Assembly: GCF_001999765.1 (NCBI RefSeq)
Contig: NZ_KV908325.1
Coordinates: forward strand, 1-62,245
DNA: 62,245 nt
DNA from: Sinomonas mesophila
GTDB taxonomy: Bacteria; Actinomycetota; Actinomycetes; Actinomycetales; Micrococcaceae
Direction: 5' to 3'
Shown here piece by piece: positions 1 to 62,245 of the stretch. Position 1 is the first letter of the stretch. Every line of letters begins with the position of its first letter. The position numbers were made by a program, and so were the translations under genes. The notes under the pieces are model-generated. The model ran no database searches. It was not told where the DNA came from and worked only from the letters and a program-made list of their open reading frames with translations.

Positions 1-161
1 GGAACTGCACGCGTCCACTCTACGGTCCCCAGACAACAAACCCCGCCCCCCAACCAACGGGGGCAGCCGCAGGGGCACCACCACAACCGAATAACGCTCA
101 CGAAACACCGTGACCACAACACTTCCCACCCACACCACGCGCGTGCGGGCCGGGACACAGG
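1..161 (+). other. Spacer upstream of 5S rRNA (probable 23S-5S spacer)
   Basis: I see no convincing gene here. The stretch directly precedes a 5S rRNA gene on the same strand, so it is most likely the 23S-5S internal transcribed spacer, with 23S lying just left of the window. A short stem can form between 45-50 (GCCCCC) and 59-64 (GGGGGC), as is common in rRNA processing regions. The 3' end of 23S is not visible. Confidence 0.6.
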
Positions 162-281
162 GTTACGGCGGTCATAGCGTGGGGGAAACGCCCGGTCCCA
201 TCCCGAACCCGGAAGCTAAGACCCACAGCGCCGATGGTACTGCACCCGACAGGGTGTGGGAGAGTAGGACACCGCCGGACA
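162..281 (+). rRNA. rrf: 5S ribosomal RNA
   Basis: The sequence has the expected 5S features in order: the start GTTACGGCGGTCATAGCG, the conserved CCCGGTCCCATCCCGAACC block around 190-210, the GGAAGCTAAG segment, and the closing strand ending near ACACCGCC that pairs with the start. The length of about 120 nt fits. It is the last gene of an rRNA operon and is followed by a strong hairpin at 293-322. The ends are approximate to a few bases. Confidence 0.96.
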
Positions 282-292
282 ACCACTCGGTC

Positions 293-322
293 GAGCCCCC
301 CAACCCCACGGTTGGGGGGCTC
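293..322 (+). terminator. rRNA operon terminator hairpin
   Basis: A perfect 13-bp inverted repeat (293-305 with 310-322) encloses a CCAC loop, 12 nt after the 5S gene. A short T-containing run follows. It can also act on the convergent phosphotransferase gene ending at 336. Confidence 0.85.
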
Positions 323-335
323 CCACCTTTAACGG

Positions 336-1271
336 CTAGCCCCACCACTCCACGACCCGCGCCAGCATCCGCCGGCCCTCCTCCTCGAAGGCTGCGTCGC
401 CTACGTCATGGGCCCACACGATAGTGCCGAGGGACTGGAGCAGGTTGTCGAGGCGCCAGCCCCCGGGATCCTCCCCCGGCCCTCGGCCGTAGCCAGCGTA
501 GAACGCCGCCCGCAGGGCAGCGCCGTCGTGCGCGCGCCCCCGGAACCCGACGCCGTGGCCCACTGTGGGCGGCTCGGCGAACCAACGCTGCTCGAGCCGC
601 ACGAGGTCCGTGACCCACGGCCGGTAGCCGGCGCGGCCCCAGTCGATGACGTGCAGGAGCCCGGTGCCCTCCTCCCAGCCGCCGTCCTCGATCCAGTTCC
701 GCGGCTGGTAGTCGCCGTGCGTCGCGACGAGGAGCCGCGGCTCCGGCCGGTGCGCTCTGGCGAGCCCCGCGACCACGCGTAACTGGCCCGCAGGCGCGAG
801 GCCCCGGGCGCGCTCGAGGAAATCGCCGATCTCGTTCAGGACTGCCGGGTCGTAGCCGCGGTTCTCCCCGCGCGGGGTGTGCAGGCGGGCGAGCAGCTCG
901 CCCGCCTGGCGGAAGACCTCGGGGCGCCGCTCGTGGGGGCCGCCCTCGACGAGCCGCCCCGGCAGCCACGTGCAGGCGAGGATGCCCGCGCCGGTGTCGG
1001 CGTGCAGGAGCCGCGGCGTCCTCGGCGGCGTGAGGGCGAGCAGGGGCGCCGTCATCTGCCGGTGGGCGCGCGCCTCGCGCTGGATGTGGTGCGACGTCTC
1101 GGAGGCCTTGACGACGGCGGGCCCCGCCGGCGTGCCGACCCGCAGCACCGTGATCCCCTGAACCCCCCAGGACATGTCCTCCTCGACCGTCCAGTCGCCG
1201 AACCAGCGGTCGAGCAGCACGCGCTGGCGCGTGGTCAGGGGAAGGGGCACGCTCCCACGGTACTCACCCAT
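336..1271 (-). CDS. Phosphotransferase (aminoglycoside phosphotransferase/kinase family)
   Basis: The protein has 311 residues. It carries the family's catalytic loop, seen here as THGDYQPRNW (HxDxxxxN), followed by the metal-binding VIDWGRAG. These are hallmarks of the APH/choline-kinase-like fold, which phosphorylates small hydroxylated molecules. The substrate cannot be told from sequence, so resistance should not be assumed. I chose the ATG at 1271 (MGEYRGS); the open frame runs further up to 2048, but that part is antisense to the next gene and has odd composition. The gene is divergent from the BNR-repeat gene at 1531 and converges on the rRNA terminator. Confidence 0.85.
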   Translation of the reverse strand: MGEYRGSVPLPLTTRQRVLLDRWFGDWTVEEDMSWGVQGITVLRVGTPAGPAVVKASETSHHIQREARAHRQMTAPLLALTPPRTPRLLHADTGAGILACTWLPGRLVEGGPHERRPEVFRQAGELLARLHTPRGENRGYDPAVLNEIGDFLERARGLAPAGQLRVVAGLARAHRPEPRLLVATHGDYQPRNWIEDGGWEEGTGLLHVIDWGRAGYRPWVTDLVRLEQRWFAEPPTVGHGVGFRGRAHDGAALRAAFYAGYGRGPGEDPGGWRLDNLLQSLGTIVWAHDVGDAAFEEEGRRMLARVVEWWG

Positions 1272-1530
1272 GCAAGGACGGCAGGGAGTTGGAAGCCCCG
1301 GAGCGCACGATTGGGGGAATACGCGCTCCGGGGCGGTCAAGGGGCGCCACCCCGGCGAACCGAGCCCGCTGTGGCACATCCGCCACCCTACCGTCCGCCA
1401 GCGCGCGGCGGCCAGCATCCGCCACCGTGCCGGCGCGTGTCGCGGCGCCGCCCGCGGCGCCGCCGCGCGCCCGGCGAGGGCGCACGCGGACCCTTGCCCC
1501 TCCGTCGTGCGCGGTGCTCGAATAGGCGCC

Positions 1531-2661
1531 ATGGAATCCTCCCGGTACCTCCTTGCCATCGGCACGAAGAAGGGGCTGTGGCTCGCCACGAGCCCGGACC
1601 GCCGCTCCTGGACGCTCGGCGAGCCCCAGTTCCTCATGCAGGAGATCCCGTCGATCGGGATCGACACGCGCGGGGGCCGCACCCGGGTCCTCGTGGGCGT
1701 GAGGTCGGAGCACTTCGGCCCCACCGTGGTGCACTCGGACGACCTCGGGGCGAGCTGGTCCGAGCCCGAGGAGGGCTCGGTCGTCTTCCCCGAGGGCACC
1801 GACGCGGCCCTCGAGCGCATCTGGCAGATCCGGCCCGACACGGAGCGGCGCAGCGGCGTCGTCTGGGCTGGCGCCGAGCCGATCTCGGTGTGGAAGTCCA
1901 CCGACGGCGGCCGCACCTTCGCGCTCAACCGCGCCCTGTGGGACCACGCGGACAAGGACCAGTGGGGTGCGGGCGCGGGCGGAGCCGCCGCCCACACGAT
2001 CGTCCCGGACGCGACGGACGACAGCCTCGTCCATGTCGCCATGAGCACCGGCGGCGTCTACCGCAGCACCGACGCGGGGGCGAGCTGGACGGCCCGCAAC
2101 CACGGCATCTCGGCCTACTTCCTCCCCGACCCGAACCCCGAGGTCGGCCAGTGCGTGCACAAGATCGCCGCGGACACGGACGGCCGGCTCTACGCGCAGA
2201 ACCACCGCGGCGTCTACCGCAGCGACGACTCGGGCGACACCTGGGTCTCGATCGCGGAGGGCCTGCCCGCGGACTTCGGCTTCGTCATGCTCACCCACCC
2301 GCGCCGCGGCGGGACGGCGTGGGTGGTCCCGCTCGTCTCGGACTGGGAGCGCATCGCGCCCGGCGGGCACCTCGCCGTCCACCGCACGGACGACGCCGGT
2401 TCGACCTGGCGCGCGCTCGACCACGGCCTGCCCGCCGTCGACTACAACACCGTGCTGCGCGACGCCGCCTCGGTCGACTCGGCCGAGCCGGTCGGCGTCT
2501 ACTTCGGCACCCGCGGCGGGTCGGTCTACGCGAGCGCGGATGAGGGCGAGTCCTTCCAGGAAGTCGCGGCGCGGCTCCCGGATGTGCTCTGCGTGCGCGC
2601 CGCGGCGCTCCCCGAAGGGGTCGGCAGCAGCGGCGCGGACGACGGCGGTCCGGGAGCTTAG
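1531..2661 (+). CDS. BNR/Asp-box repeat beta-propeller protein (sialidase- or sortilin-like)
   Basis: The product has 376 residues with several Asp-box repeats of the SxDxGxTW type, for example STDGGRTF, STDAGASW, SDDSGDTW and TDDAGSTW, spaced as in beta-propellers. Such proteins are often annotated as exo-alpha-sialidase or glycosyl hydrolase, but no catalytic arginine triad or Tyr/Glu pair can be assigned, and no signal peptide is visible (N-terminus MESSRYLLAIGTKKG). It is probably a cytosolic propeller of unknown function. The stop codon is 2 nt before a MoaD/ThiS-like gene, which suggests one transcript. Confidence 0.8.
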   Translation: MESSRYLLAIGTKKGLWLATSPDRRSWTLGEPQFLMQEIPSIGIDTRGGRTRVLVGVRSEHFGPTVVHSDDLGASWSEPEEGSVVFPEGTDAALERIWQIRPDTERRSGVVWAGAEPISVWKSTDGGRTFALNRALWDHADKDQWGAGAGGAAAHTIVPDATDDSLVHVAMSTGGVYRSTDAGASWTARNHGISAYFLPDPNPEVGQCVHKIAADTDGRLYAQNHRGVYRSDDSGDTWVSIAEGLPADFGFVMLTHPRRGGTAWVVPLVSDWERIAPGGHLAVHRTDDAGSTWRALDHGLPAVDYNTVLRDAASVDSAEPVGVYFGTRGGSVYASADEGESFQEVAARLPDVLCVRAAALPEGVGSSGADDGGPGA

Positions 2662-2663
2662 CC

Positions 2664-2945
2664 GTGCCCGTCTCCGTCGTCATCCCCTCGGTGCTTGCCC
2701 CGGCGGCGCGCGGGCAGACCGAGTTCGAGGTCCCCGACGCCTCGGGCAGCGTGCGCGGCGTCCTCGAGGCCCTCGCGGCCGAGTTCCCCGTGCTCGGCCG
2801 CCGGCTGCGGGACGAGCGCGGCGCGCTGCGCAGGCACGTGAACGTGTACGTGGGCGGCCAGGACGTACGCCGGCTCGAGGGGCTCGACACGGCGGTACGG
2901 CCGGGCCAGGAGGTCCTCGTCATCCAGTCCGTCGCCGGGGGCTAA
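2664..2945 (+). CDS. MoaD/ThiS-family ubiquitin-like sulfur carrier protein
   Basis: This is a 93-residue protein starting with GTG and ending in a Gly-Gly (SVAGG). That terminus is the signature of beta-grasp sulfur carriers, which are adenylated and thiocarboxylated. The middle part (hydrophobic core, then VNVYVGGQDVRRLEGLDT and PGQEVLVIQSVAGG) matches the MoaD fold. MoaD feeds molybdopterin synthesis and ThiS feeds thiamine synthesis, but no moa, thi or cysteine-synthase genes are near. The only neighbour in the operon is the propeller protein, a pairing that recurs in actinobacteria as far as I recall. The function is therefore open. Confidence 0.85.
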   Translation: MPVSVVIPSVLAPAARGQTEFEVPDASGSVRGVLEALAAEFPVLGRRLRDERGALRRHVNVYVGGQDVRRLEGLDTAVRPGQEVLVIQSVAGG

Positions 2946-3025
2946 CCCCGCCCCACCCGTACCGCCACACGCGGGGTCACCTCTCAAGGACCGTTAGTCA
3001 ATGTCCTGACAGTGACCCCGGGTCC

Positions 3026-3110
3026 TAGGGACGTGCCCCCTCATCGTAGGGACGTGACCCCGCATCGGGAGGGAGGCGACCCCTCATCGTAGGGAGGTGA
3101 CCCCGGATTG
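3026..3110. repeat. Four degenerate 21-bp tandem repeats
   Basis: Units begin at 3026, 3047, 3069 and 3090. The shared pattern is TAGGGAcGTGacCCCtCATCG with a few changes per unit. A related copy in inverted orientation lies near 2971-2990, and another partial copy (CAGTGACCCCGGGTCC) near 3010. The array sits between a gene stop (2945) and a convergent gene stop (3120). Its origin is unknown; remnants of insertion-sequence ends are one possibility. Confidence 0.6.
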
Positions 3111-3119
3111 AGGGGGCGG

Positions 3120-3344
3120 CTAGCCGGCGAGCCGCCCGGACGCGACGTGCCACAGGGCGAAGTCCTCGGCCTGGATGGCCCGGCGCTGGCGGCTGTCCTC
3201 GAGCTTGATCCACACGACGCCGACGCCCGGCGCCGTGTCGTACACCGTGCCCCGCAGGACGGTTCGGCCGCTGCGGGCCTCGATGAGCTCGCCACGGTGG
3301 AGATCGGTGAGTCGCCGGACGCGGTGGTGGGTTTCGCTCGTCAT
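3120..3344 (-). CDS. Small conserved hypothetical protein (74 aa)
   Basis: The protein starts at an ATG (MTSETHHRVRRLTDLHRGEL) and ends at 3120. It is basic and soluble with no membrane segment. The pattern of short beta-strands (VLRGTVYDTAPG, VVWIKLED) suggests a small SH3-like or Tudor-like barrel, but I do not recognise a named family. It stands alone between the repeat array and a 283-bp gap. The start is supported by the sharp loss of protein-like composition upstream. Confidence 0.6.
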   Translation of the reverse strand: MTSETHHRVRRLTDLHRGELIEARSGRTVLRGTVYDTAPGVGVVWIKLEDSRQRRAIQAEDFALWHVASGRLAG

Positions 3345-3627
3345 GGACTGAGTGTGCCGGAGGCGTATTGCCGGGCGGTTTCCAGACGGTGTGCGGGCGG
3401 TAAGGTGCCCGCGGCCAGACGGTTTCCGCTCCCTGACGTTGCGAGGGAGGCCACGGAGAAAAAAGCGGTGTCCCGGGGGCTGGATTATTACAAGTCCTGT
3501 CATCTACCCGGGGGTAGTGCCCAAATGGGGGGTCCGCCGGGTACCGTCAGGCTGGGATGTCATGCGGATCACACCGCCAAAGGGGGCTGGTGGACGCATG
3601 CGAGGGGACAGTCGAAGGGGCCGCAGT

Positions 3628-3822
3628 ATGGGAGCGAAGTTCGAAGTGCGCCGCGAAGGCGAAGGCAGCCGGCAGTACAGGGTCCAGCTCCGCGGGGACG
3701 ATGGGACGCTTCTCGCCGACCTCGGGCCCTTTCCGAGCATCGACGAGGTCAAGGCGGGGATCGCGCGCCTGCGCGAGTGTGCCGCGCTGGGACTCGTCGT
3801 CGACCTGACGAGGACTGCCTAG
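3628..3822 (+). CDS. DUF1508/YegP-like small protein (64 aa)
   Basis: The sequence MGAKFEVRREGEGSRQYRVQ, then GPFPSIDEVKAGIARLRECA, matches the general layout of the YegP/DUF1508 fold: a beta-hairpin that ends in an aromatic or charged patch, then a helix. The family's role is unknown. I prefer the ATG at 3628 over the one at 3598 because AAGGGG lies about 10 nt before it. The stop codon falls inside a 19-bp direct duplication (3807-3847), and a strong terminator follows at 3852. Confidence 0.65.
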   Translation: MGAKFEVRREGEGSRQYRVQLRGDDGTLLADLGPFPSIDEVKAGIARLRECAALGLVVDLTRTA

Positions 3823-3847
3823 AACTCAGACGAGGACTGCCTAGAAC
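3807..3847. repeat. 19-bp direct duplication over the stop codon
   Basis: GACGAGGACTGCCTAGAAC occurs at 3807-3825 and again at 3829-3847, a period of 22. The first copy contains the stop codon of the DUF1508-like gene. It looks like a recent local duplication. Confidence 0.8.
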
Positions 3848-3851
3848 CCAG

Positions 3852-3882
3852 GGGCGCCGCACCGAGACTCCGTGCGGCGCCC
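3852..3882 (+). terminator. Intrinsic terminator
   Basis: A perfect 11-bp stem (3852-3862 with 3872-3882) with a 9-nt loop is followed by TTT. It ends the DUF1508-like transcript. Confidence 0.85.
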
Positions 3883-3992
3883 TTTGCGTGCGGCGTTTTC
3901 GTGTGCAACGAGGGTGCAACCTTCCTCGGGCGGCCCCTCCGGAGTCCCGCGTACACTTGTGAGCCACGGCACACATGAAGGAGTGGGTGGGC

Positions 3993-5228
3993 GTGCGAAC
4001 ACAGGAGCCCGACGCCGCGGGGACGCCCGCGCGTCCCGTCGTGGCCGACTCGTGGCGCCGCTCGCTCGCGACCCACGCGCGCCGCGAGGATGCCGCCGTG
4101 ACGAGCATCCTCCCCGGCGATGAGCTCGCCGCCTACCGCGAGGGGCACCCGCTCGCGCGCGTCATGTCCATCATCGAACAGCTCCTCATCCAGCCCGCGC
4201 GGGATGCCGGGATCCTCGTCGCCGTCGGCGACTCGGAGAGCCGGCTCCTGTGGCTCGGCGGTGACGCCGGAACGCGCCGGCGCGCCGAGCGGATGGCGTT
4301 CCTCGAGGGTGCCGACTGGTCCGAAGCGAGCATCGGGACGTCCGCGCCGGGCACGGCGCTCGCGACCGGCGGGGCCGTCCAGATCCGCGGCGCCGAGCAC
4401 TTCAGCCCCCTCGCAGAGGCCTTCTCCTGCACCGCTGTGCCCGTCCGGGACCCGCGCACGGGCACGCCGCTCGGCGTCGTCGACATCACCGGCGGCGAGC
4501 AGGCCGCCGCCGGCCATGCCCTGCCGTGGCTCCGCGCCGCCGTCGCCACGGCCGAGGAGCGGCTCCGCGGGCTCGCGCAGCACGCGCACGGCGGCGGCCC
4601 GGGCCCTGGCGTTCCGGGCGCGCGGGCCGGGGCGCCGCCGTCGGACGCTCCCGCCGTGCTCTCCGTGACCGGACGCGACCAGGGCGTCGTGCGCGCGGGC
4701 GAGCGGACCCTGAGCCTGAGCGTGCGGCACTCCGAGATCCTCGTGCTCCTGGCCGGGCACCCACGTGGGCTCACGGCCGAGGAGCTCGCCGAGCGCCTCT
4801 ACACCCAGTCCGTGCCGCCGGTGACGCTGCGGGCCGAGCTCGTGCGGCTGCGCAAGGCCCTCGACGGGTTCGGCGCCGGGGTCACGCTCCTCTCCCGGCC
4901 CTACCGCGTTGAGGGGCTCGAGGTGGACTCGATGAACGCCCTCGCGCTCCTCGAGCGCGGCTCACACCGGCAGGCGCTTGGCACGTATGGCGGGCAGCTC
5001 CTCCCGCGGTCCGAGGCCCCCGCGATCGCCGAGCTGCGCGACGAGCTCTCCGCGACACTGCGCGAGGCCGTCGTCGGGAGCGCCGCCGTGGACGTCCTCC
5101 TCCACTACCTGCGCCTGCCGGAGGCCGCGGACGACGCCGAGGCCTGGCGCACCGCGCTGCGCCTCCTCCCGCCGCGCTCGCCGAGGCGCGCCGCCGTCGT
5201 CGCGCACCTCGAGCGCCTCGCGGGGTAG
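3993..5228 (+). CDS. GAF-domain transcriptional regulator (AcoR-like N-terminus, winged-helix C-terminus)
   Basis: The N-terminus has the DSWRRSLATH motif seen at the start of AcoR/DhaR-type activators, followed by a GAF-like sensor region (about residues 50-190) with RLLWLGGD, SIGTSAPGTALATG and FSPLAEAFSCTAVPVRDP. The C-terminal third (HPRGLTAEELAERLY, then LRAELVRLRKAL) resembles a winged-helix DNA-binding domain. No AAA+ sigma-54 domain is present, so it is not a sigma-54 activator. The GTG at 3993 fits best because AAGGAG (3978-3983) lies 9 nt upstream; an ATG at 3975 overlaps this site. The length is 411 residues. The target is unknown. Confidence 0.8.
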   Translation: MRTQEPDAAGTPARPVVADSWRRSLATHARREDAAVTSILPGDELAAYREGHPLARVMSIIEQLLIQPARDAGILVAVGDSESRLLWLGGDAGTRRRAERMAFLEGADWSEASIGTSAPGTALATGGAVQIRGAEHFSPLAEAFSCTAVPVRDPRTGTPLGVVDITGGEQAAAGHALPWLRAAVATAEERLRGLAQHAHGGGPGPGVPGARAGAPPSDAPAVLSVTGRDQGVVRAGERTLSLSVRHSEILVLLAGHPRGLTAEELAERLYTQSVPPVTLRAELVRLRKALDGFGAGVTLLSRPYRVEGLEVDSMNALALLERGSHRQALGTYGGQLLPRSEAPAIAELRDELSATLREAVVGSAAVDVLLHYLRLPEAADDAEAWRTALRLLPPRSPRRAAVVAHLERLAG

Positions 5229-5297
5229 GGGCTTCACACTGTCGGTGGCCGAGCGTAGGCTCGCGACGGTCAGCCAACCACGAACGAGGAGCGAGAC

Positions 5298-5732
5298 GTG
5301 CCCACGATCCTGAACCCGTACCTGAACTTCAAGGACAACGCCCGCGAGGCCATGACGTTCTACCAGTCGGTGCTCGGCGGCGAGCTGAACGTCAGCACCT
5401 TCGCGGAATTCCACGCGACGGACGCCCCGGAGGACGCCGACAAGATCATGCATGCCCAGCTCACGACGCCGGGCGGGCTCACCCTCATGGGTGCGGACAC
5501 GCCGTCGTACATGCAGTTCAACCCCGGCACGAACTTCGCGATCTCGCTCAGCGGGGAGGACGACGGCGAGCTGCGCGGCTACTGGGAGAAGCTCTCCGAG
5601 GGCGCCACCATCGCGGCCCCGCTCGAGCCGGCGCCGTGGGGCGACACGTTCGGCATGCTCACGGACCGCTTCGGCGTCGGGTGGCTCGTGAACATCGCGG
5701 GCAAGCAGGAGGGCGCGGCGCCGCAGGCCTGA
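5298..5732 (+). CDS. VOC-family / PhnB-like protein
   Basis: The product has 144 residues. MPTILNPYLNFKDNAREAM, then FYQSVLGG and a C-terminal WGDTFGMLTDRFGVGWLVN, are typical of the PhnB-like (3-demethylubiquinone-9-methyltransferase-like) branch of the vicinal-oxygen-chelate superfamily. Most members of this branch have no proven activity. The GTG start is backed by GAACGAGGAGCG just upstream. It is followed by a very strong terminator at 5796. Confidence 0.85.
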   Translation: MPTILNPYLNFKDNAREAMTFYQSVLGGELNVSTFAEFHATDAPEDADKIMHAQLTTPGGLTLMGADTPSYMQFNPGTNFAISLSGEDDGELRGYWEKLSEGATIAAPLEPAPWGDTFGMLTDRFGVGWLVNIAGKQEGAAPQA

Positions 5733-5795
5733 CCGCGGCTTCGTGTCACGGTCGGCGGGCCACTGGGGCTCCGCCGCCGGTTCACGGGTGCTTCA

Positions 5796-5833
5796 CGCGG
5801 GGGCCCGGGGGAATTCACCCCCGGGCCCCCGCG
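5796..5833 (+). terminator. Strong terminator hairpin
   Basis: A perfect 16-bp, almost all-G/C stem (5796-5811 with 5818-5833) encloses AATTCA. No T-run follows, which is common for actinobacterial terminators. It separates the VOC gene from the exported phosphatase gene. Confidence 0.8.
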
Positions 5834-5851
5834 GCGCAACCTGCCTGACGC

Positions 5852-5880
5852 ACGGTGGGGAGGGAGTCCGTCCCCACCGT
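5852..5880 (+). promoter_or_regulatory. Hairpin just upstream of the start of the exported phosphatase gene
   Basis: A 9-bp inverted repeat, ACGGTGGGG (5852-5860) and CCCCACCGT (5872-5880), ends one base before the CAGGAGGAG ribosome-binding site of the GTG start at 5894. It may shield or expose the ribosome-binding site, or serve as an operator. Confidence 0.45.
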
Positions 5881-5893
5881 CAGGAGGAGCCCC

Positions 5894-6829
5894 GTGACCA
5901 GCACGCCCGTCTCCCGCCGCACTGCCCTCGGCACGGCCGCCGCCCTCTCGATCGCTGGCGCCGCTGGGGCCGCAGGCCCGGCACTGGCCAGTCCGGCCCA
6001 GGCCTCGGCGGGCGAGGCGCTGATCGGCGCCGCGGGCCAGATGGACCTGCACGTCATGAGCTTCAACATCCGCCTCGACCTCTCGGGCACGCTTCCGGGC
6101 CAGGCGGACCACTGGCCCGAGCGCATCCGCGCGCTCCAAGCCGTCCTCGGGCTCGAGCGTCCCACGATCCTCGGCGTGCAGGAGGCCCTCTACCATCAGC
6201 TCGCCACGGTTGAGGAGGCCCTCCCGCAGCACTTCCGCAGCGTCGGCTACGGCCGCGATGGAGGCAGCGCGGGCGAGCACTCGGCGATCTTCTACGATTC
6301 CCGGCGGCTGGACGTGCTCGAGTGGGACCAGTTCTGGCTCTCGGACACTCCCGCCACGATCGGCTCGGCGACGTGGGGCAACACCGTGACCCGCGTCGCC
6401 GTGTGGGCGCGCTTCCGGGACCTCTCGACGGGCCGCGAGCTGCTCGCCGTCAACACGCACTTCGACCACGAGTCCGAGAACGCGCGGATCCTGAGCGCCC
6501 AGGCGATCGCGGACCTCCTGGCCGGGTTCACGCTCCCGACCGTCGTGACCGGCGACTTCAACGCGCCGGCCGAGACCCCCGGCGCGTACGAGGCGCTCGT
6601 GGGCAGCGGGCTCCTCCGCGACACGTGGACGGCCGCCGAGCGGCGGCTCACTCCGGCCTGGGGCACGTTCGCGAACTACAAGGACCCGGTCGAGGGCGCG
6701 AGCCGGATCGACTGGGTCCTGGCCACCTCGGGGATGACGGTGCACCAGGCCGCGATCAACCCGTTCACCCTCGAGGACCGGTACCCGAGCGACCACCTGC
6801 CCGTCCAGGCCCTGGTCCGGATCCCGTAG
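5894..6829 (+). CDS. Tat-exported endonuclease/exonuclease/phosphatase family protein
   Basis: The protein has 311 residues. The N-terminus has a twin-arginine signal (SRRTALG, then a hydrophobic Ala-rich stretch ending in ALASPAQA), so it is probably exported folded. The mature part shows the family blocks in order: VMSFNIRLD, ILGVQEALYHQL (metal-binding Glu), TVVTGDFNAP (catalytic Asp/Asn), SRIDWVL and YPSDHLPV (Asp-His). This fold hydrolyses phosphodiesters, from DNA to inositol phosphates and sphingomyelin; the substrate is unknown. I chose the GTG at 5894 because GGAGGAG sits 5-11 nt upstream; the frame opens 39 nt earlier. Confidence 0.9.
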   Translation: MTSTPVSRRTALGTAAALSIAGAAGAAGPALASPAQASAGEALIGAAGQMDLHVMSFNIRLDLSGTLPGQADHWPERIRALQAVLGLERPTILGVQEALYHQLATVEEALPQHFRSVGYGRDGGSAGEHSAIFYDSRRLDVLEWDQFWLSDTPATIGSATWGNTVTRVAVWARFRDLSTGRELLAVNTHFDHESENARILSAQAIADLLAGFTLPTVVTGDFNAPAETPGAYEALVGSGLLRDTWTAAERRLTPAWGTFANYKDPVEGASRIDWVLATSGMTVHQAAINPFTLEDRYPSDHLPVQALVRIP

Positions 6830-6984
6830 GGCACCGCGTACTCTGCGGCCGCGGTCCAGTCCACGGTGACGCCCCCGGCGCGTCCCGAATCCCTCGGTGG
6901 AGCCCCCTGCCCAGCGCGTGGCAGGGCACATAGACTCGGCCTCACGGGCGGCAGGGAGGCCGCCGGAGCATAAGGGGCAAACAC

Positions 6985-8223
6985 GTGAGAATCGGCATCG
7001 CGAGGGAACGGCGCGAGGGGGAGCGGCGGGTGGCCGCCACCCCCGACACCGTGCGGCAGCTGGCCGGCCTGGGACTCGACGTCGTCATCGAGAGCGGCGC
7101 GGGGGACGCCTCGGGCCACCCCGACGCCGCCTACCGGGAGGCCGGCGCGCACGTCGTCCCGCGCCTCGACCACGCGACCCTCGGCCTCCTCGCCCACGTC
7201 CGCCCCCTCGATCCCGCCGTCGCCGCCGCGCTCCCGCGGGGCGCCGCGAGCGTGGGCCTCGCCTCGCCGTCGTCCGAGCTGCCCACCGTGCGCGCGCTCG
7301 CGGACGGGGGCGTCACCTCGTTCGCGCTCGAGCTCGTCCCGCGCATCTCCCGCGCGCAGTCGATGGACGCGCTCACCTCGCAGGCCCTCGTCGCCGGGTA
7401 CCGCAGCGTGCTCGAGGCCGCGATGCGCCTGCCGCGCTTCTTCCCGCTGTACATGACGGCGGCCGGGACGGTCCCGCCGGCCAGGGTGCTCGTGCTCGGC
7501 GCCGGGGTTGCCGGGCTGCAGGCGATCGGCACCGCGAAGCGGCTCGGCGCGCGCGTCTCCGCCAACGACATCCGCCCCGCCTCCGCCGACGAGGTCGCCT
7601 CGATGGGCGGGACGTTCATCAGGCTCGACGTCGAGGCCGCAGAGAAGACAGAAGGAGCGGGAGGCTACGCGCGCGAGCTCACCGCGGACCGCGGCGCCCT
7701 CCAACGACAGCTGCTCGCGCCGCACGTCGCCGAGTCCGACGTGCTCATCACGACGGCGGCCATCCCCGGCCGGCACGCCCCGCTGCTCGTGACCCGGGAC
7801 ATGGTCGCGGCGATGCGGCCCGGCTCGGTCGTCGTCGACCTCGCAGCCGAGCAGGGCGGGAACGTCGAGGGCACGGTCGCGGGGGAGGACATCGAGGTGC
7901 CGACCACGGACGGCCGCGGCCACGTGACGCTCGTGGGGCTCAAGGATCCCGCGTCGGCGCTCCCCGCCGACGCGTCGCGGCTGTACGCGAAGAACGTCGC
8001 GAACCTCGTCGCGCTCATCGTGCGCGAGGGGCAGCTCGCGCTCGACTTCGACGACGACGTCGTCGCCGGCGCGTGCCTCACGCACGACGGCGAGGTGCGG
8101 CACCCGCCGACGGCCGAGGCGATCGAGGCCCTCGTCGCCAGTGGCGAGGAGCTCGCCCTCGGGGAGCCTGCGGGCGGGGGCGGTGTGAGACCGGACGAGC
8201 AGGTCGAGGAGGGAGCGGGCTGA
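6985..8223 (+). CDS. pntAA: NAD(P) transhydrogenase alpha subunit, NAD-binding part
   Basis: This 412-residue soluble domain I binds NAD(H) and carries out hydride transfer to the membrane-coupled partner. The N-terminus MRIGIARERREGERRVAATP is typical for the alanine dehydrogenase/PNT family, and the Rossmann loop VLVLGAGVAGLQAIGTAKRL is clear. The start is GTG with AAGGGG upstream. It is the first gene of a three-gene operon; the stop overlaps the next ATG by one base (TGATG). The split alpha subunit (domain I separate from the membrane domain) is usual in actinobacteria and Rhodospirillum. Confidence 0.96.
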   Translation: MRIGIARERREGERRVAATPDTVRQLAGLGLDVVIESGAGDASGHPDAAYREAGAHVVPRLDHATLGLLAHVRPLDPAVAAALPRGAASVGLASPSSELPTVRALADGGVTSFALELVPRISRAQSMDALTSQALVAGYRSVLEAAMRLPRFFPLYMTAAGTVPPARVLVLGAGVAGLQAIGTAKRLGARVSANDIRPASADEVASMGGTFIRLDVEAAEKTEGAGGYARELTADRGALQRQLLAPHVAESDVLITTAAIPGRHAPLLVTRDMVAAMRPGSVVVDLAAEQGGNVEGTVAGEDIEVPTTDGRGHVTLVGLKDPASALPADASRLYAKNVANLVALIVREGQLALDFDDDVVAGACLTHDGEVRHPPTAEAIEALVASGEELALGEPAGGGGVRPDEQVEEGAG

Positions 8224-8558
8224 TGGGCGGCGTGGAGCTGCTGACGATCACGGTGCTGGCCGTGTTCGTCGGCTTCGAGGTGGTCTCGAAAGTGTCCAGC
8301 ACCCTGCACACCCCGCTGATGTCCGGGGCCAACGCGATCCACGGCATCATCCTCGTCGGGGCGATCATCGTGGCCGGACAGGCCGCGGACCCGATCGTGC
8401 TCGCGGTCGCGCTGCTTGCCGTCGTGCTCGCGACGGCGAACCTCGTCGGCGGCTTCGTCGTGACGGACCGGATGCTCGAGATGTTCCGCGGGCGCCGGCC
8501 CGGCCCGGGAGCCGGGGCAGCCGTTCCGGGGGACGCCGCGAAGGAGGTCCGCGAGTGA
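8223..8558 (+). CDS. pntAB: NAD(P) transhydrogenase alpha subunit, membrane part
   Basis: The product is 111 residues with three hydrophobic helices (LLTITVLAVFVGFEVV, then AIHGIILVGAIIVAG, then VLAVALLAVVLATANLVGG). The conserved STLHTPLMSGANAIHGI segment of domain II is present. It forms part of the proton channel together with PntB. The start overlaps the previous stop by one base, and its own stop overlaps the GTG of pntB by four bases, so the three genes are translationally coupled. Confidence 0.95.
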   Translation: MGGVELLTITVLAVFVGFEVVSKVSSTLHTPLMSGANAIHGIILVGAIIVAGQAADPIVLAVALLAVVLATANLVGGFVVTDRMLEMFRGRRPGPGAGAAVPGDAAKEVRE

Positions 8559-9937
8559 TCCTCCTCGACCCCCTCTGGACGGCGCTGCTGTACCTCCTCG
8601 CGGCAGTGTGCTTCATCCTGGCCCTCAAGGGGCTCTCGTCGCCGCGGCACGCACGCCGGGGCAACCTCGTCGGCGCGGCCGGGGCGGTCGTCGCCGTCGT
8701 CGCCGTGTTCCTCTCGGCCCGACTCGACAACATCCCGTGGATCCTCGGCTCGATCGCGCTCGGCACGGCGGTCGCGGCCCCCGTCGCGCGGCGGGTGCGG
8801 ATGACCCAGATGCCGCAGCTCGTGGCGCTGTTCAACGGCGTCGGCGGCGGCGCGGCAGCGCTCGTGGCGCTGCTCGAGCTCCCGCACGCCGCCGGGCAAG
8901 ACGACGCGTGGATGCGGCTCGCGATCGTCTTCACGCTGCTCGTCGGCGCCGTGTCCTTCGCCGGCTCGGGCGTGACGTTCGCGAAGCTCCAGGAGCTCAT
9001 GACCACCCGGCCGGTCGTGTTCCCTGGCCTCGCGGCGGTGATGGGCGCGGTGCTGCTGGCCGCGCTCGGGTGCGCGGCCGCCGTCGTGCTCCTGGGCTCC
9101 TACCCGCTGGCGCTCGCGCTGCTCGGGCTGGGTCTCGTGGCCGGCGTCCTGCTCGTCCTGCCCGTCGGAGGGGCGGACGTGCCGATCGTCATCTCGCTGC
9201 TCAACGCGTTCACGGGCCTCGCCGTCGCGGCGAGCGGGCTCGTGCTCGGGAACGTCCTGCTCGTCGTCGCGGGCACGCTCGTCGGCGCCTCCGGAACGAT
9301 CCTGACCCGGGCGATGGCGGCCGCGATGGGCCGCAGCGTGGGCGGCATCATGTTCGGCGCGTTCCGGGGAGGCTCGACGGCGGGCTCCACCGCCATGAGC
9401 GAGCGGCCCGTCCGCTCGGGCAGCCCCGAGGACGTCGCCGTGCTGCTCGGGTACGCGCAGCGGGTCATCATCGTGCCCGGGTACGGGCTCGCCGTCGCCC
9501 AGGGCCAGCACACCGCGGCCGAGCTCGCGCAGGCGCTCGAGGAACGCGGCATCGCCGTCGACTTCGCGATCCACCCCGTCGCCGGGCGCATGCCGGGGCA
9601 CATGAACGTCCTGCTGGCCGAGGCGGACGTGCCGTACGAGGCGCTCAAGGAGATGAGCGAGATCAACGGCGACTTCCGGCACGCCGACGTCGCGCTCGTG
9701 GTGGGCGCGAACGACGTCGTGAACCCCGCCGCGAAGACCACGCCCGGCTCGCCGATCTACGGGATGCCGATCCTCGAGGTCTCCGACGCGCGGCAGGTCG
9801 TGTTCCTCAAGCGCTCGATGCGGCCCGGGTTCGCGGGGATCGAGAACGAGCTGCTCTACGAGCCGCAGACCACGCTCCTGTTCGGCGACGCGAAGGAGTC
9901 GCTGACGAAGGTGCTCGCGGCGGTCAAGGGGCTGTAG
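8555..9937 (+). CDS. pntB: NAD(P) transhydrogenase beta subunit
   Basis: The protein has 460 residues: about eight transmembrane helices up to residue 260, then the NADP(H)-binding domain III with VIIVPGYGLAVAQGQHTAAEL, GRMPGHMNVLLAEADVP and ALVVGANDVVNPAA. Together with the two alpha parts it couples proton re-entry to reduction of NADP by NADH. Its start is a GTGA overlap with pntAB. The operon supplies NADPH, which may serve the reductases encoded elsewhere in the window, though no regulatory link is visible. Confidence 0.96.
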   Translation: MILLDPLWTALLYLLAAVCFILALKGLSSPRHARRGNLVGAAGAVVAVVAVFLSARLDNIPWILGSIALGTAVAAPVARRVRMTQMPQLVALFNGVGGGAAALVALLELPHAAGQDDAWMRLAIVFTLLVGAVSFAGSGVTFAKLQELMTTRPVVFPGLAAVMGAVLLAALGCAAAVVLLGSYPLALALLGLGLVAGVLLVLPVGGADVPIVISLLNAFTGLAVAASGLVLGNVLLVVAGTLVGASGTILTRAMAAAMGRSVGGIMFGAFRGGSTAGSTAMSERPVRSGSPEDVAVLLGYAQRVIIVPGYGLAVAQGQHTAAELAQALEERGIAVDFAIHPVAGRMPGHMNVLLAEADVPYEALKEMSEINGDFRHADVALVVGANDVVNPAAKTTPGSPIYGMPILEVSDARQVVFLKRSMRPGFAGIENELLYEPQTTLLFGDAKESLTKVLAAVKGL

Positions 9938-9956
9938 AGGGCGCGGCTACTGGAGC

Positions 9957-10208
9957 CTACGCCCGCCAGACCGTGGCGTCGTCGTCGACATGGATCGCCA
10001 CCCGTCCCACGCCGTTGTCCAGGTGAACCCAGAAGATGGACCCGTCGTCGGCGACCAGATCGACTGTCCCGCCGGCTACGCGGGCTGCGCCTCGCTGGAG
10101 CGTGATCCGCTCGTTCCTCGTCAGGGAAGCCCACTCGGCCGGCGGCAAGGGTTCGCCCACGGGTTGGACGGCGGTTCGGGTGGGGCCGAGCGTGCAACCG
10201 GAATTCAC
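9957..10208 (-). CDS. Small hypothetical protein (83 aa)
   Basis: The start is the GTG at 10208 (MNSGCTLGPTRT) because AAGGAG lies 8 nt upstream. The C-terminal half (GTVDLVADDGSIFWVHLDNGVGRVAIHVDDDATVW) reads as a small beta-barrel. I do not recognise a family. The gene lies 14 nt behind another small gene (10223-10471) and the two probably form an operon whose promoter region may include the GntR-type site at 10574. It converges on pntB with a 19-nt gap. Confidence 0.65.
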   Translation of the reverse strand: MNSGCTLGPTRTAVQPVGEPLPPAEWASLTRNERITLQRGAARVAGGTVDLVADDGSIFWVHLDNGVGRVAIHVDDDATVWRA

Positions 10209-10222
10209 TGTCGTATCTCCTT

Positions 10223-10471
10223 CTAGTGGCCGGGCTGGGCCGAGTCCGGGGCCGCCAAGGCCGTGTAGTGCCATTCGACGGCCAGCCCATCGTGCGGCGG
10301 CATGAGCTCGCCTCGCCGGAGTATGACGGGCGCCGAGAACTGGGACTCCGGCGCCCATGCTCCGCTGGTCGGGCAGTGTCCGCCGGTGACGGCGACCCGG
10401 TCCTCCCGCCGGAGGACGACGGGCAGGGAGGGAATGGGATGGGTAGGCGCGGGGCGCAGGAGGAGGGACAT
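10223..10471 (-). CDS. Small hypothetical protein (82 aa)
   Basis: MSLLLRPAPTHPIPSLPVVL is followed by two similar halves: VLRREDRVAVTGGHCPTSGA and ILRRGELMPPHDGLAVEWHY. The ILRRGE/VLRRED similarity suggests an internal duplication. A GGGAG box lies 5 nt before the ATG. The stop (TAG at 10223) is followed at once by the ribosome-binding site of the next small gene. No family is recognised. It lies downstream of the terminator that ends the FAD/Fe-S dehydrogenase operon. Confidence 0.55.
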   Translation of the reverse strand: MSLLLRPAPTHPIPSLPVVLRREDRVAVTGGHCPTSGAWAPESQFSAPVILRRGELMPPHDGLAVEWHYTALAAPDSAQPGH

Positions 10472-10522
10472 GCTTCTCCCGGGGGTCAGGCCGATGCGAC
10501 GTTGCACCGGCGAAGGAGGTTC

Positions 10523-10550
10523 AGAGAGCGCCGTTCTCACGGCGCTCTCT
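10523..10550 (-). terminator. Terminator of the dehydrogenase operon
   Basis: A perfect 12-bp stem (10523-10534 with 10539-10550) encloses a TCTC loop. It lies 42 nt past the stop of the leftward dehydrogenase gene. Confidence 0.75.
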
Positions 10551-10573
10551 CAGTGTGCTCCCGCTATTTCCCT

Positions 10574-10585
10574 ATTGTCAACAAT
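10574..10585 (-). promoter_or_regulatory. GntR-type operator candidate (copy 1)
   Basis: On the minus strand this reads ATTGTTGACAAT, a 12-bp dyad with a TTGACA -35-like core. The identical 11-mer ATTGTTGACAA recurs at 16359, 23215 and 47380. Here it lies between the stop of the FAD/Fe-S dehydrogenase gene (10592) and its terminator, so it most likely serves the two small genes at 10471-9957. No good -10 box is visible at 17 nt. Confidence 0.5.
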
Positions 10586-10591
10586 CTGCAA

Positions 10592-13510
10592 TCAACTACT
10601 TTGCGGATCGAGGAGCTCGGCGAGGTGCTTGCTCTCACGCTCGGGGTCGAGCTGCTTCACCTGCATCGAGCAGCTGAACCCGTCGGCCAGAACAGGGGTG
10701 TCGGCGTCGGTCCTGGCGAGGGCCGGGGCGAGGGCCTGCTGGGCGACCTTCATCGAGACGTCGTAGTGCTCGGCCTCGAAGCCGAAGTTTCCGGCGACGC
10801 CGCAGCAGCCGGTGGCCTCGGAGACGTCCGCGACGCCCAGGGAGGCGAGGGCCTTGCGCTGGACGGTGGCGCCGAAGGTCGAGTACTCGTGGCAGTGCGT
10901 CTGCACGGTCACGGACTCGGGCACCTGCCGGGGCTTCCAGCCGGCGGCGGCCCAGTCGGTGACGGCCTCGGCGAAGCTGCGGATCCGGTGGGAGACCCGC
11001 TCGGCGGCCTCGGTGCCGAGGAGCTCGGGTGCCTCCTTCTTCAGGGCCGCGGCACAGCTGGGCTCGATGACGACGATCGGCGCATCGCTGCCGTCGTCGA
11101 GCTTCGCCACGGCCTTGGCGAGTGAGGCCTTGGCGGTGTCGAGCTGGCCGGTGGAGATCCACGTGAGGCCGCAGCAGGCGTCGGCCTCGCACGCGACGGT
11201 GCGGCCGGTGTCGGCGACGACGCGGGCGGCGGCTCCGGCGACCTCGGGCCGGAAGCCCTTCGTGAAGGAGTCGACGAACAGCACGACGTCGGCCCCGCCC
11301 GCCGTCGTCCGCCCGCGCGCCGTCGTCTGCTCGACTCCGGCGAGCTCCCTTCGGAGCGCGCGCCGGGAGGCGAACTTGGGCAGTGCGCGCTCGGTGGTGA
11401 GGCCGCCGAGCTTGGCGACGACCTTGCCCAGGGGCGTGGCGAGGACGGCGTTGACGAGCGGGCTCACGTGCACGGTGATCTTGAGCCAGAACGGCAGCCA
11501 GCCGAGGGAGTAGTGCGACATGGGCCGCACGCGCCCCTCGTAATAGTGCGAGAAGAACTCGGACTTGTAGGTGGCCATGTCCACGCCGGCGGGGCAGTCG
11601 TTCGAGCAGGCCTTGCAGGCCAGGCACAGGTCCAGGGCCTCGCGGACGTCCTGGGACTTCCAGCCCTCGTCGATGCTGCGGGCTCCGCGGACCATGTCCT
11701 GCAGGACGCGGGAGCGGCCTCGGGTGGAGTCCTTCTCGTCGCCGGTCGCGCGGTAGCTCGGGCACATGACGCCGCCGGCGTCGGAGCGGCAGCGGCCGAC
11801 GCCGATGCAGGCCTGGACGGCGTGCACCCACGGGTCGGCCCCGGCGCGCTCGGCCTCGGCGGGCCGGAGCTCGAAGTGCGTGCGCCACTCGCGGTCGGGC
11901 ACGCCCTCGAGGGCGAGGTTCGCGTCGATCGGGTCGGGGTCGGTGAGCGAGCCGGGGTTGAGCAGGCCCGTGGGGTCCCAGATCCGGCGGTACTCCTCGA
12001 ACGCGGCGATGAGCGTCGGGGAGTACATGGCGGGGAGGAACTCCGAGCGGGACCGGCCGTCGCCGTGCTCGCCGGAGAGTGAGCCGCCGTGGCGGACGAC
12101 GAGCTCGGCGGCCGCGGCGGTGAACTTCCGGTAGATTCTCCGGCCCTCGTCGCTGCGGAGGTCGTAGGTGATGCGGATGTGCATGCAGCCGGCGCCGAAG
12201 TGGCCGTACATGATGCCGGTCAGGCCGTGCTCGGCGAGCAGGAGCCGGAAGTCGGCGAGGTAGTCGGCGAGGTCCGCGGGGGCGACGGCGGAGTCCTCCC
12301 ACCCCGCGAGGGACTCGCCGCCGCTGGCCGGGCGCGAGGACAGGCCCGCGCCGTCCTCGCGGACTCGCCAGAGCGTGGCCCGCTCGAGCGGGTCGGGCAC
12401 CGCGCGCCCGTCGACCATCCTGCCGTTGGCGCGGAGCCGCTCGATCAGCCGGTCGGCGTCGGCCGCGACGTCCTCCGGCCGGTCCCCGTCGAGGTCGACG
12501 TAGAGGAAGGCCTTGCCCCGGGGCAGGCCCAGGACGGAGTCGTCGCCGCGGCGCAGCCGCATCGTGTCCACGATGGCCTCGTCGATTCCCTCGACGGCCG
12601 CCGGGCTGAACTCGAGGATCGTCGTGATGTCGCGCGCGGCGTCGACGACGTCCGCGTAGCCCAGGCACACGAGGAGCGCGCTGGGTGACTTCGGCGCGAG
12701 CCTCATCCGGGCCCGCACGACGATCGCGCACGTGCCCTCGGAGCCGACGAGCGCCCGCGCGGCGTTGAACCCGCCCTCGGGCAGCAGGTGCGCGAGGTGG
12801 TAGCCGGACACCTGCCGCTGGATGCGACCGAGCTCGGTGCGGAACGGGCCCAGGTTCCGCTGGGCCAGCCCCCTGAGCTCCTCCGCCAGGTCGAAGGCCC
12901 GCGAGACCGAGTAGGCGTCCCCGGGATCGGTGGCGCGCAGACCGCCGTCGTACGCGGTGAGCCGCGCGCCGTCGAGCGTGACGATGTCGAGCTCGGCCAC
13001 GTGGTCCGACGTGCGGCCGTAGCGCACGGAGTGGTTCCCACAGGCGTCGTTGCCGACGGCGCCGCCCACCGTCGCGCGGTTCTTCGACGACGGGTCCGGG
13101 GCGAAGGTCAGCGCCCCGCCCGTGGCGCGCTCGACCTCGCGGCTGAGCACGGCGAGCACGACGCCGGGGTCGACGTCCGCCGTCCCGGACTCCTCGTCGA
13201 TCGCGTGGATCCTGTCCATGTGCCGCGAGAAGTCCAGCACGATGCCCGGGCCGACGGCGTTGCCGGCCATTGACGTTCCCCCGCCGCGGCTGATTACCGG
13301 CACGCCCGTCTCCCGGCACGCCCGCATGACGGCGACGACGTCGTCGACGCTGCGCGGGAAGACCACCCCGACGGGGGGCACCCGGTAGTTGGACGCGTCG
13401 TACGAGTAGGCGGCCAGCCGGTGCCCGGAGGCCTCCACGGGCACGCCCGCGGCCTCGAGCACCGGGATCACGGCCGCCGGATCCACGGCGGGGAGAACGT
13501 CAGCGGTCAT
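10592..13510 (-). CDS. FAD-binding and 4Fe-4S-binding dehydrogenase (D-2-hydroxyglutarate dehydrogenase-like, YdiJ type)
   Basis: This large fusion has 972 residues. The N-terminal half is a PCMH-type FAD domain (GGGTSMAGNAVGPGIVLDFS, NRATVGGAVGNDACGNHSVR) followed by the FAD-oxidase C domain. The middle has cysteine clusters (CIGVGRC, then CLACKACSNDCPAG), and the C-terminus has CCG-type motifs (EADACCGLTW, TGCCGVAGNFGFE). The layout matches E. coli YdiJ, a D-2-hydroxyglutarate dehydrogenase, and D-lactate dehydrogenases of the same build. The ATG at 13510 lies 4 nt after the stop of the aminotransferase gene, so the two are coupled. The exact substrate is an inference. Confidence 0.85.
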   Translation of the reverse strand: MTADVLPAVDPAAVIPVLEAAGVPVEASGHRLAAYSYDASNYRVPPVGVVFPRSVDDVVAVMRACRETGVPVISRGGGTSMAGNAVGPGIVLDFSRHMDRIHAIDEESGTADVDPGVVLAVLSREVERATGGALTFAPDPSSKNRATVGGAVGNDACGNHSVRYGRTSDHVAELDIVTLDGARLTAYDGGLRATDPGDAYSVSRAFDLAEELRGLAQRNLGPFRTELGRIQRQVSGYHLAHLLPEGGFNAARALVGSEGTCAIVVRARMRLAPKSPSALLVCLGYADVVDAARDITTILEFSPAAVEGIDEAIVDTMRLRRGDDSVLGLPRGKAFLYVDLDGDRPEDVAADADRLIERLRANGRMVDGRAVPDPLERATLWRVREDGAGLSSRPASGGESLAGWEDSAVAPADLADYLADFRLLLAEHGLTGIMYGHFGAGCMHIRITYDLRSDEGRRIYRKFTAAAAELVVRHGGSLSGEHGDGRSRSEFLPAMYSPTLIAAFEEYRRIWDPTGLLNPGSLTDPDPIDANLALEGVPDREWRTHFELRPAEAERAGADPWVHAVQACIGVGRCRSDAGGVMCPSYRATGDEKDSTRGRSRVLQDMVRGARSIDEGWKSQDVREALDLCLACKACSNDCPAGVDMATYKSEFFSHYYEGRVRPMSHYSLGWLPFWLKITVHVSPLVNAVLATPLGKVVAKLGGLTTERALPKFASRRALRRELAGVEQTTARGRTTAGGADVVLFVDSFTKGFRPEVAGAAARVVADTGRTVACEADACCGLTWISTGQLDTAKASLAKAVAKLDDGSDAPIVVIEPSCAAALKKEAPELLGTEAAERVSHRIRSFAEAVTDWAAAGWKPRQVPESVTVQTHCHEYSTFGATVQRKALASLGVADVSEATGCCGVAGNFGFEAEHYDVSMKVAQQALAPALARTDADTPVLADGFSCSMQVKQLDPERESKHLAELLDPQSS

Positions 13511-13514
13511 CGGA

Positions 13515-14804
13515 TCAGGCCCCGACTCCCGCAGCAACCGGCTGAGCGGCAGCATCGACAACCGCGCCCACGGCCGCCTCGAAGCGCTCGAGGCCCGACG
13601 CGATCTCCACCTCGGTGACCACGAGGGCGGGGATGAGCCGGACGACGTTGCCCTCCGGCCCGCAGGTGAGGGTCAGGAGGCCCTCCGAGATGGCGGCCTG
13701 CTGCACCGCGGCCGCCGTCGCGGAATCCGCCGACCCGTCCGGTGCCGTGAATTCGATCCCGGCCATGAGGCCGATGCCGCGGACGTTCCCGATCACCGGG
13801 AAGCGGGTCTGGATGTCCGCCAGGCCGGCCAGGAGCTGGTTGCCGCGGAGGCGGGCGTTCTCGACGAGCCCCTCCTCCTTGATCACCTGGAGGGTCGCCA
13901 CGCCGGCGGCCGCGGCGACGGCGTTGCCGCCGTAGGTGCCGCCCTGCGAGCCGGGCCACGCCTTCGACATCGTCTCGGTGGACGCTGCGATGGCCGAGAT
14001 CGGGAAGCCCGAGGCGATGCCCTTGGCCGTGATGATGATGTCCGGCGAGGAGCTCGAGTGCTGGTGGCCCCAGAACTTGCCGGTGCGTCCCACACCGGCC
14101 TGGACCTCGTCGAAGATGAGCTTGATGCCGTGGCGGTCTGCGCGCTCGCGCAGGCCGTCCATGAAGGCCGGAGGCGTGGGGATGTAGCCGCCGTCACCGA
14201 GGGCCGGCTCGATGAGGAAGGCGGCCGTGTCCTCGGGCGCGGTGCGGGTCTTGAGGAGGTAGTCGAGCTCCTTGAGAGCGAACTCGACGGCGGTGGCCTC
14301 GTCCATGCCGTAGCGGTAGGCGTACGGGAACGCGGCCATGTGCACGCCGGCCATGAGCGGGGAGAAGCCCGCGGAGAACTTGGTCCCGGCCGTGGTGAGG
14401 GACGCGGCGGCGACCGTGCGGCCGTGGAAGCCGCCCTGGAAGACGACGATGTTCGGGCGGCCGGTGGCCATGCGGGCGAGCCGGACGGCCGCCTCGACGG
14501 CCTCGGAGCCGGAGTTCGCGTAGAAGACGGAGTCGAGGCCGGCCGGGAGGACCTCGCCGAGCTTCTCCGTGAGCTCGAGGAGGGGCTTGTGCATCACCGT
14601 CGTGTACTGGGCGTGAATGATCTTGCCGACCTGCTCGCGGGCGGCGGCGACGACCTTGGGGTGGCAGTGGCCGGTGCTGGTCACGCCGATGCCGGTCGTG
14701 AAGTCCAGGTAGGGCTCGCCGTCGGTGCCGAAGATCCAGCTGCCGAGGGCGTGGTCGACGACGACCGGCGTCGCCTGCTTGAGGAGGGGGCTCAGAGTGG
14801 CCAT
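13515..14804 (-). CDS. Class-III PLP aminotransferase (GabT-like)
   Basis: The protein has 429 residues. FDEVQAGVGRTGKFW is the class-III signature that stacks on PLP, and the PLP lysine is in ITAKGIASGFPISA. ANSGSEAVEAAVRLAR and GGFHGRT are also typical. GABA or ornithine/acetylornithine type amino donors are likely with 2-oxoglutarate as acceptor. It sits in a leftward operon: GntR, haloacid dehalogenase, this gene, then the FAD/Fe-S dehydrogenase. A link with putA-driven proline or GABA catabolism upstream is plausible but not shown. Confidence 0.88.
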   Translation of the reverse strand: MATLSPLLKQATPVVVDHALGSWIFGTDGEPYLDFTTGIGVTSTGHCHPKVVAAAREQVGKIIHAQYTTVMHKPLLELTEKLGEVLPAGLDSVFYANSGSEAVEAAVRLARMATGRPNIVVFQGGFHGRTVAAASLTTAGTKFSAGFSPLMAGVHMAAFPYAYRYGMDEATAVEFALKELDYLLKTRTAPEDTAAFLIEPALGDGGYIPTPPAFMDGLRERADRHGIKLIFDEVQAGVGRTGKFWGHQHSSSSPDIIITAKGIASGFPISAIAASTETMSKAWPGSQGGTYGGNAVAAAAGVATLQVIKEEGLVENARLRGNQLLAGLADIQTRFPVIGNVRGIGLMAGIEFTAPDGSADSATAAAVQQAAISEGLLTLTCGPEGNVVRLIPALVVTEVEIASGLERFEAAVGAVVDAAAQPVAAGVGA

Positions 14805-14911
14805 AGTTCTACCTACTTTGTGTCAGAGAGGGGTGCGGCCAGCACCTCGAGACGCTCCGGCAGGGAGGGTCGGAGGCGGCGGAGGTGCTGGCCGCGGCTG
14901 AAGGGGTCCGG

Positions 14912-15628
14912 TCAGACGGCTGTGGCTGGCTGCGGGACCGCGGCGATGGCGAAGTCTGCCATCGAATTGAAGGTCCACTCGGCGTGGATGTCGGCGCCGG
15001 GGTCGGGCGTTGCGCCCCAGCCGGGCCGATCATGGCGGCGGTTGATCCACACGCCCTTGAGGCCGGCGTGCTTGGCGGGGACGTGGTCGTGGAACAGGCT
15101 CTGCGCCACGTGCAGGACCTTGAGGCCCTGGCCGTCCACGTATTCCTTGAGCGCGTCGAAGTTCTTCTGGGACGGCTTGTAGCTGCCGACCTCCTCCGCG
15201 GTGATGATGCGGTCGAACTCGACGCCGAGGCGGGCGTTGCTGGCCTCGAAGCTCCTCCTGTCGATGTTGGAGAGGATGATGAGGGCGAAGCGCGTGCCGA
15301 GCCTCGTGAGAGCTTCCGCCGAATCCGGGAAGGCCGGCCAGTCGGGGACCGACGAGCCCAGCCGTGCGGCGTCTTCCTCCGAGACGGGGATGCCGAGCTT
15401 GGCGCCCGTGGCACGGAAGGCCTCGGCGAGGACCTGGGGGTAGAGGGCGGCCGGGTTCTCCCGCTCCACGCGGGCCTCTTCGTCCGCGTAGGCCAGGAGG
15501 AGATCCTCGTCGGTCAGCTCAGGGCGTGCGGCGCGGCCCCACGGGCCCAGGACGGCTGCGATGCCGGCCTCCCAGTCGATGAGCGTGCCGTAGCAGTCGA
15601 AGCTGAGGGCATCGAATTCTTCGAACAT
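14912..15628 (-). CDS. Haloacid dehalogenase type II (HAD superfamily hydrolase)
   Basis: The product has 238 residues. The nucleophile motif is FDCYGTLIDW (Asp in motif I), ILSNIDRRSF supplies motif II, and EEVGSYKPSQKNF supplies the motif III lysine. Together with the length this matches L-2-haloacid dehalogenase type II, although many such genes act on phosphates or unknown metabolites. It lies 43 nt behind the GntR gene and before the aminotransferase gene, so it probably belongs to the same pathway, perhaps as repair or phosphatase enzyme. Confidence 0.85.
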   Translation of the reverse strand: MFEEFDALSFDCYGTLIDWEAGIAAVLGPWGRAARPELTDEDLLLAYADEEARVERENPAALYPQVLAEAFRATGAKLGIPVSEEDAARLGSSVPDWPAFPDSAEALTRLGTRFALIILSNIDRRSFEASNARLGVEFDRIITAEEVGSYKPSQKNFDALKEYVDGQGLKVLHVAQSLFHDHVPAKHAGLKGVWINRRHDRPGWGATPDPGADIHAEWTFNSMADFAIAAVPQPATAV

Positions 15629-15670
15629 GTGCTTCCCTTCGGCTTGTGCGGTCGTGTCGGACGGGACTGG

Positions 15671-16333
15671 TTACCCGTGGAGGTGGAGCAGCCGCCCCAA
15701 GGCGTCCTCCTTGTGCAGTTCCAGCCGCCGCATCGCGAGATCCTCGTTCCCCTCGCGGATCGCCTCGGCGATCCCGCGGTGTTCGGAGACACGGATCGAC
15801 TCGTCGTTGTACCGTCCCTCGAGCCGGTTGAGGCACATCCGCGTTTCGGTGAGCAGGGTTGCGTGCATGCGCGAGAGCCTCGGGCTGGCCGCCATCTCGA
15901 CGAGCTTCTCGTGGAAGGCGATGTCCGCCTCTGACATGGCCCCGAGGTCTTCCGCCGTGCTGGCCTCCGCCATCCGCTCCACGCAGCGCAGCAGCTCATC
16001 GCCAGCGCGAAGGCGATCACGGGAGCAGAGCAGCAACGCCGCAGACTTCTCCACAGCAGTCCGCGCCTCATAGATGTCGAGGAGGTCTTCCGCCTCGAAC
16101 TCCGAGACGAAGACCCCCTTGTTCCGGATGCTGACGACGAGGCCTTCCTGGGTCAGGCGCTGGATCGCCTCGCGGACCGGCCCCCGGCTCACACCGAGCT
16201 CATGCGCGATCTCCATCTCGACCAGCTGCTCACCGGGCGCGAGCGCGCCCTCGGCGATGTGCTGCCTGAGCTGGGCCGCGATGAGGCACGGCGTGGACTC
16301 CCGCGCGATGGGCTGGAGGGGGCGACTGTTCAT
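15671..16333 (-). CDS. GntR-family regulator, FCD type (paralogue A)
   Basis: The protein has 220 residues. The winged helix has the family core LAPGEQLVEMEIAHELGVSR followed by GPVREAIQRL; the C-terminal helical FCD domain contains the metal/ligand residues of DIAFHEKL and EHRGIAEAI. It is strikingly similar along its whole length to the GntR protein at 46669-47352 (for example the shared SPRLSRMHATLLTET). It is probably an autoregulated repressor: a copy of ATTGTTGACAA lies 26 nt upstream of its ATG. It heads the dehalogenase/aminotransferase/dehydrogenase operon. Confidence 0.88.
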   Translation of the reverse strand: MNSRPLQPIARESTPCLIAAQLRQHIAEGALAPGEQLVEMEIAHELGVSRGPVREAIQRLTQEGLVVSIRNKGVFVSEFEAEDLLDIYEARTAVEKSAALLLCSRDRLRAGDELLRCVERMAEASTAEDLGAMSEADIAFHEKLVEMAASPRLSRMHATLLTETRMCLNRLEGRYNDESIRVSEHRGIAEAIREGNEDLAMRRLELHKEDALGRLLHLHG

Positions 16334-16358
16334 GCTGCCCTTCCTGACGGCAATCAAG

Positions 16359-16370
16359 GTTGTCAACAAT
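16359..16370 (-). promoter_or_regulatory. GntR-type operator candidate (copy 2), with -10 box
   Basis: On the minus strand the sequence reads TACGATTGTTGACAAC: a TACGAT -10-like box joined to the TTGTTGACAA dyad. The same joined arrangement is found before the paralogous GntR gene (TATGATTGTTGACAAG near 47380-47396). A repressor bound here would cover the transcription start. Autoregulation of paralogue A is the likely role. Confidence 0.6.
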
Positions 16371-16418
16371 CGTACAGTAGACAGGTGGGGCCTCCGCAAG
16401 AGTCTTCCGCCACGCATT

Positions 16419-16448
16419 TGCGGCCCCGGACTTTCGTCCGGGGCCGCA
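16419..16448 (-). terminator. Terminator hairpin
   Basis: A perfect 13-bp stem (16419-16431 with 16436-16448) has a TTTC loop. It lies downstream of the second GntR gene (16577-17215) and upstream of paralogue A, separating the two transcripts. Confidence 0.75.
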
Positions 16449-16472
16449 GGCTGTCCCGCAGGGCAGGGGCAA

Positions 16473-16571
16473 TCGGGTACGGATCTCGACGCCGAAATGG
16501 GCTTTCGGGTACACGAGCGGCGCCCGTCGCTGTACCCGGAATCCGCTTTTGGCGACGAGATACGTACCCGA
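16473..16571. repeat. Long imperfect inverted repeat (41-bp arms)
   Basis: The left arm 16473-16513 and right arm 16531-16571 are about 80% complementary, with a 17-bp centre. Both arms begin and end in a GGGTAC/GTACCC block. The repeat starts 6 nt after the stop codon of the leftward GntR gene. In RNA it would form a long bulged hairpin. A degenerate mobile element (MITE-like) or a processing/attenuation structure are both possible. Confidence 0.7.
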
Positions 16572-16576
16572 AAGGG

Positions 16577-17215
16577 TCAGACGGTGAGGTGGCGGTGGAA
16601 GGCGGAGCGGACCTCGTCCATCGAACCCTCGCCGATCATCTCGGCCATCATGAGGTGCGTGGTCACGGAGCTCGACGCAGGGTAGGACTGCTCGAGGTTC
16701 CGCATGCACATCAAGGTCTCGGCGGCCAGGGTGGTGTAGGCGCGCAGCAGCCGGGAATTTCCGGATTCCGAGACGAGTGTCGTGTGGAATTCAAGATCGA
16801 GTTTGAAGACGCTTTCCCAGTCGTCTTCTCCTGCGGCTTCTGTGAGCCGCACGGCGACCTTCCTGAGCTCCTCGGCGACTTCCTCTCGCCGCTCGGCAGG
16901 CTGGGCCATGATGATCTGGGCCGCGCCAAGCTCGAGGATCTCGCGGACGCCATAGATCTCGTCCACATCCTTCGGCGTCAGTTCGACGACGAACACGCCG
17001 CGGTTGGGCTTGCTGACGAGCAGTCCCTCTTGGCTCAGTCGCTGCAGCGCCTCGCGGACGGGGCCGCGGGAGAGGTTCAGCTGGCTCGAGACGAGCGATT
17101 CGTTGATCTGCTGGCCGGGGGCGAAGTAACCGTCGATAATGCGCTCGCGCAATTGATCGGCAACCTTGACAGACGTCGATTGGGGCTTCATGGCGACTAG
17201 GCCAAATTCCTTCAT
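16577..17215 (-). CDS. GntR-family regulator, FCD type (diverged)
   Basis: The product has 212 residues. The winged helix reads YFAPGQQINESLVSSQLNLS then RGPVREALQRLSQEGLL, and a helical FCD-like domain follows. It is clearly more distant from the other two GntR proteins than they are from each other. I chose the ATG at 17215 (MKEFGLVAMKPQ): GGGAG lies 10 nt upstream, while the GTG at 17224 is too close to it. A promoter with an ATCATTGT/ACAATGAT dyad lies at 17298-17322. It follows putA on the same strand and may control it. Confidence 0.85.
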   Translation of the reverse strand: MKEFGLVAMKPQSTSVKVADQLRERIIDGYFAPGQQINESLVSSQLNLSRGPVREALQRLSQEGLLVSKPNRGVFVVELTPKDVDEIYGVREILELGAAQIIMAQPAERREEVAEELRKVAVRLTEAAGEDDWESVFKLDLEFHTTLVSESGNSRLLRAYTTLAAETLMCMRNLEQSYPASSSVTTHLMMAEMIGEGSMDEVRSAFHRHLTV

Positions 17216-17286
17216 TCCGCTCACTCTCCCTTCCTCGTACGATGGCTGCGAGCTCGAGTCCGTAGAGAGTAACTACGGGCACTAGA

Positions 17287-17322
17287 AAAAATGTATCATC
17301 ATTGTAAATAGTTGACAATGAT
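17287..17322 (-). promoter_or_regulatory. Promoter with inverted repeat upstream of the diverged GntR gene
   Basis: ATCATTGT (17298-17305) and ACAATGAT (17315-17322) form a perfect 8-bp inverted repeat with 9 nt between. On the minus strand TTGTCA is followed 17 nt later by TACATT, a plausible -35/-10 pair within the dyad. The half-site ATTGT/ACAAT resembles the ATTGTTGACAAT sites but with wider spacing. Autoregulation is likely. Confidence 0.55.
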
Positions 17323-17358
17323 CTGCGGCAATCTTTCGAGGAGGTTGCTGAACGCCGA

Positions 17359-17396
17359 GAGGCCCCGACGCCTGCGTCAGCAGGTGCCGGGGCCTC
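17359..17396 (-). terminator. Terminator of putA
   Basis: A 17-bp stem with two mismatches (17359-17375 with 17380-17396) and a GTCA loop lies 17 nt past the putA stop codon. Confidence 0.75.
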
Positions 17397-17412
17397 GCCG
17401 GTTCCTGAAGCG

Positions 17413-20400
17413 TCAGATGGCGTCCCGCGAGAGCTTGTTCGGGGTGCCGAACCGGTGGGCCGTGATGGAGACCGCCTGCTCCCGGAGGAAAGTGAGGAGC
17501 TCGACGCGGCCGGCGGCGACGACGTCGTTCGCGTAGACCGCGACGTCGGGCTTGCCGTTGGCGGCCTCCGCCGTGGCGAGCGCCGAGCCGCCGATGAGGC
17601 GGATGCGGGCGCCGGAGTCGGGGCCTGTCTGGGCCGCGAGGCAGCCGGCGCGCTTGGCCCAGGCCGCGGCGTCCTCGACGACCGGGGCGAGCCCGGCCGC
17701 GCGGAGGGCGCGGTCGACGTCGGCCGGGAGCGGCGCGGCGGTGCTGACCACCGCGCCCTGCGGGACGCCCGTGCCCCACGCCGTGAGGGCGGCGGAGGCG
17801 ACGCGGAGCAGCTCGGCCACGCCGTGCCCGCTGGTCGGGGCCTCGTAGCGGATCACGGCGGGGACGGGCGCGTAGCGGAACACGTTGCGCTCGGCCTCGA
17901 GGCCGGAGACGTCCCGGGCGGCGCCGAACTCGGCGCGCCACGCCTCGGCGTCGGAGGCGAGGGCGGCCTCGAGCCAGGCGAGGTCGGCCGGCGTCGTGCC
18001 GGCCGCGCGGGCGGCCGAGAGGAGCGTGCTGGCCTGCGGGGTGAGCGACGCCAGGCGGGCCTCGCGGACCGGGGCGTCCCTCCAGGCGCCGAGCCCGACG
18101 AGGTAGTTCGGGCCGCCGGCCTTGGTGCCCGCGCCGACCGCGGACTTCTTCCACCCGCCGAAGGGCTGGCGGCGCACGATCGCGCCGGTGATGCCGCGGT
18201 TGACGTAGAGGTTGCCGGCCTGGACGTTCTCGAGCCAGTAGGCGAGCTCGGCCGGGTCGAGGGAGTGCAGGCCGGAGGTGAGGCCGTAGTCGATCTCGTT
18301 GACGATCGCCACCGCCTCTTCGAGCGTCGAGGCGGTCATGATGCCCAGGATCGGGCCGAAGTACTCGGTCTTGTGGTACTCGCTCCCGCGGCGGACGCCG
18401 GCGCGCACGCCCGGGCTCCAGAGCGTGCCGCTCTCATCGAGCTGGCGGGGCTCGAGGACCCAGTTCTCCTCGGCGCCGAGCGTCGTGAGGCCGCGCAGGA
18501 GCTTGCCCTCCGCGGGCTCGATGATCGGGCCCATCTGCGTCTGCGGGTCGACCGGGTAGCCGACCTTGAGCGAGCGGGCCGCGTCGACGAGCTGCTGGTT
18601 GAAGCGGCGGGACGTCGCGACCGAGCCGACGAGGATGACGAGCGAGGACGCGGAGCACTTCTGCCCGGCGTGGCCGAAGGCGGACTGGACGACGTCCCGC
18701 GCGGCGAGGTCGAGGTCGGCGCTGGGGGTGACGATGATGGCGTTCTTGCCGGACGTCTCGGCCAGGAGGGGCAGGTCCTTGCGGAAGGAGCGGAACAGCT
18801 CGGCGGTCTCGTAGCCGCCGGTGAGGATGACGCGGTCGACGGCGGGGTGCGAGACCAGGCGCGCGCCCAGCGTCCGCTCCGAGACCTGCACGTACTGCAG
18901 GACGCCGCGGTCGACGCCGGCCTCGTCGAAGGCCTCCCAGAGGGCCTCGACCATGACGGCGCCGGAGCGGCGGGCCTGCCGCGCGGGCTTGATGACGACG
19001 GCGGAGCCCGCGGCGAGGGCGGCGAGGGCCGAGCCGGCCGGGATCGCGACCGGGAAGTTCCACGGCGGGGTCACGACGGTGAGCTTCGACGGGACGAACT
19101 CGGCGCCGTCGACCGCGTCGAGCTCCTTGGCGAGCTCGGCGTAGTAGTGGGCGAAGTCGATGGCCTCGGAGACCTCGGGGTCGCCCTGGTCGAGGGTCTT
19201 GCCGCACTCCGACGCCATGACTTCGAGCAGCTCGGCGCGGCGGGCCTCGAGCCGGACGCCGGCGAGGTGCAGCACGGCCGCGCGCTCGGCGCCGCTCAGG
19301 GCGCCCCACTCGGCGCCGCGGGCGACGGCGGTGTCCAGGACGGCGTCGAGCTCGGCCTGGGTGCCGAGCTCGTGGGAGTCGGCGGTGGCCTGGCCCAGCC
19401 TCGAGGAGGGGACCCGGGCGAGGATGGCCCGGCCCCAGGCGAGGTTGGCCGGGAGGTCGGGGTCGGTGTCCGGGGTGTTGGCGAAGCTCGCCGTCGGGCC
19501 GCCATAGGCGTTCACGCCGGCCTGCCGGGTCAGCTCCGCGCGGCGGGTCTCCTCCGCGAGGGCGGCCCCGGCGTCGAACGCGCTCCGGTCCTGGTTCCGG
19601 TTCGGGCCGGGGACCTCGCCGGTGAGCGCGTCGAGGGAGGCGAGGAAGCGCTGCTTCTCGCGCTCGAAGAGGGGCTCGTTCTTGTCCAGCTCGAAGACGG
19701 CGGACATGAAGTTCTCCTGGCTCGCGCCCTCCTCGAGGCGGCGGATCAGGTAGGCGATCGCGACGTCGAACTCGCCCGGGTGGACCACCGGCGTGTAGAG
19801 GAGCAGCGAGCCGACGTCCCTCTTGACGGCCTCGGCCTGGCCCGTGGCCATGCCGAGGAGCATCTCGAAGTCGAGGCCGGAGCTGATGCCGCGGGCCTGG
19901 GCGAGGAGATGGGCGAGGGCGACGTCGAAGAGGTTGTGGCCGGCGACGCCGATGCGCACGTTCGCGATCCGCTCGGGGGTCAGCGAGTAGTCGAGCACGG
20001 CCTTGTAGGAGGTGTCGGAGTCCTGCTTGGTGCCCCACGTGGCCAGCGGCCAGCCGTGGAGGTCGGCGTCGACCCGCTCCATCGGCAGGTTGGCGCCCTT
20101 GACGACGCGGACCTTGATCGGCGCGCCGCCGGCGGCGACGCGGGCCTCGGCCCACTCCTGCAGGCGGATCATCGCCCCGAGCGCGTCCGGGAGGTAGGCC
20201 TGGAGCACGATCCCGGCCTCGAGGCCCCGGAACTCCGGGCGGTCCAGGAGGCGCGTGAAGACCGCGATGGTCAGCTCGAGGTCCTTGTACTCCTCCATGT
20301 CCAGATTGATGAACTTCTGCGGGCGGGAGGACGCGGCGAGCCGGTAGAGCGGTGCCAGCTTCTCGATGATGTGCTCTACGGCCTCGTGGAAGGCCCAGTG

Positions 20401-20985
20401 GTTGTGCGGGGCCACGGTCGAGGAGACCTTGATCGAGACGTAGTCGACGTCGTCGCGCGCGAGCAGGCGCCGGGTGCCCTCGAGCCGGCGGGAGGCCTCG
20501 CCCTCGCCGAGGATCGCCTCGCCGAGGAGGTTGACGTTGAGCCGGATGCCGTCCTTCGTGATCTTGGCGATCGAGCGGCCGAGCTTGGCGTCCGTCGCGT
20601 CGACGATGAGGTGGCCGACCATGTCCCGCAGCACTCGGCGGGCGACGGGGATGACGACGCCGGGGATCACCGGCGCGAGCGTCCCGCCGAGGGCGACGGC
20701 GGACTTCATGTACCAGGGCAGGAAGGCCGGGACCTTGGGCGCGAGCGCCTTGAGGTTCCGCGCGGCGACGGACAGGTCCTCGGGGCGGACGACGCCGTCG
20801 ACGAACCCGACGGTGAAGTCGAGCCCGTTCGCGTCCTGCAGCACGCCGGCAAGCTGTGCGGCGGAGGCGTCGACGGGGACCTTCGCGCCCTCGGCGAGCC
20901 AACGGCGGACCAGGGCGACGGCATCGTCCGCGAGGTCCTGCGGCCGCACGAGTCGGCTGCCGCCCGGGGCACTGGTGATCGTCAT
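17413..20985 (-). CDS. putA: Bifunctional proline dehydrogenase / 1-pyrroline-5-carboxylate dehydrogenase
   Basis: The protein has 1190 residues. The proline dehydrogenase barrel covers roughly residues 60-450 (with FEMLLGMATGQAEAVKRDVG and YLIRRLEEGASQENFM). The aldehyde dehydrogenase half follows with ILTGGYETAELF, the catalytic Glu in LLAETSGKNAIIV and the catalytic Cys in AFGHAGQKCSASS. It oxidises proline to glutamate with FAD and NAD and passes the intermediate internally. There is no N-terminal ribbon-helix-helix domain, so unlike E. coli PutA it cannot regulate itself. The start at 20985 is backed by GAGGAG 6 nt upstream; the frame opens far upstream but without protein character. Confidence 0.96.
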   Translation of the reverse strand: MTITSAPGGSRLVRPQDLADDAVALVRRWLAEGAKVPVDASAAQLAGVLQDANGLDFTVGFVDGVVRPEDLSVAARNLKALAPKVPAFLPWYMKSAVALGGTLAPVIPGVVIPVARRVLRDMVGHLIVDATDAKLGRSIAKITKDGIRLNVNLLGEAILGEGEASRRLEGTRRLLARDDVDYVSIKVSSTVAPHNHWAFHEAVEHIIEKLAPLYRLAASSRPQKFINLDMEEYKDLELTIAVFTRLLDRPEFRGLEAGIVLQAYLPDALGAMIRLQEWAEARVAAGGAPIKVRVVKGANLPMERVDADLHGWPLATWGTKQDSDTSYKAVLDYSLTPERIANVRIGVAGHNLFDVALAHLLAQARGISSGLDFEMLLGMATGQAEAVKRDVGSLLLYTPVVHPGEFDVAIAYLIRRLEEGASQENFMSAVFELDKNEPLFEREKQRFLASLDALTGEVPGPNRNQDRSAFDAGAALAEETRRAELTRQAGVNAYGGPTASFANTPDTDPDLPANLAWGRAILARVPSSRLGQATADSHELGTQAELDAVLDTAVARGAEWGALSGAERAAVLHLAGVRLEARRAELLEVMASECGKTLDQGDPEVSEAIDFAHYYAELAKELDAVDGAEFVPSKLTVVTPPWNFPVAIPAGSALAALAAGSAVVIKPARQARRSGAVMVEALWEAFDEAGVDRGVLQYVQVSERTLGARLVSHPAVDRVILTGGYETAELFRSFRKDLPLLAETSGKNAIIVTPSADLDLAARDVVQSAFGHAGQKCSASSLVILVGSVATSRRFNQQLVDAARSLKVGYPVDPQTQMGPIIEPAEGKLLRGLTTLGAEENWVLEPRQLDESGTLWSPGVRAGVRRGSEYHKTEYFGPILGIMTASTLEEAVAIVNEIDYGLTSGLHSLDPAELAYWLENVQAGNLYVNRGITGAIVRRQPFGGWKKSAVGAGTKAGGPNYLVGLGAWRDAPVREARLASLTPQASTLLSAARAAGTTPADLAWLEAALASDAEAWRAEFGAARDVSGLEAERNVFRYAPVPAVIRYEAPTSGHGVAELLRVASAALTAWGTGVPQGAVVSTAAPLPADVDRALRAAGLAPVVEDAAAWAKRAGCLAAQTGPDSGARIRLIGGSALATAEAANGKPDVAVYANDVVAAGRVELLTFLREQAVSITAHRFGTPNKLSRDAI

Positions 20986-21236
20986 GGGTACTCCTCGAAA
21001 CAGGCACAGCGCAGAGACGACTGACCCATGCACGGGTGCTGGGTCGCCGTCTGGCTGGCACGTGAAAGCCGCTCCCCGAGGGGCCGCCGAGCGGCGAGTG
21101 GATACCCGGATGCGCCTCCGGGTCGGCCCTTCTGATCCCAGTATGGGGAAACATGCGATTAACGAAAAGCGATGATTCCCGGACGATATTCTTCGGGTTT
21201 GACGATGTATTGAGGGGCCGGGCGGCGAGCCACTGG

Positions 21237-21472
21237 CTAGGCGAGGCGCGTCAGCGCCGCCTGGGGATCCTGCCCGGCGTCGGCCGCGGCGAGCAGCACG
21301 AGCATGAGGGAGATCTGGTGGCGGCAGGCCTTCGTCAGGAGCTCGTGCAGGCGGGCCAGCGCCTCGGCGTGCCCGGCCCGGGCGAGCTGAGCAGCGCGAC
21401 CCAGTCGCCGCCGTCGTGCGCCGCGTGCGCGGGCGAGGTCCCCGCGCTCGGGGAGACGCTGGGGGAGCCCAT
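21237..21472 (-). pseudogene. Small gene with probable single-base deletion (unknown family)
   Basis: An ATG at 21472 opens MGSPSVSPSAGTSPAHAAHDG then GDWVALLSS, after which the frame drifts. In the -1 neighbouring frame the sequence continues as a good helix, ARAGHAEALARLHELLTKAC then RHQISLMLVLLAAADAGQ, up to a stop at 21237. The span is 236 nt, one short of a whole number of codons. The helix is faintly like the first part of ECF sigma factors, but the piece is too short to claim that. It lies 13 nt behind the small gene at 21486-21725. Confidence 0.35.
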
Positions 21473-21485
21473 GCCGTCCACGCCC

Positions 21486-21725
21486 TCACCTCCCGGGCTC
21501 GAGCGGCCCGGCGATGCGGACCGCGAGTTCCGGCGGGCAGCCGCGGTCCACGAGGTTGAGGAGCTCGTGGATGTCCACGCCCCGCGAGGCCGCCATCCGT
21601 GCCGCGAGAGTAGCAGGGAACCCGGCGTCGCGGAGCAGGCGGGCGCGCCACGCCACGATCCGTTCCCCTTCGTCGCGGGGCGCCTCGGCCCCGCTGCGCG
21701 CTTCCGCGTCCCACTGGATGCTCAT
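21486..21725 (-). CDS. Small hypothetical protein (79 aa)
   Basis: MSIQWDAEARSGAEAPRDEG leads into RIVAWRARLLRDAGFPATLA, then DIHELLNLVDRGCPPELAVRI. The pattern RARLLRxAGFP...HELLxLVDRGCPPxLAxRI is one I associate with short actinobacterial proteins of unknown role that often sit beside regulators. The protein is acidic, helical and soluble. It is divergent from the lipoprotein gene at 21834 and probably co-transcribed with the broken gene at 21237-21472. Confidence 0.6.
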   Translation of the reverse strand: MSIQWDAEARSGAEAPRDEGERIVAWRARLLRDAGFPATLAARMAASRGVDIHELLNLVDRGCPPELAVRIAGPLEPGR

Positions 21726-21833
21726 ACCCCGTGAGTGTCCTCCGCGGCGCGGTTCTTACCCCCCGGTAAGACCTCGGCCGTGCGTGCCACAAGGAGGCAC
21801 GGGCGAGAGCCCGCAAGGACAAAGGAGGCCATC

Positions 21834-22543
21834 ATGGAACACCGGGCTTCGGGCGGGCGGCTGGCCGCCGCCGTGCTCATCGCGTCGCTCGCCCTCGGCG
21901 GCGGGCTCGCCGGCTGCGCATCGCAGACGACGGCGACGGGTCACCACGGGCAGCACGCGGTCGCCGCGGCGGTGGGGCAGGTCAGCGTCGCCTCCGTGCC
22001 GGCGGCGCAGATGCGGCTCCGCATGGACATGCGGCTGCTGTGGAACCAGCACATGGAGTGGACGCGCATGGCCATCACGGACTTCGCCGCGGGCTCGCCG
22101 GGGTTCGGGGCCAGCGCGGACCGGCTGCTCGAGAATCAGGCCGACATCGGGGCCGCGATCGCGCCGTTCTACGGCGACTCCGCGCGGCGAACCGCCTGAC
22201 CGCGCTCCTGCAGGAGCACATCGCGGGCTTTGTCTCCCTCCTGCAGGCCGCCAGGGCCGGCGACAACACCGGGGTGGAGGCCGCGACGTCGGCCGTCTAC
22301 GCCAATGCGGACGCGATCGCGGACTTCCTGTCCTCGGCCAACCCGAAGAACTGGCCGCAGGCGGAGATGCGGGACATGATGAAGGGCCACATTGACCAGA
22401 CGATCGTGTACGCGACTGACGAGCTGACGGGCAACTACGCCCACGGCATCGACGTCTACGACGAGGCCGAGACGCACATGCTCATGCTCGCGGACGACCT
22501 GAGTGACGGCCTCATCGCCCAGTTCCCGGGGGCCTTCCGCTGA
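21834..22543 (+). pseudogene. Alpha-helical lipoprotein, frameshifted
   Basis: The first frame (21834-22199) has a lipoprotein signal (hydrophobic stretch, then GGGLAGC) and continues [17 protein letters not shown], then [20 protein letters not shown]. The second frame (to 22543) carries on with [40 protein letters not shown] and HMLMLADDLSDGLIAQFPGAFR. The two parts join as one helical-bundle protein of about 236 residues. A loss of one base in the GC run near 22180 explains the break (for example GCGGCGGCG to GCGCGGCG). Similar surface proteins occur in Bacillus and Paenibacillus, role unknown. AAAGGAGG lies upstream. Sequencing error is possible. Confidence 0.65.
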
Positions 22544-22558
22544 GCCGCGTGCCGCCTG

Positions 22559-22720
22559 TTATCGGCGGGGCCGGGTCATCCAGCCCGCAGAGAGGCCCCC
22601 GCCGCCGAGCGTCATGAGGCCGAGCCCGCCGGCGAGGGCGAGGTGGGTCTCGGACAGCAGCGTGCAGGCCACTCCCGCTGCCAGGATCAGGACCATTGCG
22701 GTCATGTAGGCGTGGAACAT
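22559..22720 (-). CDS. Predicted membrane microprotein (53 aa)
   Basis: The ORF reads MFHAYMTAMVLILAAGVACT, then LLSETHLALAGGLGLMTLGG and a basic end TRPRR. Two hydrophobic segments (about residues 6-20 and 27-42) suggest a small two-helix inner-membrane protein with both ends on one side. It follows the 47-residue cysteine peptide gene by 38 nt on the same strand. No strong ribosome-binding site is seen, which lowers confidence. Confidence 0.4.
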   Translation of the reverse strand: MFHAYMTAMVLILAAGVACTLLSETHLALAGGLGLMTLGGGGLSAGWMTRPRR

Positions 22721-22758
22721 GGGATGTCCGGCCGAGTTCTTCGTGCTGCTCTGCGCGG

Positions 22759-22902
22759 CTAGTCCGTCTCAGGTCCGGAGCAGTACACGCACGAGACGTC
22801 CTCGCAGTGGAACGTACCCCGGGAGGTCGCGTTCCACTGTGCCGAGACCGCGCGCTGCTGGCCCGTCGGAAGCGAGATGGTGGAGGTATCTGACTGCTTC
22901 AT
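22759..22902 (-). CDS. Cysteine-containing microprotein (47 aa)
   Basis: This ORF is short. It begins MKQSDTSTISLPTGQQRAVS and ends in a compact His/Cys cluster, FHCEDVSCVYCSGPETD. The cysteines are at 33, 38 and 41, directly after His 32, a spacing able to bind zinc or an Fe-S centre or to be modified. AGAGG precedes the ATG. The gene lies 58 nt behind the 69-residue gene, within the leftward micro-gene cluster. I do not know the family, and there is no maturation enzyme nearby that would support calling it a RiPP precursor. Confidence 0.5.
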   Translation of the reverse strand: MKQSDTSTISLPTGQQRAVSAQWNATSRGTFHCEDVSCVYCSGPETD

Positions 22903-22960
22903 TGCATCAGCCTCTCGTGAGGGGTGGGGCGAGCCGTTGGGGGGAGGGGGGAGCGGGCTT

Positions 22961-23170
22961 TCAGCCGAAGGACGGAGCGTCGCCCGGTCCGAGGGCGAGC
23001 ATGGTCACGTCCCTGTCCGCGCCGTGGTCGACGGCCACGAAGCCCTCGTTGTTGAGGAACATCCAGTCCTTCCCGGAGATGCGGGAGGCGGGAGTGTAGA
23101 TGCCGTGGCTGTGTTCCAGCGGGAGCCGCTGGGCCATCTTCCGTTGTGCGCAGAGGGATCGCGATTTCAT
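22961..23170 (-). CDS. Microprotein under a palindromic operator (69 aa)
   Basis: The protein starts MKSRSLCAQRKMAQRLPLEH and continues HSHGIYTPASRISGKDWMFL, then NNEGFVAVDHGADRDVTML. The ribosome-binding site is strong (AAAGGAG, 7 nt before the ATG), and a near-consensus promoter (TTGACA, 17 nt, GATACT) lies just upstream with its -35 inside a 32-bp palindrome. This makes the gene well supported despite its size. No membrane segment or known domain is seen. It seems to be the first gene of its own transcript, followed by the 47- and 53-residue genes. Confidence 0.6.
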   Translation of the reverse strand: MKSRSLCAQRKMAQRLPLEHSHGIYTPASRISGKDWMFLNNEGFVAVDHGADRDVTMLALGPGDAPSFG

Positions 23171-23193
23171 GATGCCGCTCCTTTGTTTCCTCA

Positions 23194-23236
23194 AGTATCC
23201 CGCGCCAACAGTTGATTGTCAACAATTTACTGTTGG
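23194..23236 (-). promoter_or_regulatory. Promoter with 32-bp palindromic operator (GntR-type site, copy 3)
   Basis: The minus strand has TTGACA (23222-23217), a 17-nt spacer and GATACT (23199-23194). The -35 lies in the dyad ATTGTTGACAAT (23215-23226), which is itself flanked by perfect 8-bp arms CCAACAGT (23205-23212) and ACTGTTGG (23229-23236). The core is shared exactly with the sites before the two paralogous GntR genes, so one of those regulators probably controls this promoter. Confidence 0.7.
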
Positions 23237-23282
23237 CTAGATCACACTGAGAAGGAGTCCACGTGCCGCGGGATGGAGGGGG

Positions 23283-23441
23283 TCAGAGCAGTTCTTCGAG
23301 GAGGACTGCGATGTCGAGCTTGCGGATCAGCCGCTCGTGGGAATCGACGTCTTGGGCCTGGCCTGGGAGCGGGGTCGCGGCGCCGGGCCGAGGGGAGACG
23401 GGCGCCGGGAAGCCAGAGCTCCGGGGGGTGCGCCGCTTCAC
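23283..23441 (-). CDS. Microprotein, Pro-rich with C-terminal helix (52 aa)
   Basis: A GTG start overlaps the stop of the 105-residue gene by four bases (GTGA), good evidence for translational coupling. The first half is basic and proline-rich (MKRRTPRSSGFPAPVSPRPG), and the end is a clear amphipathic helix, DSHERLIRKLDIAVLLEELL. Such a tail could bind a partner protein or a membrane face. I do not recognise it. Expression probably depends on the promoter at 23793-23851. Confidence 0.55.
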   Translation of the reverse strand: MKRRTPRSSGFPAPVSPRPGAATPLPGQAQDVDSHERLIRKLDIAVLLEELL

Positions 23442-23755
23442 AGCAGGCTCCCTACGAGGGAGCCCCGGCGGGAGAACAGGGGACCCAGCCCGCCTCGGGC
23501 GAGGTCGTGCAGCAGCTGGCGGTAGCAGGAGAGGGACAGAGGCGGCGCCTGGTGCAGGTCCGCGATGGTGGCGTGGGGACGGTCCACGCGCCACAGGGCG
23601 AGGATCGCCCTGTCCTCCTGTTCATCGTCCAAGGCCCGATAGGGGCCCAGGGGACGATCCGCAGTCAATGCTCGGGCAAAGAGGCCCAAGCGGTCACTGG
23701 GCGTCCGGTTGCCGGAACGGCTCCATACATGGACGACGTCATCGACATCCACCAT
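23438..23755 (-). CDS. Hypothetical protein, first gene of micro-operon (105 aa)
   Basis: The ATG at 23755 (MVDVDDVVHVWSRSGNRTPS) has AAGGAG 9 nt upstream. The core RALDDEQEDRAILALWRVDR then PHATIADLHQAPPLSLSCYR, QLLHDLARGGLGPLF could form a small winged-helix-like domain, but this is weak. No export signal is present. It is translated just before, and coupled to, the 52-residue gene. Its promoter shares -35, -10 and operator with that of the aspartoacylase-family gene at 34926, so the two are probably controlled together. Confidence 0.6.
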   Translation of the reverse strand: MVDVDDVVHVWSRSGNRTPSDRLGLFARALTADRPLGPYRALDDEQEDRAILALWRVDRPHATIADLHQAPPLSLSCYRQLLHDLARGGLGPLFSRRGSLVGSLL

Positions 23756-23792
23756 GGCTCCCAACTCCTTGGTCTGGCTCTGTGGCAATTCT

Positions 23793-23851
23793 GTCGGACA
23801 ATTGTGTCCTACATCACTGTTCGATAGTACCGCTGGACAATCCTGTGTCAA
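23793..23851 (-). promoter_or_regulatory. Promoter plus GTCnGACA-N4-TGTCCnAC operator (copy 1)
   Basis: On the minus strand TTGACA (23851-23846), 16 nt, TACTAT (23829-23824), then 11 nt later the dyad GTAGGACA-CAAT-TGTCCGAC (23812-23793). The promoter at 34847-34905 has the same parts with the same spacer and offset, and CAAACAGTGAC against CGAACAGTGAT between -10 and operator. The GntR protein at 34113-34793 is the likely binder. Confidence 0.7.
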
Positions 23852-23911
23852 GGGATCTAGGGAGCCGCGGCCGCGAGGGTGCGCCCTGGGTGGGTGTATG
23901 TGAAGCTGGAC

Positions 23912-23947
23912 TTAACGGTATGGCCAAGACGATTCCCGTTCCTCTTG
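23912..23947 (+). promoter_or_regulatory. LysR-type dyad in duplicated leader (copy 1)
   Basis: TTAACGGTATGGCC and TTCCCGTTCCTCTTG flank AAGACGAT. It is a weaker copy of the dyad at 26027-26062. The similarity continues through GTAGCGTGGGTGA-like and CACTTCGG blocks to an identical AGGAGGCACCTTGAC start region. The LysR protein at 25077-25976 is the likely binder. Confidence 0.55.
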
Positions 23948-24002
23948 CAGGTAGGAGTTCCTAGCGTGGGTGACGCACGTCACTTCGGCTTCAGGAGGCA
24001 CC

Positions 24003-24977
24003 TTGACGACGCTCACCACGCCACCATCTCGCCCCGCATCGCACGGCTCCATCCAGCGACGACACACAGTCCGCGTCGCTGCCGTGGCCTTGGCCCTCCT
24101 CCTGGCCCTGAGTGCCTGCGGCAACGCCGCCGGCGCCACGGCTGCGAACCCGAGCTCCACTGAACGAGGCGTGAGGGACATCTCCGAGGGCGTCCAGCCG
24201 GACCCGAAGGCTGTAGGCCTGGTCCCGCAGTCCATCAAGGACAAGGGCGAGCTCACGGTTTCGACGGACCTGCACGATCCGCCGACGGACTTCCTCGCGG
24301 AGGACAACCAGACCCCGATCGGTCTCAATCCGGACATCGCCCGGCTCATCGCCAAGAAGCTCGACCTCAGGCTCAAGTTCGTGGACACGAAGTTCGACTC
24401 GATCATCCCGGGCCTCGACGGTGGCCGCTTCGACTTCACCGTGTCGAGCATGGCGAAGACCGAGGAGCGGCTCAAGGTCCTGGACATGATCGACTACTTC
24501 AAGGGCGGCACCTCCATCGGAGTGAACGCGGGCAACCCGCAGAACTTCACCAACGAGACCCTGTGCGGCAAGGACGTCGCCGTCACCCAGGGCTCCACCG
24601 GGCAGCTCCTGCGGCTCCCCGCCCTGAGCGAGAAGACCTGCGTCTCCCAGGGCAAGCCGGCCATCAACCCGGTGACCCTGCCGAACGTCCAGGAGGCCCT
24701 GGTCCAGCTCCATGCCAAGCGGATCGACGCGATCCTCTACGACACGACTGCGCTCGCATGGGCTCAGACGCAACAGCCGGGCTCGTTCCAGATGCTCACC
24801 CCTCCGCTCAACGTCGGTGGCACCGGTATCACGGCAGTGGGCCTGAAGAAGGGCTCGCCGCTGACCCCGGCCATGCAGGCGGCGATCCAGTCGATCCTGG
24901 GAACCCCGGAGTACAAGGAGGCCCTCGAGACCTGGGGTCTTGAGTTCGGGGCCATCGCCGACGCCAAGCTCAACTAG
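24003..24977 (+). CDS. Amino-acid ABC transporter substrate-binding lipoprotein (paralogue 1)
   Basis: The product is a family-3 solute-binding protein of 324 residues. A hydrophobic signal ends in the lipobox LSAC, so the mature protein is anchored by a lipidated Cys. The binding lobes show GLNPDIARLIAKKL, FDFTVSSMAKTEERLKVLDM and GKDVAVTQGSTGQLL. Start choice: the TTG at 24003 follows AGGAGG by 4 nt, as in the gene at 26116; a GTG at 23970 has no ribosome-binding site. No permease gene is adjacent. It is a close paralogue of the protein at 37216-38142, whose permease and ATPase it may share. Confidence 0.9.
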   Translation: MTTLTTPPSRPASHGSIQRRHTVRVAAVALALLLALSACGNAAGATAANPSSTERGVRDISEGVQPDPKAVGLVPQSIKDKGELTVSTDLHDPPTDFLAEDNQTPIGLNPDIARLIAKKLDLRLKFVDTKFDSIIPGLDGGRFDFTVSSMAKTEERLKVLDMIDYFKGGTSIGVNAGNPQNFTNETLCGKDVAVTQGSTGQLLRLPALSEKTCVSQGKPAINPVTLPNVQEALVQLHAKRIDAILYDTTALAWAQTQQPGSFQMLTPPLNVGGTGITAVGLKKGSPLTPAMQAAIQSILGTPEYKEALETWGLEFGAIADAKLN

Positions 24978-24992
24978 CGCGCACATCACCCG

Positions 24993-25026
24993 TCCCCGCC
25001 CACGGCCGCAGCGCCGTGGGCGGGGA
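24993..25026 (+). terminator. Terminator, binding-protein gene
   Basis: A perfect 14-bp stem (24993-25006 with 25013-25026) encloses six bases. It follows the stop by 15 nt and may act on both strands, as the LysR gene converges from the right. A 17-bp tandem duplication (25031-25064) lies between. Confidence 0.85.
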
Positions 25027-25076
25027 TGCCCGTCTCCCTCACCCTTCCGTCTCCCTCACCCTTCCGGCGCGCGCCC

Positions 25077-25976
25077 TCACGGGGCGGAAGGAGCCTGCAG
25101 ATGCCCGAGCACCGCGGCCACGGCTGGTCGGTTCTGGGCTCCCGGGCGAATGACTGCATAGACGTCTCGGTGGAGTTCCGTGACGGAGCTCTGCGGCCAG
25201 TCGAAGCGGTACGTCGGTTCCTGGAGTGGGACGCTCGAGCCGCCGAACAGCATGTCGGGAAGCAGCGCTGCGGCCACCCCTGCCACCGCGAGACCGTGGT
25301 GGAGGCGCAAATCGGGTGATTCGAATCGGACAATGGGCTCGAATCCGGCCTCCCGGCACAAACGCCTCGCCCAGTGGGCCGCATCGCTCTCGGCGGGCTC
25401 GAACACCCAAGGCAGCCGGGCCAGCTCGTGGATCGAGCCCACCTCGTGGGGGACGAAGACGGTGAAGCCGTCTCGCAGAAGGTGGAAGCGCCTCACTTCT
25501 GAATCAACACGACGCGGGGAGTGCGGGTACTCGTCGATCACCGCGATGTCCGCGCGCCTCCCGGTCACAACGTCGAGGGCCGCAGCCGGTTCCAGCTGGT
25601 CGAACTCCAGGACGACATCGGGGTGCGTCTCGGCCAAGCGACGCACCACGTCTGGCAGATATCGCAGTGCGAAGGTGCTGAATGCAGCAAGCCGCACTAC
25701 GCCCTGCACGCGGCTCCGCCGCCTTTCGAGCTCAGCCTCAGCATCCTCGAGGACTGCCACTACCTGATCGGCGGTACGGACGAGCTGACGTCCGGCCTGG
25801 GTGAGATGCACGTGCCGGCCGACCTGTTCGAGCAGGCGCAGGCCGACCTCGTCTTCGAGCTTGGCAAGCTGTTGGGAGATGGCTGAGGAGCTGATGCCTA
25901 CGGAGCGGGAAACGGCTGCGATGCTCCCGCGTGCTCCCAGTTCCCGCAGCAGCACCAGCCGCCGAACCTCCAGCAT
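25077..25976 (-). CDS. LysR-family transcriptional regulator
   Basis: The protein has 299 residues. The N-terminal helix-turn-helix reads GSIAAVSRSVGISSSAISQQ followed by LAKLEDEVGLRLLEQ, and a periplasmic-binding-protein-like sensor follows. It is divergent from the aminotransferase gene at 26116 and convergent with the binding-protein gene. Related dyads lie in front of both (26027-26062 and 23912-23947), so it probably activates both genes in response to an amino acid or its product. Confidence 0.92.
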   Translation of the reverse strand: MLEVRRLVLLRELGARGSIAAVSRSVGISSSAISQQLAKLEDEVGLRLLEQVGRHVHLTQAGRQLVRTADQVVAVLEDAEAELERRRSRVQGVVRLAAFSTFALRYLPDVVRRLAETHPDVVLEFDQLEPAAALDVVTGRRADIAVIDEYPHSPRRVDSEVRRFHLLRDGFTVFVPHEVGSIHELARLPWVFEPAESDAAHWARRLCREAGFEPIVRFESPDLRLHHGLAVAGVAAALLPDMLFGGSSVPLQEPTYRFDWPQSSVTELHRDVYAVIRPGAQNRPAVAAVLGHLQAPSAP

Positions 25977-26026
25977 GAACTGTCCTCCTCGTGAGCCCTG
26001 GGCATCCCGTCATTGTGAATTCTGGC

Positions 26027-26062
26027 TTAAGGATATGGGCAAGACGATGCCCATTCCTCTTA
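26027..26062 (+). promoter_or_regulatory. LysR-type dyad in duplicated leader (copy 2)
   Basis: ATGGGC (26035-26040) and GCCCAT (26049-26054) form a perfect inverted repeat around AAGACGAT, inside a longer imperfect dyad TTAAGGATATGGGC / GCCCATTCCTCTTA. It lies between the LysR gene and the aminotransferase gene it diverges from, the usual place for a LysR operator. Confidence 0.65.
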
Positions 26063-26115
26063 CGGATCGCTGTTCGTAGCGTGGGTGAAGAATCACTTCG
26101 GTCTTAGGAGGCACC

Positions 26116-27348
26116 TTGACCACGTCCACGCCAACACTCCGCCTTGCCTCTCGGGCCAGCCTGCTCGGGGGCTCCGTGATCGATTCCTCCACGTCGCTGC
26201 TCGCGAGCCAGACGCACGACATCGTGCGCTTTGCGATGGGCGCCCCCAACGCGGAGCTCGTCCCCGAGGCAGAATTCGCGCGTCTCTTCGCGGCCGCTCC
26301 CGCCGGCAGTTTCGACTACGGGGCGACCGAGGGGGAGCCCGAGCTCCGTGCCCAGTTGCAGTCCTACCTGCGGCGCCAGGGCCTCGAGGCTGATGCAGAC
26401 CGTCTCCTCATCACAACCGGCGGCATGCAGGGTCTCGACGTCGCCTTCAAGCTGCTGGTTGATCCGGGCGACCTCGTGGTGGTCGAGGCGCCGACCTACA
26501 CGAATGGCATCAGCACCGCGCTGAGCTACGAGGCCAGCCTCCTGGAGGTGCCGATCGACGACGACGGGATGATCGTCGAGGCGCTCCCAGACTTCGTGGC
26601 CCGCGCGGGCAAGACCCCCCGTGTCATCTACACCATCCCCAACTTCCAGAATCCCTCGGGGGCCACACTCTCCGAGCCCCGCCGTCGGCTCCTGCTCGAA
26701 CTCGCCAAGGAATGGGACGCCGTCATCATCGATGACGACCCGTATGGCGCCCTGCGCTTCGACGGCACGGAGGTTCCCGGCTTCGCGGAACTGAGTCCCG
26801 GCAATCCGCGCCTCGTGCAGGTCCGCACGTTCTCGAAGATTCTCGCTCCCGGCCTGAGGATCGGCTGGATGGACCTGGACCCCGCGCTGCGACAGCTCGC
26901 GGTCAACGCCAAGCAGGCCATGGACACCTGCACGAACGTGCCTCTGCAGCACGTCGTGGCGGCCTTCCTGGCCGAAGGGGCCTTGGACGCCCACCTCTCG
27001 CATCTGCGCGCCGTCTACCGGGACCGGAAGGAAGCGCTCCTGCGGTCTCTGGGCCAGCGGTTCGGCAGCGAGGTCGTCGCCACCCATCCCGAAGGCGGCT
27101 TCTTCCTCTGGCTCACCCTTGACGGCCGATACGGGGGCATTGACACAGAGAAGCTCTTCCCCAGGGCCCTGGCCCACGGCGTCGCGTATATTCCGGGGCC
27201 CGCGTTCGCGGCTTCGGGCGGTTTCCGCAACGCCCTCCGGGTGTGCTTTGCGACCTCGACCCCTGAGCGGATCAGGGAGGGCGTCGAGCGCCTGGGCGCG
27301 GCCCTCGATGAGGAGTTGCTTGTCGCCGCGGCGGAGGCCCCCCGGTGA
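26116..27348 (+). CDS. PLP-dependent aminotransferase, class I (2-aminoadipate aminotransferase/LysN-like)
   Basis: The product has 410 residues. Key features are FDYGATEGEPELRAQLQSYL near the N-terminus, NFQNPSGATLSEPRR, the Asp/Tyr pair DDDPYGALRF, the PLP lysine in TFSKILAPGLRIGW, and the C-terminal FRNALRVCFAT with the substrate-carboxylate Arg. This is the subgroup of MocR-like enzymes without a DNA-binding domain, which includes LysN and aromatic or branched-chain aminotransferases. The start is TTG with AGGAGG 4 nt upstream. Its stop overlaps the GTG of the SDR gene. A LysR-type dyad lies upstream. Confidence 0.88.
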   Translation: MTTSTPTLRLASRASLLGGSVIDSSTSLLASQTHDIVRFAMGAPNAELVPEAEFARLFAAAPAGSFDYGATEGEPELRAQLQSYLRRQGLEADADRLLITTGGMQGLDVAFKLLVDPGDLVVVEAPTYTNGISTALSYEASLLEVPIDDDGMIVEALPDFVARAGKTPRVIYTIPNFQNPSGATLSEPRRRLLLELAKEWDAVIIDDDPYGALRFDGTEVPGFAELSPGNPRLVQVRTFSKILAPGLRIGWMDLDPALRQLAVNAKQAMDTCTNVPLQHVVAAFLAEGALDAHLSHLRAVYRDRKEALLRSLGQRFGSEVVATHPEGGFFLWLTLDGRYGGIDTEKLFPRALAHGVAYIPGPAFAASGGFRNALRVCFATSTPERIREGVERLGAALDEELLVAAAEAPR

Positions 27349-28109
27349 CCGCGACAGCCCACTCTACGCGGACCGCACTCGTGACCGGCGCCACGTCGGG
27401 CATCGGGATCGCGATCGCGAAGAGACTGGCAGCCGACGGGCTCACCGTCGTCATCAGCGGCCGTTCCACGGAGCGCGGCACAAGCGTCGCCCGAGAACTC
27501 GGGCCGAACGGGCACTTCCTTCGGGCCGACCTCGCACAACCGGATGCCGCAGACACCCTGATCGAGGAGACCCTGATGCTTGCCGGCCGTCTGGACGTCC
27601 TCGTCAATAACGCTGCGATCGACCATATCGGGCCCCTGCTGGACGTCCCCGCCAGCGAGATCGTGCAGACCTTCGAGACGAACACGTTCGGTGCCATCTC
27701 CTGCCTCCAGGCAGCAGGCCGTGCCATGAGGGACACGGGCGACGGTGGGGCGATCATCAACATCACCTCGCGCCTCGCGAGCATCGGAGTGCCCACGATG
27801 TCGATCTACAGCGCCAGCAAGGGGGCCCTTCTCGCCCTCACGAGGGCTGCTGCCGTGGAACTCGCACCGCACAACATCCGGGTCAACGCGGTCGCCCCGG
27901 GAATGACCAACACCCCCCTCTATGCCGAGTGGGTGTCGAACCAGGATGACCCCGAGGGGACCATGCGCCGCGTGGCCGACGCCATTCCGCTCAAGCGCAT
28001 CGCGGACCCGGGCGACGTCGCCGCCGCGGTCGCCTATCTGGCCAGCCCGGACGCGTCCTACGTCACCGGGGTCTCGATTCCCGTCGACGGCGGATATCTC
28101 GCCCAGTAG
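27345..28109 (+). CDS. Short-chain dehydrogenase/reductase (SDR)
   Basis: The protein has 254 residues and starts with GTG in a GTGA overlap with the aminotransferase gene. TGATSGIG is the cofactor loop, LVNNAAIDHIG the structural NNAG-like motif, and YSASKGALLAL carries the catalytic Tyr and Lys, with SRLAS before it. Coupling to the aminotransferase suggests it reduces or oxidises a hydroxy or keto acid made by transamination. The exact substrate is unknown. Confidence 0.9.
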   Translation: MTATAHSTRTALVTGATSGIGIAIAKRLAADGLTVVISGRSTERGTSVARELGPNGHFLRADLAQPDAADTLIEETLMLAGRLDVLVNNAAIDHIGPLLDVPASEIVQTFETNTFGAISCLQAAGRAMRDTGDGGAIINITSRLASIGVPTMSIYSASKGALLALTRAAAVELAPHNIRVNAVAPGMTNTPLYAEWVSNQDDPEGTMRRVADAIPLKRIADPGDVAAAVAYLASPDASYVTGVSIPVDGGYLAQ

Positions 28110-28214
28110 TCGCTGAGCGAGGCGAGGGCGCCCGGTGAAGGTGCCACCGATATGCTTGATGTCCAGCCATCCCAGCAGGTGGTGCTGCAGCCATCTCATG
28201 GGAGAGAAATTCAC

Positions 28215-28685
28215 GTGTCGAAGAATCCGCCGGACGAGATCGACGCCAGTATTCTGGCTGCTCTGCGTGCCAATGCCAGGATCAGTCACGCTCAACTGGG
28301 GGAGAAGGTGCTGCTCTCCCGAAATGCCGTCCGGGCGCGGATCGAGCGGCTGGAACGTGAAGGATATATTCGCGGCTACACCATCAAGGAAGCGGTTCTC
28401 GACGGCGAGCGGCCCGTCAGCGCCATCCTTCTCGTGCACCGTTCCGATCGGATGCGGGGCAGCGACGTCATCGCCGGCCTCCGGGCGCTGCCGGAGGTGG
28501 TGACCTGCGACGTCGTGAGTGGAGAGCTTGATCTCGTCGTGCGGGTTGAGGCCCGTGATGCCGATCGGATCCGGGAGATCTGGAGGCTGGTCTCGGAGCT
28601 GCCCGGGGTGAAGGACATGACCACTGCCTTCTCCCTCTCCACGGTGATCGACCGCCGCGTGGGCGGTGACAAGCGTTTGGGTTGA
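28215..28685 (+). CDS. Lrp/AsnC-family transcriptional regulator
   Basis: The protein has 156 residues. The N-terminal helix-turn-helix is IDASILAALRANARISHAQL then LLSRNAVRARIERLEREGYI, and a C-terminal RAM domain follows (PVSAILLVHRSDRMRGSDVI, PEVVTCDVVSGELDLVVRVE). I chose the GTG at 28215 because GGAGAG lies 8 nt upstream. It follows the SDR gene on the same strand. Lrp proteins sense amino acids, and the RAM-only protein at 41146 could pair with this one. Confidence 0.92.
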   Translation: MSKNPPDEIDASILAALRANARISHAQLGEKVLLSRNAVRARIERLEREGYIRGYTIKEAVLDGERPVSAILLVHRSDRMRGSDVIAGLRALPEVVTCDVVSGELDLVVRVEARDADRIREIWRLVSELPGVKDMTTAFSLSTVIDRRVGGDKRLG

Positions 28686-28698
28686 GACAAGAAATAGG

Positions 28699-28738
28699 GG
28701 GTGCTGAGGCCCGGGCAAGGAGTCGGGCCCCAGCACCC
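28699..28738. terminator. Bidirectional terminator
   Basis: A 15-bp stem with one mismatch (28699-28713 with 28724-28738) lies between the convergent Lrp and aldehyde dehydrogenase genes. Confidence 0.8.
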
Positions 28739-28838
28739 TGCCGGTATTTCCGGCGGGCTCATCGCGGTGGCCTGGTTCTGGAGTCAGTGCCAGGCCCCAG
28801 AGGCCAGGCGTGCTACCCGCAATGAGGATCTGGGGGGT

Positions 28839-30266
28839 CTAAGAGGCGATCGCGACCACCTTGGGCTGGGTCATCTCCTCATAGGCGAACCTGACTCCTT
28901 CGCGGCCCATGCTCCCGTACTTTGCGCCTCCGAAGGGCATGGCATCGAACCGGTAGTCGGAGGAGTCGTTGATCATCACGCCGCCTGCTTCGATGGCCTT
29001 CGCAGTGCGGAGGGCGCGGTCCAGGTCCTTGGTGAAGAGGCCCGCCTGGAGAGCGTAGTCAGAGTCGTTGGCGAGACTGATCGCTTCCTCGGTGGTGTCG
29101 AAGGGCTCCACGAGCATGAGGGGAGCGAAGGCCTCCTCGGCCCAGGCCGCACACGTGTGCGGGACATCGGTGAGGACAGCCGGCGTCAGGACCGAGCCGT
29201 GGAGCGTGCCGCCGGCAAGCAGGCGGGCGCCGTGGGCCACGGCCTCGTCGATCTTGCCCTTCGCGGTCGCGGCCGCTTCCACGCTGATCATGGGCCCGAC
29301 GTCGGTGCGCTCGTCTGCGGGGTTCCCGGCGACGAGGGCCTTCGTGGCCGAGACGAAGGCGCCGAGGAACTCCTCGTAGACCGGGCGCTGGACCAGGATC
29401 CTCTGCGCGCCGATGCAGTTCTGCCCCGCCGCCCAGAAGGCGCCCGAGACGCAGGATTCCACCGCCTTGCCCAAGTCCGCGTCGTCGAAGACGATGACCG
29501 GAGCGTTGCCGCCGAGCTCCATCGACAGCCGCTTGATGCCTGCGGTGGCTGCGATGGCGCGTCCCGTGGCGAATCCTCCGGTAAAGGAGACCATGCGCAC
29601 CTGCCGGGAGGAGACGATAGTCTGCGCGACCTCTCGGTCCCCCAGGACGACCGTGATGACGTCCGTTGGCAGGCCTGCCTCGACGAGCAGCTCGACGAGC
29701 CGCATCGCCGTCAGCGGAGTGAGCTGCGACGGCTTGAGGATCACCGAGTTGCCGCCCGCGATCGCAGGCCCCAGCTTGTGGGCGACGAGGTTGAGCGCAT
29801 CGTTGTAGGGGGTGATCGCAGCGATGAGGCCGAGGGGCTCGCGCGTGAACCAGCCCTGCCGGTTCTCAGACCCCGCGAACGCGTCGAACGGAATGACCTC
29901 GCCAGCGCTCCGGCGGGCTTCGTCTGCGGAGAGCCGGAGCGTGTTGACGGCCCGGGTCACTTCCTTGCGTGCCTGCTGGATGGTCTTGCCAGCCTCCGCG
30001 ACGATGAGGTCGGCGATCTCGTCGGCGCACTTCTTGAGGTTCTCGGCGGCGGTGTCGAGGATGCGTCCCCGCTCGTGACGCGGCAGGGCCGCTGCCGTCT
30101 TTGCGGCCGCCGTCGCTCGCTCGATGTCGGCAAGCACCCCGGCCGGGGTGCACTGCGGAAGCGTGGCCAGGAGGGATCCGTTGTACTTGTCCCGGACCTG
30201 CAGTTCAGCTGCCACCGTGGTCAGGGTTGCCCCCGGCGTCGTTGCTTCCAGAGTCGGCTCAGGCAT
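28839..30266 (-). CDS. NAD(P)-dependent aldehyde dehydrogenase
   Basis: The product has 475 residues. It carries [16 protein letters not shown], the catalytic Glu in [16 protein letters not shown] and the catalytic Cys in [14 protein letters not shown]. It belongs to the broad succinate-semialdehyde, aspartate-semialdehyde-like and lactaldehyde group; specificity is not readable by eye. The start overlaps the end of the homoserine-dehydrogenase-like gene by 8 nt, so the pair is coupled. A natural reading is that it oxidises the aldehyde made by that enzyme, aspartate semialdehyde, to aspartate. Confidence 0.9.
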
Positions 30267-31305
30267 GGACCTCTCCCTTGAGGGTTGTGTTGATGGCGAT
30301 GATGTCCGAGATCAGCGCGTACGCCGTCTCAGTGCGGCCGGCGCCCGGGCCAGAGACCGTGACGTGGCCGAGGAGATCCGTGTCGAAGGACACGGCGTTG
30401 GTCGCCCCGGAAATGCCGGCGAGCGGGTGGCTCGCCGGCAGGGCGAGCGTGCACACCGAGGCCGTCACGGTGCCGTCCTCCTGACGGACCGCCTGCCCGA
30501 TGAGCTTCCAGCGGTTGCCTTCCGCGAGGGCGCGAGCTACGTCATCGGGCGTGATGTCTTCGATGCCCTTCGTAGCGACGTCGCCGGGAGTGAGGTTGGC
30601 GCCGAGCAGCTCGTTGGCGAGGATGGCGACCTTGAGGCGCACGTCGGAGCCGCCGATGTCAGCAGTGGGGTCGGCCTCGGCATAGCCGAGGGCCTGCGCC
30701 TCTGAGACGGCCTCATCGAGGGAGAGGCCCGTCTCCATCTGGCCCAGGACGTAGTTGCTCGTCCCGTTCAGGATTCCCTGGACACCCTTGACCTGGAGGC
30801 CGGCGAGCATGGTGTGTGCAAGGCGGAGGACTGGCGTCCCGCTCATGACCGAGCCTTCGAATTCGAACCGGACCGAGTTCTGCTCCGCCAGGCGCGACAG
30901 TTCGGCGCCGTGCAGTGCGACCGGCCCCTTGTTCGTCGTCACGACGTGCTTGCCGGCTTCGACGGCCCAGCGGACATGCGAGACAGCCGGTTCGCCGTCG
31001 ATCGGGCTCGTGAACGTCGCCTCGACGACGATGTCCGCGGGGCTGTTCTTGATGACGTCCTCGTTGCGGGGTTCGGCGCTTCCCCCAGGAAGGCCGGCGA
31101 AGGACGCGCCACGCGGCATGGCCAGAACGGCTCCGAGGTCGATGCCGTCTGCCTGGACGAGAGAGCCGAAGCCCAGGTCGGTGATGGCGACGACCTTCAG
31201 CTCGAAGCCAAGGGCGACGAAACGCTCGGGCTCGTCGCGGATGAGCTCGGCCAGGGCGCGGTTGACGCCTCCAAAGCCGATGAGGGCAAGACTGTACGTG
31301 GCCAC
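30259..31305 (-). CDS. Homoserine dehydrogenase-like protein, no ACT domain
   Basis: The protein has 348 residues. The cofactor loop is [14 protein letters not shown], and the family core is present: [25 protein letters not shown] and [20 protein letters not shown], which includes the catalytic lysine region. The regulatory ACT domain of biosynthetic homoserine dehydrogenase is missing, which fits a catabolic enzyme. The start is GTG with GGAGG 4 nt upstream. It precedes and overlaps the aldehyde dehydrogenase gene. Oxidation of homoserine or a similar hydroxy-amino acid is likely. Confidence 0.85.
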
Positions 31306-31461
31306 GGATCCTCCGTTGGTAGTGGGTTGATGCTGCTCCCTCAAGCGTCGGTCGGAAGAGGGTCAGTGTCCTATGCGCAATCTGCTCGTTGCCCCTCGCG
31401 AACTGACCAAAGGAGGGCAGTCAGGGCGCGCACATGAGAAGGCGAGGCGCCGGACTCATGA

Positions 31462-31499
31462 CTGAGCCCTCGGTCTGCGACTGCAGACCGAGGGCTCAG
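31462..31499 (-). terminator. Terminator of the RidA-PLP enzyme-SDR operon
   Basis: A perfect 17-bp stem (31462-31478 with 31483-31499) with a GACT loop lies 10 nt past the stop of the leftward SDR gene. Confidence 0.9.
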
Positions 31500-31508
31500 A
31501 GCTGGTCA

Positions 31509-32243
31509 TCATGCGGCGGTGTAGCCGCCGTCGACGGGGAGGGTTGCCCCGGTGATGTAGGAGGACTCGGACGAGGCGAGGAAGAGCACGGCGTCGGCGA
31601 CCTCCTCCGGGGTGGCCAGGCGCTGGAGGGGGATCTGCCCCTCGCGCTGCCGGCGGTAGGCCTCGGGATCGGGTCGCCGCTGGATGGAGGCTTCGATGAT
31701 CGGGGTCGCGGTCAGGCCGGGGGCGACGACGTTGACCCGGATGTTCCGGGAGGCCCACTCGATCGCCGCGCCCTTGGCGAGCATGATGAGCCCGCCCTTG
31801 GCGGCGGAGTACAGGACCTGGTCCGCCATGCCGACCATGCCGAGGCGGGAGCTGACGAGGACGAAGGAGCCGCCCGTGGCGGGCATGAGGGGCGCGAAGT
31901 GCTTCAACACGAGGACCGAGCTGAGCAGGTTGCTGTGCAGCGTGTTCTTCGCGTCCTCGTAGGACATCTCGGTCAGCGGGCTGACAACCTGGAGGCCGTG
32001 GTTGAGCACGACCGTGTCGATCGTGCCGAAGGTCTCGGCGGCCTCGCGGGCCAGACGCTCGACGAAGGCCTCGTCGTTGAGGTCTCCGGGGACGTAGACG
32101 TCCTCGGGCTGGGCGCTGTCGATCTGCTCCTTGCGTCCGGTGAGCAGCAGCCGGGCGCCTTCGCGGCGGAAGTGGGAGCACACGGCCTGGCCGATGCCGC
32201 TGTTGGCGCCCGTGACCAGGGCGGTGACTTTATCGAGTCTCAT
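31509..32243 (-). CDS. Short-chain dehydrogenase/reductase (SDR)
   Basis: The product has 244 residues. [11 protein letters not shown] is the cofactor loop, VVLNHG replaces the usual NNAG, and [14 protein letters not shown] carries Tyr and Lys with SSRLG before. [16 protein letters not shown] closes the fold. It is the last gene of a leftward operon after RidA and the D-amino-acid PLP enzyme. It could reduce the keto product of that enzyme. It is only distantly similar to the SDR at 27345. Confidence 0.9.
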
Positions 32244-32282
32244 GGCAGACCCTTCCTTGATGATAGATAGTGGGGTGCCGTC

Positions 32283-33382
32283 TCAGCCGAGGAATCCGCG
32301 GGCGTCGACGGGCCAGCGCTCGAGCGAGGTGCCGGTGCTGTCGGTGACGATGTACTCCTCGAAGTTCACCACGACCGGGCAGACGTGGTTGGGCACGACG
32401 GGGAGCACGGTGCCCACGCTCGGGCGGAAGTCCCCGTCGGGGAGCGGGAGGAATCCGTGGTACTCGTTGAGCTTGGACAGCACGGCCGTGGTGCCCGCGA
32501 TGCCGCTGTAGCCGATCTCGGGGCTGCCCTCGCGGCCGATGGCCTTGGTGCCGATGTCGAGGATGACCTGGCCGGGGACCTGGTCGCTGACCACGGTGCC
32601 GGCGACGAACAGCGCGATCTGGTCCTGGGTGCAGGCGCCGAGCCTTGCGTTGTTGAGGTCGTTGAACACGTACTCGCCGGGGCGGATCTCGGTGATCACG
32701 CTGTTGGTGGCGAACTCCACGGTGGGCGTGGAGCCGGCGCTGACCACCTCCGGGGTGATGCCCACGGCCTTGAGGCTGCGCACCGCGGCAGTGAGGGCGG
32801 CCTCCTGGTCCTGTGCCGCACGCTCGCGGGCGTCGGGGCCGGCGCTGCCGTGGCCCGGGTAGGTGAACACCCCCGCCGGGACAAGGCCGCGGCTGCGCGC
32901 GGAGGCGGCCAGCTCGCCTGCCGCCTCAGGGGATACGCCGGAGCGGCGGGCGCCGCAGTCGACCTCGACCACGATCTCCAGCCGCCCGGCGTCGTCCCCC
33001 ATCGCCTCGGCGAGGACGTCGATGGCGGCGAGGTTGTCGACGCCGACCCGCAGGCGGGTCGTCTCGGCCAGCTTGCGGATCCTCGGGCCCTTGGTCCCCG
33101 CGGCCCAGACGGGGTAGGCGATGAAGATGTCGCCGAAGCCGGCCGCGGCGAAGACCTCGGCCTCGCCTACGTTGCCCGCGGTGATGCCTACGGCACCCGC
33201 GTTGACCTGGCGGCGGCCGATCTCGACGCACTTGTGCGTCTTGACGTGCGGCCGGACCTGGAGGCCCCGCTGGTCGGCGAAGGCCTGCATGCGCTCGATG
33301 TTGTCCTGCATCACGTCGGCCAGGATGATCGGGGCCGGGGTGTCGATGCGCTCGACGAGCGCGTCGAGCGCCTTCTCCTCAT
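32283..33382 (-). pseudogene. D-threonine aldolase / D-serine dehydratase-like PLP enzyme, N-terminal frameshift
   Basis: The reading frame 32283-33314 encodes 343 residues of an alanine-racemase-fold enzyme with the PLP lysine in RPHVKTHKC, a glycine-rich YPGHGSAG segment and a C-terminal NHVCP that matches the metal site of D-threonine aldolase and D-serine dehydratase. The family's usual N-terminus (ERIDTPAPIILADVMQDNIE) is also encoded, but it lies upstream of the first possible start and is out of frame with the only ATG (33382) by one base. Either the gene lost one base near 33370-33382 or translation starts at the GTG at 33314. The catalytic parts are intact, so a sequencing error is a real option. 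Confidence 0.75.
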
Positions 33383-33407
33383 GGTTTCGGGGTTTGGTGG
33401 AGTGCCG

Positions 33408-33878
33408 CTACACGGCGGTGACGATCATCTGGATCTCGACCGGGCTCGTACGCGGGAGCCCGGCGACGCCGATCGCGGTGCGGGAATGCCGTCCGTTCTC
33501 ACCGAGGACCTCGATGAGAAGCTCGCTGGCCGCGTTGGCGACCTGGGACTGCAGGCCGAAGTCCGGTGGGCTGGCCACGAAGACGAGCATCTGGACGATC
33601 CGGACCCGCTCCAGGTCTCCGATCGCCTGCACGGCGGCGGCGAGGCAGTTGAGCGCGGCATGGCGCGCGAGCTCCTGCGCCGCCTCCAGGTCAACGTCCT
33701 GCCCCACAGTGCCCTGGCCCAGCAGCACGCCGTCCTTGAACGGCAGCTGGCCCGAGATGTGGATGCTCTCGCCCACCGCATTGTGGTGGATGTAGTACGG
33801 ATTCTCCGCGAGGACCGGGAGCTCCCGGCCGAGGGCTCGGAGGCGGTCTGTTGCCGAGCCGGTCTTGGTAACACTCAT
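33408..33878 (-). CDS. RidA-family protein (enamine/imine deaminase)
   Basis: The protein has 156 residues of the RidA/YjgF/UK114 family: YYIHHNAVGESIHISGQLPF, then AALNCLAAAVQAIGDLERV and the C-terminal RTAIGVAGLPRTSPVEIQMI with the conserved Arg. RidA proteins hydrolyse reactive 2-aminoacrylate-type enamines released by PLP dehydratases. Its place directly upstream of a D-serine-dehydratase-like gene makes that job likely here. It belongs to the longer relatives rather than the 130-residue archetype. Confidence 0.88.
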   Translation of the reverse strand: MSVTKTGSATDRLRALGRELPVLAENPYYIHHNAVGESIHISGQLPFKDGVLLGQGTVGQDVDLEAAQELARHAALNCLAAAVQAIGDLERVRIVQMLVFVASPPDFGLQSQVANAASELLIEVLGENGRHSRTAIGVAGLPRTSPVEIQMIVTAV

Positions 33879-33988
33879 GTGAGTTCAGGTCCTCTCTTGA
33901 AAGCCGCAGGGCGTGGCAGGCCACGGGGACGGATCGGTCGGTCCGGCCGGCGTCCTCTTCTGCGTATGTGAAATGTGGTGAGTGCGTG

Positions 33989-34110
33989 TTAGAGGGCGGT
34001 GTCGCCGCCGCTGATCAGGAGTGTTGTAGGGGACTCGAAGGGACGATAAAGAGCGCGGCGTCCGCGATCTCCTCGAAGGGGCCGCGGCAGATGTCCTTAC
34101 GGGGACGCGG
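33989..34110 (-). pseudogene. Remnant of an SDR C-terminus
   Basis: Between the RidA and GntR genes the minus strand reads PFEEIADAALFIVPSS and, after a frame change, TTLLISGGDTAL before a stop at 33989. This is the usual end of an SDR (EEIADAALFLAS...DGG...). The remainder of the gene is gone. It suggests an earlier SDR gene was lost from this cluster. Confidence 0.5.
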
Positions 34111-34112
34111 TC

Positions 34113-34793
34113 CTACGTTTGGTAGTAGTGCTCTTCGAGAGCCTTGATCAGCACCTCGCTGTCGCCGGTCATGGCGGCGTCCAAGAGCAGCAGGTGCCGA
34201 GTGGCCTGCGTGTCGCCGCTGCCGACTCCGCGCCGCATGATCGGCACCATCATGACGGCGAGAAGGGACTCCAGGCTTTGCCAGGCCTCGAACAGCTTTG
34301 CCCTGGGCTGCTGGCTCATCAACGTTCCGTGGAACTCCCGGTCCAGCCTCATGAGCTCGTCGACGTCATCCGGCAGCCGCAGCCCCCGCATGCGTTCCGC
34401 GATATCCCTCAGCTCCTTCTCCGCGCTCTCGGACGGGGGAAGCGCCGCGTGCCGGGCCGCTCGTCCTTCGAGTGCTGCGAAGACTTCCCCGATCTCGGCA
34501 ATGTCGCTGTCGCTGAAGTAGCGGACCCGGTTGCCGGAGCCGGGCGAGAACTCCACCAGGCCGGTTGAGGCGAGTCGGGTCAGGGCCTCGCGGATGGTGC
34601 CGCGGCTCACCGAGAGATCCTCGGCGAGCCTTGTCTCCACCAGATGCCGACCCGGGTCGAGGGTTCCGAGGATGATCTCTCTCCGTATGCGGTGCTCCAC
34701 CTGATCCACGAGGGTTGTCCGCTGCGCGGCTCGGGGCGCAAGCGTCCTCGCAAGAGTTGCCCCAGCTGGCTCAGAGAAGGGCCTTTTCTCCAT
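34113..34793 (-). CDS. GntR-family regulator, FCD type (third type)
   Basis: The product has 226 residues. The winged helix is GTLDPGRHLVETRLAEDLSV then SRGTIREALTRLASTGLVEF; the helical effector domain holds FHGTLMSQQPRAKLFEAW. The ATG at 34793 is favoured over one at 34877, which would run into the promoter region. It is divergent from the aspartoacylase-family gene; the intergenic region holds the GTCnGACA-N4-TGTCCnAC dyad that recurs at 23793. It is the best candidate for the binder of both dyads. Confidence 0.87.
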   Translation of the reverse strand: MEKRPFSEPAGATLARTLAPRAAQRTTLVDQVEHRIRREIILGTLDPGRHLVETRLAEDLSVSRGTIREALTRLASTGLVEFSPGSGNRVRYFSDSDIAEIGEVFAALEGRAARHAALPPSESAEKELRDIAERMRGLRLPDDVDELMRLDREFHGTLMSQQPRAKLFEAWQSLESLLAVMMVPIMRRGVGSGDTQATRHLLLLDAAMTGDSEVLIKALEEHYYQT

Positions 34794-34846
34794 TTGCCTC
34801 ACACCCCTAGGTGGCTCATGGCGCCACCCCCGGTCGGGAGTGGGCC

Positions 34847-34905
34847 TTGACACATGATCACCTGACGATAGTATCAAACAGTGACGTCAGACACTACTGT
34901 CCGAC
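34847..34905 (+). promoter_or_regulatory. Promoter plus GTCnGACA-N4-TGTCCnAC operator (copy 2)
   Basis: TTGACA (34847-34852), 16 nt, TAGTAT (34869-34874), then 11 nt later GTCAGACA-CTAC-TGTCCGAC (34886-34905). It drives the hydrolase gene at 34926. The same design in the same spacing lies on the other strand at 23851-23793. Confidence 0.75.
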
Positions 34906-34925
34906 AATCATAGGAGGGACACACC

Positions 34926-35876
34926 ATGGACGGCCGGACCAGCCAAGAAGCCGTGATTCGCGGCTACTTGCGGATTCCGGGGCTTCCTGACGGGGACTTG
35001 GAGCTGCCCTATCTCCAGTTCCAAGGCCGGGCAGCAGGGCCTCGACTGACGTTGCTGTCCGGCGTGCACGGTTGCGAGTACTCGGGCATGGCTGCCCTGC
35101 GCGAGTTCCTTGGTGAGATCGACACCGCGGCACTCATCGGGACCATCACGGCGGTCCCGGTGGTCAACCTCCCGGCGTACACGAGCCGGACACCCTTCGT
35201 GGTTCCAGCCGATGGGAAGAATCTGAACAGGTGCTTTCCGGGTGACCCCAGCGGCACGTACGCCGACGTGCTCGCCCACCATGTCTTCGAGCGGTTCATC
35301 CGTGGAGCGGATTACGTCATCGACGTGCATTCCGGGGACCTCCCCGAGGTCATCGAGCCCCTTGTCGTCTATGACGAATCAGCGGTCGGTGAAGCTGCTC
35401 GGCAGATCGCCCTGGCCTACGGGACGGAGCACGTGATCAGGCAACCGGCCTCGGCGCGGGTCACCACTGGCACGACCAGTGCCGCTGCTGCGGACGCCGG
35501 CGTCCCTGCTATTACTGCCGAGGCGGGAGGCAACGGCGTCGTGAGTGCCCAAGCCGTCGCCACGCATCTCCGGGGGCTGCGGAACGTCGTCGCGACCTTG
35601 GGGATGCTCCCGTATGACGTAGAGCGGCCTTCCCGCCAGATCGAGCACGATCGGGGGTGGAGCTGGATCTACAGCCCCGTTGGGGGCTGGTGGCAACCGC
35701 TCGCCGAGCTCGGCAAGCGGGTCGACGAAGGCGAGGTCCTTGGACGCGTCAGCAACCTGTTCGGTGACGTCATCCACGAGGTGAAGGCACTCGAAGCCGG
35801 AACCCCCATGATCATCACCACGAGCCCCGCGGTTGCCGCGGAGGGGCTCCTTATGGCTCTGACCCAGGAGGTTTGA
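34926..35876 (+). CDS. Succinylglutamate desuccinylase/aspartoacylase-family hydrolase
   Basis: The protein has 316 residues and is a zinc-carboxypeptidase-like amidohydrolase. Zinc ligands are His 48 and Glu 51 in SGVHGCEYSG, and the third His in YVIDVHSGDLPE near residue 140; NLPAYTSRTPFV and DGKNLNRCFPGD are also typical. Members remove acyl groups from N-acylated amino acids or from acetyl-diaminobutyrate in ectoine breakdown. The stop is directly followed by the ATG of the FAD oxidase, with its ribosome-binding site inside this gene, so the two are one operon. Confidence 0.88.
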   Translation: MDGRTSQEAVIRGYLRIPGLPDGDLELPYLQFQGRAAGPRLTLLSGVHGCEYSGMAALREFLGEIDTAALIGTITAVPVVNLPAYTSRTPFVVPADGKNLNRCFPGDPSGTYADVLAHHVFERFIRGADYVIDVHSGDLPEVIEPLVVYDESAVGEAARQIALAYGTEHVIRQPASARVTTGTTSAAAADAGVPAITAEAGGNGVVSAQAVATHLRGLRNVVATLGMLPYDVERPSRQIEHDRGWSWIYSPVGGWWQPLAELGKRVDEGEVLGRVSNLFGDVIHEVKALEAGTPMIITTSPAVAAEGLLMALTQEV

Positions 35877-37064
35877 ATGAGCACTACCAGGAAGCGCGTC
35901 GCCGTCATAGGCCTGGGAACCGCTGGCAGCATGGCTGCCTGGCGCCTGGCCTCACGGGGCGCGGACGTCGTCGGCTACGAGCAATTCGGGACGGGCCACG
36001 ACCGCAGCGCCCATGCCGGCGAGTCTCGCATCTTCCGTACCGCCTACTTCGAAGATCAGGAGTACGCACCACTGCTCCGCACCGCCAAGGCCCTGTGGCG
36101 TCAACTCGAGGCGGAGACGGGCAGCGAGCTCCTCACCCTCGCTGGCCACCTCATGCTCGGGGAGGCTTCGACCGAGATGGCGAACGTCAGCGCCTCCATC
36201 GACCAGTTTGGGGTCGACGCCTCGGTGATCCCTCTCGAGGAGGCGCGCAAGCGCTGGCCGCAGCATCCCTTCCGGGAGGACGACGTCGTCGTGCTCGATC
36301 GCGAAGGAGGCTATCTCCGCCCGGAGCTGGCCGTCCTCAACGCCGCCCGCCGAGCCGAGACGCTCGGCGCCCAGCTGCGGACTTACACTCCCGTCGAGGG
36401 GATCGAGGTCAGGAACGACGGCGTCTGGGTCACGGCCGGTGGTCATAGCGAGCGTTATGATCATGCCGTCGTGACGACCGGCCCCTGGGCCGGCAAGCTC
36501 TTCCCTGAATTTGCGGCGCTCGTTGAAGTGCGCAAGGCAGTGTCGGCGTGGTTCGTCGGGAAGGAAGCCGGGGCCTTCGACCCGGCCCGCTTCCCGTGCT
36601 TCATCCGCGCGACTCCTCGGGAGTTCTACGGGCTGCCGGCGATGGCGGGGAACGGGCTGAAGCTCGGCCTGTCCGGCGCGGTCAATCGGCCTGTTGCCGA
36701 CCCCGACGCCCTCGAGCGGACAGTGCCGCTCGATGAGGTGCAGGCCTTCAGAGAGCTGGTCACGGATTCCTTCCCAGGCCTCTACCCGGACCCGATCCGG
36801 GTCGCCGCCTACATGGATGGCTACACCCGGGACGGGCACGGAATCGTCGGGCGCCTTGGCGGCGAGGAGCGTCTCACTGTGGTCACGGGCCTCTCCGGCC
36901 ACGGATTCAAGCTGGCGCCCGCGCTCGGCGAGATCGCCGCGGACTACGCCCTGGCCAGTTCGAGCGACAACACCCTCGCGCTCCTGAACCCCGATCGCTT
37001 CTTGGCAACCCAGTCCTCGGCGGCGAAGCGGGGAGGTGATACACGTCCCGTTCCCGGCGAATGA
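35877..37064 (+). CDS. FAD-dependent amine/amino-acid oxidase, SoxA/MSOX type (paralogue 1)
   Basis: The product has 395 residues. The dinucleotide fold is VAVIGLGTAGSMAAWRLAS, followed by HAGESRIFRTAYFEDQEYAP, which matches the R-x-x-R region of monomeric sarcosine oxidase and N-methyltryptophan oxidase. VTGLSGHGFKLAPALGEIAA closes the FAD site. The cysteine that binds FAD covalently in those enzymes, expected before a YT motif near residue 310, appears to be Asp (YMDGYTRD). It probably oxidises a secondary amine or N-methyl amino acid. Confidence 0.85.
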   Translation: MSTTRKRVAVIGLGTAGSMAAWRLASRGADVVGYEQFGTGHDRSAHAGESRIFRTAYFEDQEYAPLLRTAKALWRQLEAETGSELLTLAGHLMLGEASTEMANVSASIDQFGVDASVIPLEEARKRWPQHPFREDDVVVLDREGGYLRPELAVLNAARRAETLGAQLRTYTPVEGIEVRNDGVWVTAGGHSERYDHAVVTTGPWAGKLFPEFAALVEVRKAVSAWFVGKEAGAFDPARFPCFIRATPREFYGLPAMAGNGLKLGLSGAVNRPVADPDALERTVPLDEVQAFRELVTDSFPGLYPDPIRVAAYMDGYTRDGHGIVGRLGGEERLTVVTGLSGHGFKLAPALGEIAADYALASSSDNTLALLNPDRFLATQSSAAKRGGDTRPVPGE

Positions 37065-37088
37065 CTGATTCCCTGGTAGTCCCCCAAC

Positions 37089-37128
37089 GTCAACGAAGAC
37101 CACGCAGAGTCAAAGAAGACCGCGTAGG
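37089..37128. repeat. 20-bp direct repeat upstream of binding-protein gene
   Basis: GTCAACGAAGACCACGCAGA (37089-37108) is followed at once by GTCAAAGAAGACCGCGTAGG (37109-37128). The two copies differ at few positions. They lie about 90 nt before the start of the second binding-protein gene and may be paired regulator sites. Confidence 0.5.
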
Positions 37129-37215
37129 GGACGTTCTGCCGAAAGCACTTGGCAGCACTGAACTGCCTCACCTGCAACTGCGACACCCTGCCGACATGAT
37201 TCCAAGGAAAGCACC

Positions 37216-38142
37216 GTGAAGACAATCAAGAAGGTCCATGCCGCTGCTGCGGCCCTTGCCCTCCTCCTGACCCTGAACGCCTGCGCCAACGCTGCCAGCG
37301 GCGATTCTGCAAACCCCAGCCCCACCGAGATCGGGCTGCGGGACATCTCCGAGGGCGTCCAGCCCGACCCCAAGGCTGTGAGCCTTCTGCCGCAGGAGTA
37401 CAAGGACAAGGGCGAGCTCACCGTCGCCGCTGACCTGCACTACCCTCCGACGGTCTTCCTCGCCTCTGACAACCAGACGCCGGTCGGCCTCAACCCGGAC
37501 ATCACCCGCCTCATCGCGAAGAAGCTCGGCGTGAAGGTGAAGTTCGTGGACACGAAGTTCGACACGATCATCCCGGGCCTCGACGGTGGCCGCTTCGACT
37601 TCACCGTCTCGACCATGGCCAAGACTGATGAGCGGCTCAAGGTCGTGGACATGATCGACTACTTCAAGGCTGGCAGCTCCATTGGCGTGAACGCCGGGAA
37701 CCCCCAGAACCTGACCAACGAGACCCTGTGCGGCAAGAATGTCGCCGTGACGCAGGGTTCCACCGGCCAGCTACTGCGCCTCCCGGCCCTGAATGAGAAG
37801 ACCTGCACCTCCCAGGGCAAGCCCGCGATCAACGCTGTGACCCTGCCGAACATCCAGGAGGCCCTGGTCCAGCTGCACGCGAAGCGGATCGACGCCATCC
37901 TCTACGACACGACCGCACTCGCATGGGCCCAGACGCAGCAGCCGGGCTCGTTCCAGATGCTCACCCCGCCGCTCAACGTCGGTGGCACCGGCATCACAGC
38001 TGTGGCGCTGAAGAAGGGCTCGCCGCTGACCCCGGCCATGCAGGCGGCGATCCAGTCCATCCTGGGGACCCCGGAGTACAAGGAGGCCCTCAAGACCTGG
38101 GGCCTCGAGTTCGGCGCCATCGACGACGCCAAGCTGAACTAG
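37216..38142 (+). CDS. Amino-acid ABC transporter substrate-binding lipoprotein (paralogue 2)
   Basis: The protein has 308 residues. The signal MKTIKKVHAAAAALALLLTL ends in the lipobox LNAC. The rest aligns almost throughout with the protein at 24003-24977 (for example both have AKRIDAILYDTTALAWAQTQ and KGSPLTPAMQAAIQSILGTP). The N-terminal signals differ strongly. The GTG start follows AAGGAAAG. The gene is directly followed by permease and ATPase genes, so it is the resident binding protein of that importer. Confidence 0.93.
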   Translation: MKTIKKVHAAAAALALLLTLNACANAASGDSANPSPTEIGLRDISEGVQPDPKAVSLLPQEYKDKGELTVAADLHYPPTVFLASDNQTPVGLNPDITRLIAKKLGVKVKFVDTKFDTIIPGLDGGRFDFTVSTMAKTDERLKVVDMIDYFKAGSSIGVNAGNPQNLTNETLCGKNVAVTQGSTGQLLRLPALNEKTCTSQGKPAINAVTLPNIQEALVQLHAKRIDAILYDTTALAWAQTQQPGSFQMLTPPLNVGGTGITAVALKKGSPLTPAMQAAIQSILGTPEYKEALKTWGLEFGAIDDAKLN

Positions 38143-38155
38143 CGGGGGCGCCTTC

Positions 38156-39088
38156 ATGATCACGGCTATCTATAAAGGAAGCAAAGAGTCGGCGGGAAGC
38201 ATGAATGCCGCCCTCAAGCCCCGGCTGCGGCTGCGGACGCCCTCCGAGTACGCGGGATGGGTCCTCAGCATCTTCGTCGCCATCGGGATTCTCTCTTCGG
38301 TCCTGACCAACCCCAACTTCCGGTGGGAGATCGTCGGGAAGTACTTCTTCGCGGAGTCGATCCTGCGCGGGCTCATGCTCACGATCTTCCTCACGGTCGC
38401 GAGCATGGCCCTGGGCACGCTGCTGGGCCTGGCCCTGGCGGTCATGCGCTCCTCGCACGTGAAGCCGGTCTCGATCGCCGCGAGCCTCTACATCACGCTG
38501 TTCCGCGGCACCCCGGTGCTGGTGCAGCTGATCTTCTGGTTCAACATCGCCGCCCTGTACCCGAACCTCATGATCGGGATCCCGTTCACCGACATCGGGA
38601 TGGCCATCGATGTCAACACGCTGATGGGCCCGATCACGGCGGCCCTGGTGGGCCTGACGCTGAACGAGGCCGCGTACATGGCCGAGATCATCCGCGGCGG
38701 GTTCTCCGCGGTGGGCAAGGGCCAGATCGAGGCCGCCGACTCGCTCGGCATGAGCGCCGGGACGCGGATGCGCAAGGTCATCATCCCCCAGGCCATGCCC
38801 TCGATCATCCCGGCCACCGGCAACCAGGTCATCGGCATGTTCAAGGGAACCTCGCTCGTGTCCGTCCTGGGCGTGGCCGAGCTGCTGCAGAGCGCGCAGC
38901 TGATCTACGCCCGCACCTTCGAGACGATCCCGCTGCTGATCGTGGCCAGCCTCTGGTACCTCGTGATGACCCTGCTGCTGAGCTACCCCCAGTCCAAGCT
39001 CGAGCAGAAGTACAACCGGGCGTCCTCCAACCTGCCCCGCAAGGCCAAGGCCGTCCAGCTCACCGACCCGGAAGGAGCGGCACGATGA
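38156..39088 (+). CDS. Amino-acid ABC transporter permease
   Basis: The product has 310 residues with about five membrane helices. The coupling-loop signature [20 protein letters not shown] followed by IEAADSLGM is that of HisM/GlnP-type permeases, and [18 protein letters not shown] is the conserved start of the domain. A second in-frame ATG near 38200 is possible; I kept the first because it follows the binding-protein stop by 13 nt. It probably works as a homodimer, since only one permease gene is present. Confidence 0.92.
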
Positions 39089-39858
39089 CGACGACCCCCG
39101 ACGGCACGATCCACGTCCGGAACCTGCGTAAGTCGTTCGGCCCCAAGACGGTCCTGAAGGACATCAACCTCGACATCGCCAGCGGCGAGGTCGCCTGCAT
39201 CATCGGCCCGTCCGGCTCGGGCAAGTCGACCCTGCTGCGCTGCCTCAATGGCCTGGAGACCGTCGACTCCGGCGTGCTGAAGGTCAACGGCGAGGACTTC
39301 GGCTACCAGGAGACCGAGCACGCCTACCACGCCCTGAGCCGCAAGCGCCTCGCCGAGCAGCGGACCCGGGTCGGGATGGTGTTCCAGCAGTTCAACCTGT
39401 TCCCGAACATGACCGCCGCGGAGAACGTCATGGCCGGCCCGGTGCTGGTCAAGCGCGGGGACAGGAAGGCCGCGGCCAAGCGCGCCCAGGAGCTGCTCAC
39501 CGACGTCGGGCTCGGCCAGTTCGGGCACCACTACCCGGCCCAGCTCTCCGGCGGGCAGCAGCAGCGCGTCGCGATCGCCCGGGCCCTGGCCATGAACCCG
39601 GAGATCATCCTCTTCGACGAGCCCACGTCCGCGCTGGACCCTGAGAAGGTCGGCGAGGTCCTGGCGGTCATGAAGAGCCTGGCGAGCAAGGGCATGACCA
39701 TGGTCGTGGTCACCCACGAGATGGGCTTCGCCCGCGAGGTCGGCGACACCGTCGTGTTCATGGACGAGGGCTACATCGTCGAACGCGGCGACGCCCGAGA
39801 AGTCCTCGGCAACCCCCAAGAACCCCGTACCCAGTCCTTCCTCGAGAAAGTGCTCTGA
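39085..39858 (+). CDS. Amino-acid ABC transporter ATP-binding protein
   Basis: The product has 257 residues. Walker A is GPSGSGKST, the Q-loop follows at [11 protein letters not shown], the signature is [20 protein letters not shown], Walker B is [13 protein letters not shown] and the switch His is in VTHEMGF. It is of the GlnQ/HisP type for polar amino acids. The ATG overlaps the permease stop (ATGA). It energises the importer with the binding protein at 37216 and perhaps also the one at 24003. Confidence 0.95.
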
Positions 39859-39865
39859 AGAAAAA

Positions 39866-40996
39866 ATGTCTGATGGAAAGCTGGCCGTCATCGGCCTCGG
39901 CAGCATCGGCAGCATGGCCCTGTGGCAGGCCTCGCGCCTGACCGACTCGGTCGTCGGCTTCGAAGCGAAGGTCCCCGCCCACGGCCGCAGCGCCGTGGGC
40001 GGCGACACCCGCCTCTTCCGAATGCTCCACCTCAACCCGGCCTTCGACCCGCTCCTGAAGCGCTCCCAGCGCCTGTGGGCAGAGCTCGAGCAGGAGTCGG
40101 GCCAGGACATCCTCCTGCGCTGCGGCGGGCTGTACATCGGCACCGACAAAGGGCCGTACATCTCGCAGCTTCGCGAGTCGGCACAAGCGACCGGTGTTGT
40201 CCACGAGTTCCTTTCCCGCGGGGAGATGGCCGAGCGGTACCCGCAGCACAACCTGCGGGAGGACGACGTCGCGGTGTTCGACCCTGCCGGGGGTGCGCTG
40301 CGTACCGACCGTGCGGTCACGGCCGCGGTCGCCGCGGCCCAGGCCAACGGCGCCACCGTACTCACAAACACTCCGGTGGACGACATCCGCGAAACCGCCG
40401 ACGGCGTCGTTGTGACCTCCGGGGACCGGTCCTGGACCTTCGAGAACGTCATCGTCGCCTCGGGGGGATGGTCACGGAAGCTCCTCCCGGAGGCCCTGCA
40501 GGCGCACACCCAGCCGAACAGGGTCTTCCTCACCTGGTTCGTCGCGAAGGACCCCGTGCTCTTCTCCCCGGAACGGTTCCCCATCTTCGTCCGGCTCTCC
40601 GGAGAGCGCTCCATGTACGGAGCGCCCGCGGTCGACGGGGTCACGGTCAAGGCAACCCTGAACTTCCGCCCCAAGCCGACCGAGCGCGCCGATGCTGTTC
40701 CGAGGGAGCTCACCGCCGAGGAGATCGCCGAGACGACCGAGACGGTGAGCGAGTTCTTCCCGGGCCTGTACCCGAACATCGTACGCTCGGACGCGTTCCC
40801 GGACCTCTTCACGACCGACCGGAACCCGCTGCTCGGCCGGCTGGGCGCCGGGAGCAGGATCTACACCGCGACCGGGTTCTCCGGCGGCGGCTTCAAGACG
40901 GCCACCGGTTACGGCGAGATCGCCGCCCTCGAGGCCCTGGGCAAGGAGACGTTCGAGGACGTCGACTTCCTGCGCCCGCAGAGGTTCACCGCCTAG
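39866..40996 (+). CDS. FAD-dependent amine/amino-acid oxidase, SoxA/MSOX type (paralogue 2)
   Basis: The protein has 376 residues and the same layout as the oxidase at 35877: LAVIGLGSIGSMALWQASRL, GRSAVGGDTRLFRMLHLNPA and YTATGFSGGGFKTATGYGEI. The covalent-FAD cysteine position again seems to be Asp (FPDLFTTDRNPLLGR). It begins 8 nt after the ATPase stop, so it is in the transporter operon. This suggests that the imported solute is its substrate or precursor. A terminator follows. Confidence 0.87.
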   Translation: MSDGKLAVIGLGSIGSMALWQASRLTDSVVGFEAKVPAHGRSAVGGDTRLFRMLHLNPAFDPLLKRSQRLWAELEQESGQDILLRCGGLYIGTDKGPYISQLRESAQATGVVHEFLSRGEMAERYPQHNLREDDVAVFDPAGGALRTDRAVTAAVAAAQANGATVLTNTPVDDIRETADGVVVTSGDRSWTFENVIVASGGWSRKLLPEALQAHTQPNRVFLTWFVAKDPVLFSPERFPIFVRLSGERSMYGAPAVDGVTVKATLNFRPKPTERADAVPRELTAEEIAETTETVSEFFPGLYPNIVRSDAFPDLFTTDRNPLLGRLGAGSRIYTATGFSGGGFKTATGYGEIAALEALGKETFEDVDFLRPQRFTA

Positions 40997-41015
40997 CCTC
41001 CTACTCACCCCCATG

Positions 41016-41047
41016 AGCAGCGGCGGCCCCTCGAGGCCGCCGCTGCT
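41016..41047 (+). terminator. Terminator of the transporter-oxidase operon
   Basis: A perfect 13-bp stem (41016-41028 with 41035-41047) encloses six bases, 20 nt after the oxidase stop. Confidence 0.85.
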
Positions 41048-41086
41048 TGATCCCCTCGCAGCCCGGCCTGGGCTGACGCCAGATCT

Positions 41087-41107
41087 CAGAAACTGAAACC
41101 AGTTCTG
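41087..41107 (+). promoter_or_regulatory. Imperfect dyad upstream of the RAM-aspA operon
   Basis: CAGAAACTG and CAGTTCTG face each other around AAAC, 39 nt before the ATG of the RAM-domain gene. It could bind an Lrp-type regulator such as the protein at 28215, but there is no second copy to support this. Confidence 0.35.
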
Positions 41108-41145
41108 ACGAAGAATCGTCGGAGCGCGGCCAACACTGGAGCGAG

Positions 41146-41529
41146 ATGTCACAACCCGCTGCTGCCGAACGTCCATCATCCGTGGGTAGCCACTGGCTCG
41201 TTCCGGAGGAGATTGCCGCACTCCGCCCGGTAACGGCGGTGATCAGAGTCGTTCAAGACCGAGCACGCACTGGTGCCGACCTCCTGCGCACTCTGGACTA
41301 CATCCCAGAAATCGTCACCGCCGAGGTCCTTGACGAGGACGGCTCCCTCTTGCTGAGGATTCAGGCGACAGAGCCTGCCCGCATCGAGGCGATCGCCAGT
41401 GGGTTGTGCAGGCAATCGGCTGTCGTGTCGTTAGACGTGACGCGAACGACGGTCGTCCTCTCCAAGCCCCCGGCCAACGGCGAGCCCGTTGGGGAGAAGA
41501 TCGCCGCCCCGAGGCCGCCGAGCACGTGA
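41146..41529 (+). CDS. Stand-alone RAM (Lrp effector-domain) protein
   Basis: The product has 127 residues. The core PVTAVIRVVQDRARTGADLL then IPEIVTAEVLDEDGSLLLRI, VVSLDVTRTTVVLS aligns with the RAM domain of the Lrp protein at 28215 (PVSAILLVHRSDRMRGSDVI, PEVVTCDVVSGELDLVVRVE). No helix-turn-helix precedes it; the first 28 residues are low-complexity. Stand-alone RAM proteins can bind amino acids or assemble with full Lrp proteins. It stands 18 nt before aspA in one operon. Confidence 0.7.
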   Translation: MSQPAAAERPSSVGSHWLVPEEIAALRPVTAVIRVVQDRARTGADLLRTLDYIPEIVTAEVLDEDGSLLLRIQATEPARIEAIASGLCRQSAVVSLDVTRTTVVLSKPPANGEPVGEKIAAPRPPST

Positions 41530-41547
41530 CCATGAATTGAGAAGGAT

Positions 41548-43035
41548 ATGGCACTTAAGAATTCATCGCTCAAGGGAATCGCTGGGGCTCAGGCCTCGGG
41601 CAGGAGCAGGATCGAGAAGGATTTCATCGGAGCTCGGGAGATCCCTGCAGATGTGTATTGGGGAATTCACACCCTGCGCGCACTTGAGAACTTCCCCGTC
41701 ACCGGCATTCACATCTCCTCGTATCCAGCGCTGATGAGGGCGCTCGCCCAGATCAAGCGGGCAGCCGTACTGGCGAATTTCGACCTCGGGCTGATCGCTG
41801 GGGAAAAGAAGGACGCCATCGCGCAGGCATGCCTGGAGGTCGAGCAGGGCGGACTCCTTGACCACTTCGTTGTCGATGTGATCCAGGGCGGCGCCGGGAC
41901 GTCCACGAACATGAACGTCAACGAGGTGATTGCCAATCGCGCCCTCGAACTCCTGGGCCACGATCGTGGTTCCTATTCAGTGATCCATCCCAATGGGGAT
42001 GTAAATATGGGCCAGTCGACCAACGATGTCTACCCGACCGCGATCAAGATCGCCGCGATCCACAGCACTGGTGAGCTTCTGTCGGCCATGACGTATCTCC
42101 GCGAACATCTGGAGCACAAGGCCCTGGAGTTCAAGGACGTCGTCAAGATCGGCCGGACCCAGCTTCAGGATGCTGTGCCCATGACGTTGGGCCAGGAGTT
42201 CAGTACGTACGCGGTGATGGTCGATGAGGACGAGCGCCGTCTTCGTGAGGGACTCGTCCACCTCCACGAGGTCAATCTCGGCGGCACCGCGATTGGCACC
42301 GGCATCAACACGCATCCGGAATACGCATCGTTGGTTCGCGCCCACCTGCAGCGAATTACCGGGCTGCCCCTCGAAACTGCGAGCAATCTCGTGGAGGCGA
42401 CCCAGGATTGCGGTGCCTTCGTGCTCTTCTCCGGTGTGCTCAAGCGAACTGCAGTCAAGCTCTCGAAAATCTGCAGCGACCTTCGTCTCCTTTCCTCCGG
42501 ACCCCGAGCAGGGCTGGCCGAGATCAACCTTCCTCCCCGGCAGGCCGGATCGAGCATCATGCCTGGAAAGGTCAACCCCGTCATTCCCGAAGCCGTCAAC
42601 CAAGTGGCCTTCGAGGTCATCGGCAACGACCTGACCATCACGATGGCGGCGGAGGCCGGACAGCTTCAGCTCAATGCCTTTGAGCCCATCATCGCGCACT
42701 CGCTGTTCGCCAGCCTGGCCCATCTGACGTCGGCCTGCACGACCTTGGCCGAGCACTGCATCAGCGGGATCACAGCCAACAGGGATCGCCTTCGTTCTCT
42801 CGTGGAGGAGAGCATCGGCGTCGTCACGATCCTCAATCCCCTGATCGGCTATGACCGTGCATCCGCAATCGCACGAGAAGCCTTGGCCGCCGGCCGCAGC
42901 GTGACGTCCCTGGTGCTTGAACGTGGACTCCTGACCGCGAGCGAGCTCGAGGAGGTCCTCAGCCCCGGGCGCCTGGTAGACCCCCACGGCAGCGTTGTGC
43001 AGGCGGTCCGCAGCGACGGGAGGACGCTGAGTTGA
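41548..43035 (+). CDS. aspA: Aspartate ammonia-lyase
   Basis: The product has 495 residues. The fumarase/aspartase signature GSSIMPGKVNP is complete. QGGAGTSTNMNVNEVIANRA, HPNGDVNMGQSTNDVYPTA and IGRTQLQDAVPMTLGQEF are the other conserved regions. The start region RIEKDFIGAREIPADVYWGI with GAREIP fits aspartase rather than fumarase. It converts aspartate to fumarate and ammonia. The gene is flanked by a RAM protein and a coupled 89-residue protein, and supplies the end of the catabolic route proposed for this region. Confidence 0.93.
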   Translation: MALKNSSLKGIAGAQASGRSRIEKDFIGAREIPADVYWGIHTLRALENFPVTGIHISSYPALMRALAQIKRAAVLANFDLGLIAGEKKDAIAQACLEVEQGGLLDHFVVDVIQGGAGTSTNMNVNEVIANRALELLGHDRGSYSVIHPNGDVNMGQSTNDVYPTAIKIAAIHSTGELLSAMTYLREHLEHKALEFKDVVKIGRTQLQDAVPMTLGQEFSTYAVMVDEDERRLREGLVHLHEVNLGGTAIGTGINTHPEYASLVRAHLQRITGLPLETASNLVEATQDCGAFVLFSGVLKRTAVKLSKICSDLRLLSSGPRAGLAEINLPPRQAGSSIMPGKVNPVIPEAVNQVAFEVIGNDLTITMAAEAGQLQLNAFEPIIAHSLFASLAHLTSACTTLAEHCISGITANRDRLRSLVEESIGVVTILNPLIGYDRASAIAREALAAGRSVTSLVLERGLLTASELEEVLSPGRLVDPHGSVVQAVRSDGRTLS

Positions 43036-43301
43036 GAGAACGAAAAGAACACCTATCGGGGCAGACATCCCGCCTCACCTTCACGGCGAAGGACCGTGCG
43101 CATATGGACGAGGAGCTTGACCGCACCGTCAACCTGCTCGTCGGGCATGCGCTGCTTCGTCGCGAGATGGGAATCCTCGTCACCCGGCATTCGCCGCGGG
43201 ACTTTACGGTCGAGCTCCATCCCGAGGTTCCTTTTGGAGTGACCCATGAGCGCCAGGTCTGGCGCAGGCACGCAGGTCTCGGCACCAGAAACGTCATGTG
43301 A
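43032..43301 (+). CDS. Small protein coupled to aspA (89 aa)
   Basis: A TTG start overlaps the aspA stop (TTGA), with GGGAGG about 9 nt upstream. The protein (MRERKEHLSGQTSRLTFTAK, then DEELDRTVNLLVGHALLRRE, MGILVTRHSPRDFTVELHPE) is soluble with one helix and several strands. I do not recognise it. The overlap suggests its amount is tied to that of AspA, so an accessory or regulatory role for that enzyme is possible. Confidence 0.6.
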   Translation: MRERKEHLSGQTSRLTFTAKDRAHMDEELDRTVNLLVGHALLRREMGILVTRHSPRDFTVELHPEVPFGVTHERQVWRRHAGLGTRNVM

Positions 43302-43379
43302 CGAACCAAATAGAACAATGCGGGCGGTAGGGAAGAAGCCGCTCGCGCTACCAGGGAACAGTCCCGGAATGGAGAACCT

Positions 43380-43736
43380 TTGGTCAAGGCAACTGTGATC
43401 AGCGACGCGACGACCGTTTACCCGGGGGAGCATGTCACGAAGGCAACCTCGGTGACGCCGGGCCAGACGGAGGTCTCCCTCCGTGCTTGGGAAGGTCAGG
43501 GGATCAGGACGGGGATCTGGGAGGTCACTCCTGGGACCTTCTCGAGCACCCGAGACGGCTACGACGAGATCTGCCAGATCATCAGCGGCACGGCCACGAT
43601 CTCGGAGGCCGACGGCAGCACCTTCGAGATCGGCCCCGGGTCCCTCTTTGTGACGCCTGCTGGCTGGGAGGGCACGTGGACGGTCCACGAGACGCTGCGG
43701 AAGATGTGGGTTGTCGCGGACATCAAGGCCGACTAG
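43380..43736 (+). CDS. Cupin-domain protein (DUF861-like)
   Basis: The product has 118 residues. WEVTPGTFSSTRDGYDEICQ followed by IISGTATISEADG and GPGSLFVTPAGWEGTWTVHE matches the (S)-ureidoglycine-aminohydrolase/ethanolamine-type cupin (DUF861) with its typical GWxGxW...E end. A TTG start with GGAG 6 nt upstream is the only good choice. Metal-binding cupins of this kind often isomerise or protect amino-acid-derived intermediates. It is followed by a terminator. Confidence 0.8.
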   Translation: MVKATVISDATTVYPGEHVTKATSVTPGQTEVSLRAWEGQGIRTGIWEVTPGTFSSTRDGYDEICQIISGTATISEADGSTFEIGPGSLFVTPAGWEGTWTVHETLRKMWVVADIKAD

Positions 43737-43760
43737 CGCGAGCCTAGCTTCCTGAAGGCG

Positions 43761-43793
43761 AAGGGAGGCGGGCCCGTGAGGCCCGCCTCCCTT
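43761..43793 (+). terminator. Terminator
   Basis: A perfect 14-bp stem (43761-43774 with 43780-43793) with loop CGTGA lies 24 nt past the cupin stop. Confidence 0.85.
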
Positions 43794-43824
43794 CTCCACC
43801 GAGATCACCAGAAAAGGTCAGGCA

Positions 43825-44709
43825 ATGGAGATCACTCTCAACAACGGCGTGACGATGCCGGCCCTCGGGCTGGGCGTCTTCCAGAGTCCTCCGGAGCAGA
43901 CGACGGCGGCTGTCGAGGCAGCGCTGTCCGCCGGCTACCGGCATATTGACACCGCGGCAGCCTACGACAATGAGCGGGAGGTCGGGGACGGGGTGCGGAG
44001 GTCTGGCCTCGACCGATCCGAGGTGTTCATCGAGACGAAGGTGTGGGTCAGCGACTACGGCTACGACGAGACCCTGCACGCCTGGGAGAAGTCAGCCCGC
44101 AAACTCGGCGTGGACTATCTGGACCTGTTCATCCTGCACCAGCCCGCGCCCGACCGCTTCGAGAAGACCATCGCTTCCTATAAGGCACTCGAGACCCTGC
44201 TCGGCGACGGACGGGTGCGGGCGATCGGGGTCAGCAACTTCATGCCGCATCACCTTGAGCACCTGCTTGCGAACGTGGATGTCGTCCCGGCGGTGAATCA
44301 GATCGAGCTGCACCCGTTCTTCGCGCAGCCGCAGGTGCAGGCCGCGAACGCGGAGAATCGCATCCTCACCCAGGCGTGGTCGCCGATCGGTGGCATCACC
44401 TTCTACCCCGGCTTCGGCGAGAAGCTCATGCGGAACGTGATGGAAGACCCGTCGATCGTGGCCGTGGCGGAGGCCCACGGGAAGAGCCCCGCTCAGGTCA
44501 TGCTGCGCTGGCACCTGCAGCAGGGCCGCTCGGCCATCCCGAAGTCGAGCACCCCGGGCCGCATCGCGGAGAACTTCGACGTCTTCGACTTCGAACTCAC
44601 CGCGGACGAGCTCGCCCGCATCGACGCCCTCGACCGGGGACTCCGCCATGGACCGGACCCCGACGTGGCTCGGGTGGCCAACTTCGCTCGGGTGATCGCC
44701 GAGGCCTAG
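43825..44709 (+). CDS. Aldo/keto reductase (2,5-diketogluconate reductase-like)
   Basis: The product has 294 residues. The catalytic tetrad is visible: Asp 42 and Tyr 47 in HIDTAAAYDNE, Lys 72 in ETKVW and His 105 in FILHQP. VGVSNF-like GVSNFMPHHLEHLL, NQIELHPFF and AIPKSSTPGRIAENF complete the pattern. NADPH-dependent reduction of an aldehyde or keto acid is expected. It precedes the broken threonine aldolase gene by 69 nt on the same strand. Confidence 0.92.
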   Translation: MEITLNNGVTMPALGLGVFQSPPEQTTAAVEAALSAGYRHIDTAAAYDNEREVGDGVRRSGLDRSEVFIETKVWVSDYGYDETLHAWEKSARKLGVDYLDLFILHQPAPDRFEKTIASYKALETLLGDGRVRAIGVSNFMPHHLEHLLANVDVVPAVNQIELHPFFAQPQVQAANAENRILTQAWSPIGGITFYPGFGEKLMRNVMEDPSIVAVAEAHGKSPAQVMLRWHLQQGRSAIPKSSTPGRIAENFDVFDFELTADELARIDALDRGLRHGPDPDVARVANFARVIAEA

Positions 44710-44778
44710 CTGGCGGCACACGATTCGACCTCCCGCACGTAGTCTGCACTGCCTCACAACGACCAAGGAGAAAGTTTC

Positions 44779-45622
44779 ATGACCGTGATGGTGTCCCGTT
44801 CTGACTCCTCCACCCACGCGCCCAGGCACACGGTTACTACTAGCACTCACGCTCCTGAGGGGTGGCCGCTGCACGACGTGTCCGCGCGCGGCTTCGCCTC
44901 GGACAACATTTCAGGCGCCCACCCCGAGGTCCTCGCCGCCCTCGCGGCCGCGAACGGCGGCTACCAGGCGTCCTATGGCCATGACCAGTACACCGCCCGG
45001 CTCCAGGAGGCTATGCGCGGACTCTTCGGGGACGGGGTCGAGACCTTCCCCGTCTTCAACGGAACCGGGGCGAACGTCCTGTCCCTCCAGCGTGCCCGTG
45101 CGCGAGTTCACCCGGGACGCCGGCGTCGACGTGGTGACCTTTGGCGGGACGAAGAACGGCATGCTCTTCGGCGAGTGCGTCGTCGTCCTCAACCCCGACG
45201 CCGCGCGCGGCCTGACCAATCTGCGAAAGATGAACATGCAGCTGGCCTCGAAGATGCGTTTCGTCTCGGCCCAGTTCCTCGCCCTTTTGGAGGACGGCCT
45301 CTGGCTGCGCTCCGCCGCCCACGCCAACGCGATGGCCACCCGGCTGCGTGACGCCATCGAGGGGATGGACGGCGTGAAGCCCACCCAGCCGACCGAGTCC
45401 AACGGCGTCTTCGCCACCCTCCCCGAGGGCGTGGCGGACCGCCTGCGCGAGCGCTTCCGCTTCTACGACTGGCACTCGGCGGAGCGCGAGGTGCGCTGGA
45501 TGTGCTCGTTCGACACGACAGAGGAGGATGTCGACGCGCTTGTCACCGCGCTGCGAGAGGAACTCGAGCGCAAGCCGCGAGGCTTGATGTGCAGGCTGCG
45601 CGAGGAACTCGGGCGGCATTGA
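44779..45622 (+). pseudogene. Low-specificity threonine aldolase with internal deletion
   Basis: The first part (44779 to about 45090) has FASDNISGAHPEVLAALAAA, SYGHDQYTARLQEAMRGLFG and VFNGTGANVLSLQ. The next bases jump directly to PVREFTRDAGVDVVTFGGTK and the C-terminal half in another frame, up to 45622. About 110 residues of the normal protein are missing, including the region with the conserved histidine and the aspartate that contacts PLP; the PLP lysine in FGGTKNG is kept. The enzyme normally cleaves threonine to glycine and acetaldehyde. The gene cannot make a working product as it stands. Confidence 0.8.
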
Positions 45623-45630
45623 GAGAACGC

Positions 45631-46660
45631 ATGAAGCAGTCTTCCAAGCTCCACAACGTCCTCTACGACATTCGCGGACCGATCCTGGAGGCTGCCCAGC
45701 AGATGGAGGCCGAGGGCCACCGGATCCTCAAGCTGAACATCGGCAACCCGGCGCCGTTCGGCTTCGATGTCCCTCATGGCGCTGCTCGAGCCGGGGGACG
45801 AGATCCTCATCCCCATGCCGGACTTCCCGCTGTGGACGGCGTCGGTCTCGCTCGCGGGCGGCCACGCGGTGCACTACCTGTGCGACGAAGAGCTCGACTG
45901 GGAGCCGGACCTGGACGACCTCGAGTCGAAGATCACGCCCCGGACCAAGGGCATCGTCGTGATCAACCCGAACAACCCGACTGGGGCGCTCTACTCCGAC
46001 TCGACGCTGCGCCGGATCGTCGAGCTCGCCGAGAGGCACGGGCTCATCGTCTTCGCCGACGAGATCTACGAGAAGATCCTCTACGACGGGGCCACGCACA
46101 CCAACATGGCCGCCTTCACGGGCGAGGACGTGCTCTGCCTGACCTTCTCGGGCCTGTCCAAGGCCTCCCGGGTCTGCGGCTACCGGGCCGGGTGGATGGC
46201 CATCTCGGGACCCAAGCAGGCCGCGGCCGACTACCTCGAGGGGATCACCCTCCTGGCCAACATGCGCCTCTGCGCGAACGTGCCTGCGCAGCACGCGATC
46301 CAGACCGCCCTCGGCGGGTACCAGAGCATCAACGACCTCATCCTGCCCGGCGGGCGGCTGCTCGAGCAGCGCAACAAGGCCTACACCATGCTCAACGCGA
46401 TCCCCGGCGTCTCGACGCGCCAGGCCAAGGGCGCGCTCTACCTCTTCCCGCGGCTCGACCCGGAGGTGTATCCGATCCAGGACGATGAGAAGTTCGTCCT
46501 GGACCTGCTGCGTGAGCAGAAGATCCTCGTCTCCCACGGGCGGGCCTTCAACTGGCACGCCCCGGATCACTTCCGGATGGTCACGCTGCCCGCTGTGGCG
46601 GACATCGAGGAGGCCATCCGCCGAATGGCTGACTTCCTGTCCCGGTACGAGGGAAACTGA
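45631..46660 (+). pseudogene. AlaA-like aminotransferase with internal deletion
   Basis: The N-terminus (45631 to about 45768) reads KLHNVLYDIRGPILEAAQQM then KLNIGNPAPFGFD. It then joins, out of frame, to MSLMALLEPGDEILIPMPDF and the remainder of a normal alanine/valine aminotransferase, including VINPNNPTGALYSDS and the PLP-lysine region LTFSGLSKASRVCGYRAGW. In intact relatives about 60 residues lie between GFE and ISMSLMALL; they are absent here. The junction bases TCGA occur in both flanks as expected from homologues, suggesting a microhomology deletion. Confidence 0.8.
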
Positions 46661-46668
46661 GCGAGCGC

Positions 46669-47352
46669 TCAGAAGGCCTGTCCGGTCGGGTGCTCCGCAG
46701 GGACGAGCCTCACGAGGGCGTCGTCCTTGTGGGCGTCCAGCCGCTTCATCGCGAGAGCCTGCTCGCCGTCCCGGATGGCCTCGGCGATGCCTCGATGCTC
46801 GGCCACGCGAGCCGACTCGTCCTCGTAGCTGCCCTCGAGCCGATTGAGGCAGATGCGTGTCTCCGTGAGCAGGGTCGCGTGCATCCTCGAGAGCCTCGGG
46901 CTAGCGGCCAGGGCCACGAGCCGCTCATGGAAGGCGAGGTCCGCCTCGGAGATGGCCTCGAGGTCGTCTGCTTTCCTGGCCTCGTCCATGCGCTCGACGC
47001 AGACGAGGAGCTCTTCACCCGCGGCCGCGTGGTCACCGGCGAGGAGGATCTCCGAGGCGCCCTTCTCCAAGGAGGTCCGAACCTGATAGATGTCCCGCAG
47101 ATCGTCGGGGCCGAATTCGCGGACGAAGACCCCCTTGTTGCGGATGCTCTCGACGAGGCCCTCTTGGGCAAGACGCTGGATCGCCTCACGGACGGGCCCC
47201 CGGCTCACGCCGAGTTCACCCGCAATGTCCATCTCCACGAGCTGAGATCCGGGAGCCAGCGTCCCGTTGGCGATGAACTTCCTCAACTGGTTGGCGATGA
47301 GGGTCGGCGTGGACTCTTGTTTGATCGGCTGGAAGGCCTGCTGCGCTGTCAT
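46669..47352 (-). CDS. GntR-family regulator, FCD type (paralogue B)
   Basis: The protein has 227 residues and is the close paralogue of the GntR protein at 15671-16333: both have GELGVSRGPVREAIQRL-type recognition helices (here AQEGLVESIRNKGVFVREF follows) and identical ASPRLSRMHATLLTET. Its promoter contains the same TATGATTGTTGACAA core. It converges on the broken aminotransferase gene and lies just left of the biotin operon. It probably regulates itself and shares targets with paralogue A. Confidence 0.9.
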   Translation of the reverse strand: MTAQQAFQPIKQESTPTLIANQLRKFIANGTLAPGSQLVEMDIAGELGVSRGPVREAIQRLAQEGLVESIRNKGVFVREFGPDDLRDIYQVRTSLEKGASEILLAGDHAAAGEELLVCVERMDEARKADDLEAISEADLAFHERLVALAASPRLSRMHATLLTETRICLNRLEGSYEDESARVAEHRGIAEAIRDGEQALAMKRLDAHKDDALVRLVPAEHPTGQAF

Positions 47353-47379
47353 GTTCCCCTGACCTCAACGAGATACAAC

Positions 47380-47396
47380 CTTGTCAACAATCATAG
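47380..47396 (-). promoter_or_regulatory. GntR-type operator (copy 4) joined to a -10 box
   Basis: On the minus strand TATGATTGTTGACAAG combines a TATGAT -10-like box with the ATTGTTGACAA 11-mer. The layout matches that before GntR paralogue A. It lies 28 nt upstream of the ATG at 47352, so a bound repressor would cover the start site. Confidence 0.65.
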
Positions 47397-47415
47397 GAGA
47401 CGGGACACTGGCAGC

Positions 47416-48507
47416 TCATCGGGCTACGAGCACCGTCCGCGGCGCCTGGAAGGACAGCAGGCGCACCCACTCCGGCTCGGGATCCGCGAGCTGGACGGCG
47501 GGCAGGGCCGCGGCGGTCTCCTGGACGACGACGGCGGCCTCGAGTTCCGCGAGCTTCGCGCCGAGGCAGCGATGGACGCCGGAGCCGAACGCGAGGGCGT
47601 AGTCGGTGGCCCGCGCGCCGCTGGCAGAATGGTTCCCCGTCAGCTCGAGGAGGATCTCGGCCCCGGCCGGAACCGTCTGGCCGCCGATCGTGGTCTCGTG
47701 CGCGGCGACGCGGCGCCATGTCGGGACCGAGGACTCGCCGGCCAGGACGTGCCGGACGGCCCGCCGCGCCCCGTCGGGCTCTCCCGACTCGGCCCACGTG
47801 ACCGGGCACGACCCCTCGGCCAGGCGGAACAGCACGGTGCTGATGAGCTGCGTCGTCGTCTCCTGCCCCGCGATGAGCAGGAAGTAGCCGAGCGAGCAGA
47901 TCTCGGGGGTCGAGAGCCCGTGCCGGTCCAGCGCCGCGAACAGGTTCCGCTCCGGGGAGGCCACGGACGCCCTCACGAGGTCCCGGAGCCAGCGGTAGAA
48001 GTCCGCAGCGCCGCGGGCGAGCTCGAGCTGCCGCGCGTCGTCGGGCCAGCCCCAGAACAGCTCGAGCGAGTCCCGGCTCCACGCCTTGAGCGCAGCGAGC
48101 TCGTCGTCGGGGACCCGCAGCCCGAGCAGCTCAAGCATGACCTGCGCGGGCGGGAGCGCCGCGACGGCCTCAACGAGGTCCACGTGTCCCTGCGCCGCGA
48201 GCCGCGCCGCGGCCGCGCTCGCTGACTCCCGGGCGAGCTCGCGGATCCGCGGCTCGATCCCGGCGACGGTCGCGGGCGTGAAGAACCCCGCCACGACCTT
48301 CCGGATGCCCGCGTGCGTGGGCGAGTCGTTGCTCGCGAGGATCGGCGGCAGCGCGAACCGCGCCCCCTGCAGGACCCGCAGCGACGGCCCCGTGAGCGGC
48401 GTGACCGCGACGAGGGCGTTGGCCGGGCTGAAGTCCTCGGGTCGGTGCAGGACTTCGCGCACCAGAAGCGGCTCGCGGACGACGACGAAGCCCGCCGTGG
48501 CGCTCAT
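47416..48507 (-). CDS. Cytochrome P450-like protein in the biotin operon, atypical K-helix
   Basis: The product has 363 residues. The I-helix motif LIAGQETTTQ and the heme-Cys motif FGSGVHRCLGAKLAELE are intact. The K-helix ExxR, expected in AVEELLRHES-type sequence, is replaced in AVRHVLAGESSVPTWRR (Glu to His, Arg to Ala). The following segment that normally holds the PERF-like motif is shortened. The N-terminus is also shorter than usual. The ATG overlaps the bioD stop by four bases. P450 BioI of Bacillus makes pimeloyl units for biotin, so a similar task is conceivable, but the altered motifs make activity uncertain. Confidence 0.8.
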   Translation of the reverse strand: MSATAGFVVVREPLLVREVLHRPEDFSPANALVAVTPLTGPSLRVLQGARFALPPILASNDSPTHAGIRKVVAGFFTPATVAGIEPRIRELARESASAAAARLAAQGHVDLVEAVAALPPAQVMLELLGLRVPDDELAALKAWSRDSLELFWGWPDDARQLELARGAADFYRWLRDLVRASVASPERNLFAALDRHGLSTPEICSLGYFLLIAGQETTTQLISTVLFRLAEGSCPVTWAESGEPDGARRAVRHVLAGESSVPTWRRVAAHETTIGGQTVPAGAEILLELTGNHSASGARATDYALAFGSGVHRCLGAKLAELEAAVVVQETAAALPAVQLADPEPEWVRLLSFQAPRTVLVAR

Positions 48508-49238
48508 GCCGGCACGTCTTCAGCGATTAGCGGCCCCCCGGCCAGCTCATCCACCAGCCCCCCGAGCCACGTGGACGCCTCGGCCCGGAAGCGATCGGGC
48601 TCGAGCTCCGAGGCCCGCTCCGGGATCGCCCCGAGCAGGGGGACGATTCCGCTGGAGAGCGTCGCGAGGTTCCCCCGCTCGGCCAAGCCGGGCTCGCCCG
48701 GCCGGGAACCCACGACCAGCCCGACGACGGGGAGGCCTCGCCGGTCGAGCGCCTCGAGCGTGAGGGCCGTGTGGTTGAGCGTGCCGAGGGCCGCGCGGGT
48801 GACGAGGACGAAGCCCTGGGTGGCCACGTTGTCCCCCAGCGCGAGGGGGAGGTCCGCGAGCGTCGCGCCGTCGTCGTCGAGCTCGACGAGGAGCCCGCCC
48901 GCGCCTTCGACGAGGACGTGGTCGTGGGTGGCGGCGAGCCCGGCGATGCGGGCGGCGTGGTCGACGGCGGTGGGCAGCCGCGCGGCGTCGAGCACCGCGG
49001 CGGGGCGCGGGGCGAGGGGCTCGCCGAGCACGGCCCCGGCCTCCGCCGTCGCGATCCCGGAGAGGCGGAGCACCTCGGCGACGTCCGAGTCGCCGTGGCG
49101 CGCGCCGGTCTGGCACGGCTTGTAGACGGCCACGGCGCGGCCGCGGGCCGTGAGCGCGGCGGCGAGGGCCGCCGTCGTGATCGTCTTGCCGACGCCGGTG
49201 TCCGTCCCGGTGACGAACAGGATGCGGGGGAGGGTCAT
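48504..49238 (-). CDS. bioD: Dethiobiotin synthetase
   Basis: The product has 244 residues. The P-loop is VTGTDTGVGKTITTA, the substrate lysine is in VYKPCQTGA, and LVEGAGGLLVELDDDG is the other conserved block. It closes the ureido ring of dethiobiotin with ATP and CO2. The start overlaps the bioF stop by four bases and the stop overlaps the P450 start, so it is tightly coupled in the leftward biotin operon. Confidence 0.95.
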   Translation of the reverse strand: MTLPRILFVTGTDTGVGKTITTAALAAALTARGRAVAVYKPCQTGARHGDSDVAEVLRLSGIATAEAGAVLGEPLAPRPAAVLDAARLPTAVDHAARIAGLAATHDHVLVEGAGGLLVELDDDGATLADLPLALGDNVATQGFVLVTRAALGTLNHTALTLEALDRRGLPVVGLVVGSRPGEPGLAERGNLATLSSGIVPLLGAIPERASELEPDRFRAEASTWLGGLVDELAGGPLIAEDVPA

Positions 49239-50434
49239 GCCGGTGTCCCTTCTGTCTCTCGGTCGACCGCAGCCTTCAGCACCGAGCAGGCCTCATCGAT
49301 GTCTTCGGGGGTCAGTGCGGCGTGCGCCGTGAGGCGGAGCCGGGAGACGCCGTCCGGGACCGACGGTGGGCGGAAGCAGCCCACGCGGACGCCGGCGTCG
49401 GCGGCGGCGCGGGCCGCGGCGGCCGCGGCCTCTGCCGAGGGCATCGCGAGGGACTGGACGGCGCCGGCCCCCGCCGACAGCGGCCCAAGCCCCGCGAGGC
49501 CGGTGGCGATGAGGCCCGCGGCGATGAGGCCCGCGTTCGCGCGGACGCGCTCGGCCCGCCACGGCTCGTCGCGGACGATCCCGAGGGCGGCCAGCGCGGC
49601 GGCGGCCGAGGCGGGGGCGAGCGCGGTGTCGAAGATGAAGCTGCGCGAGCGGTTGACGAGGTGCTCGCGCACGAGCGCGGGGCCGAGGACGGCGCCGCCC
49701 TGGCTGCCGAGGGCCTTGGAGAGCGTCGCGGTCACGATGACGTGCGGGCTGCCGGCCAGCCGCGTCCCGGCCACTGCGCCCCGGCCGCGGAACGTCCCCG
49801 TGCCGGCCACGCCGAGGCTGTGCGCCTCGTCGACGAGAAGCATCGCGTCGTGCTCCTCGGCCACCGCGAGCAGCCGCTCGAGGGGCGCCGCGTCGCCGCC
49901 GACGCTGTAGATGGACTCGACGGCGATGAGAGCGCGCGGTTCGCCGCGCTCGGCGAGGAGGCGCGCGACGTCTGCCGCACTGACGTCGTCCGCGCTGCGG
50001 TGCGCGAACGTCACCACCCGCGAGCGGCTGAGCCGGCAGCCGTCCACGAGCGAGGCGTGGCAGTGCTCATCGGCGAGGATGAGAGTCCCGGGGCCGCCGA
50101 GCGCCGTCACGACGCCGATGTTCGCCAGGTACCCCGACGAGTAGACGAGCCCGGCCTCCATGCCCGTGGTCTCGGCGAGCCCGGTCTCGAGCGCTAGGTG
50201 CAGCTCGGTGGTGCCGGCGACAAGCCGGGAGGCCGTCGAGCCGGCGCCCCACGTGCGGGCGGCCTCGGCGGCGGCCTCCGCGAGGCGCGGGTCCCGGGCG
50301 AGGCCGAGGTAGTCGTTGCTCGCGAGGTCGATCACGCGCTCGCCGGCCCGCCGGGCCACAGGGCCGCGGACGAGCCCGCGGCGCTCGCGGACGTGGGCCT
50401 GCTGCTCCAGCCAGCGGGTCATCGAGCGGCTCAT
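49235..50434 (-). CDS. bioF: 8-amino-7-oxononanoate synthase
   Basis: The protein has 399 residues. ASNDYLGLARDPRL is the typical entry, DEHCHASLVDGCRLS and VDEAHSLGVAGTGTFRGRG hold the PLP-contact residues, and the PLP lysine is in VTATLSKALGSQGG. It condenses pimeloyl thioester with alanine. The ATG at 50434 lies at the end of bioA (4-base overlap). The open frame extends far upstream, antisense-like with odd composition, and was ignored. Confidence 0.94.
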   Translation of the reverse strand: MSRSMTRWLEQQAHVRERRGLVRGPVARRAGERVIDLASNDYLGLARDPRLAEAAAEAARTWGAGSTASRLVAGTTELHLALETGLAETTGMEAGLVYSSGYLANIGVVTALGGPGTLILADEHCHASLVDGCRLSRSRVVTFAHRSADDVSAADVARLLAERGEPRALIAVESIYSVGGDAAPLERLLAVAEEHDAMLLVDEAHSLGVAGTGTFRGRGAVAGTRLAGSPHVIVTATLSKALGSQGGAVLGPALVREHLVNRSRSFIFDTALAPASAAAALAALGIVRDEPWRAERVRANAGLIAAGLIATGLAGLGPLSAGAGAVQSLAMPSAEAAAAAARAAADAGVRVGCFRPPSVPDGVSRLRLTAHAALTPEDIDEACSVLKAAVDRETEGTPA

Positions 50435-51768
50435 GCGGGCACCCCTGCATGAACCTCGGCGACGGCGCCGACGATCCCGGCGGTGATCGCCTCGACGTCC
50501 TCCGCGGAGCTGACGTACGGCGGCATGGTGTAGACGAGGTTCCGGAACGGGCGGACCCACACGCCGCGGCGGAGGGCCGCGCGCGTGACGGCGGGGACGT
50601 CGACGTCGTGCGCGAGCTCGACGACGCCCACGGCGCCGATCGTGCGGACGTCGGCGACGGCGTCGAGCGCCGCCGCGGGAGCTAAACCGCGGGCGAGACC
50701 GGATTCGATCCGGCGGACGTCCTCGCGCCACGCGCCGCCCTCGAGGATGCCGAGGCTCGCGTTCGCGACGGCGCACGCGAGCGGGTTGGCCATGAATGTG
50801 GGGCCGTGGAGGAGTCGGCCGGCCGAGGAGACGGCGGCGGCGACCTCGCCCGTGCAGAGCATCGCGGCGAGCGTGAGGTAGCCGCCCGTGAGCGCCTTGC
50901 CGACGCAGAGGATGTCCGGCACGACGCCAGCGTGGCCCGCGGCGAAGAGCTCGCCCGTGCGGCCGAAGCCCGTCGCGATCTCGTCGAGGATGAGCAGGAG
51001 GCCGTGCCGGTCCCCGACCTCGCGCAGGATCCGCACGCACTCCGGCGGGTAGGCGTGCATGCCGCCGGCGCCCTGCAGCGCGGGCTCGGCGACGATCGCC
51101 GCGAGCCCGTCCGCGTGGGCTGCGGCGAGGCGCTCGACGGCGTCGCGCCAGGCAGCGAGGTCCTCCGGCGTCGCAGTGGCCGAGGCGGGCGGGCGGGGCG
51201 CGAAGACGTTCGCGGGCACGAGGCCGCCGAAGGCCGCGTGCATGCCGTCGACGGGATCGCACACGGACATCGCGCCGACCGTGTCGCCGTGGTAGCCGCC
51301 CCGCAGGGCGAGGAACTTCTGCCTGTTGGGGCGGCCCGCCGCGGCCTGGTACTGGACGGCGAGCTTGAGCGCGACCTCTACGGACACCGAGCCCGAGTCG
51401 GCGAGGAACACGCGCCCGAGCGCGGGCCGGCCCGGGTCCGCGGGCGCCATCGCGACGAGCCGCTCGGCGAGCTCGACCGCCGGATCGTGGGTCAGGCCGC
51501 CGAACATGACGTGGCTGAAGCGCGAGAGCTGGCGCTTGGCCGCCGCGTCCAGGAGTGGGTTGCGGTAGCCGTGGATGACCGACCACCACGAGGACATCGC
51601 GTCGACCGCCTCGTGGCGCGCCCCGCCGTCGTCCCTCAGCCGCAGCCTCACGCCCTCGGCGTCCTCGACCTCCCACAGCGGGAGCGTCGGCGAGGCCGGA
51701 GCGTAGGGGTGCCAGAGGGCGGCGCGGTCGCGGGCGATGAGGCCTGGGTTGTTGAGCCCACCGCTCAC
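50431..51768 (-). CDS. bioA: Adenosylmethionine--8-amino-7-oxononanoate aminotransferase
   Basis: The product has 445 residues. [19 protein letters not shown] is the BioA-specific substrate segment, [16 protein letters not shown] the class-III signature, and the PLP lysine is in [32 protein letters not shown] follows as usual. It uses S-adenosylmethionine as amino donor. The GTG at 51768 overlaps the bsaP stop by four bases. The N-terminal LWHPYAP motif confirms the start region. Confidence 0.95.
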
Positions 51769-52022
51769 GAGGCCGCTCCTGCCGCGAGCGTCCCGTGCCG
51801 CGAGCACTCCGCCGCCCAGCCCATCGGCGTGACCTGGACCTTCATCCGGCGCCGGCAGGACGCGCAGTAGCGCGGCGGCTCCATCGCGAGGCGCTGCTCG
51901 CAGCGCTCGTGGCCAGGAGACGGCGGGTCGGCGGACGACGGCGGGTGCGCGCCCGGCGTCGTGCGCTCCCCGAGGCGCTCGCCGCAGTGCCCGCAATACA
52001 GCTGGGTGGAGACCTCCTGCAT
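51765..52022 (-). CDS. bsaP: Biotin synthase auxiliary protein BsaP
   Basis: The product is an 85-residue cysteine-rich protein. [14 protein letters not shown] at the start and [20 protein letters not shown] then ECSRHG at the end are the pattern I recognise as BsaP, which supports BioB in actinobacteria, probably by aiding renewal of its Fe-S cluster. The gene lies between bioB and bioA and shares one base with the bioB stop (TGATG) and four with bioA. The presence of this protein fits the actinobacterial assignment of the window. Confidence 0.85.
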
Positions 52023-53026
52023 CAGAGCGACTTCTGGAGTTCCCGGATGGGCATGTTGAGCTCGACGAGGAGGTCGAGGTCGGCGTCGGCGGGGCGGCCC
52101 AGGGTCGTGAGGTAGTTGCCGACGATCACGGCGTTGATGCCGCCGAGCAGGCCCTCGCGGGTGCCGAGGTCGCCGAGGGTGAGCTCGCGGCCGCCGGCGT
52201 AGCGGAGCACGGTGCGGGGCATGGCGAGTCGGAAGGCGGCGATCGCGCGGAGGGCGTCCTTGCCGTCCATGATCGGCTGGTCCTCGAGCGGGGTACCGGG
52301 GCGGGGGTTGAGGAAGTTGAGTGGAACCTCGTGGGGCTCGAGGGCGGCGAGCTGGGCCGCGAGTTCGGCGCGCTGTTCGACCGTCTCACCCATGCCGATG
52401 AGCGCGCCGCAGCACAGCTCCATGCCCGCGTCCTTGACCATGCGGCACGTCTCGAGGCGCTCCTCGTAGGTGTGCGTCGTGACGACCTCGGGGAAGTAAC
52501 TGCGCGCCGTCTCGAGGTTGTGGTTGTAGCGGTGCACGCCCCATTCCGCGAGCTGGTCGACCTGGCGCTGGGTGAGCATGCCGAGCGAGCAGGCGATGTT
52601 GATGTCCACCTCGGCGTTGATCCGGTCGATGGCGAACTTGATCTGGTTCATGAGCTTGATGTCGGGGCCGCGGACGGCGGCGACGATGCAGAACTCGGTG
52701 GCGCCCGTGGCGGCGGTCTCCTTGGCGGCCTTGACGAGCTCGGGGATGTCGAGCCAGACGCCGCGCACGGGGGAGTCGAAGAGGCCGGACTGGCTGCAGA
52801 AGTGGCAGTCCTCGGGGCAGCCGCCGGTCTTGATGGAGATGATGCCCTCGACCTCGACGTCCTCGCCGCAATGCTGGATCCGCACCTCGTGGGCGAGCTG
52901 GAGGGCGGCGGGGATGGCCTCGTCGGGGAGGTTGAGAACCTCGAGGATCTGCGCCTCTCTGAGCCCCCGGCCCTCGTGCAGGACCTGCTTCCGGGCCGTC
53001 TCGAGAATGGCGTAGCCGCTGGTCAT
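52022..53026 (-). CDS. bioB: Biotin synthase
   Basis: The product has 334 residues and is a radical-SAM enzyme. The cluster motif is [14 protein letters not shown] (CxxxCxxC), and [25 protein letters not shown] and [13 protein letters not shown] are conserved BioB segments. It inserts sulfur into dethiobiotin. It is the first gene of the six-gene operon. The 168-bp region upstream should hold the promoter; I see no clear BioQ or BirA site in it. Confidence 0.97.
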
Positions 53027-53194
53027 CGTTGGTCCTCCAGGTCCGTCGCGTCCGCCGGCGGCCGATCGTGCTGCCGGTCACAAGCGAAGGTAGCCGCGCG
53101 GGGGGAGGGCGATTTTGTGGGGGGTCTACAACAGGAGCGGCTTGGTTTTGGCCGCAGGGGAGCCGCCGCGCTCAGAGGCGAATTAGCGGATGCC

Positions 53195-54784
53195 TTAGAA
53201 CGGTGGTGGCGGGTCGGCGTGGGGGTAGGTGATGTAGCGCTTGCCTGAGGGGCCGGTCCATTCGAGGGTTCCGGGTGGGGCGCCTAGCGGATCAACTCCG
53301 GCCGCTTGGTCGTTCGTCTCGTCCGACCCGGTCGAGGCTGCCCCGGTCTCGGCCTTTGGGCTGTCTGCGCCTTCATCACCGATGTGGCGGACGGTCCAGA
53401 GGCCGAGGCTCTTGAGGCGGTGGTGCTCCGGGCAGAGGAGGGCGAGGTTTCCGACGTCGGTCTCCCCGCCCTGGGACCACTCGTGGGTGTGGTCGGCCTC
53501 GGTCATGGCGGCGGGCTTGTCGCAGCCGGGGAAGCGGCAGGTCGCATCGCGCAGGGCCAGGAAGCGGCGCATGGCGGCGGTCGGGGCGTAGCGGACGCGG
53601 CCGATCGCCAGCGGCGCCCCGGTGACGGGTGCAACCAGGAGCCGGGTCCAGAACTGGGTCTGCGCGGCGAGGCGGCGGGCGGCCTCGGGGTCGATCGGGC
53701 CATAGCCGAGGATCTCCCCCGGCGTATCCGAGGTCCCGGCCAGCGTCGCGGCCGGGACGGTGACCACGAGCTCGGTCCGTACGCCCCCGGCCGGAGCCAC
53801 GGGCGAGCCCGTGCCGAGGAGCAGGTCGGCGAGGGCGTCGGCGCGGAGCTGGTTGACCGTGCGCGCCTCCTCCGGGGCTTGCAGTCCGCGGGTGATCGCG
53901 TTGAGGCGGGTGTCGATGAGCGCGCCGGTCTCCAGCGGCAGGTAGGCGGTGAGGTGGCACATGCCGTCCCCGGCGGGGGCGAGGTCGACCCGTCGGTCGG
54001 CGGCGGCCTTGGCCTTGCGAGCGGCGAGGGGCTCGTCGGCGTAGTCCTCGGCCAGGCGCCGCAGCCGCCGCCCCAGGGCTGGGACGGTGGGGACCCGGTC
54101 GGGGTCCTGCGGGGCGGCGATCTGGGCGGCGGCGGCGACGAAGTCGGCCAGCCGGGAGGCCGGGATGGGGATCGCGGCGTCCAGCACGACGGCGGCGCGG
54201 CGTCGGGTGAGCCGGCCGGCCTGCATGGCCTCGAAGACCGGGGCGAAGGCGGGTGCGGTGAGGGCGAGGGATTCCTCGACCATGGCCCGGGCGCTGCGCT
54301 GGGAGATCCGCAGCCGGGCGGCGATCTCGGACGCGGCCAGGGCCGGGGCCTCGAGCCGCTCCCCGGGGTCCTCGGAGTCCCCGCCGTAGGCGCGCACGAG
54401 CCCGGCGATGTCGAACGCCCGCCCGGCGTCCAGCCTCGCCATGGTCGCGTCGGTACCGGCGATCGAGTCGACCAGCCCCGCGGCGTGCAGCACCCTGGCC
54501 CGGGGGATGGCCCCAAGGGCCGGGCTGGTCAGGCCGCACTCCATCAGGGCCGCGTCCGGGTCGAAGTCTGGGACGTCCCGGGCCAGGGCCGCCAGCTCCG
54601 CCTCGGCCCAGGCCTCCATGAGCCGCTCGTATCCGGGCGACTCCGGGTCGAGCCAGTCCGGATCGATGTACCGGGCGTCGTCGGGGTCCTCGTCCCACGG
54701 CGCCGGGTCCGGCGGCACGGACGCCAGCCACGGATCCGGGTCCTCCAGACCCGGCCCGTCGTCGAAGAAGTCTTCCCCTCCCAT
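53195..54784 (-). CDS. DUF222 / HNH endonuclease-domain protein
   Basis: The protein has 529 residues from the ATG at 54784; a GTG at 54802 with GGAGG just upstream is an alternative start. The long helical DUF222 region covers the middle (RLRISQRSARAMVEESLALT, LTRRRAAVVLDAAIPIPA). The C-terminal HNH module is CRFPGCDKPAAMTEADHTHE then GGETDVGNLALLCPEHHRLK. Such proteins occur in many copies in Micrococcaceae and related genera; their role is unclear, and link to mobile DNA is often suggested. No element borders are visible here. Confidence 0.9.
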   Translation of the reverse strand: MGGEDFFDDGPGLEDPDPWLASVPPDPAPWDEDPDDARYIDPDWLDPESPGYERLMEAWAEAELAALARDVPDFDPDAALMECGLTSPALGAIPRARVLHAAGLVDSIAGTDATMARLDAGRAFDIAGLVRAYGGDSEDPGERLEAPALAASEIAARLRISQRSARAMVEESLALTAPAFAPVFEAMQAGRLTRRRAAVVLDAAIPIPASRLADFVAAAAQIAAPQDPDRVPTVPALGRRLRRLAEDYADEPLAARKAKAAADRRVDLAPAGDGMCHLTAYLPLETGALIDTRLNAITRGLQAPEEARTVNQLRADALADLLLGTGSPVAPAGGVRTELVVTVPAATLAGTSDTPGEILGYGPIDPEAARRLAAQTQFWTRLLVAPVTGAPLAIGRVRYAPTAAMRRFLALRDATCRFPGCDKPAAMTEADHTHEWSQGGETDVGNLALLCPEHHRLKSLGLWTVRHIGDEGADSPKAETGAASTGSDETNDQAAGVDPLGAPPGTLEWTGPSGKRYITYPHADPPPPF

Positions 54785-54966
54785 GGGCCAACCATCGCAC
54801 ACACCTCCGACAATTCTCCTCGGTCCAGAAGCCGGCCTAGAAGAGTGCATGGACTTGCCCCAGGCGGGCGGCCCTGAAGACTAGAAGGGGGCGGTGACGA
54901 CGGCGGCGGGCCAGGAGCCCAACCCGGCCCGCCGCAGTCGTGCGCCTGTTGCCAGTGACCCGGCGC

Positions 54967-55938
54967 TCAGCGCCGCATGAACGTGCGTTCGGCGCTGCCG
55001 CCTGCCCCCGGCCGCGGCGTCCCCGCCTGCGCGTCCAACCCGGCGACCGACTCACGCAGAAGCCGGGCGACGGTATCGACAGGCATGCTGATGGGCCGCC
55101 GCCGCGCGAACCGGCGCAGGACGATGCGCCGCGTGCCGAGCCCGGGGACGTCGAGGACGTCGACGCCGTCCTGCACGACGCCGATCAGGGCCAGGGCGGG
55201 GACGACGGCCGCACCCTCCCCGGCCGCGACCAGCGCCAGCGCGGTCTGCGTCTCCTGGTACTGGTGGACGGTCTCCACCCTGGCGCCCGCCGCCCGCCGC
55301 AGTCGGCCGAAGACCGATGTGCTGGCGGATTCGGCCACGACGCCGAGCCACGGAATCGGCAGCCGGGCAAGGTCGACGTTCTCGGTGTCGAGCAGGGCCC
55401 CAGAGGGGACGACCAGCCTCCAAGGCTCGTCCAGCAGCGGCTCCTCGGACATTCCGGCAGGAAGCGAGCGCTCCGCGGGCGTCATGGAATCGAGTTCGAC
55501 GACGACGGCGTCCAGCTCGCGCTGGCGGAGCAGCCGCATGAGCGTGGGGAGGTCGTCCTCGATGACCTGGATCCGCAGCTGGGGATACTGGGTGCGCCAC
55601 TCGGGCAGGCGCGGGATGACCATCGTGCGGAGGAAGCTCGTGAACCCGCCCAGCCGCACGACCCCGGCGAGCTCCGCCCCGCCCTCCATGCGGGCGCGGG
55701 CAACGTTGAGCGCGCGCTCGATCTCCTCGGCGGCCTCCGCCATGGCCAGCCCGGCGGCCGTGAGGAGCGAGCCACGCGGCGTCCGCACGACCAGCGCCTG
55801 CCCCGTCTCCTCCTCGAGCCTGTTGAGCTGCTGGGACACGGCCGACGGCGTGATCCCCAGCTCGTCTGCGGCGGCGAGCACGCCTCCGGTGCGGGCGATG
55901 GCGAGCAGTATGCGAAGCCGGCGAGGGTCGATCTCCAT
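54967..55938 (-). CDS. LysR-family transcriptional regulator (ArgP/IciA-like group)
   Basis: The product has 323 residues. The helix-turn-helix is GGVLAAADELGITPSAVSQQ followed by LNRLEEETGQALVVRTPRG. The sensor part follows. I chose the ATG at 55938 (MEIDPRRLRILLAIA), the standard N-terminus; the longer frame lies in the divergent promoter. It faces away from the small membrane protein gene at 56042, 103 bp apart, which is its likely target. Confidence 0.9.
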   Translation of the reverse strand: MEIDPRRLRILLAIARTGGVLAAADELGITPSAVSQQLNRLEEETGQALVVRTPRGSLLTAAGLAMAEAAEEIERALNVARARMEGGAELAGVVRLGGFTSFLRTMVIPRLPEWRTQYPQLRIQVIEDDLPTLMRLLRQRELDAVVVELDSMTPAERSLPAGMSEEPLLDEPWRLVVPSGALLDTENVDLARLPIPWLGVVAESASTSVFGRLRRAAGARVETVHQYQETQTALALVAAGEGAAVVPALALIGVVQDGVDVLDVPGLGTRRIVLRRFARRRPISMPVDTVARLLRESVAGLDAQAGTPRPGAGGSAERTFMRR

Positions 55939-56041
55939 ATTCAGTAGTGATAAACCATGTCTGCAGCTAAGTGCAATTGATCTAAACATCTGATCTCGCC
56001 ATCATTACTGCTGGAACCACTGTGCGAGGAGGGGAGACGCA

Positions 56042-56350
56042 ATGCTGGCCGCAGCTCTGGGCTGGATGGGGACGGCCGGGACCTTCGTGGCATACGTGAT
56101 GCTGTCGAGAGGGCGGCTCGCGGCGGAGTCCCGCATGTACGCGACTCTGAACATGGTGGGTGGCCTGCTGGGCGGGATCGCGTGCGTGCTCTACGGCGCC
56201 TGGCCGAGCGCCGCGGCGAACTTTGCGTGGGCAGGCCTAGGCCTTCACGGCATGGTCAAAGCCTTCCGGCGGGTGAATCCAGCTGAGGCTGAACCCAGTC
56301 CGGCACCGAGCCATACCGGTTCCGGAGACGCCCGCCTGTCGCAGGCCTGA
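56042..56350 (+). CDS. Small membrane protein (CBU_0592-like)
   Basis: The protein has 102 residues with three hydrophobic segments: GWMGTAGTFVAYVMLS, MYATLNMVGGLLGGIACVLY and SAAANFAWAGLGLHGMV. This layout and the GxxG-rich helices resemble the CBU_0592 family of small membrane proteins, role unknown. The tail (residues 80-102) is hydrophilic. GAGGAGGGGAG precedes the ATG. It is divergent from a LysR gene, as many exporters or permeases are. Confidence 0.75.
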   Translation: MLAAALGWMGTAGTFVAYVMLSRGRLAAESRMYATLNMVGGLLGGIACVLYGAWPSAAANFAWAGLGLHGMVKAFRRVNPAEAEPSPAPSHTGSGDARLSQA

Positions 56351-56377
56351 GTGCCAGGTGCCTCAGATCTGGCCTTT

Positions 56378-56827
56378 CTAACGCTCCGCGTCGCGGTTGC
56401 CCTCCAGATAGGCCTTGACCGCCTCAAGCTCCTTGCGGATGCCGCGCTTGAACTCGCCCTCCATGAGCGGCTGCATCAGGCGCCACCAGCCTTTGAGTTG
56501 GGCGGTGCCGGTCATGGTGAATTCCGAGCCGCCGCTGGCCGGAGCGAGGGTGAAGCGGCCTTGGTAGTCCATGGCCGGGGATGTAGCCGTGAATCCCATC
56601 ATGGAGCCAGGGGCAAACTCGGTGACCTCGCAGTTCGCGGTGGTCCGGCGCGGGCCCATCTTCACGTCTTCGGTGAAGCGCGTCCCCACCCTGGTTGGTC
56701 CAGGCGTGACGACCTTGGAGGTGACGACCTCGGACTGCCACGTGGGGATGTTGTTGAGATCGGCGATGAAGGCAAAGACGTCCTCCGCTGGCCGCGCTAT
56801 CGTGATGCGGTCCTCGATGCTGATCAC
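56378..56827 (-). CDS. SRPBCC-family protein (polyketide cyclase/START-like)
   Basis: The product has 149 residues. ARPAEDVFAFIADLNNIPTW at the start and the final helix (FKRGIRKELEAVKAYLEG) with MTGTAQLKGWWRLMQPLM before are typical of the Bet v1-like fold that forms a hydrophobic ligand pocket. The ligand is unknown. It converges on the small membrane protein gene with a 27-bp gap and is divergent from malQ. Confidence 0.88.
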   Translation of the reverse strand: MISIEDRITIARPAEDVFAFIADLNNIPTWQSEVVTSKVVTPGPTRVGTRFTEDVKMGPRRTTANCEVTEFAPGSMMGFTATSPAMDYQGRFTLAPASGGSEFTMTGTAQLKGWWRLMQPLMEGEFKRGIRKELEAVKAYLEGNRDAER

Positions 56828-56993
56828 GGAATTCTCCCCTCAAGGCAAGGTGGAGGGACGACTCTCGATAGGCGCCGCTCCCATCTGTGGTGAGCAGCAT
56901 CTTCCGGCAAGGGCCCGTTAGGGGGCCATAGTTCGATGTGACGTTCTTCGATCTCGTCTCCTGCCCCCCGGCCCGCCGCATAGAGTGGTCGGC

Positions 56994-59234
56994 ATGGCGG
57001 AGGATCTGGCAGCAGGGCCGCTCGAGGAGCTGGCCGCAGCACATCGCGTGAGCACGTCCTTCTACGGCTGGGACGGCGTCGAACGCAAAGTATCCCGGGA
57101 GACCCTGCGCACGGTCCTGGCCGCGCTCGGGGTGCCGGCGGAGACCGCGGCGGAGGTGCGGGCGTCCCTCGACGACGTCGCGCCCGCCCCGTGGCGGCGC
57201 ACGGTGCCGCCCGTCGTCGTCGTGCGCGAGGGAGAGGCGCGCACCGTGCCGGTCCACGTCGCGCACGGGGCGAGGGTGCGGGCGTGGATCGAGGCCGAGG
57301 ACGGCTCGCTGCACCCGGCCGCACAGATCGAGTGCTGGGATCCGCCCCGGGAGGTCGACGGCGTCGTGACCGGACGCGCGCTCTTCGCCGTCCCCGAGCG
57401 CCTGCCGCTGGGCTGGCACACGCTGCACGCCGAGCACGACGGCGGGGCGGCGGCGTGCGCGCTCGTCGTCACCCCCGCGCGGCTCGCCACGACGGACGCG
57501 CTCCGCGACGTGCGGCACTGGGGCCTCATGGCCCAGCTCTACTCGGTCCGCTCGGAGCGCTCGTGGGGGATCGGCGACTTCGCCGACCTCGCGGACCTCG
57601 CCGCCGTCTCGGCCGCCGAGGGCGCGGGCTTCGTGCTCGTCAACCCGCTGCACGCCGCCGAGCCGGCGCCGCCGGTTGAGGACTCGCCCTACCTGCCGAC
57701 CACCAGGCGCTTCGTCAACCCGATCTACGTCCGCCCCGAGGAGATCCCCGAGTACGGTTACCTCGACCCCGCCGAGCGGGCCACTGTCGCGGACCTCGCG
57801 AGCCGCCTCCACGCCGCCAACCGGGCGCCCGGGCTGCTCGAGCGCGACGCGGCCTACGCGGCGAAGCTCGCCGCGCTCGAGCTCATCCACGCTGTCCCCC
57901 GCAGCCCCGCGCGGCAGCGCGCCTACGAGCGGTTCCGCGCCGAGCTCGGCCGCGGGCTCGAGGACTTCGCGCTGTGGTGCGCGCTGGCTGAACGGGCTTC
58001 GGCGGAACCCGTGGAGGAAACCGGCGCGCACGGCGGCACCGACGACGACGGCGCCGCCGCCGCGCTCGCCGCCGGCCCGGCGTCGGACGCCGCCCGCGCC
58101 CAGCGGGCCGAGCTCGCTGACCGCATCGAGTTCCACACGTGGCTCCAGTGGATCTGCGACACCCAGCTCGAGGCCGCGCAGCGCGCCGCGCACGAGGCGG
58201 GCATGGACCTCGGCGTCGTGCACGACCTCGCCGTCGGGGTCAAGGCGACCGGCGCCGACGCCTGGGCGCTCGCGGACGTCCTCGCCAAGGGCGTGACCGT
58301 GGGCGCGCCGCCGGACGTGTTCAACCAGCAGGGCCAGAACTGGAGCCAGCCGCCCTGGCACCCCGTGCGGCTCGAGGCCTCCGGCTACGCCGCATTCAGG
58401 GACATGCTCCGCACGATCCTCCGGCACGCGGGTGGGCTGCGGATCGACCACATCCTCGGCCTCTTCCGCCTCTGGTGGATCCCCGAGGGCGCCGGCCCGC
58501 AGGAGGGCACGTACGTCTACTACGACCACGAGGCGCTCATCGGCATCCTCGCCCTCGAGGCCCAGCGCGCGGGCGCCGTCATCATCGGCGAGGACCTCGG
58601 CGTCTTCGAGCCGTGGGTGCGCGACTACCTCTCCGAGCGCGGCATCTTCGGCACCTCGATCCTGTGGTTCGAGCACGACGCCGGCGTCCCCCTCGCCCCC
58701 GAGGCGTACCGGCAGGCGTGCCTCACCTCGGTCAACACCCACGACCTGCCGCCGACGGCGGGCTACCTCGCGGGCGAGCACGTCAGGCTTCGCGAGTCGC
58801 TCGGCCTCCTGCGGCGGCCCCTCGAGGAGGAGCTCGCGGCGGCCCTCGCGGAGCAGGAGGCCGTGCTCGAGCGGGTCCGGGAGCGCGGGCTGCTGCCGCC
58901 GTCGGCCGATCCGCACGCCGGTTTCGGCGGCCGCAGCCCCGAGGAGGTGCGGCGGATCGTCGAGGCGCTGTACGCGTTCACGGCGCTCACGCCGTCGTCC
59001 CTGCTCGGCGTCGCGGTCGTCGACGCGGTGGGGGATGCCCGCACGCAGAACCAGCCCGGCACCTCGGACGAGTACCCGAACTGGCGCATCCCGCTCGCAG
59101 GGCCCGACGGCGCGCCCGTCCTTCTGGACGAGCTCGCCGGCAACGCGCGGTTCCGCTCGCTCCTCGCGACGGTGCGCGAGGCAGTGGCGGGACGCCGGGT
59201 CGAGCCCCGCCGGGACGCGTTTTCAACGATGTAA
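56994..59234 (+). CDS. malQ: 4-alpha-glucanotransferase (amylomaltase)
   Basis: The protein has 746 residues from the ATG at 56994. It has the GH77 catalytic Asp in LRIDHILGLFRLWWIP and Glu in VIIGEDLGVFEPWVRD, and the substrate loop GAPPDVFNQQGQNWSQPPW. The N-terminal 150 residues form an extra beta-domain, as is usual in actinobacterial MalQ. It disproportionates maltodextrins. A decayed LacI-type gene follows within 60 bp and may once have regulated it. Confidence 0.95.
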   Translation: MAEDLAAGPLEELAAAHRVSTSFYGWDGVERKVSRETLRTVLAALGVPAETAAEVRASLDDVAPAPWRRTVPPVVVVREGEARTVPVHVAHGARVRAWIEAEDGSLHPAAQIECWDPPREVDGVVTGRALFAVPERLPLGWHTLHAEHDGGAAACALVVTPARLATTDALRDVRHWGLMAQLYSVRSERSWGIGDFADLADLAAVSAAEGAGFVLVNPLHAAEPAPPVEDSPYLPTTRRFVNPIYVRPEEIPEYGYLDPAERATVADLASRLHAANRAPGLLERDAAYAAKLAALELIHAVPRSPARQRAYERFRAELGRGLEDFALWCALAERASAEPVEETGAHGGTDDDGAAAALAAGPASDAARAQRAELADRIEFHTWLQWICDTQLEAAQRAAHEAGMDLGVVHDLAVGVKATGADAWALADVLAKGVTVGAPPDVFNQQGQNWSQPPWHPVRLEASGYAAFRDMLRTILRHAGGLRIDHILGLFRLWWIPEGAGPQEGTYVYYDHEALIGILALEAQRAGAVIIGEDLGVFEPWVRDYLSERGIFGTSILWFEHDAGVPLAPEAYRQACLTSVNTHDLPPTAGYLAGEHVRLRESLGLLRRPLEEELAAALAEQEAVLERVRERGLLPPSADPHAGFGGRSPEEVRRIVEALYAFTALTPSSLLGVAVVDAVGDARTQNQPGTSDEYPNWRIPLAGPDGAPVLLDELAGNARFRSLLATVREAVAGRRVEPRRDAFSTM

Positions 59235-59289
59235 AACTTCCCCTGTCGGCCGGGAAGCCGTGCACTCGTACCCGGTGCGGGGAGGGGCC

Positions 59290-60206
59290 ATGGCAGCCAC
59301 GATGCACGATGTGGCACGCGCCGCCGGGGTCTCGATCAAGACGGTCTCCAACGTCATCAGCGACCACCCGAACATCCGCCCACCACGCGGCAGAAGGTCG
59401 AGGAGGCCATCGCGGAGCTCGGCTACCAGCCGAACCTCACGGCGCGCAGCCTCCGCTCCGGGCGGACGAACGTCATAGGCCTCGCGCTGCCCGAGCTCAT
59501 GCTGAGCTACTTCGCCGAGCTGGCCGACTCGGTCATCCAGGCCGCGGAGGAGCGCAGGCTCACGGTGCTCATCGAGCAGACTGCAACGACGATGCGGCGC
59601 TGCTCGACGTCGACTAACCGCTCGTGCTGCTCGGCGCGCATCTTCGGCGGGCCCACTGACCACGTGACGATGAAGAACGTCGAGGCGGCCCGGGCGGCCA
59701 CCGAGCACCTTATCGCGCTCGGGCGGCGCCGCATCGCCGTCGTGGGCGCGCACGAGGGCGAGGTGATCGGCTCCGCCGGCCTGCGCCTGCGCGGGTACCG
59801 GGAGGCGCTCGAGGCGGCGGGCGTGCCCTGCGATCCGGCGCTGATCGGCTACACGACCCTCTGGCACCGGGCCAACGGCGCCACTTCGATGCGCGCCTTG
59901 CTCGCCACCGGCGTTCAGCTCGACACCGTGTTCGGACTCAACGACTCACTCGCCCTCGGCGCGATGCGGGTCCTGCAGGAATCGGGCCTGTCCGTGCCGG
60001 AGGACGTCGCCGTCATCGGCTTCGACGACCTGGACGAATCGCAGTACTCCCTGCCGGCCCTTTCCACCGTGGACCCCGTCCGCGCCCAGATCGCCGAGAC
60101 GGCGGTGGACCTCCTGTTCCGTCGGATCCGGGGCAAGGAGCGGGACGCAGAGCCCGCGCGCGAGGTCTTCGTGAACTTCCGGATGGTCCAGCGCGAATCC
60201 TCGTGA
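59290..60206 (+). pseudogene. LacI-family regulator, decayed
   Basis: The start MAATMHDVARAAGVSIKTVS with NVISDHPNIRP is a good LacI helix-turn-helix. One base is missing near 59380; in the next frame the protein continues TTRQKVEEAIAELGYQPNLT. After SVIQAAEERRLTVLIEQT a stretch of about 30-40 residues seems lost and the frame changes again (DDAALLDVD, stop, PLVLLGARIFGGP in one frame). From RIFGGPTDHVTMKNVEAARA to the end the sensor domain is intact. A stop codon replaces the expected residue before PLVLL. More than one lesion makes real decay more likely than a single read error. Confidence 0.8.
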
Positions 60207-60320
60207 ACGTCTGCTCTCGACCACGGCGGCTTCAGGACAAGGCCCGATTGCCGCCTTTCAGCGCTTCTCATGACGGAATGCACCATGGGGCAGTTGATTC
60301 GGGAGGGATTCGTGACAAAG

Positions 60321-60336
60321 ATGTTCAAAAGAACAT
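60321..60336 (+). promoter_or_regulatory. Palindrome upstream of the GAF protein gene
   Basis: ATGTTC-AAAA-GAACAT is a perfect 6-bp inverted repeat about 90 nt before the GTG at 60425, in an AT-rich patch that includes TTTTTC. It may be an operator. No second copy was found. Confidence 0.35.
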
Positions 60337-60424
60337 GACAAGCATGTAGATTTTTCTCCGGAGTTGCAGAGAATCCGATGAGCCTGATTCCCTTCGCGGC
60401 TTCGTGGGAAGCGAGGGGGACGAC

Positions 60425-61006
60425 GTGGACAAGCCGACCGGAATCGCAGAAGACGAGTTCCTGAACCTGCTCCTGGAGTGTTCAGACCTCGCCGGATTCC
60501 TTCAAGGACTCGCGCAGGCCTGCGCGCGGGAGCTCTCCGGGCCGAGCGACGCGCACTGCAGCGTCAGAGTCGAGAGGGAGCGGCGGAAGGCTGTCGTGGG
60601 CAACAGCAGCGACACGGCCGCCAGGATGGACGAGGTCACCTATTCGTGCGGCGAGGGGCCCGGCCAGGACGCCCTCGTGACCGGGCAGATCGTGTACGTC
60701 GCAGACCTGCTCAACGACACCCGGTACCCGCGCTACAGGAAGGCCATGGCCGGAGTCCCGGTCCGGTCGGTGATCGGGGTCCCCATCCCCCTGCCGGCCT
60801 CCTCCGAGGCCCTCGCGGTGCTGAACTGCTACGCCGAAGGTTCGCCCGGCTTCCCGGACGAGCGCCGCGCCAAGGCCCAGGAGCTGGCGCGGCTCGCGAG
60901 CAGGCCCTTGCTCCTGGCCCTCAGGGTTGCCGACACGTCGGGCAAGACCGCTGATCTTGCCTCCTCGCTGAGCCGCTCCCTGCGATTGGCCTGGCCTCGG
61001 AGATGA
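60425..61006 (+). CDS. GAF-domain protein, probably lacking its ANTAR domain
   Basis: The product has 193 residues. The GAF part runs from LNLLLECSDLAGFLQGLAQA to about residue 170, with SCGEGPGQDALVTGQIVYVA and VRSVIGVPIPLPASSEALAV. In related actinobacterial proteins a C-terminal RNA-binding ANTAR domain follows; here the sequence stops after LASSLSRSLRLAWPRR. Another frame reads AIGLASEMTLPADAG, so the region looks scrambled. The start is the GTG at 60425 with GAGGGGG upstream. The remaining protein may still sense a ligand but cannot bind RNA through ANTAR. Confidence 0.75.
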   Translation: MDKPTGIAEDEFLNLLLECSDLAGFLQGLAQACARELSGPSDAHCSVRVERERRKAVVGNSSDTAARMDEVTYSCGEGPGQDALVTGQIVYVADLLNDTRYPRYRKAMAGVPVRSVIGVPIPLPASSEALAVLNCYAEGSPGFPDERRAKAQELARLASRPLLLALRVADTSGKTADLASSLSRSLRLAWPRR

Positions 61007-61049
61007 CCCTGCCAGCCGACGCAGGCGAATCTGGCGAGTTCAGCGGCCG

Positions 61050-61613
61050 CTAGCGGGCCACGCGGTAGCGGAGGTAGACGACTTTCGAGCTGAAGGTGCG
61101 GGTCTCGATGAGGTCGAGATCCACCCGGCGCTCGCGCTGGGGAAAGAACGGAGTGCCGCCGCCCACCAGCACGGGGTAGACCATGGGCCGGTACTCGTCG
61201 ATGAGACCCAATCCAGCGGCCTCGGCGGCGAGGGTCGCGCCGCCGATCGCGATCTCGCCCTCCCCCGGCTCGGACCGCAGCCGCTCGATCTCCTCCGCCA
61301 CGCCGCCCGTGGCCAGGCGGGCATTGCCCTGAACCTCCGTGAGCGTCGTGGAGAACACCACCTTGGGCAGCGGGTTCCAGAGCGCCGCCCACTCGCGCTC
61401 CGCGTCGTCGAGCGACGGATCCTTCTCGGCGGTCTGCCAGTACAGCATCGTCTCGTACAGCCGCCGTCCCAACAGGTGGACGCCGACCCCTCGAATCTCG
61501 TTGATCCAGAAGCGAAAGACTTCCTCGTCCGGCACCGTCCAGTTGAAGTCGCCGTCCGGCCCGACGATGTAGCCGTCAAGGGAGACGCTCATGGAATAGG
61601 TCACGCTGCGCAT
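61050..61613 (-). CDS. Dihydrofolate reductase-family protein (RibD C-terminal-like)
   Basis: The product has 187 residues. MRSVTYSMSVSLDGYIVGPD, then LLGRRLYETMLYWQTAEKD, IAIGGATLAAEAAGLGLIDE and YPVLVGGGTPFF are the usual blocks of this NADPH-binding family. Most such stand-alone proteins have no known substrate and are not folate enzymes. The gene converges on the GAF protein gene with a 43-bp gap. Confidence 0.9.
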   Translation of the reverse strand: MRSVTYSMSVSLDGYIVGPDGDFNWTVPDEEVFRFWINEIRGVGVHLLGRRLYETMLYWQTAEKDPSLDDAEREWAALWNPLPKVVFSTTLTEVQGNARLATGGVAEEIERLRSEPGEGEIAIGGATLAAEAAGLGLIDEYRPMVYPVLVGGGTPFFPQRERRVDLDLIETRTFSSKVVYLRYRVAR

Positions 61614-61625
61614 GAGGGCCCCTCC

Positions 61626-62129
61626 CTACCCCAGCGGAATCCGCAGCGCCTGGCCCGCGTAGATGAGGTCAGGGTCGAACACCGTGTCCCGGTTCGCCGT
61701 GAAGATCCGGCCGTACAGATTCGGATCACCGTAGTATTGGTCGGCCAGGCCCGAGAGCGTGTTGCCCGGGACCACCGTGTGGACGAGGAAGCCCGAGTAC
61801 GTCCCGCCCATGAGCACGGTTCCGAACGTCACCTGGACCGTCACGGACACGACATTCTCGGACAGCCCGCTCGCGTTGGTGCCCTCGATCGTCACGGTGC
61901 CCTCCGGCGTCGACGGCGATCCGATGCCGAGCGCGGCATGGAAGAGGGAGAAAGCATTGCCGCCGCCGATGAGGTTCGAGGCCGCGACGATGGTTCCGGT
62001 GGCGTCACGGACGGTCACCGAGCCGTAGACGGCCTCAAAGGCGGCGGCCAGGCCGGTCACGGCGACCTCCGCACCGAGGATGTCGAAGGGGACGGGGGAT
62101 CGGAGGCTGATCTGCGGCAGGTGCGGCAT
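61626..62129 (-). CDS. Gmad2 immunoglobulin-like / LysM-domain protein
   Basis: The product has 167 residues. The first 110 residues form an Ig-like Gmad2 domain (ISLRSPVPFDILGAEVAVTG, GTVTIEGTNASGLSENVVSV). The C-terminal LysM module is HTVVPGNTLSGLADQYYGDP then NRDTVFDPDLIYAGQALRIP. LysM binds peptidoglycan or chitin-like glycans, but no signal peptide is visible from the ATG at 62129, nor in the extension upstream. It lies 12 nt upstream of the reductase gene on the same strand. Confidence 0.85.
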   Translation of the reverse strand: MPHLPQISLRSPVPFDILGAEVAVTGLAAAFEAVYGSVTVRDATGTIVAASNLIGGGNAFSLFHAALGIGSPSTPEGTVTIEGTNASGLSENVVSVTVQVTFGTVLMGGTYSGFLVHTVVPGNTLSGLADQYYGDPNLYGRIFTANRDTVFDPDLIYAGQALRIPLG

Positions 62130-62186
62130 GGCACCAGTCTCACGGGGCGTGACTGGTGCCACAAGGCCGCAGCCCGCCGTGTCGGG

Positions 62187-62245
62187 TCAGCCCTCGGGGT
62201 CGAGGGCGTCGTCGTCGATCCCCACAACTTCGATCCCCACAACTT
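62187..62245 (-). CDS. C-terminal end of a gene running into the window edge
   Basis: The minus strand has an open frame from the window end to a stop at 62187, encoding VVGIEVVGIDDDALDPEG. The repeated VVGIE comes from a 15-bp tandem duplication. The acidic tail is protein-like, but with only 18 residues the call is tentative. Confidence 0.35.
   Translation of the reverse strand, partial: VVGIEVVGIDDDALDPEG
62216..62245. repeat. 15-bp perfect tandem repeat at the window end
   Basis: CGATCCCCACAACTT occurs at 62216-62230 and 62231-62245. More copies may follow beyond the window. In the minus frame each unit encodes five residues, so the length can change without a frameshift. Confidence 0.75.

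Follow-up and report, generated by a model that had tools for sequence, protein, structure and literature searches.

Two distant promoters of Sinomonas mesophila share a predicted FadR-type operator array, and one looks captured by a micro-gene operon

Regulators of the FadR subfamily are described, in the available part of PMC4494728, as recognizing the operator consensus GTM-N0-1-KAC (GT and AC 3 nt apart), and one site in a divergent region usually controls both operons. The same source describes double sites and also weaker extra half-sites, 7–12 nt from the site centre, and the word 'tandem' has no match in its text. In a 62,245-nucleotide stretch of the Sinomonas mesophila genome (the window, that is, the whole stretch of DNA analysed), two promoters far apart share one design with a candidate operator, TGTCNGACA, that matches this consensus as given there (PMC4494728), and one of them adjoins a gene for a regulator of this subfamily, here called GntR-A. 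Its two domains score 60.9 bits (PF00392, cut-off 27) and 51.3 bits (PF07729, cut-off 24.3), and it reaches 83.7 bits against the PhnR-type phosphonate regulator profile TIGR03338, below the NCBIfam cut-off of 271.5. The features concerned are as follows.

34113–34793, minus strand: GntR-A regulator, 226 residues, GntR and FCD domains, FadR subfamily
23824–23851, minus strand: site-1 promoter; −35 TTGACA (23851–23846), 16-nt spacer, −10 TACTAT (23829–23824)
34847–34874, plus strand: site-2 promoter; −35 TTGACA (34847–34852), 16-nt spacer, −10 TAGTAT (34869–34874)
23792–23826, minus strand: site-1 operator array, made of three TGTCNGACA-like palindromes in tandem, 13 bp apart; copies by lowest coordinate 23818 TATCGAACA (overlaps the −10), 23805 TGTAGGACA and 23792 TGTCCGACA
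34872–34906, plus strand: site-2 operator array, made of three TGTCNGACA-like palindromes in tandem, 13 bp apart; copies by start 34872 TATCAAACA (overlaps the −10), 34885 CGTCAGACA and 34898 TGTCCGACA

The original prediction placed TTGACA, a 16-nt spacer and TACTAT or TAGTAT at both loci and a regulator gene beside the second alone; the promoter sequences and positions are borne out, the GntR gene lies beside site 2 only, and the shared promoter design is confirmed. TTGACA-N16-TASTAT matches the window twice (23851–23824 minus, 34847–34874 plus; mean 0.00 and largest count 0 in 100 shuffles of the window), and the two 68-bp promoters are identical at 48 of 68 ungapped positions. Among the six best places listed for the site-1 68-mer, the remaining ones reach 33–34/68; most of them are this one region again, displaced or read from the opposite strand, and the best unrelated stretch has 33/68. 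Across the 4.0-Mb genome, CTGTCSGACAAT is exact only at sites 1 and 2, with six further places at one mismatch (nine places within one mismatch for its backwards control). The sequence GTNNGACANNNNTGTCCGACA is exact at three places, namely both sites and C1:158562; allowing two mismatches adds four rows, of which three are the opposite strands of the same sites and one is C3:432050, and its backwards control gives one match.

Downstream of the −10 box the prediction had seen nearly the same 11 nt followed by a single dyad with an N4 centre. The likeness stands and the single dyad does not: it was dropped in favour of tandem TGTCNGACA palindromes because Arthrobacter sp. NtRootA1 has two perfect copies and genome G393 has four. 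Mismatches to the 9-bp palindrome in copies 1, 2 and 3 number two, one and zero at each site. When pairs with at most two mismatches in sum were counted over spacings of 9–30 in the window and in the three loci retrieved solely through GntR similarity, six pairs fell at 13, three at 26 and one at 27, the six at 13 being those of site 1, site 2 and the arrays beside three GntR orthologues; none of 95 control palindromes reached six at that spacing (mean 0.01), several of these promoters being related by descent, so that the counts are not independent. A wider count found all 13 pairs at 13 (spacings 10–20), a figure biased by the inclusion of loci fetched with the 13-bp-spaced pattern; one of those pairs (L105 5952) overlaps a called ORF and may be chance. 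Copy 1 has, by eye, two mismatches in every Arthrobacter-type site and three in Amycolatopsis, and for that reason it may be a mere −10 box that resembles the operator.

The array adjoins the GntR-A gene in the window and beside all three orthologues found by protein similarity (four of four genomes): NtRootA1 (86%), where copies 2 and 3 are perfect, Arthrobacter cupressi (84%) and Amycolatopsis pithecellobii (70%). The check for an operator beside GntR orthologues, set beforehand, thus found the array at the hydrolase locus with 3/3 orthologues and in G393, where four copies lie beside an orthologue of about 81%, this last genome having been found through the operator pattern and so being no independent test of the pairing. 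These arrays and their company with GntR-A are directly visible, the link between array and regulator is well supported, and one GntR-type repressor probably serves both sites, its binding being predicted. Among 396 genomes of the order (a thinned sample with seven candidates scored per listed genome, the inclusion of G393 being uncertain), GntR-A orthologues at E≤1e-50 were limited to the window's own. In A. cupressi two DAO oxidase ORFs have further arrays some 150 bp upstream (L103 5677, one mismatch in sum; L103 1810, three), and in Amycolatopsis one lies between two DAO oxidase ORFs (L106 6114, no mismatches) and another precedes a transporter-like ORF by 24 bp (L107 5742, three mismatches), all gene calls in relatives being those of our ORF picker rather than annotation. 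NtRootA1 has no array beyond the hydrolase one. Some two-mismatch places in Amycolatopsis are no better than the backwards control.

Site 2, a promoter kept in three other genomes, precedes a cluster with the look of amino-acid-like catabolism, in which the permease- and ATPase-like ORFs were named by eye.

34926–35876, plus strand: AstE/AspA-type hydrolase that heads the operon (PF24827 98.8 bits, Pfam gathering cut-off 25)
35877–37064, plus strand: FAD-dependent oxidase of the DAO family, scoring over the NCBIfam cut-off for N-methyl-L-tryptophan oxidase
37216–38142, plus strand: solute-binding protein, paralogue of 23970–24977
38156–39088: permease-like ORF, following the solute-binding protein
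after 38156–39088: ATPase-like ORF
39866–40996, plus strand: second FAD-dependent oxidase of the cluster, NCBIfam profile match

The two oxidases score 297.9 and 261.7 bits against NF008425 (cut-off 257), a match that would place them with N-methyl-L-tryptophan oxidase by profile. The best NCBIfam match of the hydrolase is TIGR02994, the DoeB/EutE N-acetyl-diaminobutanoate deacetylase of ectoine breakdown; however, its 99.9 bits lie far under the 402.7-bit cut-off.

Around site 1 lie the micro-gene pair and a divergent solute-binding-protein gene.

23438–23755, minus strand: micro-gene 1, 105 residues, family conserved in the genus
23283–23441, minus strand: micro-gene 2, 52 residues; the end of micro-gene 1 overlaps its GTG start
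23970–24977, plus strand: solute-binding protein paralogue (PF00497), divergent from micro-gene 1 with site 1 between

Of 15 genomes of the genus, 13 have the micro-gene 1 family, and ORFs resembling micro-gene 2 come after its members at 7 of 19 loci. In the source genome a micro-gene stands under the operator at two places, one being the copy in the window and the other a broken remnant. Micro-gene 1 has no family above cut-off in Pfam or NCBIfam and none significant in PHROGs, its best match among PDB sequences has E 0.17, and its predicted fold (pLDDT 81.7), modelled with helices at 44–55, 64–69 and 72–87 plus short strands, has no PDB match at E≤0.001. A winged-helix reading was set aside, the best solved structure having E 1.3, and we make no fold claim; pyrophosphatase and acetyltransferase identities were rejected as weak matches, below cut-off or not significant, and spread on plasmids was rejected with no match among 72,556 plasmid records. 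For micro-gene 2 no known family was found.

Several comparisons suggest where the micro-gene promoter came from. Site 1 matches the hydrolase promoter of A. cupressi over 66 bp at 79% (E 1e-10) and that of NtRootA1 over 64 bp at 81% (E 3e-10), spacer included in both; ungapped, it shares 48–52 of 68 positions with four hydrolase promoters as against 23–26 with four promoters of micro-gene relatives. In a gapped profile, hydrolases are favoured in the −75 to −35 windows (0.67–0.83 versus 0.48–0.67) and micro-gene relatives in the two windows nearest the gene (0.72–0.77 versus 0.33–0.55), and the two are not separated in the windows from −105 to −85 (hydrolase 0.83/0.73/0.60, micro-gene 0.79/0.77/0.59), because both promoter types have TTGACA and gaps were allowed. 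This likeness to hydrolase promoters, and the other promoter types of the relatives, are observed directly. A second copy of the promoter precedes the broken micro-gene remnant at C1:158562 (72% over 178 columns gapped, E 9e-20), with only 17/68 ungapped against site 1 because its spacer is one base longer and it has TTGAAT; the Amycolatopsis promoters reach 15–16/68, their likeness being limited to the operator.

The prediction also tied the micro-genes to the hydrolase and oxidase, and of this the same design, one probable regulator and the placement of the pair under the operator hold in this genome, whereas a conserved tie does not. A micro-gene under the operator was not found in the four other GntR-A genomes; the operator within two mismatches is absent from 14 other genomes of the genus; and no 13-bp-spaced array with at most two mismatches in sum occurs at 19 micro-gene loci of the genus. 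(The same genomes are assumed, from shared handles, to underlie two 395-genome surveys, of the operator and of the micro-genes.) Confined as it is to one genome, the link looks like promoter capture in one lineage.

We suggest that GntR-A would bind the phased row of TGTCNGACA copies, 13 bp apart, with two good copies after the −10 and a looser one overlapping it, that at site 2 it would repress the hydrolase–oxidase–transporter operon and probably itself, and that a ligand derived from the substrate would release it. The micro-gene operon (23755–23283) would carry a copy of the hydrolase promoter-operator (we infer that copying ran in this direction), gained by duplication and recombination upstream of the micro-genes' own ribosome-binding region, so that the copied promoter would have replaced the type used by micro-gene relatives. 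Given this shared promoter-operator, the micro-genes may be expected to be induced along with the catabolic operon. We regard the whole account (a GntR-A repressor, TGTCNGACA arrays and a hydrolase promoter captured by the micro-genes) as likely.

An unlikely alternative is that the arrays are real GntR-A operators but serve, at site 1, the divergent solute-binding-protein gene, with the micro-genes mere neighbours. Site 1 does lie between the two, that gene duplicates, at 86% on the DNA level, the binding-protein gene of the GntR-A operon, and a single divergent site usually serves both operons in the FadR subfamily according to the available part of PMC4494728; yet the −35/−10 pair is oriented towards the micro-genes and, just like at site 2, the operator covers and follows its −10, and at C1:158562 the same promoter stands before a micro-gene remnant with no such binding protein in 18 kb. 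A different ABC-transporter-like operon follows that remnant on the same strand, and the remnant promoter may have served this transporter. That the sites are instead read by another group of FCD-type regulators (GntR-B; 46669–47352, 15671–16417 and C1:157157–157816) is very unlikely: the remnant site lies about 0.8 kb from one of these genes, but of the 14 other genomes of the genus six hold GntR-B relatives (E≤1e-40) and none the operator within two mismatches, and arrays in other genomes adjoin GntR-A.

It is still more improbable that two unrelated sigma-70 promoters converged on the same repressor site. Operators can evolve independently and the −35/−10 boxes are near consensus, but the likeness runs through the linkers as well as the 16-nt spacer (79% over 66 bp with A. 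cupressi), and no shared protein contact needs the likeness of CAGGATTGT to CAAGATTGT. For chance, that is, a GC-rich window that happens to contain two good promoters plus a weak dyad, we found no supporting point; with 0/100 shuffles, 0/95 control palindromes and arrays accompanying GntR-A in other genomes, this reading is refuted and its probability close to nil.

Micro-gene 1 relatives also have other regulators for company. FCD GntR genes lie within 1.5 kb at 9 of 21 loci, seven of the nine being one conserved arrangement, and none lies in the available stretch at the other 12, so that the general adjacency is weak. In that arrangement (L061–L064 of the genus and L119 of A. cupressi, with L073 and L074 cut at contig ends), 105-residue relatives stand divergently beside an FCD-type regulator, with a 52–55-residue second gene at five of seven loci. 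Unlike at site 1, the promoters compared there (L061, L062, L064 and L073) have TTGACATGTGANNTCA...TAGAGTT and other dyads, L061–L079 and L119 are without a 13-bp TGTCNGACA array, and the regulator adjoins the micro-gene, that of L061 also matching the sensor family PF22673 (31.5 bits versus 27), with PF02743 below cut-off. It seems unlikely that FCD-type GntR circuits have the 105-residue protein as a partner, drawn in more than once and into the GntR-A regulon through promoter capture; if so, its role in that regulon would be to tune the repressor or the pathway that the repressor controls. The circuits concerned are those back-to-back with sensor-domain GntR-FCD genes and one beside a different FCD GntR on contig C24.

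In summary, for an oxidase/hydrolase catabolic cluster found in Arthrobacter relatives we predict the operator and the regulon of its FadR-type repressor, on which a literature search by titles and abstract openings found no publication. With relatives' promoters at hand for comparison, the locus offers a compact example of regulon growth in which an unrelated operon receives a complete, copied promoter-operator, and it predicts an expression condition for the micro-genes (the substrate of the catabolic cluster). Set beside the FadR subfamily as presented in the available part of PMC4494728, GntR-A is alike in its GntR and FCD domains, in a GT/AC palindrome with 3 nt between, in a site in the divergent region adjoining the regulator gene and in targets in amino-acid-like catabolism. 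Its sites differ from the FadR operators described there in that two good palindromes and a looser one share a 13-bp phase, in that the loose copy overlaps the −10, and in the four copies of G393.

In the window, one promoter-operator lies ahead of a pair of micro-genes and another ahead of an AstE/AspA-type hydrolase operon, beside a FadR-subfamily regulator gene:

23851-23792, minus strand: site 1, promoter-operator ahead of the micro-gene pair
23438-23755, minus strand: micro-gene of 105 residues
23283-23441, minus strand: micro-gene of 52 residues
34847-34906, plus strand: site 2, promoter-operator ahead of the hydrolase operon
34113-34793, minus strand: regulator gene GntR-A, adjoining site 2

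Re-reading the window bore out the sequence and coordinates of both sites in the original prediction, and the observation of two like promoters is well supported. The pattern TTGACA-N16-TASTAT has exactly two matches in the window and none in 100 shuffles; across the whole 4.0-Mb genome, CTGTCSGACAAT occurs exactly only at sites 1 and 2, and GTNNGACANNNNTGTCCGACA only at these sites and at C1:158562.

Both sites carry TGTCNGACA three times in tandem at a 13-bp spacing, with 2, 1 and 0 mismatches (from the -10 box onward, TATCGAACA/TGTAGGACA/TGTCCGACA at site 1 and TATCAAACA/CGTCAGACA/TGTCCGACA at site 2). At both sites copy 1 overlaps the -10 box, and the previously noted 11 shared nucleotides are therefore mostly copy 1 and linker. 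The dyad proposed to follow them is real sequence, but is re-read here as copies 2 and 3 of a tandem array rather than as a single dyad. Copy 1 is a loose match at every array. Arthrobacter sp. NtRootA1 has perfect copies 2 and 3, and G393, a genome found through the operator pattern, has a fourth copy after the three and an altered first linker (GTGA to ATCA) while copy 1 is kept. In the window and three loci retrieved solely through GntR similarity, copy pairs (≤2 mismatches in sum) are spaced by 13 (six pairs), 26 (three) and 27 (one) among spacings of 9-30; six pairs at spacing 13 were reached by 0 of 95 other palindromes in this sample.

GntR-A contains GntR and FCD domains. No close orthologue was found in the other 14 genus genomes: their best-scoring matches share 32-35% identity, and identity among the matches listed peaks at 39%, in an alignment that covers part of the length. 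Short peptide patterns of GntR-A, which reach close relatives only, retrieved five loci from a one-genome-per-species collection: three orthologues (NtRootA1, 86%; A. cupressi, 84%; Amycolatopsis pithecellobii, 70%) and two loci that were left out (31% and 37% identical). The array adjoins GntR-A in the window and at all three orthologues found by protein. Among 395 genomes of the bacterial family, the operator pattern matched two, the window's own and G393; the GntR adjoining the G393 array is approximately 81% identical to GntR-A, but there the array itself was the bait. The hydrolase gene lies downstream of the array in the window, NtRootA1 and G393, and in A. cupressi the array precedes a 54-residue ORF in the hydrolase's expected place, then the oxidase. 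At this A. cupressi locus (L080, 7751-7915), the hydrolase after the conserved promoter has shrunk to that ORF. We consider one regulator common to both sites well supported, with its binding predicted from these sequences.

Further arrays were found approximately 150 bp upstream of two more DAO oxidase ORFs in A. cupressi and between two DAO oxidase ORFs in Amycolatopsis, together with 3-mismatch arrays approximately 220 bp upstream of the A. cupressi homologue of window ORF 43380-43736 and, in Amycolatopsis, 24 bp ahead of a transporter-like ORF. A. cupressi C3:4354 and C11:148951 (1 and 2 mismatches) are without a clear target, two other 2-mismatch places in Amycolatopsis are no better than the backwards control (2+2), and NtRootA1 has no array besides the hydrolase one. 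Together, the arrays resemble a small regulon for oxidase-based catabolism.

The 105-residue family is present in 13 of 15 genus genomes and 17 of 395 genomes of the bacterial family (own genome included in both). Pfam and NCBIfam give the protein no hit above cut-off, PHROGs gives none, and PDB sequences give no significant one; its model (pLDDT 81.7) matched no solved fold at E≤0.001. At 7 of 19 loci, the gene is followed by a relative of the second gene. At L061-L064 and the A. cupressi locus L119, the 105-residue gene and an FCD-type GntR gene are arranged back to back, as at L073 and L074, which are cut by contig ends; the L061 regulator, the one scanned, also matches sensor models (PF22673 above cut-off). 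It lies at 10064-11497 (minus, approximately 477 residues), divergent from the micro-gene pair, and has relatives at the other six loci; most promoters of this arrangement carry two dyads, one resembling TGTGANNTCACA between -35 and -10 and the other, further downstream, resembling GGGAYC-N3-RTCCC. Other copies of the gene stand alone, among them the orphan relatives at L065 (~9300-9580) and L071 (~8960-9220), which lie within what we take to be a flagellar cluster (mot and fli gene names) and have GAGTAC repeats upstream.

A 13-bp array at ≤2 mismatches in sum is absent from all 19 genus loci (L061-L079), and L119 has none either. Ungapped, site 1 agrees with four hydrolase promoters at 48-52 of 68 positions, compared with just 23-26 of 68 for four promoters from its own gene family. 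In gapped comparison, the windows at -105 to -85 fail to separate the two groups, the hydrolases score higher from -75 to -35, and the micro-gene family scores higher in the windows nearest the gene; because of this switch, the boundary of the proposed promoter capture is probably located between operator and ribosome-binding region. At C1:158562, a decayed copy of the site 1 promoter precedes a frame-broken micro-gene remnant (72% over 178 gapped columns; 17 of 68 ungapped, because its spacer is one base longer). A micro-gene under this operator was not found in the four other GntR-A genomes: in A. cupressi, the micro-gene has an FCD-type neighbour and no 13-bp array; in NtRootA1 and Amycolatopsis, nothing matches below E 0.04; and G393 is absent from the 17 family genomes with the 105-residue family. 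Of the proposed co-regulation with the hydrolase operon, the shared regulator is well supported, and the micro-gene part looks like lineage-specific rewiring, not a sign of a common pathway.

Two more small ORFs were noted (22759-22902, 47 residues; 22961-23170, 69 residues; both minus), neither of which matches anything at E≤0.001 in the other 14 genus genomes; the 69-residue ORF has one paralogue, C9:92365, sharing an upstream GTTGACAATCAAC element. Two solute-binding-protein genes of one island (24069-24979 and 37234-38144) are 86% identical in DNA, and A. cupressi likewise has two. This island has a second shared 5' region: 23899-24026, upstream of the first of these genes, and 26014-26136, upstream of an aminotransferase-like ORF, are 79% identical. 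Three related FCD-type GntR genes also occur in this genome, those at 15671-16417 and C1:157157-157816 each being 71% identical to that at 46669-47352.

The nine-base operator unit fits the FadR-subfamily consensus (PMC4494728). GntR-A is predicted to bind and repress both sites, and a putative inducer would release it.
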